Below, piece after piece: positions 1-43,882 of a DNA stretch of 43,882 nucleotides (the stretch's first letter is position 1; every line of letters begins with the position of its first letter). The notes under the pieces are model-generated. The model saw only the letters and a list, made by a program, of their open reading frames with translations, had not been told where the DNA came from and did not search any database. Position numbers and translations under genes: made by a program. Source of the stretch: a virus; IMG/VR virus record IMGVR_UViG_3300018080_000050, positions 1-43,882 of that record. The stretch is one strand, 5' to 3'.

Positions 1-123
1 TAGTTCTACGCTTTCGATCTATGCTACGATATGAGAACGCTAACGTAGATGATTCTAAAATACTTAAAACATCTTTTTCTAAGGCCGTGCGCTTAGCCAT
101 AGAACTATTTCTAATTTCTATAA
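1..123. repeat. Terminal direct repeat, left copy (circular overlap)
   Basis: Bases 1-123 are identical to 43760-43882. An exact overlap of this size at both contig ends is what a short-read assembler leaves when it closes a circle, so the molecule is a circular or circularly permuted genome of about 43,759 bp. It could also be a real short terminal repeat, but the join restores a single uninterrupted reading frame across the ends, which argues for a circularisation overlap. Confidence 0.93.
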
Positions 124-319
124 TGCCGATCTGATCCTCCTGAATAGACTGACTATCGAAAGTCTGTTCTCTTACATCTACTTCATTACGTAATAATATT
201 CCATCAAATGGAGCTCGGCTTATGTTTTCCGTTCCTCCTGTCATTATAGTAGGAGTTGAACCGTACTCTGTATATGTACCAGCCTCTAAAACCGTCTTTA
301 AATCATCCATCCAAGTCAT
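1..319 (-). CDS. Tail fibre / tail-completion fusion, 5' part (continues at 43759 and down to 41142)
   Basis: This is the first part of the gene whose remainder lies at 41142-43882. Reading the minus strand from the ATG at 319-317 there is no stop through position 1. Across the circular join the frame runs straight into the long fibre frame, adding 73 residues upstream of the Met at 100 (same as 43859). The full protein would be 978 residues. The ATG overlaps the upstream gene's stop as ATGA, a translational-coupling arrangement seen repeatedly in this late operon, so 319 is the preferred start. The N-terminal ~125 residues (mixed alpha/beta, no repeats) have the size and position of a head-tail or tail-completion protein. 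The rest is fibre-like, so this may be a fusion. The N-terminal role is inference. Confidence 0.8.
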   Translation of the reverse strand, partial: MTWMDDLKTVLEAGTYTEYGSTPTIMTGGTENISRAPFDGILLRNEVDVREQTFDSQSIQEDQIGIIEIRNSSMAKRTALEKDVLSILESSTLAFSYRSIDRKRRT

Positions 320-696
320 GAATAAGCTGTTCCTCCGGCTACCCTATATCCAGTAGCAACTCCTATTTGAATACATTTATTCCTTTCGTGTTCATATAAG
401 TAATCATGAGGTTGATATATATTTCTTGGTTCATCCGATCTCCTATTAATCTCCTCATCGTGGATACGATCAACTATTGCTAAGGCTTTCTTTTTAAGCC
501 AAGCTGTATATCTAACGTCTGTTATGCTTACGTTATCCGAACCGATCCATTGATTTAAGATTTCTGTTGCTGTATCTAAATCGTCATTTAATTTAGAAAG
601 TTTAGGAAAATCGGGATTAGCGGCCGTATAATCTGCCCATGTATCGTAGTTCTGCTTTTTAGCCCAGTCCTCCTTATCAGCATACGGAGTTGTCAT
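316..696 (-). CDS. Hypothetical head-tail connector-type protein, 126 aa
   Basis: A small, acidic, mostly helical protein with no recognised domain. It lies between the capsid genes (1272-3168) and the tail genes in the late operon, where tailed viruses usually carry head-completion or connector proteins; a helical protein of about 100-130 residues fits that class. Its stop overlaps the ATG at 319 of the fibre fusion (ATGA). Its own start at 696 follows the end of the 155-aa gene by 13 bases, with a GGAG-type site inside that gene's last codons (complement of 704-719). The connector role rests on position and size only. Confidence 0.55.
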   Translation of the reverse strand: MTTPYADKEDWAKKQNYDTWADYTAANPDFPKLSKLNDDLDTATEILNQWIGSDNVSITDVRYTAWLKKKALAIVDRIHDEEINRRSDEPRNIYQPHDYLYEHERNKCIQIGVATGYRVAGGTAYS

Positions 697-709
697 TTTG
701 GCATCTCTC

Positions 710-1177
710 CTATTCTGGAGTTAAATCTGAGAATATTTCACCTATACTAAATTGGTCCTTTTTCTTGGCCGCTTCTGCTTTTCGTTTCTTTTCTGCTTCT
801 GCTTCCGCTTTCTTTTTAGCTTCCTCTGCTTTTTTCTCTGCTTCAGCCTCTAATTTTTTTCGTTTTCTTTCAGCAGCTTTTTGTTTCTTTGCTTCCTCTT
901 TTGCTCTTTTTTCTCTTGCTTTCTCATCCGTGCTTTTTACTCCATCTCCGAATTTTTCAAAAATCTTAAGTTCGACCTCATGCCAGAATTTATTTCCTAA
1001 GCCGGTTTTTTGATGATATAATCTCATCATATCTTTAACCTGCTCCATATCAGCTTTTGTCCAATCATCTCTGGTAAGAATTTCTTTCATATCGGCATCT
1101 TTATTACGAGCAAAATACCATGTGGCTATTCGTGTAAGTAATTTTTTCTCATATTCATTAAACTTTAATTTAGTCAT
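710..1177 (-). CDS. Lys/Ala/Glu-rich coiled-coil protein of the capsid module, 155 aa
   Basis: The N-terminal ~75 residues form a compact helical region. Residues ~80-140 are an almost pure K/A/E/R segment predicted to be one long charged helix or coiled coil, ending in a short hydrophobic tail (SIGEIFSDLTPE). It sits directly after the major capsid gene and before the connector-like gene. Possible roles are a head-completion protein or a DNA-contacting internal head protein, since the basic helix could bind nucleic acid; neither is shown. The start has a good site (GAGGAATAAAT before the ATG). The low-complexity segment will attract spurious coiled-coil hits in searches. Confidence 0.6.
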   Translation of the reverse strand: MTKLKFNEYEKKLLTRIATWYFARNKDADMKEILTRDDWTKADMEQVKDMMRLYHQKTGLGNKFWHEVELKIFEKFGDGVKSTDEKAREKRAKEEAKKQKAAERKRKKLEAEAEKKAEEAKKKAEAEAEKKRKAEAAKKKDQFSIGEIFSDLTPE

Positions 1178-1210
1178 ATTTATTCCTCTGATTTGTTATT
1201 TTGATATATA

Positions 1211-1259
1211 AAAGGGGATAATTTAAAAAAAAATAACGCGGCAACTGCGTACCCCTTAT
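1211..1259 (-). terminator. Hairpin plus poly-U after the major capsid gene
   Basis: On the minus strand, just after the capsid stop, there is a short hairpin (ACGC at 1250-1247 pairing with GCGT at 1239-1236) followed by nine U residues (1233-1225). A wider pairing of AAGGGG with CCCCTT (1213-1218 with 1252-1257) encloses it and would be an alternative fold. Partial termination here would give more capsid mRNA than downstream connector mRNA, a common arrangement. The function is inferred from structure. Confidence 0.5.
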
Positions 1260-1271
1260 CCGCTAATTTGT

Positions 1272-2282
1272 TTAACCGTCGAAGTCTAAAGCTCCTGAAA
1301 CAAGGATCGCTTTACATTTATCATTCGAATCCTTGATTATAGGATCAAAAACTCCACACCAAAAGATCCCGACAACATACTTAAAGTTATCATTTACATT
1401 TCCTCCATTAGCTCTAACGATGTCAAAGTTATACCCCTGAAGTAATCTATATGCTTTATTTCCTTCCGGAGTTGTTGGAGTTGTGTAAAGAATGCGAGAT
1501 TCTTTCGTTGTAGGATATCCGGCACTATACGGATACCATCTGCTGGAATAGGCCCAACCAGCTATATCTTTCCTTTCAAGCTGTATGTCCCTTTCAGACT
1601 TACCATTAGGATTAATATGAACAGCAGCATTACCGGCTTGAGCATCCTCATGAGTATTCTTATCAGACATAATGAGATATGTCTTCTTTCTAAACTCATT
1701 CTCCTCAAGTAGGCCAGTTGCTTTCGCAGAAGTCGCTTGGTAATCATTGAAGGCGTGCATAATATCGTCGCCTCCAGCACCAGCTGCGAATATCTGACCT
1801 TGATTAAACATACCAAAGAACTTACCTTGACCACGTAATGGGTCGTCATCTCTAAGGTATATATTATCATCACCGTATGCTAAAAAGGAACTAATAGTTC
1901 TGTTCATAGGTTTAACTGCTTGTCTTAATGCTTCGGTTAGTATATCCTTATTCGTCCCAATCCGAGGATTGATCGAATTTCGCCAATTATCTACGACTCT
2001 GAAACCTATTTCTACTTTCAAACCGAAATAGACAATCTGGAGTGTAGTCTTGCCGAGTACAGGATGAACTACAGGTAAGTCTTGAATACCTGATCCCATC
2101 TTACCAGTTTCCATCTCCTTCCAATCAAAATACTCATAAGACAGAAGGCCTTTTGGAATAGGTTCGATAAGATTATTCTGCTTAAAGAAGTTTAGCATAA
2201 CGTTCGTCCCATATACAGCATCTACAATCATTGGCTGGATATGTTTGGCTTGTTCCTCTGTTATCTGTGGTGTAATTGACAT
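1272..2282 (-). CDS. Major capsid protein (HK97-fold type), 336 aa
   Basis: Assigned from context and overall features. It is 336 residues long, lies directly downstream of the protease/scaffold gene and the decoration gene, and is soluble, with no membrane segment. An N-terminal helical arm is followed by a mixed alpha/beta body. The glycine-rich loop at ~150-175 and the hydrophobic C-terminal strand ending in ALDFDG are typical of HK97-like capsid proteins of archaeal siphoviruses. The start at 2282 lies one base after the preceding stop, with a GAGGG site (GGAGGGACGCTAAA) before the ATG. A hairpin/poly-U follows. No catalytic motif is expected. An HHpred search against HK97-fold structures would settle the assignment. 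Confidence 0.8.
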   Translation of the reverse strand: MSITPQITEEQAKHIQPMIVDAVYGTNVMLNFFKQNNLIEPIPKGLLSYEYFDWKEMETGKMGSGIQDLPVVHPVLGKTTLQIVYFGLKVEIGFRVVDNWRNSINPRIGTNKDILTEALRQAVKPMNRTISSFLAYGDDNIYLRDDDPLRGQGKFFGMFNQGQIFAAGAGGDDIMHAFNDYQATSAKATGLLEENEFRKKTYLIMSDKNTHEDAQAGNAAVHINPNGKSERDIQLERKDIAGWAYSSRWYPYSAGYPTTKESRILYTTPTTPEGNKAYRLLQGYNFDIVRANGGNVNDNFKYVVGIFWCGVFDPIIKDSNDKCKAILVSGALDFDG

Positions 2283-2283
2283 T

Positions 2284-3168
2284 TTAGCGTCCCTCCATAA
2301 TCGTGAACTTCTCAGTAGATGCCGTGGCGGTTATAGCTTTTTTACAGATACCTCCTACAGCTCCTGGAGGAGCTATATCATCACCAGGATCAGCACCTTG
2401 TTGTGTAGTGGCAATAGTAAAGCCTGTTGCTGCCGCTTCACTATCGATAGCACTTTCTACTTCGCCGTTATTCGCATTAGTAATCGTAACGGTTGTAGAT
2501 GTTCCACCAACATTAGTTGCTCCAAAGTCATCCAGAGCATCTAACGCAGCAGTAATAGCATCTGAAACATCCTGTGCTGTCGCGTTAGTAGCTACGTCAA
2601 TTTCAACTCCTGTGCTACCTGCTGGAGCTGGATTAGTTCCCCCGCTATTTACATCGATCCAAACATGATAATCTTTAGGATCGCCATTCGCATCTATTGC
2701 TTGAATAGTAAAATAGGTGCTATTAAGAGAACCGGCTACATCTGCTACACAAACACATGTCGTGACTTCTACGGCCCCTACGGCAGTAGGAATAGCATAA
2801 CCACCATCAAACTGTATAGTTTGGTTCATGGATATAGCCGTATTAGTCTTACCAATCACGTTATATTCAGTTCCTTTTTGTATGGGTTCGATTAAAACCC
2901 ATGGATTCGTCGCGTAAGCGATTTTATTATCTGAATCCTTAGTCACGTCAACAATCTCAGGGAATGCCTGAGCTATGATAATTCCAGCAATCGGATTTCC
3001 TTTCACATTTAATCTTACACTTGGAAAGGTTCCGTAATACTCTACAGCCGCACCAAGCCAAGCGTCCTCTGTAAGCTTGACAAGTTTAGGTTGTACAGCG
3101 TGGCCTGAGCCGCGAGACCTGATTATCCCACTATTATAAAACGCACTTAGTCTTTCCTCTAAAGTCAT
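2284..3168 (-). CDS. Capsid decoration / head protein with inserted beta domain, 294 aa
   Basis: The N-terminal ~125 residues (decoration-like beta region) and the C-terminal ~30 residues flank a module at ~135-255. That module contains YFTIQAID, YHVWIDVN, a GT/NP/AGSTGVEI turn, TAQDVSDAITAAL and TVTITNANNGEV. This pattern recurs in many phage structural proteins as an add-on domain for surface display or sugar contact. Two Cys lie close together (VTTCVCV), with another Cys near the C-terminus. It lies between the protease/scaffold gene (1 base gap) and the capsid gene (1 base gap), the classic decoration-protein position. The exact role is inferred from order. Confidence 0.65.
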   Translation of the reverse strand: MTLEERLSAFYNSGIIRSRGSGHAVQPKLVKLTEDAWLGAAVEYYGTFPSVRLNVKGNPIAGIIIAQAFPEIVDVTKDSDNKIAYATNPWVLIEPIQKGTEYNVIGKTNTAISMNQTIQFDGGYAIPTAVGAVEVTTCVCVADVAGSLNSTYFTIQAIDANGDPKDYHVWIDVNSGGTNPAPAGSTGVEIDVATNATAQDVSDAITAALDALDDFGATNVGGTSTTVTITNANNGEVESAIDSEAAATGFTIATTQQGADPGDDIAPPGAVGGICKKAITATASTEKFTIMEGR

Positions 3169-3169
3169 T

Positions 3170-6100
3170 TTAGCTCACCTTTAAAAAGCTCCATTCATCA
3201 GGACTTTTATCCTTTTCATCGTCCTCCATATCAAGAACACTTGGAGGATCCACTGCCATAGGATCTCTGTAGAATAGTGCCTCCTTAATTAATTTCGATT
3301 TTTCTAAAACATTTAATGCCGTTTTAGCATTTTCGAAGTCTAACGTATTAACGTAATCTTCGTTGACCTCATATTTTTCAATAAGGTCTTTTTTGAGATC
3401 AGTGAAGTCCTGCTCTAACTTTTTCTTTTGCTCATCTAAAAAAGGAGCGAAATCTTGTTTGAGCTTGGCATTCTCCTGTTTAAGTACATTGACTGATTCT
3501 ACAAGGCCTTTTATCATATCTGGAGTAATATTTCCTGTATCAGTAAATTCTGGATTTTTTAAGTCAGGTTGAGAACCGGTCGTGTATAAATCATGCTTTC
3601 CGGCCTTTCTCTGCCTTGCCACAATTTCCTGAGCCTCCGTTCTTGTTTTGCCTTGGTTAATGAGAGTATCAATTTCTGAAGCATACTCCTCATTGTTTTT
3701 AATGTCGTCACCCGGAACATCTGCTGCGTCTTCGGCCATTTTCTTTTCATCCTCTTCGGACTCGTCTTCCTTCTTTTTCTTTTTGTCCTTTTCGGGCATT
3801 TTCTTTTCTCCATTTTTTGTTAAATTTTCATTTTGGTTATCAAAATCTATCGTATAAATGCTACCGTCATCCGCTTTAAAAATTATAGCATCATCAACCT
3901 CAAAGAAATCTCCTTTCTTGCCGATTTCCTTTTTTATACGTTTAGATTCCTTTTTTGTGAGTGCCAAAGCATCCACCTCCTTTAGATTTTGATCGTTATA
4001 GTCTTTTTTAAACCAACTCTTACCACTTTCTTCGAAACATTTCTTACACACAAATTTATTATTTAATTCATATGCTTCACTTCGTGGTGTTTCCTTTCCG
4101 CATTTAGCACATTTAAATGTTTCATCCATATCTTTTACTAATCGATATTGACCGGTAGGTCTATATCCCATTTTTATCTCCTCTATAATTCCTTCTTTAA
4201 GGAGCTCGTCTATTATTTTAGTTGAGAATCCTTCGTCAAGCCTGGCAAGTCCTTTAGACTTAAGAATGCTTATAATTGCCTTTCTCTCATCTCCTATTAC
4301 TAAATCATTATTCTGATTATAGCCTTTTCCTTTCTTTTCTTGTTCGTCCTCTGGACAACCACCACGGCCTTTATTTTCTCTTTTTCCTTTTCCTGAACCA
4401 TCCTTTTTAGGCTTTTTTTTATCATCCATATCGTTTATCATCTCTTTCTTTTTAGCATAACAGGCATCTCCGCCTGCTGTCGAACATCTACCAACTTCTA
4501 AATTATTAAGCGATATAGCTCCATGATCTACACGCTTAACATATTGCTTATTACCTATTATCTCATCTTCGTAGCCCATACTTAATTGCCAACCTTCATC
4601 TGGGTCTCTAAGATCAGACAACTTATCTATATCATCAAAAGTCACTATATCGGCATAAATCTTCTGATCTTTATCATTAGGTTGAAATTTATGGAAAAAC
4701 CCGATTATATCGGCATGATGAGAACCGAGCTTTTTAGTTCCTTTTAAAGGTATGTAATCTAAATTTCCATAAACATCTTTTAAATTATCGTAATCTTTAT
4801 ATAGAATGACCTTCTGTCCATTTTTAATATATTCGTAGGGGCCTGCTCTTACAATTGGCCCATGTAATGTTGAGAAGTCAAATTCATTCTCTATAAAGTC
4901 ATGAGTGTAATTAACATCCGGATATAATAATTCATCTAATATATCCATCGTTTCTATAAAATCCTTTTTTGCTTCTTTTCGTTCTCTTATTTGAACCGCT
5001 GTGATTCTTTTTACATTCTCAGCTAATCGCTTTTTTCTGCTGGCCCGTCTCATAGTTTTGAGTTTTTTAGCCTCTCGACCCTGCTCCATCTTTTCACCAG
5101 CTTCTCTAATTTCCTTTATTCTTTCTAACCTGGCTATTTTAAACTCCTCACTTTTAATTTTCCTATTCTTTTCTCTACTGAGTGAAGCGACTGCTGTGAC
5201 ACTTTCTCTATACCATTTTTTCATTTTGGCATTTTTCTTTTCTCGAGCAGCTCTTACCTGAGCTTGTGCTAAAGATAATTTACCTCCCTTCGTAACGGCG
5301 CTAAATGGAGGATTTTTAGCAACCCAATCATCATAAGCATTCTTTCTAATAATTTTTTCTTTATTTGCGGCATCAATTTTTTTATTATAACTACTTTCGA
5401 GATGTTTAATTTTACCTTTTATGTCCTTAATTTTTCCTATTACAGCTGTTCTAAAAGGATCAACATGAGGTTCCCGTAATACTCTTTCAAGACTACGAAT
5501 TTCCTTATCCTTTCGAATTACTTGTTCGTTAGCTCTATTAAGAGCGTTTCTATTACCTCCTCCTTCTAACTGTCTAAAAAACTTCTCCTGCTCTTTATCG
5601 CGTTCAGCTCTTATTTTATCCAGTTTTCTCTTTACTCGAGCTTTAGTTTTCGGCAGTCGATCACATTGAGCTTGAAGCACTTTTTCTTTAGATTTTAATC
5701 TTTTAGCTGCCTGTACCCGAACTTTTCTTATCACCTCAGGTGGTTTCTCTGCTTCAAACGTTTTTCCTTTCTTTTCTCCGTATTGTATTTTCGGCCTCTT
5801 GACTAATTGAACTGGCTTTGGAACTGGCTTAGATTTAGGTTTAGCTTTTTGTTTTTCTTTAAGTTTAACTAACTGCTTTTCGAGAGCCTTCTTTGCCTTT
5901 GGATCAAATTCTTTTTTTATTCGTGCCTTCAATTCTTTAATTTGCTTATTAAGAGAAGGAGAGAATTTAAGTAAGGTAGCCTGTGTAGGTTTTTTGATTT
6001 CTCCTTGTCGTCTCTTTTTTAACTCCTTTCTCGCTTCACGTTGCTTTTCCATGACCTTACCAGCTTTCTCAAATGATACTTCAGCAACACGTTGGCTTTT

Positions 6101-7354
6101 TGGAACGGTTTTAATTTCTCCTTTAGGACCGAACTTTATAACTTCTCCCGGTTTAAGAAAGATATGCTTTCCCTTAATTGTGATCCATCTACCTTCCTCT
6201 TTCTCTTTAACAGCATCTGTAGTCATATCTAAACTTGAATGATCCTTACATTTAAATCGGAAAGGAACTTCTTTCCCATATTTTTTACAATAATTAATTC
6301 CTGATGATGTAGTATGATTATAAGCGCATGAAGCGCATGATGTATTATTACTCCATGCTTCTTTGACCTTTTTTGTTAATTCTCTTAATCTTTCGGAGTC
6401 TGTAGTCATATCTATTTTAGGTTGGTGGATTCCTAAGGCTTCAGCTTTCTTTAACTCCTTAATTGTATATGCTTCTCTGGATGTTGGAGGTTCTTTAACA
6501 GCAGTTTTATAAGCCGATAAAGCCTGTGCTATTTCCTCAAACTTTGGCACTTTTGGAATGAACCTTTCCATTCTCGCTGACGAAACAGGTTCGTATGGAA
6601 CTTTAGAAGCCGAAGTTCCTCCAGGCGTCATCTTTTGAGGATTACCATACACCGGTCCTGATTTCTTTCCTCTAAGTTCGTCCCAAACGAAACCACCAGG
6701 ACTTCTTTTAGGCATGTCCTCAAACGCTTTCACGGCTTCCTCATTACTATTCATTTGATACTTATACGTCCTATTTGGCTTATTAAGAAACCTAACGTAT
6801 AACTTATTACCAGACACAGCTCTACCCATCACCATTGAACTTGACACAGGACTTAGGGGCCGATTTTTAAAACTTATCTTTCCTCTATATGACTTACCAC
6901 TAACCGCGTCTATTAAAGCTGGAGCACCTTTAGCTCCGGCCTCTCCTATTAACGCCTTTAATTCGTCTATTTCTTTCTGACTAAGAGAAGCGTCGTGTGT
7001 ATCATTTGTAAGGTTATAATCTTGAATAAACTTAATTCCATTGTCTATAAAGTCCTCAACCATATCTTTCGATATACCAAATTTATCATAAGCGGCAGCC
7101 AAGCACTGTTCTCTTTTCATTTTAGGTGGCTCATTACCTTTAACATGTTTCCTTATACACCCAGCAACCCATCCCTCAAAGGTTTTCGAATCATAAACAT
7201 CCTCAGTATTATAGTAAGCCATCCTTAAAACTTCTCTAACAGCTAAAGTTGGATATTTATTCCTTAATATATGAAAATTTCCTACAATTTGTGCCGACTC
7301 TGCTGCCAATTTATTTAAGCCACCTCGCATTTCTTTCCCATATATCTCCTTCAA
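3170..7354 (-). CDS. Giant KTSC - zinc - coiled-coil - prohead protease (DUF2213-like) - scaffold fusion, 1394 aa
   Basis: Domains in order: an unrecognised helical N-terminus (1-130). A KTSC-like domain follows at about 165-230 (SSSMVMGRA, LYVRFLN, YKYQ, SPGGFVWDELRG). A Cys cluster (CASC..C..C) lies near 338-370. A very long Lys/Arg/Glu-rich coiled coil runs from ~390 to 800. A prohead-protease region resembling DUF2213 covers ~805-965, with LHGPIVRAGPYEY, GSHHADIIGFFHKF, LSMGYEDE and a C-terminal GRCSTAGGDAC. A four-Cys zinc ribbon sits at ~1081-1105 (CAKC..CKKC). The C-terminal scaffold-like coiled coil is at ~1255-1394. Protease-scaffold fusions upstream of the capsid gene are common, but 1394 residues with KTSC and two zinc sites is exceptional. 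Self-cleavage into several mature products is likely (inference). The intact frame across 4.2 kb argues against misassembly. Confidence 0.75.
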   Translation of the reverse strand: MKEIYGKEMRGGLNKLAAESAQIVGNFHILRNKYPTLAVREVLRMAYYNTEDVYDSKTFEGWVAGCIRKHVKGNEPPKMKREQCLAAAYDKFGISKDMVEDFIDNGIKFIQDYNLTNDTHDASLSQKEIDELKALIGEAGAKGAPALIDAVSGKSYRGKISFKNRPLSPVSSSMVMGRAVSGNKLYVRFLNKPNRTYKYQMNSNEEAVKAFEDMPKRSPGGFVWDELRGKKSGPVYGNPQKMTPGGTSASKVPYEPVSSARMERFIPKVPKFEEIAQALSAYKTAVKEPPTSREAYTIKELKKAEALGIHQPKIDMTTDSERLRELTKKVKEAWSNNTSCASCAYNHTTSSGINYCKKYGKEVPFRFKCKDHSSLDMTTDAVKEKEEGRWITIKGKHIFLKPGEVIKFGPKGEIKTVPKSQRVAEVSFEKAGKVMEKQREARKELKKRRQGEIKKPTQATLLKFSPSLNKQIKELKARIKKEFDPKAKKALEKQLVKLKEKQKAKPKSKPVPKPVQLVKRPKIQYGEKKGKTFEAEKPPEVIRKVRVQAAKRLKSKEKVLQAQCDRLPKTKARVKRKLDKIRAERDKEQEKFFRQLEGGGNRNALNRANEQVIRKDKEIRSLERVLREPHVDPFRTAVIGKIKDIKGKIKHLESSYNKKIDAANKEKIIRKNAYDDWVAKNPPFSAVTKGGKLSLAQAQVRAAREKKNAKMKKWYRESVTAVASLSREKNRKIKSEEFKIARLERIKEIREAGEKMEQGREAKKLKTMRRASRKKRLAENVKRITAVQIRERKEAKKDFIETMDILDELLYPDVNYTHDFIENEFDFSTLHGPIVRAGPYEYIKNGQKVILYKDYDNLKDVYGNLDYIPLKGTKKLGSHHADIIGFFHKFQPNDKDQKIYADIVTFDDIDKLSDLRDPDEGWQLSMGYEDEIIGNKQYVKRVDHGAISLNNLEVGRCSTAGGDACYAKKKEMINDMDDKKKPKKDGSGKGKRENKGRGGCPEDEQEKKGKGYNQNNDLVIGDERKAIISILKSKGLARLDEGFSTKIIDELLKEGIIEEIKMGYRPTGQYRLVKDMDETFKCAKCGKETPRSEAYELNNKFVCKKCFEESGKSWFKKDYNDQNLKEVDALALTKKESKRIKKEIGKKGDFFEVDDAIIFKADDGSIYTIDFDNQNENLTKNGEKKMPEKDKKKKKEDESEEDEKKMAEDAADVPGDDIKNNEEYASEIDTLINQGKTRTEAQEIVARQRKAGKHDLYTTGSQPDLKNPEFTDTGNITPDMIKGLVESVNVLKQENAKLKQDFAPFLDEQKKKLEQDFTDLKKDLIEKYEVNEDYVNTLDFENAKTALNVLEKSKLIKEALFYRDPMAVDPPSVLDMEDDEKDKSPDEWSFLKVS

Positions 7355-7420
7355 GCCACCTTAAATGTTTCTCTTGAGCTTTCGATTTGTTGTGTAAAAC
7401 CTCTATTTTTATACCCAAAT

Positions 7421-7594
7421 TTAGCTTTTTTTATGTTTTTTATTGATTTTTTTAGTAATCCTTACATATTTACTTTTTTGCCTCTTTAAAATATGCTTAT
7501 CATCTATTAATTTAGTTATGGCATAAGCCATAGGATAAGGAATAAAAGTGAATATTAATCCTATAATTATGAATACCGGGTCATTAGTTATCAT
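7421..7594 (-). CDS. Micro membrane protein with basic tail, 57 aa
   Basis: The translation begins MITNDPVFIIIGLIF, has one hydrophobic segment (~7-28), then a strongly basic tail (KRQKSKY, KKINKKHKKS). Its ATG overlaps the portal stop as ATGA (7594-7591), indicating translational coupling. One membrane helix plus a basic cytoplasmic tail would suit a lysis, pinholin or membrane-docking factor, but nothing identifies the role. It is followed by 66 bases with no visible gene before the protease/scaffold start at 7354. Confidence 0.6.
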   Translation of the reverse strand: MITNDPVFIIIGLIFTFIPYPMAYAITKLIDDKHILKRQKSKYVRITKKINKKHKKS

Positions 7595-9096
7595 TGATTT
7601 GCCTCCGGTTTTTGAGTTATGTTTATTAATTGTCCTGTTTTATCTGAACCACCATTTGTAGGTTTTACTCCTCCATTACCAGGAGTTATTAAATTAGGAA
7701 CTTCGTTTCCTTCTTTTTTAATAGCTTTCATATTTTCCTTAGCATATTTCATCTCAAATTTAGCTTTCTTGACCTCCATTTCCTTAATCTGAGCTTCGGC
7801 AGATAATATACGTTCTTTTAATCTCTGCTCATCAGATTTATATACATTAAGGTGCCATCGAGGCCATAAATTATCTGTATCTGGAAAGAACCTCCAAATA
7901 AAGTTATCCATGACAGGATGACTGAGTTTAATCTGTCTTGAGCCTATCATTTCATAATAATCATCTTTAGATATGACTGCTGGACCGGCAGTAAGACCTC
8001 CACCTTGCGATCTACCAAATAGTTGATTCTTAGGCACTACCCAGTACGCGCATAGATCCTCCTTATACTGCTCCATAGCATCACCAATGCCTTTACCTAC
8101 TTGAGTAGGTTTCATCTCTAAGCGAGCTCCTTCCGGTAAATGCATTCTGCCATTCATCTCATAATAATCCAGCACTTCCATTATTTTATTCTGTTCGGTC
8201 ACAGTCGGGAATTTCTGTCCATAAAAAAGCACGGCGACTACATCACCCCAGTTTTGGATACCTCGAGCTATGTATATAAGGTTATTAAAATAGCCTAATA
8301 AGGAGTAACGTACTGGATCGAACATATTCATCCCCTGCCACTGTCCAGTTAGCTCTGTAGTTCTAAGAACAAACACCCGATCTCTGTGGATGTTTATTTT
8401 CTGGTTAAGTCCTCCTCCTGTAAATTCCCACTGTTCCTCATCATAATTTAACCTTTTAGATTTCGTAAGAGTATTTCCTGTTGGCTGTAGCCATCGTGGA
8501 TTTAATACTTCAAATCTCTTTGGAGGACCCTTAGGTGGCGCTTCTGACATAGCATTAATATCTGATGCTTTCCAGTAGCCTACTGATAAGCCAAAACCCA
8601 TACCTAAGTCAAATGCCTCCCAATAACGAAGCATATCTAAAAAATTAGATTGCCTCATCCACTTCGTAATATTAGGTTTCTTAACAGCCTTAGCATCCTC
8701 TTTGTCTGGATCGCTAATGAATTCGAAGCCATTTTTCACAGAATCTTCTGAAATTCCATACGTAGCTCTTGCTCCAACTCCGACAGAGTTGTGCATCCAG
8801 GTATCTAAATCTTGCAGCCTAAAGTTCCTGTCTGACGTACTCATAGCCTGATTAGACTGATAAATATTATCAGAAGGAAAGTACGGCCTCCGAAAGTCAT
8901 TAACTATTTTTTTCCTTCTACTCGAGGCCCGAAGATTTCCTACAAAATCTGTACTAAACCCAGAAGGTAAATTATTTAATTCTACTGAGACAAGGTCTTT
9001 GCCAACTGAGGTACCTGAGATTGCTTGACCACTTTCGAGCAACTCTTTCGCTTTCTCCTTGCTCACAAATCCTTTTACGCCTTTTATAGAGGACAT
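7591..9096 (-). CDS. Portal protein (DUF1073-like), 501 aa
   Basis: The portal forms the dodecameric DNA channel at the capsid vertex and docks the terminase. Evidence: ~500 residues; position after the terminase and before the protease/scaffold; an N-terminal region with PYFPSDNIYQSN; a core with VLRTTELTG and GMNMFDPVRYSLL; and the characteristic stretch VPKNQLFGRSQGGGLTAG followed by DDYYEMIGSRQIKLSHPVMDNFIWRFFPD, typical of DUF1073-type portals. The C-terminal ~90 residues are a long helix (KERILSAEAQIKEMEVKKAKFEMKYA) and a Gly/Asn-rich tail. The start at 9096 overlaps the 35-aa gene upstream; the purine-rich site GGAGAAAGG lies about 17 bases away, so initiation may depend on coupling. 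Confidence 0.85.
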   Translation of the reverse strand: MSSIKGVKGFVSKEKAKELLESGQAISGTSVGKDLVSVELNNLPSGFSTDFVGNLRASSRRKKIVNDFRRPYFPSDNIYQSNQAMSTSDRNFRLQDLDTWMHNSVGVGARATYGISEDSVKNGFEFISDPDKEDAKAVKKPNITKWMRQSNFLDMLRYWEAFDLGMGFGLSVGYWKASDINAMSEAPPKGPPKRFEVLNPRWLQPTGNTLTKSKRLNYDEEQWEFTGGGLNQKINIHRDRVFVLRTTELTGQWQGMNMFDPVRYSLLGYFNNLIYIARGIQNWGDVVAVLFYGQKFPTVTEQNKIMEVLDYYEMNGRMHLPEGARLEMKPTQVGKGIGDAMEQYKEDLCAYWVVPKNQLFGRSQGGGLTAGPAVISKDDYYEMIGSRQIKLSHPVMDNFIWRFFPDTDNLWPRWHLNVYKSDEQRLKERILSAEAQIKEMEVKKAKFEMKYAKENMKAIKKEGNEVPNLITPGNGGVKPTNGGSDKTGQLINITQKPEANQ

Positions 9097-9191
9097 GAAG
9101 CTACTATTTGAATCCTTTCTCCTTTTTTAGTTTTATGATTTGGATAAATACTCCTAAATAATTGTCCATAAGGACATCGAAATAGGTTCAT
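9084..9191 (-). CDS. Micro-ORF before the portal, 35 aa
   Basis: The minus strand reads MNLFRCPYGQLFRS to the end ...VASCPL. It has two Cys-Pro pairs, 27 residues apart. A strong ribosome binding site AGGAGG lies about 11 bases before its ATG, inside the end of the 88-aa gene, and its start overlaps that gene's stop (TGATG). It overlaps the portal start by 13 bases, so it may mainly serve translational coupling into the portal gene. Real expression is plausible but unproven. Confidence 0.45.
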   Translation of the reverse strand: MNLFRCPYGQLFRSIYPNHKTKKGERIQIVASCPL

Positions 9192-9457
9192 CAATTATCT
9201 TTCCTCCTTGAACCTCTTATCGTGACATGAGTCTTGTGTCTTCGAAAAGTTTTCGAAAGTATTCTTTTAAAGACATTTATTAAAAACTCCTCAAGCCTAA
9301 TTGAGATCCTTCGCCACTTCCAGATCCTATAAGTATAACCGTCTATACCATCCAGGTATTCTACAGAGTATTCATTATACCAAATGGTTGATTTGATCAG
9401 CCTGTGGTTTAATCCCTTAAATCCGAATTTACATTTTTCGACGACTTTAATACTCAT
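9191..9457 (-). CDS. Hypothetical basic protein, 88 aa
   Basis: A small basic protein rich in aromatic residues (WYNEY, YLDGIDGYTYRIWKWRR), ending in a basic tail with KTFRRHKTHVTIRGSRR. No domain is recognised. It lies between terminase and portal with a clear site (AAGGTGAATAGATT before the ATG at 9457). The 78 bases upstream contain only a very short frame of 24 codons that is not convincing. It may be a packaging accessory factor or a small nucleic-acid-binding protein; this is inference from position and charge. Confidence 0.55.
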   Translation of the reverse strand: MSIKVVEKCKFGFKGLNHRLIKSTIWYNEYSVEYLDGIDGYTYRIWKWRRISIRLEEFLINVFKRILSKTFRRHKTHVTIRGSRRKDN

Positions 9458-9535
9458 AATCTATTCACCTTGATTTGGAGCGTGATCCCGAGCTCTCAAC
9501 GCAATGCATTTAAGAACTCGCGTCACACCTCCCAT

Positions 9536-12241
9536 TTAATCCCTCCAGTGTTTTAGTCTGAAATTAGGCTGTTTCGCCAAAATACCAAACTCATCTTTTT
9601 GTATAGCCTCCGGAGTACGTAAACCGAGATATTTCCTCTTCAAATTTACGACGAGCTCATCAAAATTTGATTCATCGAAAATACCCGGTGGAGGAATAAC
9701 CTCAGCTATATCCATCTCATGCTCGGCATTAGCTAAGGCGTCAATAGCATCTAATCTTAGCCCATGAGGAAATTGTAGGATCTCTTTGACCAATTCGCTG
9801 TTCCTCAGAGCTTCGAGGAATTTAATCCTCTCGTTTTTAATAGGGGCATATAAGTAGTTCTTAATCCTTTCCTTCTTTTCACGGACATTCCAAACTAAGA
9901 CGACTACGCAACACTCTAAAAACCTAAAATTGCGCCCCTTTGCTGAATTGTAGAAATCTTCACCTCCGCCTTGCTTCTCAATAACCAGGTATATGTCTAT
10001 ATTCTTATACGTCTGGTGAAATTCTACTATATAATCGTTAACGTCCTCTAAGAGTTCCTCGAACTCCCAGAGTCCAGTAAAATCATTTATAACTAAACGC
10101 TCTCCGGTTTTATTTTCTCTCAGTTCTACTGTGTAGCCGGTATAAGAGCTTTTAGGATTAGTGGTCGTGGCTCGATCTAAAGAAATAACTAAAATGTCGT
10201 AGTTCGGCCAAGCCTTCTGAACCTTAACAAGTTTAACTTTATCCCACACTTCACCTGTGACCGGATGTGGATTCTGGCAGTATTCAGCACTCCACATATA
10301 TTCTCCTATGTCGTGCCTAATAGCATTTAAGTCTTTTTTACCTGCCTTTAAGTCCTTAGAATACGTCTTTAATTCAGGAGTAGTGAAGCGTTCCGGACAG
10401 AGAATATGTCCATAATATGATATCCCAGAGTTGCCATGACCTCCCACGATTGCGGGGGTCGAGTCCTTACCCTTGCTGGCGACAGGAACTTGCGATCCAT
10501 CCGAATTGTATATCTGGTCCTTGAGCTCGACCGATTTCGATACGCTCGGTGAGGCGCTCATCGATTCACCTTTGATCGGTGTTTTGTCCTCATACGTGCT
10601 GAGGTGAGCGTGTGCTGCATTGATCGCAGGTTGCTCCTCCTTCGCTCCGTCTCCGGTTAGCTGGACAACCGGGGCGATCGTCTCCTCACCCGTGCCTGAT
10701 GCTGAATCGATCGCAGATTGCTCCTCATCTGTTGCATCTCTGCCTGATGCTGAGTTGATCGATTCTTTGTCCTCACTCGTGGCACTCATCATCGATCGCT
10801 TCAAATGTCCGATAGATTGCTCATTCGTGCTGCTCAGCTTCGGTTGCTTTAAAACTCCGATCGATTCCTTCTTCGTGACAAAAGCACCTTCGGTCGGTTG
10901 TTTTTCATCCTCGGAGCTGAGGTGATTCGGTTGCAAACCTGTCGGTGTTTTGTCCTTTTTCGTGATACCCTTCATCGATTGCTTCAAAATAGCGATCAAT
11001 TCGTCATTTGAAAGGCTCAGCATGAATTGCTTCAAATGTCCGATCGATTCATCATTCGTGGCGAAAAAGGTTTCGATCGCTTTTTTGGCCTTTTGTAAGC
11101 TGAGGTGATTCGGTTGCTTCAAATATCCGATCAACTTGCTTTTCGTGAGGATCATCCCCCGTTGCTTCAAAAATCCGATCAATTCGTCTTTTGTAGGGGC
11201 CTGCTCCTGCTGGATTTTAACCGAATGTTTTTCATCCTCTGTGCTGAGGTGAGCAGGCTGCAAATCTGGCGAATCATAAGGTGTCCTGATGTAGCTCACC
11301 AATTTCTCTCCGAACTTGCTTTCGATAAAGTTAAAGAAGTCGTCCTCAAACTTCTTCGTTCCACAAAATAAGAAGCGGTCGGGATTAATATTATAAATGG
11401 TAGAGTCGAACTTACGTTCCAGTCCCTCTTCCTTGTGCCTTTCGTCCATAAACGTAATATCGATTGGATCATCGATACATATCAGTAATTTTCTCCCATT
11501 ATCCTCACGTATATACTCTTTAAGTATTTCATTAGTTTCATCGATAACCCTTCCGAAGTTGCCTATGGAATGTTTTCCCAGAGTATCCTTAGAGGTGATT
11601 AGATAAGTGTCGAACCTTGCTCCTGAAGTCAGCCTAAAGTGGTATTCACTATTCTTTTTATCCTTTTGGAGCAAACCTCTTATAATAAAGTAATTATACA
11701 CGAACTCAGCAACTTCTTTCCTCCTGTCTGTCCATCCTAAATATAGGATGTCCCACTCCTCATCACCAGCATCAGGATCCATCAGCCATTGAAACAGGTT
11801 ATTGAGGTAAATTGACTTACCGTGATCACGTGGAGCGTTCAATAACAAGAATCGGGCAACTGATTCCCAGAGCGTCTTATGTGCCTTTTTCTGCCAAGCA
11901 AATAGCCCAGGATAGAACGGGTAAGAGAATTTAGCTGCGAACTCAAACAATCCGATTCCTTTTGGAACAGTAAGATAAGGCTTAGTCTCCTCATCTTTAG
12001 ATGTCTTCGCCTGGTTATTAATTAAAGACTTGGCTGATTGTCCTTTCGGGATCTTACCTGCGGCCGGCCCGTATATTTCTGGATGGAGTTTCCTAAATTT
12101 GGCGTACCCTCTCATAACTGTCCTCGGGATACATCCGACTTGCTCAGCTATTTTATCAATTTGCTCAGACGTCGGAAAGTGATTCAACTCAAAGTACGGG
12201 AAACATGCCGATTGTTTTGTTGGACGGTTCGGGTTAGACAT
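9536..12241 (-). CDS. Large terminase with N-terminal HTH and a ~285-residue repeat insertion, 901 aa
   Basis: DNA-packaging motor. Residues ~22-55 form a helix-turn-helix-like region (TSEQIDKIAEQVGCIPRTV), reminiscent of a small-terminase recognition domain fused to the large subunit. The ATPase has Walker A APRDHGKS (136-143), Walker B LLICIDD (252-258) and coupling motif LFCGTKK (291-297). The RNase H-like nuclease begins ISLDRATTT (D689), with YLVIEKQGGGEDF and RLDAIDALANAEHE supplying the further acidic residues. Between them, residues ~321-606 are an insertion of degenerate 16-residue repeats with a different composition from the rest. Typical large terminases are 450-600 residues, so the insertion explains the extra length. 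No separate small terminase gene was found. First gene of the late operon, probably leaderless. Confidence 0.88.
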   Translation of the reverse strand: MSNPNRPTKQSACFPYFELNHFPTSEQIDKIAEQVGCIPRTVMRGYAKFRKLHPEIYGPAAGKIPKGQSAKSLINNQAKTSKDEETKPYLTVPKGIGLFEFAAKFSYPFYPGLFAWQKKAHKTLWESVARFLLLNAPRDHGKSIYLNNLFQWLMDPDAGDEEWDILYLGWTDRRKEVAEFVYNYFIIRGLLQKDKKNSEYHFRLTSGARFDTYLITSKDTLGKHSIGNFGRVIDETNEILKEYIREDNGRKLLICIDDPIDITFMDERHKEEGLERKFDSTIYNINPDRFLFCGTKKFEDDFFNFIESKFGEKLVSYIRTPYDSPDLQPAHLSTEDEKHSVKIQQEQAPTKDELIGFLKQRGMILTKSKLIGYLKQPNHLSLQKAKKAIETFFATNDESIGHLKQFMLSLSNDELIAILKQSMKGITKKDKTPTGLQPNHLSSEDEKQPTEGAFVTKKESIGVLKQPKLSSTNEQSIGHLKRSMMSATSEDKESINSASGRDATDEEQSAIDSASGTGEETIAPVVQLTGDGAKEEQPAINAAHAHLSTYEDKTPIKGESMSASPSVSKSVELKDQIYNSDGSQVPVASKGKDSTPAIVGGHGNSGISYYGHILCPERFTTPELKTYSKDLKAGKKDLNAIRHDIGEYMWSAEYCQNPHPVTGEVWDKVKLVKVQKAWPNYDILVISLDRATTTNPKSSYTGYTVELRENKTGERLVINDFTGLWEFEELLEDVNDYIVEFHQTYKNIDIYLVIEKQGGGEDFYNSAKGRNFRFLECCVVVLVWNVREKKERIKNYLYAPIKNERIKFLEALRNSELVKEILQFPHGLRLDAIDALANAEHEMDIAEVIPPPGIFDESNFDELVVNLKRKYLGLRTPEAIQKDEFGILAKQPNFRLKHWRD
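10562..11260 (-). repeat. 48-bp (16-codon) decaying minisatellite inside the terminase gene
   Basis: Translated units include DELIGFLKQRGMILTK, SKLIGYLKQPNHLSLQ, DESIGHLKQFMLSLSN, DELIAILKQSMKGITK, KESIGVLKQPKLSSTN and EQSIGHLKRSMMSATS. Thirteen-residue variants lie between them, and a Ser/Thr/Asp-rich degraded part lies at the C-terminal end. A further phrase (LQPAHLSTEDEK, LQPNHLSSEDEK, AHAHLSTYEDK) recurs about every 108 residues, giving a higher-order repeat. At DNA level the repeat is dense in GATC and CGAT words (for example CGATCGATT on the plus strand) and looks more GC-rich than its surroundings. Confidence 0.85.
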
Positions 12242-12260
12242 AGAGTGACATGCGGGTCTG

Positions 12261-12294
12261 TTATATTTAATTAATTATTTAGCACGCTTATAAA
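12261..12294 (-). promoter_or_regulatory. Late promoter of the terminase operon
   Basis: On the minus strand, TTAAATATAA (12270-12261) lies 20-29 bases before the terminase ATG at 12241, which would make the transcript nearly leaderless; no Shine-Dalgarno sequence precedes that ATG. A second TATA-like word, TTTATAAG, lies at about 12294-12287. Both are archaeal TATA-box-like; which one is used cannot be told by eye. Confidence 0.5.
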
Positions 12295-12358
12295 CTTATC
12301 TCTTAATAGCTCATTAAATGATAATATATAACAATTTATAATAATATATCTATATATT

Positions 12359-12375
12359 TAGAGACAATAGAGACA
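12359..12375. repeat. Direct repeat copy 1 (GAGACA pair)
   Basis: Seventeen bases identical to 12528-12544, made of two GAGACA hexamers separated by ATA. Candidate binding site for the RHH protein at 12744 or an origin iteron. Confidence 0.7.
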
Positions 12376-12527
12376 TGGTATAGTAATATATAGTTTTATA
12401 ATATGTCGATTTATAACAGTAAATAATATGTCTCAAAAGTCTTATAAATTTCACGACTTATATATATAGAAGAAAATAGTTTTTTAAAAATATATAAATT
12501 TATGGTAGCAGGGTTTATAGAAAATTA

Positions 12528-12544
12528 TAGAGACAATAGAGACA
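12528..12544. repeat. Direct repeat copy 2 (GAGACA pair)
   Basis: Second exact copy of the 17-base element, 169 bases from the first, on the same strand. Confidence 0.7.
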
Positions 12545-12662
12545 GATCGCACAAGCATAAATAAAATCAAGAGAAAAGGTAAAAGCTGACTGATCGGCAC
12601 AACTTTCGGCCGAAAAAATCCTGAATCTCACCTACATTTTTCCGGTCTGCTATGTAAATAAC

Positions 12663-12743
12663 ACTATACAACACTATATTAAATAGTTTTAAATAGTTTT
12701 AAATAATATCTAATTAGTAGAAAAAAATCTACGGAGTGACTAA
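12663..12743 (+). promoter_or_regulatory. Early promoter region with ACTATACAACA motif
   Basis: ACTATACAACA (12663-12673) is followed by TATTAAATAG and tandem AAATAGTTTT words, then the RHH gene with a GGAGTGA site. The same 11-mer recurs at 15651-15661 before another gene, also followed by AAATAG. TATA-like words are present but the transcription start cannot be fixed. Confidence 0.45.
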
Positions 12744-12920
12744 ATGATGGAAATGATTACGTTGAGCATAGATAAGAAACATAGAACTATGTTGGAAATT
12801 TTAGCTGAAAAGAATGATTCAGATAAATCTAAGACTATTAGACGACTTATTAGAGAAGGCTGGGATTCTGATTTTAATAAGGAGTTAGAGAAAAGACTTA
12901 ATGGCAACTCGGAGGAGTAA
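12744..12920 (+). CDS. Ribbon-helix-helix (CopG/Arc-like) regulator, 58 aa
   Basis: The translation starts MMEMITLSIDKKHRTML and continues with LAEKNDSDKSKTIRRLIREGW. This is a short beta ribbon (ITLSID) then two helices, with the S/T-K-T-I-R-R-L-I-REG pattern typical of CopG-type RHH repressors. A GGAGTG site precedes the ATGATG start. It is the first gene of the early operon and lies beside the repeat-bearing control region, so it probably regulates its own promoter and perhaps the early/late switch. The palindrome at 12604-12615 and the GAGACA repeats are candidate operators. Confidence 0.75.
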   Translation: MMEMITLSIDKKHRTMLEILAEKNDSDKSKTIRRLIREGWDSDFNKELEKRLNGNSEE

Positions 12921-12928
12921 TTTAACCA

Positions 12929-14539
12929 ATGAGCAACGGTGAGATTGAGAAGTTAATTGACTCCCTGGCTAAGGATTTAACCTCAGATGAGCCAATTATA
13001 GCTATTTTAAAAAGAGTAAATGGCAAATCTCTCGGATTACAGAATCAGGTGCTTAATTTATTACATAAACGTCTTAAGTTCTACGGTAAGATCGACTTAA
13101 AACGGCTGCTTAAAACCCTTGAAAATGGGTCGGCGTCAGCAGAGCCTGACGTTGATGACACAAAAGTCTATATTAAGATTGCTGAAAAAGTTCTTTCCGA
13201 ATATAATATTATAACCTTAGAATTAGGTAATGAGGAAAGAATGATGGTTTTCGACTCTAATTCTTATACTTTTAAAATTAGTAAGCTCAAAGGCCGTATT
13301 ACCAGTCTAATAAAACTACATAACGCTACTCATAGATATACCTACAATGAAGTAATTGACTATATTAAGAAAAACACTCTTTTTGATCCTAAAAAACTTA
13401 ATTACGACCCAATGATTATGAACTTTTCTAACGGCCAGTATTGTTTTAATAAAGATGGAACAGGCTATTTTAGTCCTACAGATGAAGACGAAAAGGGAGC
13501 GTGGCACTATTTTTATGAAATTCCACATGATTATGAGCCGATTGATGAAATGGGAGAAAAGTTTAGATGTCCTAAGTTTAAAAACGCTCTAAGAAGTTGG
13601 ATTTCGGCCCCTTTCTCTAAGGTAAGAATTAGAGATATATTCGAAGCAATTGGGCTGTGTATGACCATGAACATGAGTTTTAAGGCAGCATTTTTGAACT
13701 ACGGTCCTCCTCATAGTGGAAAAACTCAGTTCTTTAACGTTATAGTTAATTTAATCGGAATGGAAAATATGGCATTTACCTCATTACAAAGATTAGGTAA
13801 GAATGAGTTTGGCGCTTGGGGTTTAGAATATAAAATTTTAAACTATTGCGGTGACTTACCGTCTAAAAAGGTAGATGATAATGGAATATTTAAGGACATT
13901 ACTGGTGCTGATTTTAGTGTTGAAGCAGAAGGTAAAGGCGAAAGAAAATATAATTTCATTCCGGTAGTTCATTTCTGGTTTAATGCTAATAAGGTACCTC
14001 TATTCGCAGATTGGGATGACGATGCTACTTACGAAAGGATGATTATGTTTGAATTTCCTAATCAATTCTTAGAATTTGCCAATGATACTAAAAAGGATTT
14101 CTATAAGGAAATAATAAATAATCCGAAGGAAATGCAAGGAATAGTACATGAGGCCATTAAGGGATTTAAACGATTGATTAAAAGAGGCGGTTTTAGAAGG
14201 AAGCTCAGAGAAAACACAAAGCATTTATGGAATTATAATGCCGATGTGTTTTATAGGTTCATTTATGATTTTTGTAAAAAATCAAAGAGGAGTAAAATAC
14301 AGGTAGATGAATTTACTGATGTTTTTACTGAGGAGAATCCAGGCTATGCTAAAAATACTATTACGAAACAGCTACAAAGACTTGGAATTAAAAAGAAAGA
14401 ACTGAGAATCAAAGGAACGTCAAAGAAGTCCCGGTATTATGTTGGAGTTAAATGGAAACCGTTTGTTAAGGATATAATAGAAGCGCTTGCCTTCGAGGAG
14501 AAACAAGAAAGATCGGTTGACGATTTATTTACGACTTAA
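12929..14539 (+). CDS. SF3 (D5-like) replicative helicase, 536 aa
   Basis: Unwinds DNA at the viral origin. Seen: a D5_N-type region at ~160-240 (MNFSNGQYCF, FSPTDED), Walker A GPPHSGKT (259-266), motif B ending in CGDLP (~307-311), motif C VVHFWFNANKVP (346-357) and an Arg-finger region TYERMIMFEFP (367-377). The C-terminal ~100 residues form a winged-helix-like region (YAKNTITKQLQRLGIKKKEL). No archaeo-eukaryotic primase motif is obvious in the N-terminal 150 residues, so priming may rely on the host. The C-terminus ERSVDDLFTT contains a weak PIP-like word (ERSVDDLF, 527-534; Glu in place of Gln). It follows the RHH gene by 8 bases with GGAGGAG overlapping that gene's end. Confidence 0.85.
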   Translation: MSNGEIEKLIDSLAKDLTSDEPIIAILKRVNGKSLGLQNQVLNLLHKRLKFYGKIDLKRLLKTLENGSASAEPDVDDTKVYIKIAEKVLSEYNIITLELGNEERMMVFDSNSYTFKISKLKGRITSLIKLHNATHRYTYNEVIDYIKKNTLFDPKKLNYDPMIMNFSNGQYCFNKDGTGYFSPTDEDEKGAWHYFYEIPHDYEPIDEMGEKFRCPKFKNALRSWISAPFSKVRIRDIFEAIGLCMTMNMSFKAAFLNYGPPHSGKTQFFNVIVNLIGMENMAFTSLQRLGKNEFGAWGLEYKILNYCGDLPSKKVDDNGIFKDITGADFSVEAEGKGERKYNFIPVVHFWFNANKVPLFADWDDDATYERMIMFEFPNQFLEFANDTKKDFYKEIINNPKEMQGIVHEAIKGFKRLIKRGGFRRKLRENTKHLWNYNADVFYRFIYDFCKKSKRSKIQVDEFTDVFTEENPGYAKNTITKQLQRLGIKKKELRIKGTSKKSRYYVGVKWKPFVKDIIEALAFEEKQERSVDDLFTT

Positions 14540-14556
14540 TAAACGGAGGTTTAATT

Positions 14557-14856
14557 ATGTACAAATATATAGATAAATCATATAGAAATACAAAAAGATG
14601 GTGTCCTATTTGTGGTGTTGAGCTTAATCCATTTGACTATTACCAGCAGCAAGAGCATAGAGGATACAGTCCGGATGAAACTATACAAATGTGGGAGAAT
14701 GAAAAGTTGGCTATTATGTGTTGTACGTGTTTTGATATAGCAGATTATGTGGAAAACGGACGTACTGTTAAGGATTTTCTTAACGATCATGGCTTTGATG
14801 ATACATGGGTTAATGATAAAATGCTGGAAAATTTGGAGGAGTTTGGATTAATTTGA
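14557..14856 (+). CDS. Small zinc-binding protein, 99 aa
   Basis: Has CPIC (residues 16-19) and CCTC (55-58), a plausible four-Cys zinc site, in an acidic protein ending LENLEEFGLI. AACGGAGGTTTAATT gives a strong site before the ATG. No family recognised. First of many small zinc-ribbon genes in the early region; probably a protein- or DNA-contacting accessory factor. Confidence 0.6.
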   Translation: MYKYIDKSYRNTKRWCPICGVELNPFDYYQQQEHRGYSPDETIQMWENEKLAIMCCTCFDIADYVENGRTVKDFLNDHGFDDTWVNDKMLENLEEFGLI

Positions 14857-14987
14857 GAGCTAAAAGTTTCCTATTTGGAAAAAAGGATAAGGAACTTCTA
14901 AAAGGTTATAAAGGATTAATTGATAAAAAACTATATAAAAGATTAAAGCGGAGGTTAAAAGAAAAAGATGATGATGCCAAATATTAA
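14853..14987 (+). CDS. Small basic protein with UUG start, 44 aa
   Basis: Reading from TTG at 14853 (overlapping the preceding TGA), with GGAGG 13 bases before: RAKSFLFGKKDKELLKGY and on to LKRRLKEKDDDAKY. It is strongly basic, predicted helical, and short. The tight overlap, the ribosome site and the filling of an otherwise empty gap support it. Function unknown; could be nucleic-acid-binding. Confidence 0.45.
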   Translation: MRAKSFLFGKKDKELLKGYKGLIDKKLYKRLKRRLKEKDDDAKY

Positions 14988-15156
14988 AAAGAAAGAATTT
15001 AGAGTTAGATATAACAGTTCTGAGGTTGTTATTATGACTTATACATATATTCAGGCTTGTAAAGAATTTAAGAAAGCTCATCCTGACGTAAGAGATGAGG
15101 ATTTCTATATCTACAAATACACAGGAGATGAAAAGAATGACTCGATGGGTTCCTAA
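14968..15156 (+). CDS. Hypothetical protein, 62 aa
   Basis: Begins with three ATG codons in a row in one frame (MMMPNIKKKEFRVRY), preceded by GCGGAGG 13 bases upstream, so any of the three may serve. An alpha/beta-like small protein with an acidic C-terminus (YIYKYTGDEKNDSMGS). It overlaps its neighbours at both ends. No domain recognised. Confidence 0.5.
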   Translation: MMMPNIKKKEFRVRYNSSEVVIMTYTYIQACKEFKKAHPDVRDEDFYIYKYTGDEKNDSMGS

Positions 15157-15628
15157 AAGAAGGTTAATGGTATCTGGCAGTCGAACTATATTAGATCCTC
15201 TATTTGTAAAAAAATGTTTAGATGAGATTAAGAAAACATTCGATTTTGACTGTCTTATACATGGTGGAGCAGTAGGAGTTGATATGGCGGCTGGGTCTTA
15301 TGCTGACTTTAATAAAATACCTGTTAAGGTTTTTAAGCCAGAATGGAATAAATATGGAAAGGTTGCTGGTATTTGGAGGAATTTAGAGATGATAAAGTCA
15401 TGTGATAAAGGAATAGTGATTTGGGATGGTTCATCCCGTGGGAGTAAGCATGCTAAATACGAACTACAACGGGCTGGTAAGCTCTTAAAAGTGTTTTATT
15501 ATAATGGTGATGAATCTAAATGCCAAGATTGCGGTTCGAAGATTATACTTATTAAATATATCGGTGATAATGAAGGATACCATTACGTATGTAGTAGCTG
15601 TCATCGAATTTATGATAATAATCTTTAA
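15137..15628 (+). CDS. SLOG (YspA/DUF2493)-like protein with C-terminal zinc ribbon, 163 aa
   Basis: Rossmann-like SLOG domain: RRLMVSGSRTILD at the first strand, CLIHGGAVGVDMAAGSYA (the glycine-rich nucleotide or ligand loop), IPVKVFKPEWNKYGK, AGIWRNLEMI, DKGIVIWDGSSRGSKHA. This matches the DUF2493/YspA branch of the SLOG superfamily, thought to bind nucleotide-derived ligands. The C-terminal ~45 residues carry CQDCG...CSSC, a zinc ribbon not usual for the family. The ATG at 15137 is chosen over upstream ATGs because CAGGAG lies 9 bases before it and the domain begins right after. Possible roles are nucleotide sensing or counter-defence; not shown. Confidence 0.7.
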   Translation: MTRWVPKRRLMVSGSRTILDPLFVKKCLDEIKKTFDFDCLIHGGAVGVDMAAGSYADFNKIPVKVFKPEWNKYGKVAGIWRNLEMIKSCDKGIVIWDGSSRGSKHAKYELQRAGKLLKVFYYNGDESKCQDCGSKIILIKYIGDNEGYHYVCSSCHRIYDNNL

Positions 15629-15650
15629 ATATATAGCAAAATACTATAAT

Positions 15651-15687
15651 ACTATACAACAATAAATAGAATGAGAACTGATGCCAA
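15651..15687 (+). promoter_or_regulatory. Internal promoter-like region with ACTATACAACA
   Basis: The 59-base gap after the SLOG gene contains TTTAAATATATAG, then ACTATACAACA (15651-15661) and AATAAATAG, repeating the motif found before the RHH gene. The gene at 15688 has no strong Shine-Dalgarno site, so a promoter close to the start is plausible. Confidence 0.4.
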
Positions 15688-16203
15688 ATGAAGGATTATA
15701 AAATATTGAGTAGGTTTAATGAGCTCGATGAATCAAAGGCTATGTTATTAGATGGTGAAGTTATTTTTGTTATTTCGGAAACCGGAAAAAAGAAAATTGT
15801 AAGGCTGAATGGCGGAAACGTTAAAGTAGGTGATATAATCTCTGAGGATGATTTTATAGAGATTAAATATAGCCCGGTTTCAATAACCGATAAAAAAACC
15901 ATAGAAATATCTAAAAAAACCGGCACTCATCCGGAATTAATAAAAGCTATGTCTCAATTACCTGTAGATATATTAGAAATGATTGTAGAAGCATATAAAA
16001 AGGAAAAAGAGGCTAAAATGTATGCCGCATTACAAAAAAGTAATTTTCGTGTAGGAGAGAAAACAATATATAAAACTCTTACTTCTTATGGTTATTCTAT
16101 GAACGAGCTTCATCAAATTCATATTAAACTTGGTGATATAGGAGATTTGGCTGAGTATGTAGTTTCTAATCCTAAACAAAAAGGAATGGAGGATTTTTTT
16201 TAA
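15688..16203 (+). CDS. Unknown protein with C-terminal PIP box, 171 aa
   Basis: The N-terminal half (~1-75) is a beta-rich region; residues ~80-160 are helical (TGTHPELIKAMSQLPVDILEMIVEAYKK, then a possible winged-helix region with FRVGEKTIYKTLTSYG). The last eight residues are QKGMEDFF, a near-canonical PCNA-interacting peptide (Q-x-x-hydrophobic-x-x-F-F) placed at the very C-terminus. It should therefore ride on the viral clamp encoded at 25488. The catalytic role is unknown; no known active-site motif seen. Its stop overlaps the next start (TAATG). Confidence 0.7.
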   Translation: MKDYKILSRFNELDESKAMLLDGEVIFVISETGKKKIVRLNGGNVKVGDIISEDDFIEIKYSPVSITDKKTIEISKKTGTHPELIKAMSQLPVDILEMIVEAYKKEKEAKMYAALQKSNFRVGEKTIYKTLTSYGYSMNELHQIHIKLGDIGDLAEYVVSNPKQKGMEDFF

Positions 16204-16967
16204 TGCCAGATAAGTTTAAGATAAATAATAAGGAGTTAAACGTAACGCAGTTAAGAATAGATGATAATATAAGACCTGGTGATTTAATGTATGCCGTTGA
16301 TCCATTATCGTCTCCGAAAATGATTATTCCAACTAAATCTATGAGAACTTGGGAAGTTAAGTTTATAGTATTATCTGAAAACCTTGAACAATTTAAATTA
16401 GATATGGTAGCAGGAAATAAGTTAAATTTGGAGTTTGCTGACGGCGATTATAAGATTTCGAGTAAGGTAATCCTTAAGTCGTTAGATGTAGAAGTAAATA
16501 CGGATCATCCTAACCTTTGGGAAGGAAATGCCATATTTGAGGAAATAGAGGGTACATTTGAGAGGCCAAAAACTACAACAGAGAAGTATTTTGAGGAGCA
16601 GCAGATTCCGATGTCAGATGAAATGAAAGAAGCTATTGAAAAAGCCAAAGATGCCGGAATGAATATTCAAGAGTTTATAACACTCTGGAATAAAACGCAT
16701 CCTAAAAAAGAAATCGAAGATGTTGTAAAAACATCAACATTATCTCATAAATGCCCATACTGCTCCGCAATTCAATCTCCTAAGATTTTAAATGACGGGG
16801 TTAAAGATTTTTATCAGTGTAGTTTATGTAGAAGTCAATACACGAAAGTTAATGTAGATATAGCAGATCATTTGGATTCATTCGTATGGCAACAAGAAAT
16901 ACTACAGAATCTCGTTTCTAAAAAAAAAAGAATAGAAAGAATGTTTAGACATGAATCAGGCCCCTAA
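16203..16967 (+). CDS. Tail-like domain fused to a zinc ribbon, 254 aa
   Basis: Residues ~1-125 are beta-rich and end with a phrase (LWEGNAIFEEIEG) closely resembling the C-terminus of the distal-tail-like protein at 37060-37557 (VWEGNIVFEEV). Residues ~130-175 are helical. Residues ~180-215 form a four-Cys ribbon (CPYC...CSLC), followed by a basic helical tail. A structural-protein-like fold inside the early operon is odd; it may be a co-opted beta domain. Start at 16203 overlaps the upstream stop (TAATG). Function unknown. Confidence 0.6.
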   Translation: MPDKFKINNKELNVTQLRIDDNIRPGDLMYAVDPLSSPKMIIPTKSMRTWEVKFIVLSENLEQFKLDMVAGNKLNLEFADGDYKISSKVILKSLDVEVNTDHPNLWEGNAIFEEIEGTFERPKTTTEKYFEEQQIPMSDEMKEAIEKAKDAGMNIQEFITLWNKTHPKKEIEDVVKTSTLSHKCPYCSAIQSPKILNDGVKDFYQCSLCRSQYTKVNVDIADHLDSFVWQQEILQNLVSKKKRIERMFRHESGP

Positions 16968-17142
16968 ATGTGATCATACTAAAAAAAGGAAAATAAAAGG
17001 AAAAATGAGGACTATAACTAATTATAGACAGCTACCTGATGGTAATTTACAATGTAGGTCTTGTGGTTATATAATTAAGCAATTGAGTAAAAAAGAAAGG
17101 AGAAAAATAATAAGTGATATATATGATGTTTCAAAAATCTAA
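16951..17142 (+). CDS. Small basic zinc-ribbon protein, 63 aa
   Basis: MNQAPKCDHTKKRKIKG with a Cys-x-His pair near the N-terminus and CRSC at ~35-38, within a Lys/Arg-rich protein. A single zinc site of the C-x-H/C-x-x-C type is plausible. It overlaps the preceding gene by 17 bases and the next by 20. Probably nucleic-acid-binding; no family recognised. Confidence 0.5.
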   Translation: MNQAPKCDHTKKRKIKGKMRTITNYRQLPDGNLQCRSCGYIIKQLSKKERRKIISDIYDVSKI

Positions 17143-17275
17143 AAATAAAGAAATAATGTACGAATGTGTGACGTGTAAGAATAAGTTTAATATATTAGAA
17201 TTAACCAACCATAAGAACGGATTTAAGACTTGTCCAGTATGTGCTGGCATCCGTTTTTATATATTAGATGAATAA
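17123..17275 (+). CDS. Zinc-ribbon micro-protein, 50 aa
   Basis: MMFQKSKNKEIMYECVTC, then CPVC near residue 37-40 and the end GIRFYILDE: two CxxC knuckles spaced ~20 residues apart, a rubredoxin/ribbon-type zinc site. It overlaps the end of the upstream gene and stops two bases before the methyltransferase start. Confidence 0.55.
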   Translation: MMFQKSKNKEIMYECVTCKNKFNILELTNHKNGFKTCPVCAGIRFYILDE

Positions 17276-17277
17276 AG

Positions 17278-18222
17278 ATGAAACAATTAACTTGTGGAAT
17301 ATTCCATAGCTTTGCTGGACATTGGCAGCTTATAGCTGAGGAATTAGGATTAAAGACGGCCTGGTATTACGAAAACTTTAAGAAGGAAAGACAAATACTC
17401 GAACATAACAGACCGGATGTTTATATTATAGAAAATTCAGATCAAATTAAAAAGGAAGTAGATATTATAATGGGATCACCTCCATGTGTTGGAATGAGCC
17501 AAGCTAATCCTAAAGCATGCTGCGAACATCCAGCCAATGAGGAAATGAGGATATTTGCTCAAAAAGTAAGAGAATTAAAGCCTGAGTATTTTTTCATGGA
17601 AATGGTTCCTACACTGCTTCAAGACAGATTTAAACCTATTTATCAAGAATTGATGGATAATTTTAATCGAAATCATAAAACGGTTGTAAAGACTTTCGAT
17701 TTTAAGGATTATGGCACTCCTCAAGCCAGAGAGCGAGTCCTGATTTATGGATGCCGAAGTAAATACCTCCTTTTTCCTAAACCGACCGGAACTTCTACTA
17801 TACGTGATGCTCTGGATGGCCTGAAAAATTATAGTAAGGAGGAAGCTATAAGTTTAAACATAGCTGTAGAAATGAAACCTCATTGGAAAGGCCCCTACAG
17901 CATGTTTGTTAATAACCCGGAGTATTTCAACTTGGAGTGGGATGGAGTGAGTAAAGTAATCACAGCGTTAGGCTCGGGTTATTTAAGACACCCAGATGGA
18001 CATAGGAGGATAACGTATAGAGAAGCTGCCAGATTTATGGAATTTCCGGATGACTATGACTTCTCAATTCATGCTCTAAGCCAAATATTTAGAGATATAG
18101 GCTGGGGAGTGCCTATTTTAGGAATGGCAAGAATTTTAAGGAAATTATTAGATTTTAATGGAAAAAATGATGGCTCGTATGAGCGATTATATATTAAAAA
18201 AAGTATGGAGGAGTTTTTCTAA
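17278..18222 (+). CDS. C5-cytosine DNA methyltransferase with C-terminal PIP-like peptide, 314 aa
   Basis: Transfers a methyl group from SAM to cytosine C5. Seen: motif I IFHSFAGHWQ (8-17), motif IV GSPPCVGMSQ with catalytic C70, motif VI FMEMVP (E108; the usual ENV is EMV), motif VIII TPQARERV (Q149/R151/R153) and a C-terminal motif X region (IGWGVPILGMARIL). The length is near the minimum for the family, so the target-recognition region is short. The last residues are KKSMEEFF, matching the PIP boxes of neighbouring genes apart from Lys in place of Gln. This recalls DNMT1, which uses a PIP box to follow replication forks. Could protect viral DNA from restriction; the target sequence cannot be read. 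Confidence 0.85.
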   Translation: MKQLTCGIFHSFAGHWQLIAEELGLKTAWYYENFKKERQILEHNRPDVYIIENSDQIKKEVDIIMGSPPCVGMSQANPKACCEHPANEEMRIFAQKVRELKPEYFFMEMVPTLLQDRFKPIYQELMDNFNRNHKTVVKTFDFKDYGTPQARERVLIYGCRSKYLLFPKPTGTSTIRDALDGLKNYSKEEAISLNIAVEMKPHWKGPYSMFVNNPEYFNLEWDGVSKVITALGSGYLRHPDGHRRITYREAARFMEFPDDYDFSIHALSQIFRDIGWGVPILGMARILRKLLDFNGKNDGSYERLYIKKSMEEFF

Positions 18223-18395
18223 TGGATGTATGGATTGTACTGAACGAGAGTGATACGATCATCAAAATAGGAGGACAATCAGAATGTCATAAATATAAGA
18301 ACGATTGTGATGATAAACATCCCTCGGGTAAGTATAGACTAAGAAAACTTAAAGAAGGAATGAGAATTGTTAATGCCAAGAAATATCATAGCTAA
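18222..18395 (+). CDS. Hypothetical protein, 57 aa
   Basis: MDVWIVLNESDTIIKIGG followed by ECHKYKNDCDDKHPSGKY: a short beta-like start, two Cys and two His in the middle (a possible metal site), and a basic end. Its ATG overlaps the methyltransferase stop (TAATG). Resembles the small domain-like proteins common in viral early regions; function unknown. Confidence 0.5.
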   Translation: MDVWIVLNESDTIIKIGGQSECHKYKNDCDDKHPSGKYRLRKLKEGMRIVNAKKYHS

Positions 18396-18403
18396 TAGCG
18401 AAA

Positions 18404-18482
18404 TGGTATATCATAACCAAACAGGACTCCAGGAAGTGGTATATCATAATGCGGAAAAAAGAATGGGAGTGGTATATCATAA
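18404..18482 (+). repeat. Three copies of a 13-bp motif at exact 33-bp spacing
   Basis: TGGTATATCATAA occurs at 18404-18416, 18437-18449 and 18470-18482, each 33 bases from the last (about three helical turns). The 20-base intervals differ. A short frame (18403-18495, 30 codons) reads the repeats as VVYHN phrases but lacks a ribosome site. The regular spacing on one DNA face suggests cooperative protein binding. Confidence 0.75.
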
Positions 18483-18631
18483 CAGAAATCTATAATGTAT
18501 GTCCCTTATGTGGTAATTCGCTTACTTATATAGGAGATATATATTATAAATGTAAAAATTGTGGAGCGAACTTTATGAAAAGCGATTTAGAGCTACCTGA
18601 TAAGCAGCAGAGTATGGAGGATTTTTTCTAA
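18449..18631 (+). CDS. Zinc-ribbon protein with C-terminal PIP box, 60 aa
   Basis: MRKKEWEWYIITEIYNVC, a CPLC...CKNC zinc ribbon (residues ~18-38), and the C-terminal peptide QQSMEDFF (53-60), a textbook PIP box. In effect it is a zinc ribbon attached to a clamp-binding tail; it could recruit a DNA or protein target to PCNA, or compete with host clamp clients. Its ATG lies inside the second 13-bp repeat, and AGGAAG upstream is a modest site. The stop overlaps the next start (TAATG). Confidence 0.65.
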   Translation: MRKKEWEWYIITEIYNVCPLCGNSLTYIGDIYYKCKNCGANFMKSDLELPDKQQSMEDFF

Positions 18632-18819
18632 TGTATTATTTTAAGAACGATAAGGGTCGGGATCCGTTTACGACCGGAAAAGAGGCCATGAAAGACGTAG
18701 GCCAAATTGTAGATGATATGATGAAGTTTGAGAAGGAGTTTGCTTCGGTTTTATATTTTGAGAAAGATAAATTTAAAAACGAATTTGATCGGAGGAAAAA
18801 GAAGGTTAAACCAACATAA
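18631..18819 (+). CDS. Hypothetical helical protein, 62 aa
   Basis: Acidic/basic helical protein (KEAMKDVGQIVDDMMKFEKEF) with a Lys-rich C-terminus. Start coupled to the previous gene by TAATG. No domain recognised. It ends just before a strong stem-loop. Confidence 0.5.
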   Translation: MYYFKNDKGRDPFTTGKEAMKDVGQIVDDMMKFEKEFASVLYFEKDKFKNEFDRRKKKVKPT

Positions 18820-18828
18820 CGCTTATTC

Positions 18829-18896
18829 GGCTCCTATTGGGTTTTATATGATCCCCTCAATCATTCCGTTAATCACCTGGTTTCCCAATAGGAGCC
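18829..18896 (+). promoter_or_regulatory. Stem-loop A before the uracil-DNA glycosylase gene
   Basis: A perfect 13-bp stem (GGCTCCTATTGGG 18829-18841 with CCCAATAGGAGCC 18884-18896) encloses a 42-base loop. The loop contains AATCACCT (18871-18878), the complement of an AGGTGATT-type ribosome binding site. It is followed by ACCTTATAAAAG and the start at 18919. Related structures precede 30130 and 32072 (shared G-[TC/CC]-CACCT-A/T-rich ending). Could be an mRNA processing or translation-control element, or an internal terminator/promoter junction. Confidence 0.6.
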
Positions 18897-18918
18897 ACCT
18901 TATAAAAGAGATGATAAT

Positions 18919-19458
18919 ATGTTAAGAGATAAAAAAGACGATCCTAATAAAAGGATATGGCTATGTCCAGCTCATGAGAACTGTAGGAAATGTAAATTAA
19001 ATTTAAGACTTAAACCACAAAGACCTTACGGCACATTAAATACAAATATTATGTTTATAGGTGAATCTCCTGGAAAAGAGATCGATCAGGACCATAACTA
19101 TGCCTGGGCTTGTGGTTCAGGATTTTATTTTAAAAAGTTCTTAGAAATGTTCGGTTTCAATAGAGATGAGGTATATATGACAAATTTAGTTAAATGCTTC
19201 AATCCTGGTACAACTGAGGAGCAAATAGACAATTGTAGAGATTTTTTAGAGCTGGAATTAATATTAATAGAACCGAAGGTTATTGTATGTACAAGTCTTA
19301 TAGCCTTTAATAATTTACCAAATATACCTCAGGTTAAACATGCTAAGGTGATGAGAATATGGCATCCATCTTATGCTCAAAGACCTGGAAATGAGGAGAA
19401 ATGGAAAGAACAATGGAAAGAGGTGAGGAGAGTGTATGATAATAGGATGGCTATGTAA
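18919..19458 (+). CDS. Uracil-DNA glycosylase, family 4/5 type (Fe-S), 179 aa
   Basis: Removes uracil from DNA. Seen: Cys pair C22/C25 (NCRKCKL), motif A FIGESPGKEID (46-56), GSGFYFKKFL (67-75), MTNLVKC with C93, C106 (NCRDF), the strand IEPKVIVC and the terminal WHPSYAQRP motif (H149). The four Cys fit the 4Fe-4S ligands of family 4/5 enzymes. Length is typical. Preceded by stem-loop A; overlaps the glycosyltransferase by 23 bases. In a virus with an altered pyrimidine pool it would clean up uracil in DNA. No PIP-like C-terminus is seen. Confidence 0.85.
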   Translation: MLRDKKDDPNKRIWLCPAHENCRKCKLNLRLKPQRPYGTLNTNIMFIGESPGKEIDQDHNYAWACGSGFYFKKFLEMFGFNRDEVYMTNLVKCFNPGTTEEQIDNCRDFLELELILIEPKVIVCTSLIAFNNLPNIPQVKHAKVMRIWHPSYAQRPGNEEKWKEQWKEVRRVYDNRMAM

Positions 19459-20560
19459 AGGATATACTCATTTAAACGTTAAGTCTGTAGATGGCATGCT
19501 CAATATACGGGTGCCTTTATTAAATATGTTATTAAAAAAGCATAATATTATATGGCTCGGCCATCAGAGGCCGAAAAGACTACTTAATGATAATATGTTC
19601 TATAAACCGATTGTAAAGGAGTATTTAGATGCGTATAAAAGATTTGAAAAGAGTTATATAGGTGAAAAGAAAGTAGCGACATTCTTTACTTCATTTCGAC
19701 CTCAAGAATTTCCTGAATTAGATATTTTACTTGTAGAGATCAGCAGAATACATGTATATGCTCCGTTGTTTGCTTCGGTTATAGATTATTATAATAATTA
19801 TACTAAGACTAAAATAATCCTTTGGGACACAGATCGATGGCTAAACGACTTTGCTCACTGGCTTCGACCCTTTCCAAATTCAGATTTAACTGACTTTAAA
19901 ATATTCGCACCCTATAAAGGCAATAAGGAATATGCGCCATATCTCGGTCCAGAATGGTACAATATGGCACCATTCCCTTACGACCGGACAAAAGAGCTTG
20001 AAATTACTACGAAACCTTACGATCTATGCTATATAGGAAACGATTATAGGAGAAGGCCAAAAATGGAAAAGTATTATAATTTTCCTTTTGCTGACGTATA
20101 TGGTAAATATGATGATGATGAGTGGAAAGCGACTATGAAATGTAATTTTAGGGGCCGAACTAAACCAGATGAAGTGAGAGAAATATATAATCAGTATTCG
20201 TTTTGTGTTCAAATAGTTAAAAAGGATTACGAAAAGTTCGGCCTAATGACTCCTCGGATTAACGAAGTGCTTGAAGCCGGGACGCTAATTTTAGTAGATG
20301 GGGATATCATAACAGCCAGTTTATTTGTAGATGAGGAGTATATAGTTCATGATACTGAGGATGTGTTGAAATGGAAAGAAAGATTAGATAAAATGACAAG
20401 TGAGGAATATAAGAAAAGAGTTATGAGCCAGAGGAAAAAAGTAGCCTCATTTTGTAGCTATGATTCACTACTCAGTATATTTTCATTAGATCAAGGTCAT
20501 GAGCTTGTTAAAGGAAATATCAAGCTTGGACAACAGAAGTCAATGACTGACTTCTTTTAA
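19436..20560 (+). CDS. GT-B glycosyltransferase (CgeB-like) with C-terminal PIP box, 374 aa
   Basis: Predicted to move a sugar from a nucleotide-sugar donor. The N-terminus IGWLCKGYTHLNVKSVDG and WLGHQRP resembles the first Rossmann domain of GT-B enzymes; the C-terminal domain has YDLCYIGNDYRRRP, the repeated-strand region, and PRINEVLEAGTLILVDGD (E277), the donor-binding signature of CgeB/GT1-type enzymes. The protein ends QQKSMTDFF, with a clean PIP box (QKSMTDFF, 367-374). A clamp-binding glycosyltransferase most simply acts on DNA, as T4 alpha/beta-glucosyltransferases do. GAGGTGA lies 8 bases before the ATG. The acceptor is inferred, not shown. Confidence 0.75.
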   Translation: MIIGWLCKGYTHLNVKSVDGMLNIRVPLLNMLLKKHNIIWLGHQRPKRLLNDNMFYKPIVKEYLDAYKRFEKSYIGEKKVATFFTSFRPQEFPELDILLVEISRIHVYAPLFASVIDYYNNYTKTKIILWDTDRWLNDFAHWLRPFPNSDLTDFKIFAPYKGNKEYAPYLGPEWYNMAPFPYDRTKELEITTKPYDLCYIGNDYRRRPKMEKYYNFPFADVYGKYDDDEWKATMKCNFRGRTKPDEVREIYNQYSFCVQIVKKDYEKFGLMTPRINEVLEAGTLILVDGDIITASLFVDEEYIVHDTEDVLKWKERLDKMTSEEYKKRVMSQRKKVASFCSYDSLLSIFSLDQGHELVKGNIKLGQQKSMTDFF

Positions 20561-20589
20561 AAACACAAACAAAAGGTGATAAAAAAATT

Positions 20590-21657
20590 TTGAATGTTAT
20601 CGTTACCGGCGCAGCCGGTTTGGTAGGATCTCACGCAGCTGAGTTTTACGCTAAGGATCCTAATAACTCCGTGTATGCTATCGATAACTTATCCAGAGCA
20701 AAACTGATGGATAAAGAAATCCTTTATGCGAAATATAATTGGGATTATCTCGAGAGGATATATTCCAATATAAAATTCTATAAGAAGGATGTAGTATATG
20801 ATTCGGAGTTTGTCGAGAATCTAATAAATCAATGTGAGCCAGACATTATTATACATGCTGCTGGTCAGCCGGGAGTTCCCACTTCCATAGATCGGCCATA
20901 TTATGACTTTTCGAATAATGTTATTGGTACATTTAATATGTTAGAGGCTGTAAGAAAAAGTCCGTTTAACCCTGCCTTTATATTTACCTCAACTAATAAA
21001 GTGTTCGGTGAAAACGTCAATCTCTTACCAATAGAAAAGAAGGATACCCGATATATATTTAACTTCACTAATAGATTTGGAGTTAATGAGGAGTTATCGA
21101 CTGGTTTGACTAAACACACTCCTTATGGAGCATCCAAATTATGTGCTGATACCTATTGTCAAGAATATGGAAAGATGTATGGCATGAGAACTGGAATATT
21201 TAGAATGAGCTGTATATACGGCATTCGGCAATTAGGAGTAGAGGAGCAAGGATGGGTAGCTCATTTCGTCCTTTCTATGGTTAATGACAGGACTATTAAT
21301 ATATTCGGAGATGGCTTACAAGTAAGAGATATGCTTTACGTAACTGATTTAATAAACGCAATGGATAAATATGCCGAAAAATCAAGACGGTATAAAGGAG
21401 AAGTGTTTTGTATTGGTGGAGGTCCAAAGAATACAATTTCTTTAGTCGAATGTATAGAATTATTAGAACAGTTGCTTAATAAGAAGGCGAAGCTCAAATT
21501 TCACGACTGGAGGACGAGCGATCAGCAAGTATATATTTCAGATATTAAAAAAGCGAGAGAATTGCTTGGCTGGGAGCCTAAAGTAAGCCCAAAGGTTGGA
21601 GTAGGTAGTTTAGTTAATTGGGTATTAGATAATAAGGAGGCGTTAAGAAATGGTTAG
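20590..21657 (+). CDS. NDP-sugar epimerase, CDP-paratose 2-epimerase-like, 355 aa
   Basis: Extended short-chain dehydrogenase acting on a nucleotide-activated sugar. Seen: NAD-binding VTGAAGLVGSH (5-15), DNLSRAKLM, HAAGQPGVPTSIDRP, the TSTNKVFG stretch, the catalytic Y-x-x-x-K in TPYGASK, RMSCIYGIRQLGVEEQGW and GDGLQVRDMLYV. The STNKVFG, CIYG.RQ.GVE.QGW and GDG.QVRD strings are characteristic of CDP-paratose/tyvelose 2-epimerases. It starts at TTG (20590) with GGTGAT ten bases before; no in-frame ATG fits. Immediately follows the glycosyltransferase, so it likely supplies its donor. Confidence 0.85.
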   Translation: MNVIVTGAAGLVGSHAAEFYAKDPNNSVYAIDNLSRAKLMDKEILYAKYNWDYLERIYSNIKFYKKDVVYDSEFVENLINQCEPDIIIHAAGQPGVPTSIDRPYYDFSNNVIGTFNMLEAVRKSPFNPAFIFTSTNKVFGENVNLLPIEKKDTRYIFNFTNRFGVNEELSTGLTKHTPYGASKLCADTYCQEYGKMYGMRTGIFRMSCIYGIRQLGVEEQGWVAHFVLSMVNDRTINIFGDGLQVRDMLYVTDLINAMDKYAEKSRRYKGEVFCIGGGPKNTISLVECIELLEQLLNKKAKLKFHDWRTSDQQVYISDIKKARELLGWEPKVSPKVGVGSLVNWVLDNKEALRNG

Positions 21658-22108
21658 CGAAAAGGATATGCAGTTTATCTGGGTAATACTCGATGAGCTA
21701 ATAGAAAAAGGATTAATAAAGGAGAACTATGTTAAACGACTGGAAAATATAAAGCATAATCTTAATATCGAAAGAAAGGATATGCTGGAAAGTATATTTG
21801 AGCAGCAGATAAACCTACAAATTAAATGCGGACATGAAGTAGAATTGCTTGAGGGCAACCAGCCTTATATAACTGTAATGACAGTCGCTCTAATAGATGA
21901 GGCTATGGAGGCCTTAAGAGAAACACCATGGAAACCCTGGAAAAAACAACAGCAGTTTAATAAAGAAAAAATGCAGGAGGAGCTTGTCGATTTATTACAT
22001 TTTTTCGTAAATTTATGTTTGGCATCAGGTATGGACGCAAAAAAGCTATTCGAAGTCTATACTTATAAAAATGCTATAAATCATCAAAGACAAGAGGATG
22101 GTTATTAA
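21650..22108 (+). CDS. All-alpha NTP pyrophosphatase (dimeric dUTPase/dCTPase-like), 152 aa
   Basis: Hydrolyses a pyrimidine dNTP to dNMP and pyrophosphate. Metal-binding acids are in ALIDEAMEAL (E84, E87) and QEELVDLLHF (E110, E111, D114). The WKPWKK stretch (94-99) and C-terminal YKNAINHQRQEDGY match the dimeric dUTPase branch (dUTPase_2), to which phage T4 dCTPase-dUTPase is also related. In this gene set it may remove dUTP and/or dCTP, feeding dCMP/dUMP to the ThyA-like enzyme. Overlaps the epimerase end by 8 bases with AAGGAGG before the start. Confidence 0.75.
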   Translation: MVSEKDMQFIWVILDELIEKGLIKENYVKRLENIKHNLNIERKDMLESIFEQQINLQIKCGHEVELLEGNQPYITVMTVALIDEAMEALRETPWKPWKKQQQFNKEKMQEELVDLLHFFVNLCLASGMDAKKLFEVYTYKNAINHQRQEDGY

Positions 22109-22110
22109 AT

Positions 22111-22623
22111 ATGCCGAATATTACACCATCTCAAGCTACTGCTCGTTCAGCCAGAAAAAGGAGAGTTAATAAAAACAAACCATTAATCGAATTCACTATT
22201 AAATGGTTATGGGAACATCTTGGAAAAAGATTTAAAATGGATGAAATCGTGTGGTTTTACAGAAAATCGCTTGGCTGGTTAAACAAAAAACTTACTCCGG
22301 ATGATAAGAAAGTATTATTTAACTTTAAACGTACAATGTCATCCTGTTTTTCTCTTTTAGTGTCCAATGGGTATTTTAAAAAGGATACGAAATATAAATC
22401 TAAGGCTACATATTATGTAGCATCATTAGATATGGTAAATGGCCTTAGGGATATGTTAGCTCTAAAGAGATTTAAAGACTTTACAAAAGGAAAGCGTGGA
22501 AAAAATTTAATAGGAGGACCGATACCTGAAGCATTTGGAATGTACTTTATAGAGCCAAGCGGCATAGTTGATAAAAAATTTAGAGAATTATGGGAGGCGA
22601 GTAGATTATTACCTTCAACATAA
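22111..22623 (+). CDS. Hypothetical basic protein, possible winged helix, 170 aa
   Basis: Very basic N-terminus (TARSARKRRVNKNK). The middle region IEFTIKWLWEHLG, FKMDEIVWFYR and SLLVSNGYFKKDTKYKSKATYYVA looks like a winged-helix fold ending in a beta wing, suggesting DNA binding. The C-terminal third (RGKNLIGGPIPEAFGMYF) is unrecognised. Sits between two nucleotide-metabolism genes and overlaps the AUU-started kinase gene by 19 bases. Confidence 0.5.
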   Translation: MPNITPSQATARSARKRRVNKNKPLIEFTIKWLWEHLGKRFKMDEIVWFYRKSLGWLNKKLTPDDKKVLFNFKRTMSSCFSLLVSNGYFKKDTKYKSKATYYVASLDMVNGLRDMLALKRFKDFTKGKRGKNLIGGPIPEAFGMYFIEPSGIVDKKFRELWEASRLLPST

Positions 22624-23138
22624 TCTTAGAAGGATGCGACTGTGTAGGTAAAAGTAGTATATATCAAATCCTACTTTCAAGAGGAGAAGTGGTTGTAGGA
22701 TCTCATTTTGGTGCTCCAAAAAATAAAGCAGAAGGAAAAAGAGATTACACCAGCACTATGAAATTCTTAAATAATCAAACCGGCATAATATTTGACAGAT
22801 GGGCTTTAGGTGAGCGAGTATATGGTCCGCTATTTAGAAAATATTATCCTGACTATATGGATAAAATTGAGAATGAACTGAAGGATCATAATTACCTATT
22901 TTTAATAACGGCATCAGTTAAAGTAGTTAGAAAACGCATATTAGAAAGCAGACATCAGGGAAAGGAGAATAAATACATAGAAACGATATTAAAGAGCTTC
23001 GAAAGAGAATTTAAGAAATCTAAATATCCAAATAAGTTTATAATAGACACGACTAATATTACACCAGACGAAGCTGCCGACCAAATAATTGAGTTTATTA
23101 GAAAAGATTGTGTATCAAAAGGGAGGTCGATGTATTGA
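22605..23138 (+). CDS. Deoxynucleoside monophosphate kinase (thymidylate-kinase-like), apparent AUU start, 177 aa
   Basis: P-loop kinase. The frame contains LEGCDCVGKSS, a Walker A of the thymidylate kinase type, only ~9-16 codons after an in-frame TAG at 22602. Between that TAG and the P-loop there is no ATG, GTG or TTG. ATT at 22605 (and 22608) is preceded by GGGAGG with ~7-base spacing, so AUU initiation is the best reading. A GTG at 22689 would delete the P-loop. Further motifs: FDRWALGERVYG (DR of the dNMP site) and ITASVKVVRKRILESR (lid region). Likely phosphorylates a (modified) dNMP made by the next enzyme, as T4 gene 1 does. Ends TGATG, coupled to the ThyA-like gene. Confidence 0.75.
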   Translation: MITFNIILEGCDCVGKSSIYQILLSRGEVVVGSHFGAPKNKAEGKRDYTSTMKFLNNQTGIIFDRWALGERVYGPLFRKYYPDYMDKIENELKDHNYLFLITASVKVVRKRILESRHQGKENKYIETILKSFEREFKKSKYPNKFIIDTTNITPDEAADQIIEFIRKDCVSKGRSMY

Positions 23139-23848
23139 TGGTTATCGTAATAGAAGCAGAAACAGCAGATGAACTTTTTATTAAAGTGGCTAAAGCTATG
23201 ATCGAAAAAGGAGAAAGAAGGTTTGTCAGAGGTCTTGAAACAATAGAGCTTGCTGATGCTTGGATGGTATTAAATAATCCATTAGACTGTGTAGTTAATT
23301 TAGCAGAAAGAAATATTAGTGCGGATTATCTGAAAGGAGAGTTAAACTGGTATAATTCTGGGAGCCTTAAAGTAGATGATATTGCTAAATACTCTAAATT
23401 TTGGCTTAATTTAGCCGATTCTAATGGTACGGTTAATTCTAACTACGGATTTTTAACTAAAGTTGAAAAGTGGAGTGGTATAAGTCAGTTCGAGTGGTGT
23501 ATTAATAGACTTAAAAAAGATAAATATACAAGGCAGGCAATTATGAATTATAACCAGCCAAGACATAAATATGCCGAAGTTAAAGATTTTGTATGTACAA
23601 TTAGCCAACAGTTTATAGTGAGAGAGGAGAAGCTGGACAGTATAGTTTTAATGAGGTCTAATGATTTAATCTATGGGCTAACATATGACATAGTATGGTT
23701 CTGTAATCTATTAGATGAAATAGCTGATATTCTGGAATTACCAATCGGTAAATACATTCATTACGACACTTCTATACACGTTTACGAAAGGCACTTTGAA
23801 ATGTTAAATAATATGGCTAATGCTAACTACGAAATATGTAGTAAGTAA
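23138..23848 (+). CDS. ThyA-family dCMP (hydroxy)methylase, 236 aa
   Basis: Folate-dependent C5 alkylation of a dNMP. Seen: GELNWYNSGS (E68, as E58 of E. coli ThyA), FWLNLADSNGTVNSNYG (89-104), catalytic Cys153 in DFVCTISQQF, the phosphate-binding RSND (173-176), then YGLTYDIVWF, where D184 replaces the Asn that reads uracil in thymidylate synthases (LGLPFNIASY), and the conserved H214/Y216. Asn-to-Asp at that position is the known switch toward dCMP, present in T4-type dCMP hydroxymethylases. So hm-dCMP (or m-dCMP) synthesis is predicted. The start at 23138 has GGGAGG at good spacing. Whether the product is hydroxymethyl or methyl cannot be read. Confidence 0.78.
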   Translation: MVIVIEAETADELFIKVAKAMIEKGERRFVRGLETIELADAWMVLNNPLDCVVNLAERNISADYLKGELNWYNSGSLKVDDIAKYSKFWLNLADSNGTVNSNYGFLTKVEKWSGISQFEWCINRLKKDKYTRQAIMNYNQPRHKYAEVKDFVCTISQQFIVREEKLDSIVLMRSNDLIYGLTYDIVWFCNLLDEIADILELPIGKYIHYDTSIHVYERHFEMLNNMANANYEICSK

Positions 23849-23870
23849 AAATTCTAAAGGAGGTGAAAAA

Positions 23871-24257
23871 ATGAAAGATATAATGCCAAAAAATGCTTGT
23901 AGAGAAGTTGCGTACATACCTAATGAGTTAGTAAAATTTTTAGACGCAGCCACTACCGAGGATCTCGAGGATATGATAAATGATTTTATTATGACCGAGA
24001 AAGTATGGATTAAAGAAATACGACCAGTTGCTTATACTGGCACATCATGTGCGAAAGATGTTAATAGTGAAGCAGTAAAATGGGATTACTTCACACGGTT
24101 CGGTGTCATTATTAGATATGAGCCAAGAGCTGGACAGGAGAATTTTATTGAACCAGGTTGTAAATTATGCGGTGCTAAAGAATCTGAAAGACATGGTAGA
24201 TGGATCGACGACCAGTTCTATTGTATGGAGTGTATTCGTGAGAAACTTAATTCCTAA
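23871..24257 (+). CDS. Hypothetical protein with C-terminal zinc ribbon, 128 aa
   Basis: Starts after a near-perfect AAAGGAGGTGAAAAA site. The body (IPNELVKFLDAATTEDLEDM) is helical, then beta; residues ~100-123 form CKLCGAKESERHGRW...CMEC, a four-Cys ribbon. Last gene of this operon; an intrinsic terminator overlaps its stop. No family recognised. Confidence 0.6.
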   Translation: MKDIMPKNACREVAYIPNELVKFLDAATTEDLEDMINDFIMTEKVWIKEIRPVAYTGTSCAKDVNSEAVKWDYFTRFGVIIRYEPRAGQENFIEPGCKLCGAKESERHGRWIDDQFYCMECIREKLNS

Positions 24258-24305
24258 TGAAAGTAGAATTAGGAGATATATTCTAACTTTTTTTTATTTT
24301 TTATT
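24253..24305 (+). terminator. Hairpin plus poly-T terminator
   Basis: TCCTAAT (24253-24259) pairs with ATTAGGA (24269-24275), followed within 15 bases by a run of T (24289 on) and a second T-rich stretch. It overlaps the stop codon of the zinc-ribbon gene. Confidence 0.65.
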
Positions 24306-24499
24306 CTATAAGCCTTAATTCAATAATTATAAGGTGCAACTTGCGCAGATGGCCCGACACACAAATTATTGTGGTTTAATATAGCTTGAATGCGATAAAA
24401 GTGTGATTTGTTAAGAAAAAATATATACTATTATCTCCTTTTGTATAAGGTTGTTAGCTGATATAAAGATTTATAAATTATTATATACTCTTATATATT
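24306..24499 (+). promoter_or_regulatory. Intergenic region with promoter of the nuclease-PCNA operon
   Basis: No gene is seen. CCTTAATTCA (24312-24321) is shared with the next major intergenic region (around 28601), and here it forms part of a weak hairpin with AATTATAAGG. A small inverted repeat CACAA/TTGTG follows. TTTATAAATTATTATA at about 24469-24484 lies some 20-30 bases before the ATG at 24500, where no Shine-Dalgarno site exists, so the transcript is probably leaderless. The middle portion (GCAACTTGCGCAGATGG) is more GC-rich than its surroundings and may be a structured RNA or operator. Confidence 0.5.
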
Positions 24500-25237
24500 A
24501 TGAAGGAACCCTTTAAAGTTATAAAAAGGAGTGAGCGTAGCGAGGTACCTTCGTTTTCGGCATCAAGAATCGGTTCGGAGTATTGGTCCTTTTTTTTAGA
24601 CTTGACTGATCCTGAACCTATAACCGATGAACTCAATGAAATCTTTGACGCCGGGAATGTCGTTCATCATTATGATGAAATATACTCCGAAGGAGGACGT
24701 GGAATAGTAAGCTGTGAAAGTTATATAAAAGCAATCCACGAAAGTGAAAAATTCTGTATTTCAGGACTACACGACTATATTAAATTAGATCGAAACGGGT
24801 TATATATCGAAGACCTGAAATCAACTATTCCAGGAGGCCTCTATTGGTTTTTTAAAAAAGGAGTTGATGATGGATATAAGCTACAGCTGTCGGTTTATGC
24901 GTACCTATATTACCTGAAGCATGGTGTATGGATTGATACGGGAGTCATTACTAAGATTAATAAGGAGAATACAAGAGATCGAATATCCTTAAGTGCCAAA
25001 TTATTTCCATTGGAGTATATTCGTGACGTAATAGTTAATCATCCAGTAATGAAAACCATTTCAGGAGAAATGACCGAAAAAGAACTTCTGAGTGTTGCTT
25101 ATGCCAAATTAAAAGAAATTGATCCAGAATGGGCAAAAGGTAATAGAAAAGAAGCATGGGTATGTAAAAACTGTCAATATAAAGGTAGATGCGAACTACT
25201 TTTATATATCGAAGAATTGGATGAACATATAATATAA
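24500..25237 (+). CDS. Cas4/RecB-like PD-(D/E)XK nuclease, 245 aa
   Basis: DNA exonuclease of the PD-(D/E)XK superfamily. Seen: GNVVHHYDEI (His of motif I), FCISGLHDYI (Asp of motif II), LYIEDLKST (E-x-K motif III), YKLQLSVYAYLYY (Q-x-x-x-Y motif) and a C-terminal CKNCQYKGRC, the Cys cluster of Cas4-type Fe-S nucleases; a matching N-terminal Cys is less clear. No CRISPR array or other Cas gene is present, so it is a viral end-processing or recombination nuclease. First gene of the operon that includes PCNA. Confidence 0.75.
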   Translation: MKEPFKVIKRSERSEVPSFSASRIGSEYWSFFLDLTDPEPITDELNEIFDAGNVVHHYDEIYSEGGRGIVSCESYIKAIHESEKFCISGLHDYIKLDRNGLYIEDLKSTIPGGLYWFFKKGVDDGYKLQLSVYAYLYYLKHGVWIDTGVITKINKENTRDRISLSAKLFPLEYIRDVIVNHPVMKTISGEMTEKELLSVAYAKLKEIDPEWAKGNRKEAWVCKNCQYKGRCELLLYIEELDEHII

Positions 25238-25252
25238 AATAGGTGAATTAAA

Positions 25253-25483
25253 ATAGTAAAAAAATATAAAGAACCCAGCAGAACTTTTCAAATAGAAAAG
25301 TATGGATCATCAGCTGTTATTGTACTTGATAGGACTATAAGAACCTTATTAGGTATAAGCTGGGAGGATATTGAGGAGCATAGGATTGGAATAAGAGCTG
25401 AGAATATACAGGCTGTTCATTTAAATCCTACTGATGATCCCGCGCAGAAAAAAATAGATGATTTTACCAAACCGGAGGAATAG
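25253..25483 (+). CDS. Unknown protein with PIP-like motif, apparent AUA start, 76 aa
   Basis: Open from an in-frame TGA at 25244 to TAG at 25481, but with no ATG, GTG or TTG near the beginning. ATA at 25253 follows AGGTGA by six bases and would start VKKYKEPSRTFQIEK. The protein has a beta-like middle (SAVIVLDRTIRTLLG) and ends QKKIDDFTKPEE, a degenerate PIP box (second aromatic replaced by Thr). Lies directly before the PCNA gene. The start codon is inferred. Confidence 0.5.
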   Translation: MVKKYKEPSRTFQIEKYGSSAVIVLDRTIRTLLGISWEDIEEHRIGIRAENIQAVHLNPTDDPAQKKIDDFTKPEE

Positions 25484-25487
25484 TAAA

Positions 25488-26540
25488 ATGGCAAAGAAAA
25501 CAAAACCTAAGGAAACAAAATCACCAGCTCCAGTTAAGAAAAAAAAGGAGACTAAGCCTAAAGAGAAGCCGAAAGTTATTTGTCCTTTTTGTGGAGGAGA
25601 GTATGCTTCCGAAACAAGTATGAAGAAGCATAAATGCTCAGGTCAGTTAAAAAGTGGATTTATGGTTCGATTTAAAGCTACGGCGTATTTCAAAAAAGTT
25701 ATTGAGATTATTAATAAATGGTGTGAGGACGCTAAAATAAGAATTAATAAAGATGCTTTAATAGTAGAATCAACTGATCCCGGAAAGGTTGGATATATCC
25801 AATTTACTACAGAAAGGAGTAAATTTAGTGTCTATAATATAGGTAAGGACGAAACATCAGCTGTCATTAAAGTTCCAGATTTAAAGAACGTAATGGCAAG
25901 AGGAGAAAAGGACGACACTTTAACGCTATTTTACGACACAGATGTTATGAAATTTACAGTCATATTCTCTACTAAAACAGGAAGGAAACGAACCTTTAAA
26001 ATAGGTGTTATGGACGATGATGACTTTCCAGACCTGGAAAATAGTTTTAGTAAGATGAGAGATTATGAGTGGCCGGTATATTTCAACGTGGATCCCGGCA
26101 TATTAGAGCAGATTATTAAGGACGCTAATGTATATGCTGAGATTATAAACTTCGAAACTATAAACGATAATGAGGATATTAATCTATGGACAGTTGGACC
26201 TGGTGGCTCTTACGAATCTGAATTCGGCACAGATGAGATTGTTAATTTAATGATCGATAAGCCATGTAAGAGTATGTGGAGTATAACACATCTACTAAAT
26301 GTTCTTGCTATTAAAATCATGACAAAGGAGCTAACATTCCAAACGGATCATGGCAGACCGGCAATATTAACTTTCGAGTTAAAAAATGGAATGGAAATTA
26401 TGTACGGTCAGGCTCCAAGAGCAGAGCAAGGATATGATGATTACGATGAAGATGTAGATGAAATCGAAGCCGCGGTAGAAAAGAATAAAGAAAATGAAGA
26501 CGAAGAATCAGAAGATGAGGAGGAGTTTGTAGATGAGTAA
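25488..26540 (+). CDS. PCNA-like sliding clamp with N-terminal zinc finger and acidic tail, 350 aa
   Basis: Processivity clamp that encircles DNA and binds PIP-box proteins. Residues 1-30 are a Lys/Pro-rich leader; C32/C35/H48/C50 form a C2HC finger (CPFCGGEY...KKHKC). Residues ~57-313 fit the two-domain PCNA chain: MVRFKATAYFKKVIEIINKW, KFSVYNIGKDETSAVIKVPDL, KIGVMDDDDFPDLE in the interdomain region, and GMEIMYGQAPRA (A309-P-R), the conserved C-terminal APR strand. The last ~35 residues are almost all Asp/Glu. Ordinary archaeal PCNAs are ~245-250 residues without finger or tail. GGAGG lies 10 bases before the ATG at 25488. It would need host RFC for loading. Confidence 0.85.
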   Translation: MAKKTKPKETKSPAPVKKKKETKPKEKPKVICPFCGGEYASETSMKKHKCSGQLKSGFMVRFKATAYFKKVIEIINKWCEDAKIRINKDALIVESTDPGKVGYIQFTTERSKFSVYNIGKDETSAVIKVPDLKNVMARGEKDDTLTLFYDTDVMKFTVIFSTKTGRKRTFKIGVMDDDDFPDLENSFSKMRDYEWPVYFNVDPGILEQIIKDANVYAEIINFETINDNEDINLWTVGPGGSYESEFGTDEIVNLMIDKPCKSMWSITHLLNVLAIKIMTKELTFQTDHGRPAILTFELKNGMEIMYGQAPRAEQGYDDYDEDVDEIEAAVEKNKENEDEESEDEEEFVDE

Positions 26541-26934
26541 AATATGCCCAATGTGTAAAAATGAGAAGGAAGCTGATCAAATAGTCTGCGATAAGTGCTA
26601 CGAAGAATTTAAACAATTAACTGGTTTTTTAAGCAGACCGCCACCCATAATATCTATTGGCAGAATTGGTATGCCGCCACCCTTTTTATGTGATGATTGT
26701 AAAGACACTTCTGACGACAACATATTAAATGAAATCAAAAGACATCGGGATAAATCTGAAAAAGTTATAGACTTATTTCCAGGTCATTTAGAGGACTTTG
26801 GCTTAGGAGATTTATCGGGTATAGCTAAAATATTTTTTAGAGATGGTGTAATGCCACATGAGTTTTTATCGATGGTTATAATAAAGGAACTAAGATTATT
26901 AAAGGAGGAATTAAAAAATGTCACAGGAAAATGA
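26533..26934 (+). CDS. Zinc-binding protein, 133 aa
   Basis: N-terminal CPMC...CDKC (zinc ribbon, ~5-22), a Pro-rich linker (RPPPIISIG, MPPPF) and a second CDDC pair, then a helical C-terminus. Overlaps the PCNA stop and the next start. Possibly a clamp-associated adaptor; function unknown. Confidence 0.55.
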   Translation: MSKICPMCKNEKEADQIVCDKCYEEFKQLTGFLSRPPPIISIGRIGMPPPFLCDDCKDTSDDNILNEIKRHRDKSEKVIDLFPGHLEDFGLGDLSGIAKIFFRDGVMPHEFLSMVIIKELRLLKEELKNVTGK

Positions 26935-27841
26935 TGAAAAAGAAAAAATGATATGTCCTATATGTGGTAAGGAATATACGCTTAAGAGGTATTATGATAA
27001 GCATATAAAAGGACACGAAGAAAAAGACAAAAAGAAAGCAGAGCATAAGGAAAAAATAGAAAAACAGCTAAACGAAAAAGTCAAAGAGGTAAATGAGAAG
27101 CAGAAAGAATACGAAGAAAAGAAAGATAAGCTGTCGCCAAAGGATGATGAATTTTGGATGAGATTCTGGGCGACATTAGAAGGTATATCATCTCAGAACG
27201 CAATGATATTAGGAGCTTTAGAGAATATAGAGAAAAACACTAACATAGAAAAGGAGACTAAGATTAGACTGGAAAGCCTAATAGGACACGCTCTTAAATC
27301 TCTTGATAAAACAAATGAAATTACAGAATTGATTGCTAATACTCCAGCTGTCGTTTTAAAGGATAATCAAGTTGCGGTAATTGATGAAGGAAAGAAAGTA
27401 GAATCGGCCCCTATATCAAAGAAAGCTCAAGAAAGGACTCGAGTAGAGGAGGAAATAATAACAACATCTGATGGAGTACAAATAGAACAGGAGCTAACTC
27501 CAATGCCAGGTTCGAATAATAATGCTTTCGGTAATACCTCGGGAGGATTTACAGATAACGAATTTAAAGAAGTTAAGGAGAAGGCTATTAATAATGCTAA
27601 GAAGGAGATGACAAAGAGCACTCCAGTTAATAACTTCGATGAGGAAAAAGAGTATCAAATAGAGGCGGAGATAAAAGGTTCAACCCAGAAAGCATTACTT
27701 CTAACTTTTAATATAGAAGGACAGCCAGAGTCGTGGGTACCTAAATCCACGGTTAAAAGCAGCTTTAGAGATGAAAAGAACATTAAGCAATACTTCGTAA
27801 TAGATAAATGGATTTTAAAGAAAAACGGAATTATATTTTAG
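26918..27841 (+). CDS. C2H2 zinc-finger protein with coiled coil and C-terminal WVPKS domain, 307 aa
   Basis: Residues 13-33 form a finger (CPICGKEY...HIKGH) akin to those of PCNA and the gene at 33426. Then a Lys/Glu coiled coil (~35-75), a helical region (FWMRFWATLEGISSQNAMIL), a Gly/Asn-rich linker, and a C-terminal small domain (EYQIEAEIKGSTQKALLLTF, WVPKSTVKS, FVIDKWILKKNG) of a type seen at the ends of viral and phage replication accessory proteins. Probably DNA-binding; exact role unknown. Confidence 0.6.
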   Translation: MSQENDEKEKMICPICGKEYTLKRYYDKHIKGHEEKDKKKAEHKEKIEKQLNEKVKEVNEKQKEYEEKKDKLSPKDDEFWMRFWATLEGISSQNAMILGALENIEKNTNIEKETKIRLESLIGHALKSLDKTNEITELIANTPAVVLKDNQVAVIDEGKKVESAPISKKAQERTRVEEEIITTSDGVQIEQELTPMPGSNNNAFGNTSGGFTDNEFKEVKEKAINNAKKEMTKSTPVNNFDEEKEYQIEAEIKGSTQKALLLTFNIEGQPESWVPKSTVKSSFRDEKNIKQYFVIDKWILKKNGIIF

Positions 27842-27852
27842 GAGGATTAAAT

Positions 27853-28131
27853 ATGATGGAATTAGAAACAAAGTTAAGAACTATACCAAATTTTAGAGAA
27901 AAGACCCACATGTTCGCAAGTAAGTTAAATCCTTTAAATGAAATGGAAATAGTTGTAGCATCAGTAAATGTAAGAATAGGAGATTGGTCGGCATATCTCG
28001 GAGACATATTAATAGGTCTAAGTGCTGATGATATAATTAGACATGTAGCTGAATTCGGGACCAAACTAAATAAAACAGAATCAGCTATGTTATTTCCAAG
28101 CATTTCGAAGGATTATAAGTGGAGGGATTAA
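27853..28131 (+). CDS. Hypothetical protein, 92 aa
   Basis: GGAGGATTAAAT precedes the ATGATG at 27853. The later half (WSAYLGDILIGLSADDIIRH, TKLNKTESAMLFPSI) resembles part of the following protein (WTTYHSYGD...SKMLNKPQAELLRRLL), so the two may be distant paralogues. No known domain. Confidence 0.5.
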   Translation: MMELETKLRTIPNFREKTHMFASKLNPLNEMEIVVASVNVRIGDWSAYLGDILIGLSADDIIRHVAEFGTKLNKTESAMLFPSISKDYKWRD

Positions 28132-28132
28132 T

Positions 28133-28552
28133 ATGGCGGACGCCCATAATTACAGTTTTTTCGGACAGAATACTGGGATTATCTTAAATAGTAAGAAAGA
28201 CGATTTAGCCGTTTGGCTTAAATGTATTAAAAGAAAGCCTGATGGAGTATGGGAGAAACCCAGTGCTGGTGAAGGTAAAAGCGCTAAGTTAGGAATTGAG
28301 GAAAATATAATGATTCTGGAGGTTCTAAACAAGCGCGCTTTAAACTGGACAACTTACCATTCTTATGGTGACGCGAAAACATCCATTTCATTCTCTTGGG
28401 AGGATGAAAAAGCTACAAAGCTATGGATAAACATCGGGGAATACTCTAAAATGTTAAATAAACCACAAGCCGAACTGCTTAGAAGGCTACTTAACCATAT
28501 AGTAAAGGAGCAAGTAGAATTTGGAACCGTTCAAAAGCCTAAAGCAAATTAA
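28133..28552 (+). CDS. Hypothetical protein, possible ssDNA-binding, 139 aa
   Basis: The beta-rich first half contains KPSAGEGKSAKLGIEENIMILEVL and NWTTYHSYGD; a C-terminal helix pair (LNKPQAELLRRLLNHIVKEQVEF) follows. The GEGK-x-x-K-L-x-I-E-E phrase recurs in uncharacterised archaeal and viral proteins, but no function can be assigned. It starts one base after the preceding stop and ends the PCNA operon. Confidence 0.5.
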   Translation: MADAHNYSFFGQNTGIILNSKKDDLAVWLKCIKRKPDGVWEKPSAGEGKSAKLGIEENIMILEVLNKRALNWTTYHSYGDAKTSISFSWEDEKATKLWINIGEYSKMLNKPQAELLRRLLNHIVKEQVEFGTVQKPKAN

Positions 28553-28755
28553 TTCGGCACCAAATTTTTATTTTTTTTTATTCATCATTTTTGTTTTTCA
28601 CACCTTAATTCAGGATTATATCACAATAAAAAATGTGAATCGGGAGTATATTTTCGTCTTCGAAATAAAAACATTTAAATACTAACCTTGATTAGAATAC
28701 TATTAACAAAAAAACTTAAAAAAACCAGCAAAAAATTTGTGAGGAATGATAAATT
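28553..28755 (+). promoter_or_regulatory. Intergenic region: poly-T terminator and promoter for the MoxR gene
   Basis: No gene is seen. T-rich runs at 28565-28600 directly after the stop look like an archaeal terminator. CCTTAATTCA (28602-28611) repeats the word at 24312. TCACA/TGTGA forms a small inverted repeat around 28618-28637. CATTTAAATACT at about 28670-28681 is a TATA-box-like element. The ATG at 28756 has a GAGGAATGAT site. Confidence 0.5.
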
Positions 28756-30048
28756 ATGCCAAATAAAAGATATATACAACAGAAAAATGAGTTAGATTAT
28801 ATCAGCTCATTAGTTGCCACTTGGGAAAGTGGTTCGTTAGGAATTTTATTAGAAGGTCCGCCTGGAGTCGGGAAATCCCTCCTGGCAGAGACATTAGCAG
28901 ATGATTATGTAGCTGATATCATGAAAAGATTAAAATGCGGTAAAATCTCAAGGAGTGAGATTCTTTTCGTGATAGATGGTTCAAGAGATTCAGACAGACG
29001 TGATTTTGAGGGGCTACAAACTCTTGACGAAAAAGGTACAGACTTTGAATATGCTCAATTACCTAAAGCGATTATGGCGGCTAACAAATATGGCATCGCC
29101 ATCTTAGTAATTAATGAAATCAACGCCATCTTAGAAAGTGAGCAAATCTCTTTTAACTCACTACTCTCCGAAAACTGTATCAACTTGATTTCGAAGCACG
29201 GAGAACGACATGAGCTAAATGAAGGTGCTAAGTTAGTTGTCATAGGAACTATGAATCCCGGCTTAATGGGAACTGTAGAGCTACAAGATGCTTTCGATGA
29301 CAGATTTGTTCCTACTATTAAAATCAGTTATCCATCAGCTGCCAGGGAATCAAAAATCTTAAGAGACGTAACTGGTGTGTCGAAAGATGTTGCCGATATA
29401 ATCGTTGAGACAGGTAGAGCTTTAAGAGATGGTTGTGTAATAGATATGAATATTCAGAGGATCTTTAGCACCCGAAAAATGGTTAATTTCTGTAAAGTCA
29501 TTAAGAATATGCCAGAAAAGTTTATCGGAACTAATATAGAGAACCTAATCATTAATAGGATCTGCGAGGACAAGAAAGCAGTTAATACGGCTAAAACGGT
29601 TATGATAAACAAGAAATTTGAGGAGAAATTAACCCAAGCAGTTAAAGCTATGAGAAATCCTTCCGAAGTTAAAGTCGAAGCTCCTAAAGTTCAAATCAAA
29701 ACAGGACAAGAAAGTACAGCCATTACTCAAATGAGACAGCTTATTCACTCAAAATATGTGGCCGGAGGAGAAAGTGCGATCTTTAATAGTAAAGGGGAAA
29801 TTAAATGGGGAGTATTAGACGGAATATGGAAAGCTGAGCCTGAAACTATTCAGGAATACTTCAAATTATCAATTCCATTATTCGGAGATTTGTATAGAGA
29901 TCCCGTCACAGGAACTGGGAATGAACCAGAAAAGAATGGAGCAGTCACACGAACTTATATTATATGGCTTAACCGCAAGCATAAGGAGGACTTAATGGAG
30001 TTTATCACGAAAGTGGCTCCTATTATACCTGAGGAACTTTTATCCTAA
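28756..30048 (+). CDS. MoxR/CobS-like AAA+ ATPase, 430 aa
   Basis: Walker A GPPGVGKS (34-41), Walker B ILVINEI (116-122; the usual Asp before Glu is Asn, catalytic E121 kept), sensor 1 GTMNPG (164-169) and the Arg-finger region DAFDDRF (178-184). The C-terminal ~150 residues lack known motifs. MoxR/CobS-type ATPases work with VWA partners to remodel or load metal into targets; the VWA protein follows at 30130. Separately promoted. Confidence 0.8.
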   Translation: MPNKRYIQQKNELDYISSLVATWESGSLGILLEGPPGVGKSLLAETLADDYVADIMKRLKCGKISRSEILFVIDGSRDSDRRDFEGLQTLDEKGTDFEYAQLPKAIMAANKYGIAILVINEINAILESEQISFNSLLSENCINLISKHGERHELNEGAKLVVIGTMNPGLMGTVELQDAFDDRFVPTIKISYPSAARESKILRDVTGVSKDVADIIVETGRALRDGCVIDMNIQRIFSTRKMVNFCKVIKNMPEKFIGTNIENLIINRICEDKKAVNTAKTVMINKKFEEKLTQAVKAMRNPSEVKVEAPKVQIKTGQESTAITQMRQLIHSKYVAGGESAIFNSKGEIKWGVLDGIWKAEPETIQEYFKLSIPLFGDLYRDPVTGTGNEPEKNGAVTRTYIIWLNRKHKEDLMEFITKVAPIIPEELLS

Positions 30049-30094
30049 ATAGGCTATACTCAGTTAGCATGCCTAACTGAGATGGTCACCTATT
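30048..30094 (+). promoter_or_regulatory. Stem-loop B between ATPase and VWA genes
   Basis: Outer pairing AATAGG (30048-30053) with CCTATT (30089-30094); inner perfect 9-bp stem CTCAGTTAG (30059-30067) with CTAACTGAG (30073-30081), 5-base loop. The 3' side reads GGTCACCTATTAAAAA. Same layout as stem-loop C, with different stem sequence but paired bases kept, which points to a functional RNA structure. Confidence 0.65.
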
Positions 30095-30129
30095 AAAAAG
30101 GTAAAAAAAATAAAACCGAGTGATTAAAA

Positions 30130-31977
30130 ATGATAAAATTAGAATATAATAAAGAAATGGATGCCAGCTTAAAAGACTTTGCTCAGAGAATAGCAAATAA
30201 AGAAGTTGGCCTAAGATGGGTGGATCAGAGTCGTTTCTATACAGATGGTGAGACAATCTACTTATCTACAGAAGTACAAAATGACTACAATGCCATAACT
30301 GGCTTACTCTCACATGAGGCAGGCCATATTGGTTATGGTTCATTCAGTATAGACGCCAAAGCCTTAGCTGCTACCTGGAAAGAAAATAATGTTCAACTTA
30401 TTCAGGAAATAGCTAACGTGACTGAGGATCCTCGAGTAGATAAAATTCTTAGTATTGAATGGCCTGGAGCTTACGATGGAATGGTTAATTATATTAATAA
30501 TTCCGGCGTAAATGAAAGGTTTATTAAAAATATCGAGGAGACTAAGAATATTTTAGGATATATCTATATGTTCTTAAATGACGAGAAAGGCTTTGATAAG
30601 AAGCCTGATATAGTTCCTATTACGGATGCTGAGTGGAAAGTTATTGGTGACATGAAAGAAATCCTACTAAAAGAACTTTCTACAGCAGCCTCAATACTGG
30701 CTATGAAAAATATCCATAACATAGTTAAGAAATATATTCCCGAGAATAACCGAAATAATCAAAAGAGTATGCGGGAAATGTTAGGAGATAATATGATTAG
30801 ACATCCTCATCAGAATAGATCGACTAACTACGACAAAGCTCGAGAAAATCAAGAAGCAGCTCAAACTAATCAAAAGGTTGCCGAGGAGTTAGAAAAGATC
30901 GAGGAGGAACTTAAGAAACAAGCTAAAGGTAAAGCTAAAGGTAAAGGCCAAATTGACCCAAAAAATATAAAATTAGGAGATGGTGAAGGAGAAGGCGAAC
31001 CAGTAGCTCGAATTGACTTAGGAATGAATGTTCCAGGAAAGAATGACTATAATCCTAATGGTGAGCCAGACATCCCACTTATAGAATTGGATCAAGCTAC
31101 AAAGGAGAGATTAATTAAAGAGTTATTAGAGAAATCCAAAGAGCAAGTCGAAAAGGCGATCGCAGAGACGAAAGAAATTAAGAAACGACCTAAACCAGAG
31201 CTTACATGTGGCAGAAAAGTAAATACTCATAAGATCGAAGAATTTAGAACATGTAGTGAAACCCGAGCTCATAGCTTAGTTCTAAAGGAGAACGCCGCTA
31301 CTATTAAACGGCTTAAAGTTAAGTTTAAAGACCTTAAGAATAAATCGGGTATGGATAACTCCCAAAGAAGGGGCCGATTAAACTCTAAGCTCATTAGAGC
31401 CGTGACTTCTAACTATACTTACGACAGGATTTACTCCCGAAAGATTAGAGATAAGGAGTTAAGGCTATTAGTTATGGTTGATGTTTCAGGCAGTATGTCA
31501 GGTGATAAGATAAGTATGGCTAAGGAGGCATTAGTAATCTTGGCAGAATCTCTACAGGGAATAGCTGACGTTAAGATCGTACTATTTAACGGAAGCTACG
31601 AAGCCTATAACACCGTACTTAAAGATTGGAAGGAGAATATCACAGCTAACAAGACTGACAGGATGCGATCTGGACGATCTAACTTGGATGGTGTTAGTAT
31701 AGCATATGAGGCCAAAGACTTAAATCCAGATGACTACATTATAGTTATCTCTGATGGACAGCCAGCGGGAAGTGGTTATGGTATTACCGAAGCTATTGAG
31801 GACTTAAAGCCTGTAAAGATGAAACATAAGATATTCGCCTTCTCAATTTACGCAAATGGCTCTTACTTAGAGAAAATGTATGGTAATAACTACTGTATAG
31901 TAAATAAGAGGAAAGAATTAGCTCCTAAGCTCTTAACAGCCGCCGAAAGAATAATTAGAGAATTTAAACATAAATAA
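30130..31977 (+). CDS. VWA protein with N-terminal HExxH metalloprotease-like domain (CobT-like), 615 aa
   Basis: N-terminal LLSHEAGHIGYG (H62-E63..H66) followed by NVTEDPRVDKI (E99/D100/R102), the predicted metallopeptidase pattern seen in CobT-type proteins. The middle region is acidic/Lys-rich and probably flexible (KGKAKGKGQ, GDGEGEGE). The C-terminal VWA domain has MIDAS motifs VDVSGSMSG (~450-458), RSNLDG and VISDGQPAG. Partner of the preceding AAA+ ATPase. Such pairs occur in large phages and in CobS/CobT, NorQ/NorD and RavA/ViaA systems; the target here is unknown. Confidence 0.8.
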   Translation: MIKLEYNKEMDASLKDFAQRIANKEVGLRWVDQSRFYTDGETIYLSTEVQNDYNAITGLLSHEAGHIGYGSFSIDAKALAATWKENNVQLIQEIANVTEDPRVDKILSIEWPGAYDGMVNYINNSGVNERFIKNIEETKNILGYIYMFLNDEKGFDKKPDIVPITDAEWKVIGDMKEILLKELSTAASILAMKNIHNIVKKYIPENNRNNQKSMREMLGDNMIRHPHQNRSTNYDKARENQEAAQTNQKVAEELEKIEEELKKQAKGKAKGKGQIDPKNIKLGDGEGEGEPVARIDLGMNVPGKNDYNPNGEPDIPLIELDQATKERLIKELLEKSKEQVEKAIAETKEIKKRPKPELTCGRKVNTHKIEEFRTCSETRAHSLVLKENAATIKRLKVKFKDLKNKSGMDNSQRRGRLNSKLIRAVTSNYTYDRIYSRKIRDKELRLLVMVDVSGSMSGDKISMAKEALVILAESLQGIADVKIVLFNGSYEAYNTVLKDWKENITANKTDRMRSGRSNLDGVSIAYEAKDLNPDDYIIVISDGQPAGSGYGITEAIEDLKPVKMKHKIFAFSIYANGSYLEKMYGNNYCIVNKRKELAPKLLTAAERIIREFKHK

Positions 31978-31987
31978 ACCTCACAAA

Positions 31988-32047
31988 TTTTTTATAGGCC
32001 GTATTACTATGCCAGAATTACTGGTATAGGCGGCCACCTATAAAAAA
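31988..32047 (+). promoter_or_regulatory. Stem-loop C before the Cys-rich gene
   Basis: Outer 11-bp stem TTTTTTATAGG (31988-31998) with CCTATAAAAAA (32037-32047); inner 9-pair stem CTATGCCAG (32007-32015) with CTGGTATAG (32021-32029; one G-U pair), 5-base loop. The 3' side reads GGCCACCTATAAAAAA, close to stem-loop B. An AAGGTGATT ribosome site follows. Confidence 0.65.
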
Positions 32048-32071
32048 TAAAAAAATAAGGTGATTAAAAAA

Positions 32072-32509
32072 ATGAGTATAAGAAGAAAATGTGAATCGTG
32101 TGGTCATATATTAGGACCAGATGAGGAGTATGCCGAATGTACTGCTTGCGGTAATACTCTATGTTTATCTTGTATTACAGAATGCGTAGAATGTAATGAA
32201 CCATTATGTAGTAGTTGCTCTATGGAATGTGTAGAATGTGGTGAAATTATATGCCAAGACTGTTATGTCGAATGTAGTGATTGTCATAATGAGCTTTGTC
32301 TTTCATGTGCTAAGACTTGTGCTACATGTAGTGAGTATATATGTCCAAACTGTGCCAGAATATGTGATTGGTGTAGTGAATATCATTGTAGCACTTGTAC
32401 TAAACCAGCTAAAGGATTCGATAATACATTTGTGTGCGCTTTCTGTAGTAGGGAGCATGACGTTCAACCTGAGGTAGAACCAGATAAGGAGAATGATAAA
32501 AATGATTGA
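32072..32509 (+). CDS. Cysteine-array protein of 15-residue zinc repeats, 145 aa
   Basis: Contains about 28 Cys. Six tandem 15-residue units follow C-x2-C-x5-C-x2-C (for example ECVECNEPLCSSCSM, ECVECGEIICQDCYV, ECSDCHNELCLSCAK), flanked by an extra CxxC at each end. This would bind many zinc ions (or another soft metal) in a linear chain of knuckles, somewhat like double zinc ribbons or B-boxes. The C-terminus is acidic. AAGGTGATT before the ATG at 32072 decides the start over the GTG at 32060. Function unknown; the repeat organisation suggests a protein-binding scaffold. Confidence 0.7.
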   Translation: MSIRRKCESCGHILGPDEEYAECTACGNTLCLSCITECVECNEPLCSSCSMECVECGEIICQDCYVECSDCHNELCLSCAKTCATCSEYICPNCARICDWCSEYHCSTCTKPAKGFDNTFVCAFCSREHDVQPEVEPDKENDKND

Positions 32510-32918
32510 AGTAAAAATACAAGAGAAAAACGATGAGGCTTTAACTTTTCGGTTGCCAAGCTCATTAAAGGAGAAGTTGCCGGGAGCTTATAGCGAAATA
32601 GATAACGGAAAAGAATATATTCGATTTAAAGACGGGAATGCCATAGGTCAGCTGATGAGAGATTTAGTCGAAATGTTTGTTTCAGGTAGAATTGAGAAAG
32701 CAAATACTGAGATAAGAGCTTTAAAGGAGATTGTAGAACATAATGCTCAGGAGCTTAAAGATAAGAACAAAACTCTAAACGATACCGTTAATGACTTTAT
32801 AGCTTGTAAAGAAGGAGCTATTGAGCTATTAAAACTAATGAAAGAAGTTAAACCTACTCCTAAGCAAATGGGAGTAGTTGATATGAGTAAAATAAAGAAA
32901 CTTCAGGAGGTGCTTTAA
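32502..32918 (+). CDS. RHH-like DNA-binding protein with coiled coil, 138 aa
   Basis: Residues ~12-60 (LTFRLPSSLKEKLPG, IGQLMRDLVEMFVSG) resemble a ribbon-helix-helix unit with an insertion; residues ~60-110 are a coiled coil (KANTEIRALKEIVEHNAQEL). The start at 32502 has AAGGAG ten bases before; an earlier in-frame ATG at 32493 is too close. Possible regulator or nucleoid-type protein. Confidence 0.5.
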   Translation: MIEVKIQEKNDEALTFRLPSSLKEKLPGAYSEIDNGKEYIRFKDGNAIGQLMRDLVEMFVSGRIEKANTEIRALKEIVEHNAQELKDKNKTLNDTVNDFIACKEGAIELLKLMKEVKPTPKQMGVVDMSKIKKLQEVL

Positions 32919-33173
32919 GTGAAAGATGAAGCGTATATACCCGATAAAATAAAGAAGTTAGTTTCATCTATATTTAAGCAGTTTGTGCCAGAAACAAATT
33001 TCGGTATGGATGGTGTAATTATAGAGAAAATACTTAACGGAGAGCCTCTAATAGATATAATAAGGTTCTGGATGAAAAATAACAGCTATGAGGAACCAAA
33101 TAACATTGAAGAGCTATTAAAAACATTCGAAAAAATAACTACGGAGGAAAAAGAAAATGTTAAGCATAGATGA
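32919..33173 (+). CDS. Hypothetical helical protein, GTG start, 84 aa
   Basis: GTG at 32919 follows CAGGAGGTG (within the previous gene's end). Helical protein (IKKLVSSIFKQFV, EELLKTFEKITTEE), no known domain. Part of a run of tightly overlapped small genes from 32072 to 33773. Confidence 0.5.
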   Translation: MKDEAYIPDKIKKLVSSIFKQFVPETNFGMDGVIIEKILNGEPLIDIIRFWMKNNSYEEPNNIEELLKTFEKITTEEKENVKHR

Positions 33174-33429
33174 GTTAAAGATTAAGTTCGATCAGTTAGT
33201 TAAACGTCTTGATGAGGATGAATCTAAACAGCATTATGCTATGAGCAGATTAAAAACTATGTACGCCAAAATTGTCATCCGAATTAAAGATTTAATAGAA
33301 GTCTTTATGTCGGGAGATATACATTGGACATGTGGTTTTTGCGAACAAGCTCAGAAGGATATTTTTAAAGAGGTCGAACGCCTCAAAAAGTTAAGAACAC
33401 AGCTTAGAGAGGTGATATTTAAAATATGA
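33157..33429 (+). CDS. Hypothetical helical protein with one CxxC, 90 aa
   Basis: Helix-rich (LKIKFDQLVKRLDEDE, FKEVERLKKLRTQL) with a single CGFC pair and VFMSGDI, which echoes VEMFVSGRI in the protein at 32502; the two may share a domain. ACGGAGG precedes the ATG. Function unknown. Confidence 0.5.
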   Translation: MLSIDELKIKFDQLVKRLDEDESKQHYAMSRLKTMYAKIVIRIKDLIEVFMSGDIHWTCGFCEQAQKDIFKEVERLKKLRTQLREVIFKI

Positions 33430-33773
33430 GTGATGACTTGTTTAATTGGACATCGGGAGAACAGGCCCCTAAAACCAAGCCTAAAAAGGAAAAGAAGCCT
33501 AAAACTAATAAACATCCATGTCCTTATTGTAGTGGAAAATATGTAGATATAAAAGGTCATATAGCTAATCAACATCCAGAAACGCTACCCGGAGGAAAGA
33601 TTAAAGAAAAGGAACCTGAGATAAAAGCTAATCCAGAGAAGGAAAAGCTACAGCAGGAGCTTGTTAAAATGTTCCGTTATGCTATGAATGGCAGAAAGCA
33701 ATATAAAAATCTTGGAGTTAATGATCCGGCAGAATTTGAAGCCTTATTTATATCTACACTATATAAAATATAA
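33426..33773 (+). CDS. C2H2 zinc-finger protein, 115 aa
   Basis: Lys-rich leader then CPYCSGKYVDIKGHIANQH, a classical C2H2 finger of the same kind as in PCNA (25488) and the gene at 26918. The C-terminal half is helical. ATG overlaps the previous stop (ATGA). Probably DNA-binding. Confidence 0.6.
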   Translation: MSDDLFNWTSGEQAPKTKPKKEKKPKTNKHPCPYCSGKYVDIKGHIANQHPETLPGGKIKEKEPEIKANPEKEKLQQELVKMFRYAMNGRKQYKNLGVNDPAEFEALFISTLYKI

Positions 33774-33789
33774 CTTAGGTGAAATAACT

Positions 33790-34098
33790 ATGGGAAGGTA
33801 TTACGGGAATCGTCGTCAATTTAGAGAAAGATTAAGATGCGACAGCGATTATGGAACCGTTCTTAAAATCGCATATATAAGAACACAGATTAATAAAAAG
33901 CGGAAATGGGAGCCAATCGGTTTATATTGTCCAAACCATGAAAAACTATTTCCATTAGAATGGGAGTTTATAAACAGATTAAACTACATGTTCAGGAAAT
34001 GGAATGGGTGGAAGTGGGAATCGAGGTTCAGAAATATGATTAAGCGCTACTTTTGGATGAAAGATTATAGATCGAGGAATCCGAAACCTCAATATTAA
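33790..34098 (+). CDS. Hypothetical basic aromatic protein, 102 aa
   Basis: Arg/Trp/Tyr-rich (GRYYGNRRQFRERLR, MFRKWNGWKWESRFRNM), with one Cys-Pro-Asn-His. Start at 33790 has TAGGTGA upstream. Last gene of the early strand. Likely nucleic-acid-binding from its charge; no family recognised. Confidence 0.5.
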   Translation: MGRYYGNRRQFRERLRCDSDYGTVLKIAYIRTQINKKRKWEPIGLYCPNHEKLFPLEWEFINRLNYMFRKWNGWKWESRFRNMIKRYFWMKDYRSRNPKPQY

Positions 34099-34232
34099 GG
34101 AAATAATTTTTTTTAACTTTATTTAATATTTTATACTACTTTTCGAAAAAAATTCCACCATGGGATGATATGAATATCCCAGAGGCGTTTTTTAGCTTGC
34201 CATCGAGTTTTGAGCTAAAAATAAAAAAAAGG
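34099..34232. terminator. Convergent intergenic region with stem-loop D
   Basis: Ends both transcription blocks. Contains T-rich runs after the plus-strand stop, a hairpin TGGGAT (34161-34166)/ATCCCA (34176-34181), and a 9-bp stem TTTTTAGCT (34189-34197)/AGCTAAAAA (34213-34221) whose A-rich right flank resembles stem-loop C. On the minus strand the A-runs become U-runs, so it may terminate late transcripts as well. Confidence 0.5.
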
Positions 34233-34853
34233 TTAAGATAAGTTTAACTTATCTTTCATGTATTCTTTAGTGTCGTCGAGAATACTCTGCTGATTCTCAT
34301 TAACCAGATCCCATTCTCGTACAACCCACACTAAGATTTGTTCGAGACCGTCCATATATTTTACCTTCTCAGGATCTGCTGTATCTCCTCTATGCTTAAT
34401 AATAAAATCGGTTATCGATCGAAGAATATTTTTTAATACTGTCCCGGCAGAAGTATCAGGCATCTCGTCCGGTTTAACTCCCCTTAAAGTCATTATGGCA
34501 AAGTAGCTCAGGTTATCCATTACATAGGAAAATATAAACCAGACACCATTAAAGTCCTCTCCTATTAAAACAGGTAGCATCCCTTGTACAATTCCAATTA
34601 TCTGAACTATAAGAAATACTAATAGTTGCGCGGGTGTTAGTATAGGAGCTTTAATCTTTCCTTTCCATGCTTTTTCTCCGGGTTTATTAATTTTCTCAGC
34701 CTCAGGTAGGGGCCTGATACCCACACTGTTTTCTAATACATCATTAACCATATCAACCACCAAATCCTTTAGCTTACTTAGAGCTGACTTTTCGTCCTCT
34801 TCGGCTATTTCCTCATCCTCAATTTCTTTATTTTCATTATTTTCCTCACTCAT
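34233..34853 (-). CDS. Membrane protein at the end of the late operon (holin-like?), 206 aa
   Basis: Acidic N-terminus (~1-25), then hydrophobic segments at about 78-98 (AQLLVFLIVQIIGIVQGMLPV) and ~104-122 (WFIFSYVMDNLSYFAIM), and a soluble helical C-terminus. The position after the baseplate genes would suit a holin or a tail/membrane fusion factor. No endolysin lies beside it. Function is inference. AGGAGGTGATAAA precedes the ATG. Confidence 0.55.
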   Translation of the reverse strand: MSEENNENKEIEDEEIAEEDEKSALSKLKDLVVDMVNDVLENSVGIRPLPEAEKINKPGEKAWKGKIKAPILTPAQLLVFLIVQIIGIVQGMLPVLIGEDFNGVWFIFSYVMDNLSYFAIMTLRGVKPDEMPDTSAGTVLKNILRSITDFIIKHRGDTADPEKVKYMDGLEQILVWVVREWDLVNENQQSILDDTKEYMKDKLNLS

Positions 34854-34865
34854 TTTATCACCTCC

Positions 34866-35036
34866 TTATTTTGATTCCAGTTTTTCAATTCTACTTTCTA
34901 AATCATTTAATTTATTAAATAAATCAGATAAAGTTATCGTATTTGCCTTCGATAGCTCTACCTCATTTCGAGCAGATTCTTTTTGCTCGGTAGTATTAAT
35001 AGATTTATCTACGTCATCCGGATATATTATTTCCAT
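34866..35036 (-). CDS. Small coiled-coil tail protein, 56 aa
   Basis: Minus-strand reading MEIIYPDDVDKSINTTEQ, then a leucine-containing heptad region ending LNDLESRIEKLESK. The ATG overlaps the hub stop (TAATG). Possibly a short trimerising or baseplate accessory protein. Confidence 0.55.
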   Translation of the reverse strand: MEIIYPDDVDKSINTTEQKESARNEVELSKANTITLSDLFNKLNDLESRIEKLESK

Positions 35037-37060
35037 TAAAACCATCCCACAATTTGTATATAGGCATTACCGCCACCACCAAAATTATACTCAAACCATC
35101 TAATAGCAGGATCAGCTAATGGTATAATTAATTGAACCTCAGCAGCCGCATTCATTACGTGGTTAAGTATATAATTTGTAAAAAGATAAGGTCTAAAAAA
35201 ATCATTCGCAGCTACATTTCGATATAAAGCAATAACTATATTCTTATAACCGGCTGGTACAATAGCAGAAACATCCTTAATGTGCCATGCTCCATCTACG
35301 GTAAGAGTCGCACCTGTACTTGAGTAATCCCAGAAGGGAGCATCCCTCCATTGTATTAAATCTGATATTCTATTAGCTATTTGGCCTATTAACTCTGAAT
35401 TTTCTTGATCAAGGGGACCACCTGATATAAAATAAATAGCATCATCTAAAATTATGTGCGATACCTTAGTTTGAGTGTTAAATTCAACCGCTCTTATAAT
35501 ATACTCACCAGTAATATCATTAGGAGAACTTGTAGTAATATTCGTATCAGTTATGGGAATATTAGCTCCTACTGTCATCGTTTCTCCTACTTGGAACATA
35601 CCCTCAGTCGGATTCTTTATTTCTAAAACCAGGGTTAATAAATACTGCTGTTTAGAAGTTAGTGTGTTATCACATATAGTCTGGAGTTTGGCTTCATCCA
35701 GGATATTAGCATAAGTGTCCTTCTTAATATTATTTCCAGATCCTGATTCGACTCTTAATCTTGTAGTGCCTATGAAACCACCGAGTAAGACTACCTTATC
35801 AACTTTAATAGTCTCCTTTTCTCCTGTTATTGAGATGATATCGTCTGTCGCAGCTAAATTATACCCACTATCGACATCCAGATCATTACAAAGCAACTCT
35901 AAATCATTATTTAAATACCAGCCACCATATACTGAATTGGCGTACTCATCGAGAATAACTCTAAGGGTTTTATCAGCTTGGAAATTAATATATGGAATTT
36001 TATCATATTCTCCTATGCCGTATTTAAGCGCAGTCTGTTTCCAGTAGCAGTTCTGGCCTATTGTATATCCTGAATCCCAAGAATAACCAATAGCATCTAC
36101 AGCACAGTACGAAACATTCGGCGTAACTCCTCCATTCCATACTCTTAATCTTAAATCATAAGCTGGACCTACGTTATTCGAAAATGCTATATCAGAACCA
36201 ATTTGAACACCGTTTAAATATACATCATATTTATACTGAGCTAATCCTTTATAAGTTCCACTTGTTGATTCAAAATCAATTCTAAGGTGTGGAAAATTAA
36301 ACGATCCTAATGGAACTGAATCGTAATCCGAATAAATAGTTGTGTATGTCGCAGCTCCATCCCACCACTGAATAGTTAAAAGACCGGCACTTGTGGCACT
36401 TGCGGTAATTCTTAACCTTAATAAACACACTCCGACACTATTTCTTATTTCATAATCTACTATCGAATGATTAGCTCCGCTTAGTTTATATGGATATAAA
36501 TACATTTCTATTGTGCCAGATCCTTGTGTTCCAGCATTAAATACATCAATAAGATCAGCATCTCCTCCTGGAATTGAACTAACTCCTTGTATTATACCAT
36601 AATGCCTATATAATAATATTGAGGCTACATAAACCCAATTAGTAGAAAGATCGAAATCTCCTGGAATACCACCATCCATATCGTATGTACCATAGAAATA
36701 ATTTATATACGCTCCAGCGTCAGCTGTCGATATCACAGAATAGTTATTTATAAGATAATATACTATGTTAGCGAATGTATAGTTATAAAAATATTCATCC
36801 GGTCTTATCGAATCTATATCTTCGGCTTCTGATACACATTCAGCCTCTGTTTCGTCCATAAACTCTATATGTTTAACTCTGCCAGCAAATATATCCTGAG
36901 CTGAAGTCGAACCTCCAGAGGTGTAGTTATCATTTATAGTTATATCATCCTGCTCTCCTACGGCTACACTTTCTAAAAATCTGACATCCGCATAAGGATA
37001 TTCTCTAATCTCTGTACAGATAACAGCTTCCTCTATATCATCTTCATCATGACTTGTCAT
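35036..37060 (-). CDS. Baseplate hub / tail-tip protein with lectin-like insert, 674 aa
   Basis: Large beta-rich protein. The N-terminal ~90 residues and residues ~350-550 (LRVILDEYANSVYGGWYLNNDLELLC, VDKVVLLGG, TEGMFQVGETMTVG) resemble the hub domains of phage late-control/gp27-like proteins. A ~180-residue stretch between (~150-330; ADLIDVFNAG, LRIDFESTSG, YDVYLNGVQIG) looks like a jelly-roll/LamG-type carbohydrate-binding insert. The C-terminus is beta-rich and aromatic. Start at 37060 (TAATG with the upstream stop, GAGG before it) is preferred to 37093. Confidence 0.6.
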   Translation of the reverse strand: MTSHDEDDIEEAVICTEIREYPYADVRFLESVAVGEQDDITINDNYTSGGSTSAQDIFAGRVKHIEFMDETEAECVSEAEDIDSIRPDEYFYNYTFANIVYYLINNYSVISTADAGAYINYFYGTYDMDGGIPGDFDLSTNWVYVASILLYRHYGIIQGVSSIPGGDADLIDVFNAGTQGSGTIEMYLYPYKLSGANHSIVDYEIRNSVGVCLLRLRITASATSAGLLTIQWWDGAATYTTIYSDYDSVPLGSFNFPHLRIDFESTSGTYKGLAQYKYDVYLNGVQIGSDIAFSNNVGPAYDLRLRVWNGGVTPNVSYCAVDAIGYSWDSGYTIGQNCYWKQTALKYGIGEYDKIPYINFQADKTLRVILDEYANSVYGGWYLNNDLELLCNDLDVDSGYNLAATDDIISITGEKETIKVDKVVLLGGFIGTTRLRVESGSGNNIKKDTYANILDEAKLQTICDNTLTSKQQYLLTLVLEIKNPTEGMFQVGETMTVGANIPITDTNITTSSPNDITGEYIIRAVEFNTQTKVSHIILDDAIYFISGGPLDQENSELIGQIANRISDLIQWRDAPFWDYSSTGATLTVDGAWHIKDVSAIVPAGYKNIVIALYRNVAANDFFRPYLFTNYILNHVMNAAAEVQLIIPLADPAIRWFEYNFGGGGNAYIQIVGWF

Positions 37061-37557
37061 TATACTTCCTCGAATACTATATTTCCTTCCCAAACTCTCT
37101 GGGATGCCTTAAATTGAAACGACTTAATTTTAACCTTAATATATTCTCTCATAACTTCACCTGAATCAATCCATTTTACATACTGGCCTTCGCCAGCAAC
37201 ATCATAAACAAATAAATATAAATCATAGCCATAACTTCCTCCTGAGGCCATATGTTTAAGTAAAAACTCCTTAACTTTATTATAATGATCCGAATCAGTC
37301 ACTCCATCTACTTTCCTAATTATACATTCCATAGGAGCCATAGACTGAATAAATTTACCGGTATTAATTCTAATGCTGGTATGACCGGCGCTATGAACTA
37401 CCCGATCCTTATTATCAACCTTATCTAAAAAATTCCGGGAAATTAAATAAATCCATCCACCAGCAGCACTTGGGCTTGCTTCATCTCCCGTACTCCAATT
37501 ATTTGGCGTGGATGATAATTTTCCAATATAAACGTGATGTAAAACACTCATTGTCAT
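37060..37557 (-). CDS. Distal-tail-like protein, 165 aa
   Basis: Lies between tape measure and hub, where Dit-type proteins are found. Beta-rich, with GWIYLISRNFLDKV and the C-terminal strand pair IKVKIKSFQFKASQRVWEGNIVFEEV. The same ending occurs in the early-region protein at 16203. Starts at ATG 37557, overlapping the tape-measure stop (TAATG). Confidence 0.55.
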   Translation of the reverse strand: MTMSVLHHVYIGKLSSTPNNWSTGDEASPSAAGGWIYLISRNFLDKVDNKDRVVHSAGHTSIRINTGKFIQSMAPMECIIRKVDGVTDSDHYNKVKEFLLKHMASGGSYGYDLYLFVYDVAGEGQYVKWIDSGEVMREYIKVKIKSFQFKASQRVWEGNIVFEEV

Positions 37558-38651
37558 TATGTTTTCCTCCTACTCCGTTTCTTTAATCTATATATTTGAT
37601 AAAGCGTATTTTCAATTCCTTCTAATCGATCACGCTGTTCATCCAATTGAAATTGAACACTACTTCCTCCCATTCCTCCTAAAGCAGATGTACCAGCTCT
37701 CGTCTCTAACGGTATAACTGCTTCCTTCTTATACTCCTCACCTAATAGAGCTAAAGTAGGGGCCGTGACTATACCTCCTTCTTGTAGCTTTGCTATTCTT
37801 TCAATATTAACTCCAGGTATTAAATTAATGGCATCGATAAAGAAATTTATTATATCTATAATCCCATTAACGATCCATTTAATTCCTTCCATTAAACCTT
37901 TGAAAAGAAATGTTACGGCATCAACTACCCATTTAATACCGGCCGCGAACACATTTACCAGCCAATCTATTAATGGTCCCAGCCGCTCCATTACCACACT
38001 TAACGCAGCTGACAACTTCTCAAATAAAGGCATTAATGGTTTCATGATGGCAAGTATTACTTCGAACACTATACGCAGTGGTATTAGAGCAATCCGAAGT
38101 ATAATGCCAATTACCTTACCAATAGATTCAAACACAGGCATTAACTCCATTAGGATTTCCAGCAAAGGTTCTATGGCTTCCATTAAAACCGGTAAAATCT
38201 CAGCAGCTAATGTAGCAAATAGAGCACCAATTATTTCGAAAATAGGAAGGAAAGGCTCCATAATTATAGATAATCCTTCGAATATAGCATCGAATAAAGC
38301 GAGAGGCCCAATTGACTTTTTCATTTTATCAAGGCCATCACCGAACATCTTTACTCCTTTAGCAAACTTACTTGACCCAATAGTTTCACCAAGATCCTCA
38401 ACTGGTTTAAGGTCTTTAAAGACATCCATTACATCTCCTAAAGATTCCTCAACTTTAACTCCAAGAGTGTCTAAGAAATTATTCATAGATTCGAACTCCT
38501 TAGGCAGTCCTCCTAAGGCGTCGAGGAACTCATCAAAATTTAATTCATCTAATTCCTCCTGAACGGCTTCTATACTCTCACCAAAAGCATTTAAGCCATC
38601 TGATATTTCCTCTAATCTTAATAGATCCCGTGGATCCTCTGGGTCGCTCAT
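37557..38651 (-). CDS. Tape measure protein (short), 364 aa
   Basis: Sets tail length. A charged helical N-terminus (~1-110) is followed by a long hydrophobic helical region (~115-285) full of Ile/Leu/Phe/Pro, then the tape-measure signature LQEGGIVTAPTLALLGEEYKKEAVIPL (~300-327) and a basic C-terminus. At the usual ratio of about 0.15 nm per residue the tail would be near 55 nm, short for a siphovirus. Follows the frameshifted chaperone genes, as in lambda-like tails. Confidence 0.8.
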   Translation of the reverse strand: MSDPEDPRDLLRLEEISDGLNAFGESIEAVQEELDELNFDEFLDALGGLPKEFESMNNFLDTLGVKVEESLGDVMDVFKDLKPVEDLGETIGSSKFAKGVKMFGDGLDKMKKSIGPLALFDAIFEGLSIIMEPFLPIFEIIGALFATLAAEILPVLMEAIEPLLEILMELMPVFESIGKVIGIILRIALIPLRIVFEVILAIMKPLMPLFEKLSAALSVVMERLGPLIDWLVNVFAAGIKWVVDAVTFLFKGLMEGIKWIVNGIIDIINFFIDAINLIPGVNIERIAKLQEGGIVTAPTLALLGEEYKKEAVIPLETRAGTSALGGMGGSSVQFQLDEQRDRLEGIENTLYQIYRLKKRSRRKT

Positions 38652-38654
38652 TTA

Positions 38655-38999
38655 TTATTTACCTCTCGGCTTTGGAAAGTCCTTTTTAAAGAATGTTGGA
38701 TCGACATCCCAATCATCTGGTAAATCAAACTCAACATCCTCATCACCTTTCTGTTTAGCAAACATTTTTCTAATTATATAATCCGGCCTTCTTAGTGTGT
38801 AAGTTAGCCAAGCGTAGTTCAAAGCTCTACGATAATCTACAACAGTCATATCTAAGATATCGTCATCCGTATATCCTAATATGTCTCTTAATAGATATGT
38901 CTGATATTCGTATGGTATGTTAGCTCTTTCGGGATTCCTTATACAACCCATAAAAATTTGAGCCTCCTTAAAGAAGGCCTCATTCTTATGGGATGCTAC
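38655..38999 (-). CDS. Tail assembly chaperone, -1 frameshift extension (gpT-like)
   Basis: After a -1 slip at 39005-38999 the frame is open from GTA at 38999 through VASHKNEAFFKEAQIF into the Met at 38951 and on to 38655, adding about 114 residues to give a ~196-residue fusion. The internal ATG at 38951 (98 aa; AAGGAGG lies ~16 bases upstream) might also be used on its own. The arrangement and position match lambda gpG/gpGT. Confidence 0.65.
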   Translation of the reverse strand, partial: VASHKNEAFFKEAQIFMGCIRNPERANIPYEYQTYLLRDILGYTDDDILDMTVVDYRRALNYAWLTYTLRRPDYIIRKMFAKQKGDEDVEFDLPDDWDVDPTFFKKDFPKPRGK

Positions 39000-39244
39000 A
39001 AAAAATCCCCTAACTGTGCCTCTATGAACAGCGCTTTCAATTCCTTAAAAGGTGTATCTATCGTGACTTTCGGCCCATTTTCTATTACTGCGTTTAAAAG
39101 TTTAACTATTAGATCCCAAGAATAATCCCCACTTCTTGCGGCCATTATTTCTTTAGGAGCAATGTTATTTTCCTTTAACGCTCTGAGGGTTAAGTCTTTT
39201 TTAAATACAACCTTATTTTTCTGCTCGTTTGTTTCTTTTGACAT
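38996..39244 (-). CDS. Tail assembly chaperone, short form (gpG-like), 82 aa
   Basis: Helical protein ending AQLGDFL. Lies between tail tube and tape measure as expected of gpG. Its last codons contain the slippery heptamer T TTT TTG (39005-38999) directly before the TAG stop, allowing a -1 shift into the longer form. A GGAGGAATTAAT site precedes the ATG. Confidence 0.7.
   Translation of the reverse strand: MSKETNEQKNKVVFKKDLTLRALKENNIAPKEIMAARSGDYSWDLIVKLLNAVIENGPKVTIDTPFKELKALFIEAQLGDFL
38999..39005 (-). other. Putative -1 frameshift slippery site
   Basis: Reads T TTT TTG in the zero frame, next codon TAG. Matches X XXY YYZ with X = Y = T. A GC-richer AGGAGGCTC segment lies downstream, but no strong pseudoknot is obvious. 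Confidence 0.6.
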
Positions 39245-39289
39245 ATTAATTCCTCCAATTTTAATTTTTATATTATTTAAAAAAATATT

Positions 39290-40345
39290 TTATGTAGTTA
39301 TTAGAGCTGATGGATCGGGAAGGTCAACGAAATTACCTTTATAGCTTATAGCCATATCCTCACCTCCCTTAAACACAACAGATGCTTCCGATGATTCTCC
39401 TGCTGGCGCTATTGCTACAACATCATGAGAATCAACATAAACATTCGTGACTTGAATATACTTCTCCTCTCCTACAGTGTCATCAATATATAGGATCAAA
39501 GTTTGTTTAGCTTTATTCTCGTATGTCTTTTCAGCTTCTTCGAGTAGCGTCTTATCATTTACCTTACCACTTATAGTAAGAGTAAAATCGATGGCTCCAC
39601 GCCAATGCTCAGTCTGTTCTAAATCAGAAAATTCCTGAATACTCTCATCAGGTAAGTCTATAACCATTTCCATAGTCTGTATTTTAAGACCTGTTATATC
39701 GACAGCATTCCATTTAATTACGAGCTCTCGAGCTGACTTACCACAATCTAATAATCCAGAATCATCCCAATTTGACCATCCTCCTACACCACTACCCCAA
39801 GCTTGATTGTGGAAATCGTTAGAACAACTCATAGCTTGAGTATTATCGCTAAAAGACGCCATCTTAATAGCTACGACCTCTTTCAATAGCTTCGCAGGTT
39901 CTACCATCAGTTTATATTGGGTTATTTTACCTCCTGTTAAAAGTCGATCTATGTGATTTGATCCTGCTTTATCGGCATTTCTATATTGAATCCATATAGT
40001 GTCCTCATCATCAAAATCACTAAAATCAGCATCAATAACTCCTGTTCCGGTTCCCCAGCTTCCTGAAACAGCTTTATGTGAAAAAGCTGCTAACATTAAA
40101 AATGGGTCACGTAAAGCCATTTCTAATGATCCAGTTCCCGGAGTTAAGGCTTCAGTGAATATACAATTCGGAATTAACGAATCGAATGTTCTTTCTACTG
40201 ATTGTGTATATTGACCTTTTGGAGGAGGTAATGTTTTCATCTTATTGAATGGGATATTCTGATCTACCGAAGGATCACCTTGCTTATATCCACCACTCTC
40301 GATTCCCCAGTAAGCATAACTATCTATTCCTGTGTATGGTCCCAT
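39290..40345 (-). CDS. Major tail tube protein, 351 aa
   Basis: Begins MGPYTGIDSYAYWGIESG. Beta-rich, with YTQSVERTFDSLIP, ELVIKWNAVDITGLKIQTMEM, AIDFTLTISGKV and a terminal MAISYKGNFVDLPDP. The position (before the chaperones and tape measure) and the fold pattern fit a tail tube protein; larger than typical (~150-250), perhaps with an extra surface domain. A T-rich run after its stop (near 39287) may reduce read-through. Confidence 0.7.
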   Translation of the reverse strand: MGPYTGIDSYAYWGIESGGYKQGDPSVDQNIPFNKMKTLPPPKGQYTQSVERTFDSLIPNCIFTEALTPGTGSLEMALRDPFLMLAAFSHKAVSGSWGTGTGVIDADFSDFDDEDTIWIQYRNADKAGSNHIDRLLTGGKITQYKLMVEPAKLLKEVVAIKMASFSDNTQAMSCSNDFHNQAWGSGVGGWSNWDDSGLLDCGKSARELVIKWNAVDITGLKIQTMEMVIDLPDESIQEFSDLEQTEHWRGAIDFTLTISGKVNDKTLLEEAEKTYENKAKQTLILYIDDTVGEEKYIQVTNVYVDSHDVVAIAPAGESSEASVVFKGGEDMAISYKGNFVDLPDPSALITT

Positions 40346-40358
40346 TTTTTATTTCCTC

Positions 40359-40559
40359 CTATTCTTTTATTTGGTTTAAAATCTCATTTAAGGATTTCAG
40401 CTCTCCTTCGTTATGAACTAATTGAGTTCGTAGCTGATTTAATCTCATCTGAGCTTGGTTCATCTGTGCTTCAAGAGATTGGATATTATTAACCAGGTTA
40501 TCTCGAATGAGTTCCTTATCTTTAATTTTTTGTTCTACATTTTCTTTAAATTTTTCCAT
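40359..40559 (-). CDS. Coiled-coil protein, 66 aa
   Basis: One continuous predicted coiled coil (EKFKENVEQKIKDKEL, IQSLEAQMNQAQMRLNQL). Between the methyltransferase and tail tube genes. Perhaps a trimerisation or assembly factor; function unknown. Confidence 0.55.
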   Translation of the reverse strand: MEKFKENVEQKIKDKELIRDNLVNNIQSLEAQMNQAQMRLNQLRTQLVHNEGELKSLNEILNQIKE

Positions 40560-40569
40560 TTTTACTCCT

Positions 40570-41145
40570 CTAATTATTAATTACGATCCATTGATTTCTA
40601 CGACCTAATCCCGTCTTTCCATTGGTAATTATATCGTAGGTATAATTCTTGGCTATTTCCAAGAAATACTCATTATACTCTAAAACTATTATTCCGTCTT
40701 TTTTAAGATGTGTTTTCATTAAATTAATATAATTTATAGATTTATTATAAATTTCCTCATTATAGATAAATAATTCATATAAAATACAATCAAACTTACC
40801 ACTCGGAATATTAGTAAAGGCATTAAGATTGTGAATAGTAAGTTTTTCGTTAGTATGGAGTTTATTGTATAATCCTATTATATCCTCCTCTATTTCATAG
40901 ACTATAAGGCTATTAACATTTGGATTATTAAGAATTGTATTTACCGACGTTCCCATTCCTAATCCTATGTTTAAAACATCCCCTTTAAATAAATCTTTAA
41001 TAAGCTCATATTTTTCTATGTCGTAATCATATCCTATAGTATGCTTATTAAATCTCATAATCTTTTTACCATGCTTATATAAAATCTCAGCTTTGCCATA
41101 TGTTTCTATTATATTCTCACCATTACTATGATCTGGAAATCTCAT
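40570..41145 (-). CDS. SAM-dependent methyltransferase (spermidine-synthase-like fold), 191 aa
   Basis: Class I Rossmann fold: VLNIGLGMGTSVNTIL (SAM-binding glycine loop), NSLIVYEIEEDI (acidic residue at the end of strand 2), FDCILYELFIY (motif IV region) and KDGIIVLEYNEYF. Similar to the spermidine-synthase-like branch, but lacking an obvious polyamine site. Its ATG overlaps the fibre stop (ATGA). Being inside the tail module, it may modify a virion protein rather than DNA; this is inference. Confidence 0.65.
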   Translation of the reverse strand: MRFPDHSNGENIIETYGKAEILYKHGKKIMRFNKHTIGYDYDIEKYELIKDLFKGDVLNIGLGMGTSVNTILNNPNVNSLIVYEIEEDIIGLYNKLHTNEKLTIHNLNAFTNIPSGKFDCILYELFIYNEEIYNKSINYINLMKTHLKKDGIIVLEYNEYFLEIAKNYTYDIITNGKTGLGRRNQWIVINN

Positions 41146-43882
41146 GGATTATGACCTCCTGCTATACTATTTCCGACAGCCGTAATTATCCCGTTGCTAA
41201 CAGTCACACGAAAATTAACCCCGTCATCAAACCAACCACTCCATCCTGCACTTCCATTAACTGAAAAACCTCCAACAGCATCTATAACTCCAGAGAAATA
41301 TCCGTCCTTAAATTTAAGATTATTTGCGGAATCGCCTATATCTATTTGGTCAGTTGTTTCAGGTCTAACGGTTTCTTGGGCTACACCATAATTTAAACCT
41401 ATTTCTAAATGTTGCGCGGCATTCTTAGTTATGCCGTGAAGTTTCATAATCCTATTTATTCTGTCATATTTAAAAGTAAATCCGCTTAATCCATAAAATA
41501 AAAGTGGAGGAGGATCAGTAGTAGAAGCGCCTATTTCTACCCCATTAGAGCCATTATCATCAATAGCATACATCATAGAAATCAATTGATATGTAGAATC
41601 GCCTTGGTATAAGTTAGTATAGTCATCGACATTTGTGGTAGCCGTAGAACTTACGACCATACTCTTTTGGACATAGAAACCTGGAAATAGCGGAGAGTTT
41701 CCTATAAGAACGTCTGCATTCGAACCTCTAAAATATAATCCAGAACTATTTTGATTATTTGTAGCAGTAAACGATCCTGTCAGATAAAGTCTTTTAAGAG
41801 CTGTAGTATATGTAGCTATATCTCGAGTATAATTAGCATCTAAAATAACATTTTTACTAAATTGTATGCTCGTTGTAGGATTTAAGATTAGATTAGCTGT
41901 CGGAGTTATTAATAGATTACACGATCCTATTGTAGTTATTTCTGGCACATCAGATGAAGTTAATATTCTAATGTAATCGTCTTCATCCGCATTAGCTATT
42001 ATATCAATTCCTACTGACGAAGCTATTTGTGAAATGCCTGTATCACATTTAAATCCTAATATTTCAGCTCCCGGTGCAAATAGAGACATAGTGACTTCTG
42101 AGGCATCATCAGATTGAATTATCATAGTTGGCGATCCTATAAGTTTAAGTGAAAGAATACCAGCGCTTCCGAATTGCCAATTACGAGCAGATACACCATC
42201 GGGAAGTAAATTTATTTTTCCTGATGTAGCAAAATTGAAATCTCCTCCATTTGAGTTTATCCCGTCTAACTGGAGTGTGTCTCCGTCATGCGTTCTATTA
42301 GTTGTAGCTTGGTGGTCAATATCTCCTGAAACAGTTTTAGCGTGATGATCTGAAGCGCCTATATTAGTAAGCGAAGCATGATCTTTTTCATTTAAATCTG
42401 CCAAATTCAGTTCTCCGGCAGTCGTCTTACTATGATGCTGATCCGTAAGAACGTTAGTTAATGAGGCATGATCTTTCTCATTTAAATCAGCTAAATTAAT
42501 ATCTGCGGCTACAGTTTTAGCATGGTGATCTGAAGCACCTATATTCTGTAAATCATTATGATTTCGAGTGGTTATATCAGTTAAATTATCTATATGAGCA
42601 TTAGGTAGAGCACTATGAGTTGCTATATCAGACGCTACAGATGCTTTAGTCGCAGCATCCTGATTATTTACAGGATCCAGCAGATTTTTAATAAGATTAC
42701 TCCCGGCATCAATATATCCACTATTAGTATAAAATACTATATTTTTTCCTACAACATTCGTTTCAAGCTTTAAATCAGCTCCCGATGATTTTATTGTTAA
42801 ATTATTCCTTCCCGTAATAGTATTCGTTCCACCAAGTGTGTCTCTTAATAGTACAATACCATCGGATAATGGAGCGGAGGCTTTATCTCTAACTTCGATA
42901 AATACCGACGTCTGATTAGATACAAAGGAGAATTGAGAACCGGCACAGTCAAAAGTAGTAGAGCCGGCAGTCGCAAAGTTAAATGCTCCTCCATTAGAAT
43001 TAACACCATCAAATTGAAGTATATCACCATCATGAGTATGTGTTCCGGGACCAGTGACTTGATCATCTACATACTTTTTAGTCGCAGCATCCTGATCTAA
43101 TGTAGGATCTGCCATATTAACTATTTTACCTTCGGCCCCTATAAACGTTAATATTGGAACATCTAAAACCGTCGATAATTCTATATAATCATCGACATCA
43201 CCATTAGCTTGAAGTCTTATTTCGTGAGAAGATATAATGTCGAGCTTATTATTGGTTTTTTGCCACCATATATATGCACCATTACTAACATCCTCTATTA
43301 ATCCTATGCCGACTGATCCAACATAATCAGATTTTATACCAATAACTCCTATTCCGCCTATACAATTTAACACTGGAAATGTAAATCCTGTAGGATCATC
43401 TGTAATTTGAATATATCTTGTCGTAATACCCTCAGTTTTAAAATTTAAATGACCTGAGGTAATAAAATCGAAATCTCCTCCATTTGAATTAACTCCATCT
43501 AACTGGAGGATTTCTCCATCGTGAGTATGAGTATAAGGATCATTGCTAACGTATTCTAATGCTCCGTTAGCAGCATTCCATCGTAGTATATCCCCATCAT
43601 TAGGGGCTGCCATACTACATTCTAACTTAAATAAGATTGTCCCATCTGACTTTTTGATCTCAAATGGACAAATTAAACTATATCCCGGATAACTATAAAG
43701 GCCAACTCCGGGAGAAATATCTCCTAATTTCTGTATTCTTATAAACGTCCTATATTTATTAGTTCTACGCTTTCGATCTATGCTACGATATGAGAACGCT
43801 AACGTAGATGATTCTAAAATACTTAAAACATCTTTTTCTAAGGCCGTGCGCTTAGCCATAGAACTATTTCTAATTTCTATAA
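41142..43882 (-). CDS. Tail fibre, main part (5' end at 1-319 across the circular join)
   Basis: Receptor-binding fibre. After the N-terminal domain it carries several copies of an HTHDG-D-x-LQ-x-DG-x-NSNGG module (at least four, e.g. near 43500, 43020 and 42270) and a central histidine-rich repeat (NLADLNEKDHASLTN, GASDHHAKT, about 30 residues per unit, 42300-42600). TKKYVDDQV-type and DQDAATK phrases are also present, all typical of trimeric phage fibres. C-terminal region FKDGYFSGVIDAVGGFSVNG and a final beta segment. With the N-terminal extension the protein is 978 residues. The DHH/HTH pattern could bind metal along the fibre axis, as in T4 gp37 (inference). Confidence 0.8.
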   Translation of the reverse strand, partial: IEIRNSSMAKRTALEKDVLSILESSTLAFSYRSIDRKRRTNKYRTFIRIQKLGDISPGVGLYSYPGYSLICPFEIKKSDGTILFKLECSMAAPNDGDILRWNAANGALEYVSNDPYTHTHDGEILQLDGVNSNGGDFDFITSGHLNFKTEGITTRYIQITDDPTGFTFPVLNCIGGIGVIGIKSDYVGSVGIGLIEDVSNGAYIWWQKTNNKLDIISSHEIRLQANGDVDDYIELSTVLDVPILTFIGAEGKIVNMADPTLDQDAATKKYVDDQVTGPGTHTHDGDILQFDGVNSNGGAFNFATAGSTTFDCAGSQFSFVSNQTSVFIEVRDKASAPLSDGIVLLRDTLGGTNTITGRNNLTIKSSGADLKLETNVVGKNIVFYTNSGYIDAGSNLIKNLLDPVNNQDAATKASVASDIATHSALPNAHIDNLTDITTRNHNDLQNIGASDHHAKTVAADINLADLNEKDHASLTNVLTDQHHSKTTAGELNLADLNEKDHASLTNIGASDHHAKTVSGDIDHQATTNRTHDGDTLQLDGINSNGGDFNFATSGKINLLPDGVSARNWQFGSAGILSLKLIGSPTMIIQSDDASEVTMSLFAPGAEILGFKCDTGISQIASSVGIDIIANADEDDYIRILTSSDVPEITTIGSCNLLITPTANLILNPTTSIQFSKNVILDANYTRDIATYTTALKRLYLTGSFTATNNQNSSGLYFRGSNADVLIGNSPLFPGFYVQKSMVVSSTATTNVDDYTNLYQGDSTYQLISMMYAIDDNGSNGVEIGASTTDPPPLLFYGLSGFTFKYDRINRIMKLHGITKNAAQHLEIGLNYGVAQETVRPETTDQIDIGDSANNLKFKDGYFSGVIDAVGGFSVNGSAGWSGWFDDGVNFRVTVSNGIITAVGNSIAGGHNP
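43760..43882. repeat. Terminal direct repeat, right copy
   Basis: Identical to 1-123; see the left copy. It contains the codons for residues ~74-106 of the fibre fusion and part of the upstream segment. Confidence 0.93.

Follow-up and report, generated by a model that had tools for sequence, protein, structure and literature searches.

Do the near-identical peptides that end four unrelated proteins of one virus work as clamp-binding tags, and what would such tags be for? The question arises from IMG/VR virus record IMGVR_UViG_3300018080_000050, taken over its whole length of 43,882 bases (the window; the features given below in the form start..end lie on the plus strand). The four C-terminal octapeptides pointed out in a first-pass annotation are all present, in frame and with the stop codon directly after each: QKGMEDFF (16177-16200) in a protein of 171 residues, here g171; KKSMEEFF (18196-18219) in a C5-methyltransferase; QQSMEDFF (18605-18628) in a zinc-ribbon protein; and QKSMTDFF (20534-20557) in a glycosyltransferase (GT). 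These tails are very probably genuine PIP boxes, and we consider it reasonably likely that they recruit their proteins for replication-coupled DNA modification.

The source is probably a tailed virus of an archaeal host, and one not seen before. We infer the host domain from the PCNA and the use of PIP boxes, since neither is known from bacteria. No relatives were found in IMG/VR with the PCNA, DCM, MoxR-type ATPase, helicase core or portal as queries, nor in phage records by DNA and GT-protein searches. Genome contigs queried with the GT, and two archaeal phyla whose genomes were queried with the GT and the portal, likewise yielded none, in this case without a positive control. Elsewhere in the window, a terminase-like gene (9536-12241) bears a repetitive insert in its middle (SIGHLKQP... 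variants), and at 28756-31977 the gene of a MoxR-type AAA ATPase precedes that of a protein with a von Willebrand factor A domain.

A shared C-terminal peptide of archaeal clamp-motif form

Among 56 probable genes of the window, the ending [QK]..[MILV]..FF was observed four times against 0.003 expected (P(≥4) = 2.9e-12 from the composition of the proteome, 7e-12 from that of the C-termini); the gene set was compiled by hand, the margin being wide nonetheless, and pure chance is rejected as the origin of the tails. The strict motif Q..[MILV]..[FYW][FYW] occurs in three of the 56 genes only, those of g171, the zinc-ribbon protein and the GT, and always at the C-terminus (P(≥3) = 2.8e-9 for the strict Q form). 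The same three conform strictly to the PIP definition QxxhxxAA. The methyltransferase has K in place of Q at PIP position 1 and falls outside the strict PIP box, so that the Q-x-x-hydrophobic-x-x-F-F motif ascribed to all four proteins holds for three of them. Two weaker versions proposed along with them, ERSVDDLF in the helicase and QKKIDDFT beside the PCNA gene, did not stand up: both are without the aromatic pair, have more residues after the motif and are not significant alone. The frame encoding QKKIDDFT, just upstream of the PCNA gene (about 25253-25483), has a Shine-Dalgarno-like AGGTGA; it contains no ATG, GTG or TTG start and would need ATA or ATT.

In archaea, C-terminal PIP boxes of the QxxhxxAA type are found in NucS and NreA, and loss of the tail abolishes the repair role of NreA (PMC4929162). 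When 84,980 prokaryote genomes were scanned for a pattern close to the tail, 31 matches emerged, mostly short frames. Six of these are the same gene, ending in QKTMxDFF, in Nitrosopumilales, another Nitrososphaerota genome and an uncultured archaeon; the one that was compared with Pfam proved to be NreA. Judged by its residues, the viral tail is a real archaeal form of the clamp motif, because NreA in Nitrosopumilales ends in QKTMxDFF. The motif and its extreme C-terminal place are thus those of the NucS and NreA boxes (PMC4929162), and the residues are near-identical to those of NreA, whereas the carriers differ: cellular replication and repair proteins there, and here four unrelated proteins of a single virus, of which two are apparently enzymes that modify DNA.

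The viral PCNA and the question of its use

That the same genome encodes a PCNA was borne out. The protein (25488..26540) matches Pfam PCNA_N (2.4e-7), and its residues 58-311 align with solved PCNA chains from end to end (E 6e-24 for a PCNA with three copies in a single chain, 1e-10 for that of P. furiosus), which by sequence gives the two-domain PCNA fold over its full length; structure prediction without an alignment reached a pLDDT of 36. It further has an acidic C-terminal tail and an N-terminal zinc-finger-like extension (25488-25650) with a C2H2-like finger, CPFCGGEY...KKHKC. Fingers of this kind are also seen in two further genes (26918-27841 and 33426-33773). Compared with the PCNAs of eight other viruses and one Nitrosopumilales PCNA, the PIP pocket appears only partly conserved. 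DPxxV, the PDL of the connecting loop and APR are kept, and changes are seen at the positions of Met40 and Leu47 (human PCNA numbering) and at the residue preceding APR; the connecting loop is longer. In the subset of window proteins that was searched, neither a DNA polymerase nor a clamp loader could be recognised, for which reason the viral PCNA would presumably depend on host enzymes for its loading and use.

The divergent pocket can also be read in another way, namely that the tails, as genuine PIP boxes, would bind mainly the host PCNA and let their carriers enter or disrupt the host replisome, with the viral PCNA as a separate device. An IMG/VR contig of 43 kb fits such use, as it encodes an HNH nuclease (986-1471 of that contig) ending in QKRLDDFF and no PCNA was found on it; nor did this contig show a second convincing tag. 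However, a virus with its own PCNA most simply uses that PCNA, and the pocket landmarks just named are kept, so that we regard a main aim at the host clamp as unlikely. The tails may target the viral PCNA, the host PCNA or both.

The HNH nuclease is one of three other real tagged genes that variant scans of IMG/VR revealed, each on its own contig, the other two encoding a PolB and an AAA-like protein; a 44-residue frame in two contigs, possibly a gene, was also matched. The scan with Met at position 4 returned 20 matches, all of them rejected because the frames were short or lacked support as genes. Nine PCNA-encoding viruses (eight haloarchaeal and one of Methanomicrobiales, with PhiCh1 covered for 50 of 58 kb) yielded no convincing C-terminal PIP gene: strict matches lay in unannotated frames, and annotated genes had loosened forms only, such as HATV-3 gp18 (KEDIIGFFAEE) and an HSTV-1 methyltransferase (DRAVTKWWVFNKP). 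No other multi-tagged genome was seen among the nine PCNA viruses or in the IMG/VR scans, which covered close spellings of the tag and may miss others.

The tagged proteins

The C-terminal ~55 residues of g171 (15688..16203) resemble the DNA-binding domain of DNA ligases. The protein ranks first among 207 open reading frames of the window with a ligase profile from one phylum (E 2.2e-6; next 0.07); a profile comparison with the archaeal ligase DNA-binding domain gave E 6e-4 at a low probability score, and Pfam DNA_ligase_A_N a sub-threshold 0.026. A PDB sequence search returned chance matches only, and structure prediction without an alignment reached a pLDDT of 50. The alignment stops where ligases bear their own PCNA motif, which in P. 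furiosus is the internal QKSFF at residues 103-107 (PMC6212441). Up to the position of this motif g171 aligns with the ligase domain, whereas it ends there, covering part of the DNA-binding domain only, with neither an OB domain nor the adenylation domain with KxDG that would make it a DNA ligase. Because the ligase-like part extends no further than the site of the ligase motif, the tag of g171 was probably inherited from a ligase-type domain rather than newly added. Frames of 208 residues with part of a ligase N-terminal domain were seen in two contigs from an Asgard-centred genome search.

The C5-cytosine DNA methyltransferase (17278..18222; 314 residues) matches Pfam PF00145 (1.4e-31), its conserved C5 motifs align to M.HaeIII, and none of 20 homologues in genomes of one archaeal phylum has such a tail. 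In eukaryotes, a PIP box in the N-terminal part of DNMT1 mediates the recruitment of this enzyme by PCNA. Both are thus C5-cytosine methyltransferases with a clamp-binding motif, but that of DNMT1 is N-terminal, and the virus has an enzyme of the short, prokaryotic kind.

The GT (19436..20560; up to 374 residues) matches Pfam PF13524 (Glyco_trans_1_2; 1.2e-6) and has a local match, confined to its C-terminal half, to phage T4-type beta-glucosyltransferase (E 3e-5). The Pfam T4-Gluco-transf N-terminal domain finds no match in it and does match the enzyme of an Enterococcus phage. Since the window holds a T4-like hydroxymethylcytosine toolkit, the tagged GT is likely a DNA glycosyltransferase. 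The gene before it (18919..19458) encodes a family-4-type uracil-DNA glycosylase without the tail (PF03167, 1.4e-22; NCBIfam UDG family 4).

The fourth tagged protein (18449..18631) has only 60 residues, with CPLCG and CKNCG, weak zinc-ribbon matches below the Pfam cut-offs and no catalytic domain seen by Pfam. Such a small, apparently non-catalytic carrier recalls TIP, a 64-residue archaeal protein that inhibits PCNA (PMC4929162), and the zinc ribbon and g171 might accordingly act as decoys or regulators, sitting on PCNA and keeping host partners off it, the tails of the enzymes being secondary. This would leave the tails on two catalytic enzymes unexplained, and we hold it to be improbable.

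The DNA encoding the tails

Three of the tagged genes, those of g171, the methyltransferase and the zinc ribbon, close with almost the same DNA, ATGGAGGA[T/G]TTTTT[T/C]TAATG, in which TAATG is the stop codon overlapping the start of the next gene. Three of the four tags read ATGGAGGAKTTTTTYTAATG, with GGAGGA preceding that start: at 16188..16193 as the likely Shine-Dalgarno sequence of the gene starting at 16203, at 18207..18212 for that starting at 18222, and at 18616..18621 for that starting at 18631. The tails could on this account be a by-product of translational coupling, in which a Shine-Dalgarno sequence and an overlapping start dictate the last residues upstream. However, the Shine-Dalgarno sequence fixes E and D/E alone, i.e., positions left free in a PIP box, and leaves Q/K, M and FF unconstrained; under this constraint, such a gene end is expected at ~5e-5 per gene. 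Furthermore, the DNA of the GT tag (CAGAAGTCAATGACTGACTTCTTTTAA) contains neither a Shine-Dalgarno sequence nor a gene overlap and uses codons that differ from those of the other three, and the other overlapping genes of the window have different endings. A pure Shine-Dalgarno artefact is therefore rejected, and coupling as the source of the tails is largely refuted and very improbable. For the same reasons, namely the residues left unfixed, the low expectation per gene and the GT tag, the peptide appears to be selected as a peptide, with the DNA of three junctions doing double duty. The suggestion of convergent tagging or tag shuffling is partly right in light of the probable inheritance of the g171 tag, the Shine-Dalgarno junctions of three tags and the deviating codons of the GT.

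A putative hydroxymethyl-dCMP gene set

Downstream of the tagged genes lies a gene (23138..23848) for an enzyme that has the thymidylate synthase fold and resembles dCMP hydroxymethylase. Among solved structures it matches T4 dCMP hydroxymethylase best (5e-28), with thymidylate synthases ranking behind. The catalytic Cys is present, and Asp stands at the position of the thymidylate synthase Asn. This site is Asn in 12 of 12 archaeal thymidylate synthases and Asp in phage enzymes, a distinction that is not absolute, as Asp is also found in a phage enzyme whose annotation is dUMP hydroxymethylase. The neighbouring genes encode a nucleoside-monophosphate-kinase-like protein (22689..23138; phrog_761, 6e-14), an all-alpha NTP pyrophosphatase of the dUTPase_2/MazG type (21650..22108; PF08761, 1.3e-16; phrog_173) and a nucleotide-sugar epimerase/dehydratase (20590..21657; PF01370, 3e-43; phrog_540). 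By these assignments, the set at 20590-23848 resembles the T4 hydroxymethylcytosine route, here in a probable archaeal virus. In an Enterococcus phage, a related hydroxymethylase-like enzyme is encoded near a dUTPase and a beta-glucosyltransferase. A limited search of the open-access literature found no description of a hydroxymethylcytosine route in an archaeal virus, and its occurrence in a probable one would be notable per se.

Proposed clamp-tethered modification of new DNA

We favour, with fair confidence, the explanation that all four tails function as C-terminal PIP boxes, binding PCNA and coupling DNA modification to replication. The virus would make 5-hydroxymethyl-dCMP and incorporate it into its own DNA, and the tails would dock their proteins on PCNA. 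A clamp-bound GT could then add sugar to hydroxymethylcytosine as the new duplex exits the polymerase and a clamp-bound C5-methyltransferase act on its cytosines, so that daughter DNA would be protected during synthesis; g171 and the small zinc-ribbon protein may be accessory clamp binders. The improbability of the tails by chance, the NreA-type peptide, the methyltransferase homologues without the extension and the end of g171 at the ligase motif all argue for this explanation, as do the putative dCMP hydroxymethylase, kinase, pyrophosphatase and sugar enzyme and the likeness of the GT. Against it stand the departures of the viral PCNA from the usual pocket residues, with its longer connecting loop, and the missing Q of the methyltransferase; moreover, complete replacement of cytosine with hydroxymethylcytosine would leave the C5-methyltransferase without a substrate. 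The earlier idea of a suite of proteins tethered to the viral clamp is a plausible one, strengthened by the predicted hydroxymethyl-dCMP toolkit, with the host PCNA as another possible target.

A close analogy is T4 alpha-glucosyltransferase, which co-purifies with the gp45 clamp; its share of glucosylation is set mostly by expression level and not by clamp contact (PMC13216743). By analogy, binding to gp45 lends support to the favoured explanation, and the minor role of this contact in glucosylation speaks against it. The two systems would share a viral GT, a viral clamp and a genome with a hydroxymethyl-dCMP route, the clamp contact being a predicted one here, but gp45 and its binding mode are not PCNA and PIP, the GT families are only distantly alike and the substrate of the present GT is putative (PMC13216743). 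In its most specific form, the proposal is that an archaeal virus glycosylates hydroxymethylcytosine in its DNA, with the GT and the C5-methyltransferase riding PCNA via matching PIP tails in a T4-like replication-coupled system built independently on an archaeal clamp; this we put forward tentatively, as a possibility short of even chances.

Clamp-tethered DNA modification has so far been known piecemeal, from T4 alpha-glucosyltransferase with gp45 and from DNMT1 with PCNA. If the favoured explanation is true, one tail on several unrelated proteins would make clamp tethering a general address label, and a small viral genome with shared tails would offer a simple test of the coupling between viral DNA modification and replication.
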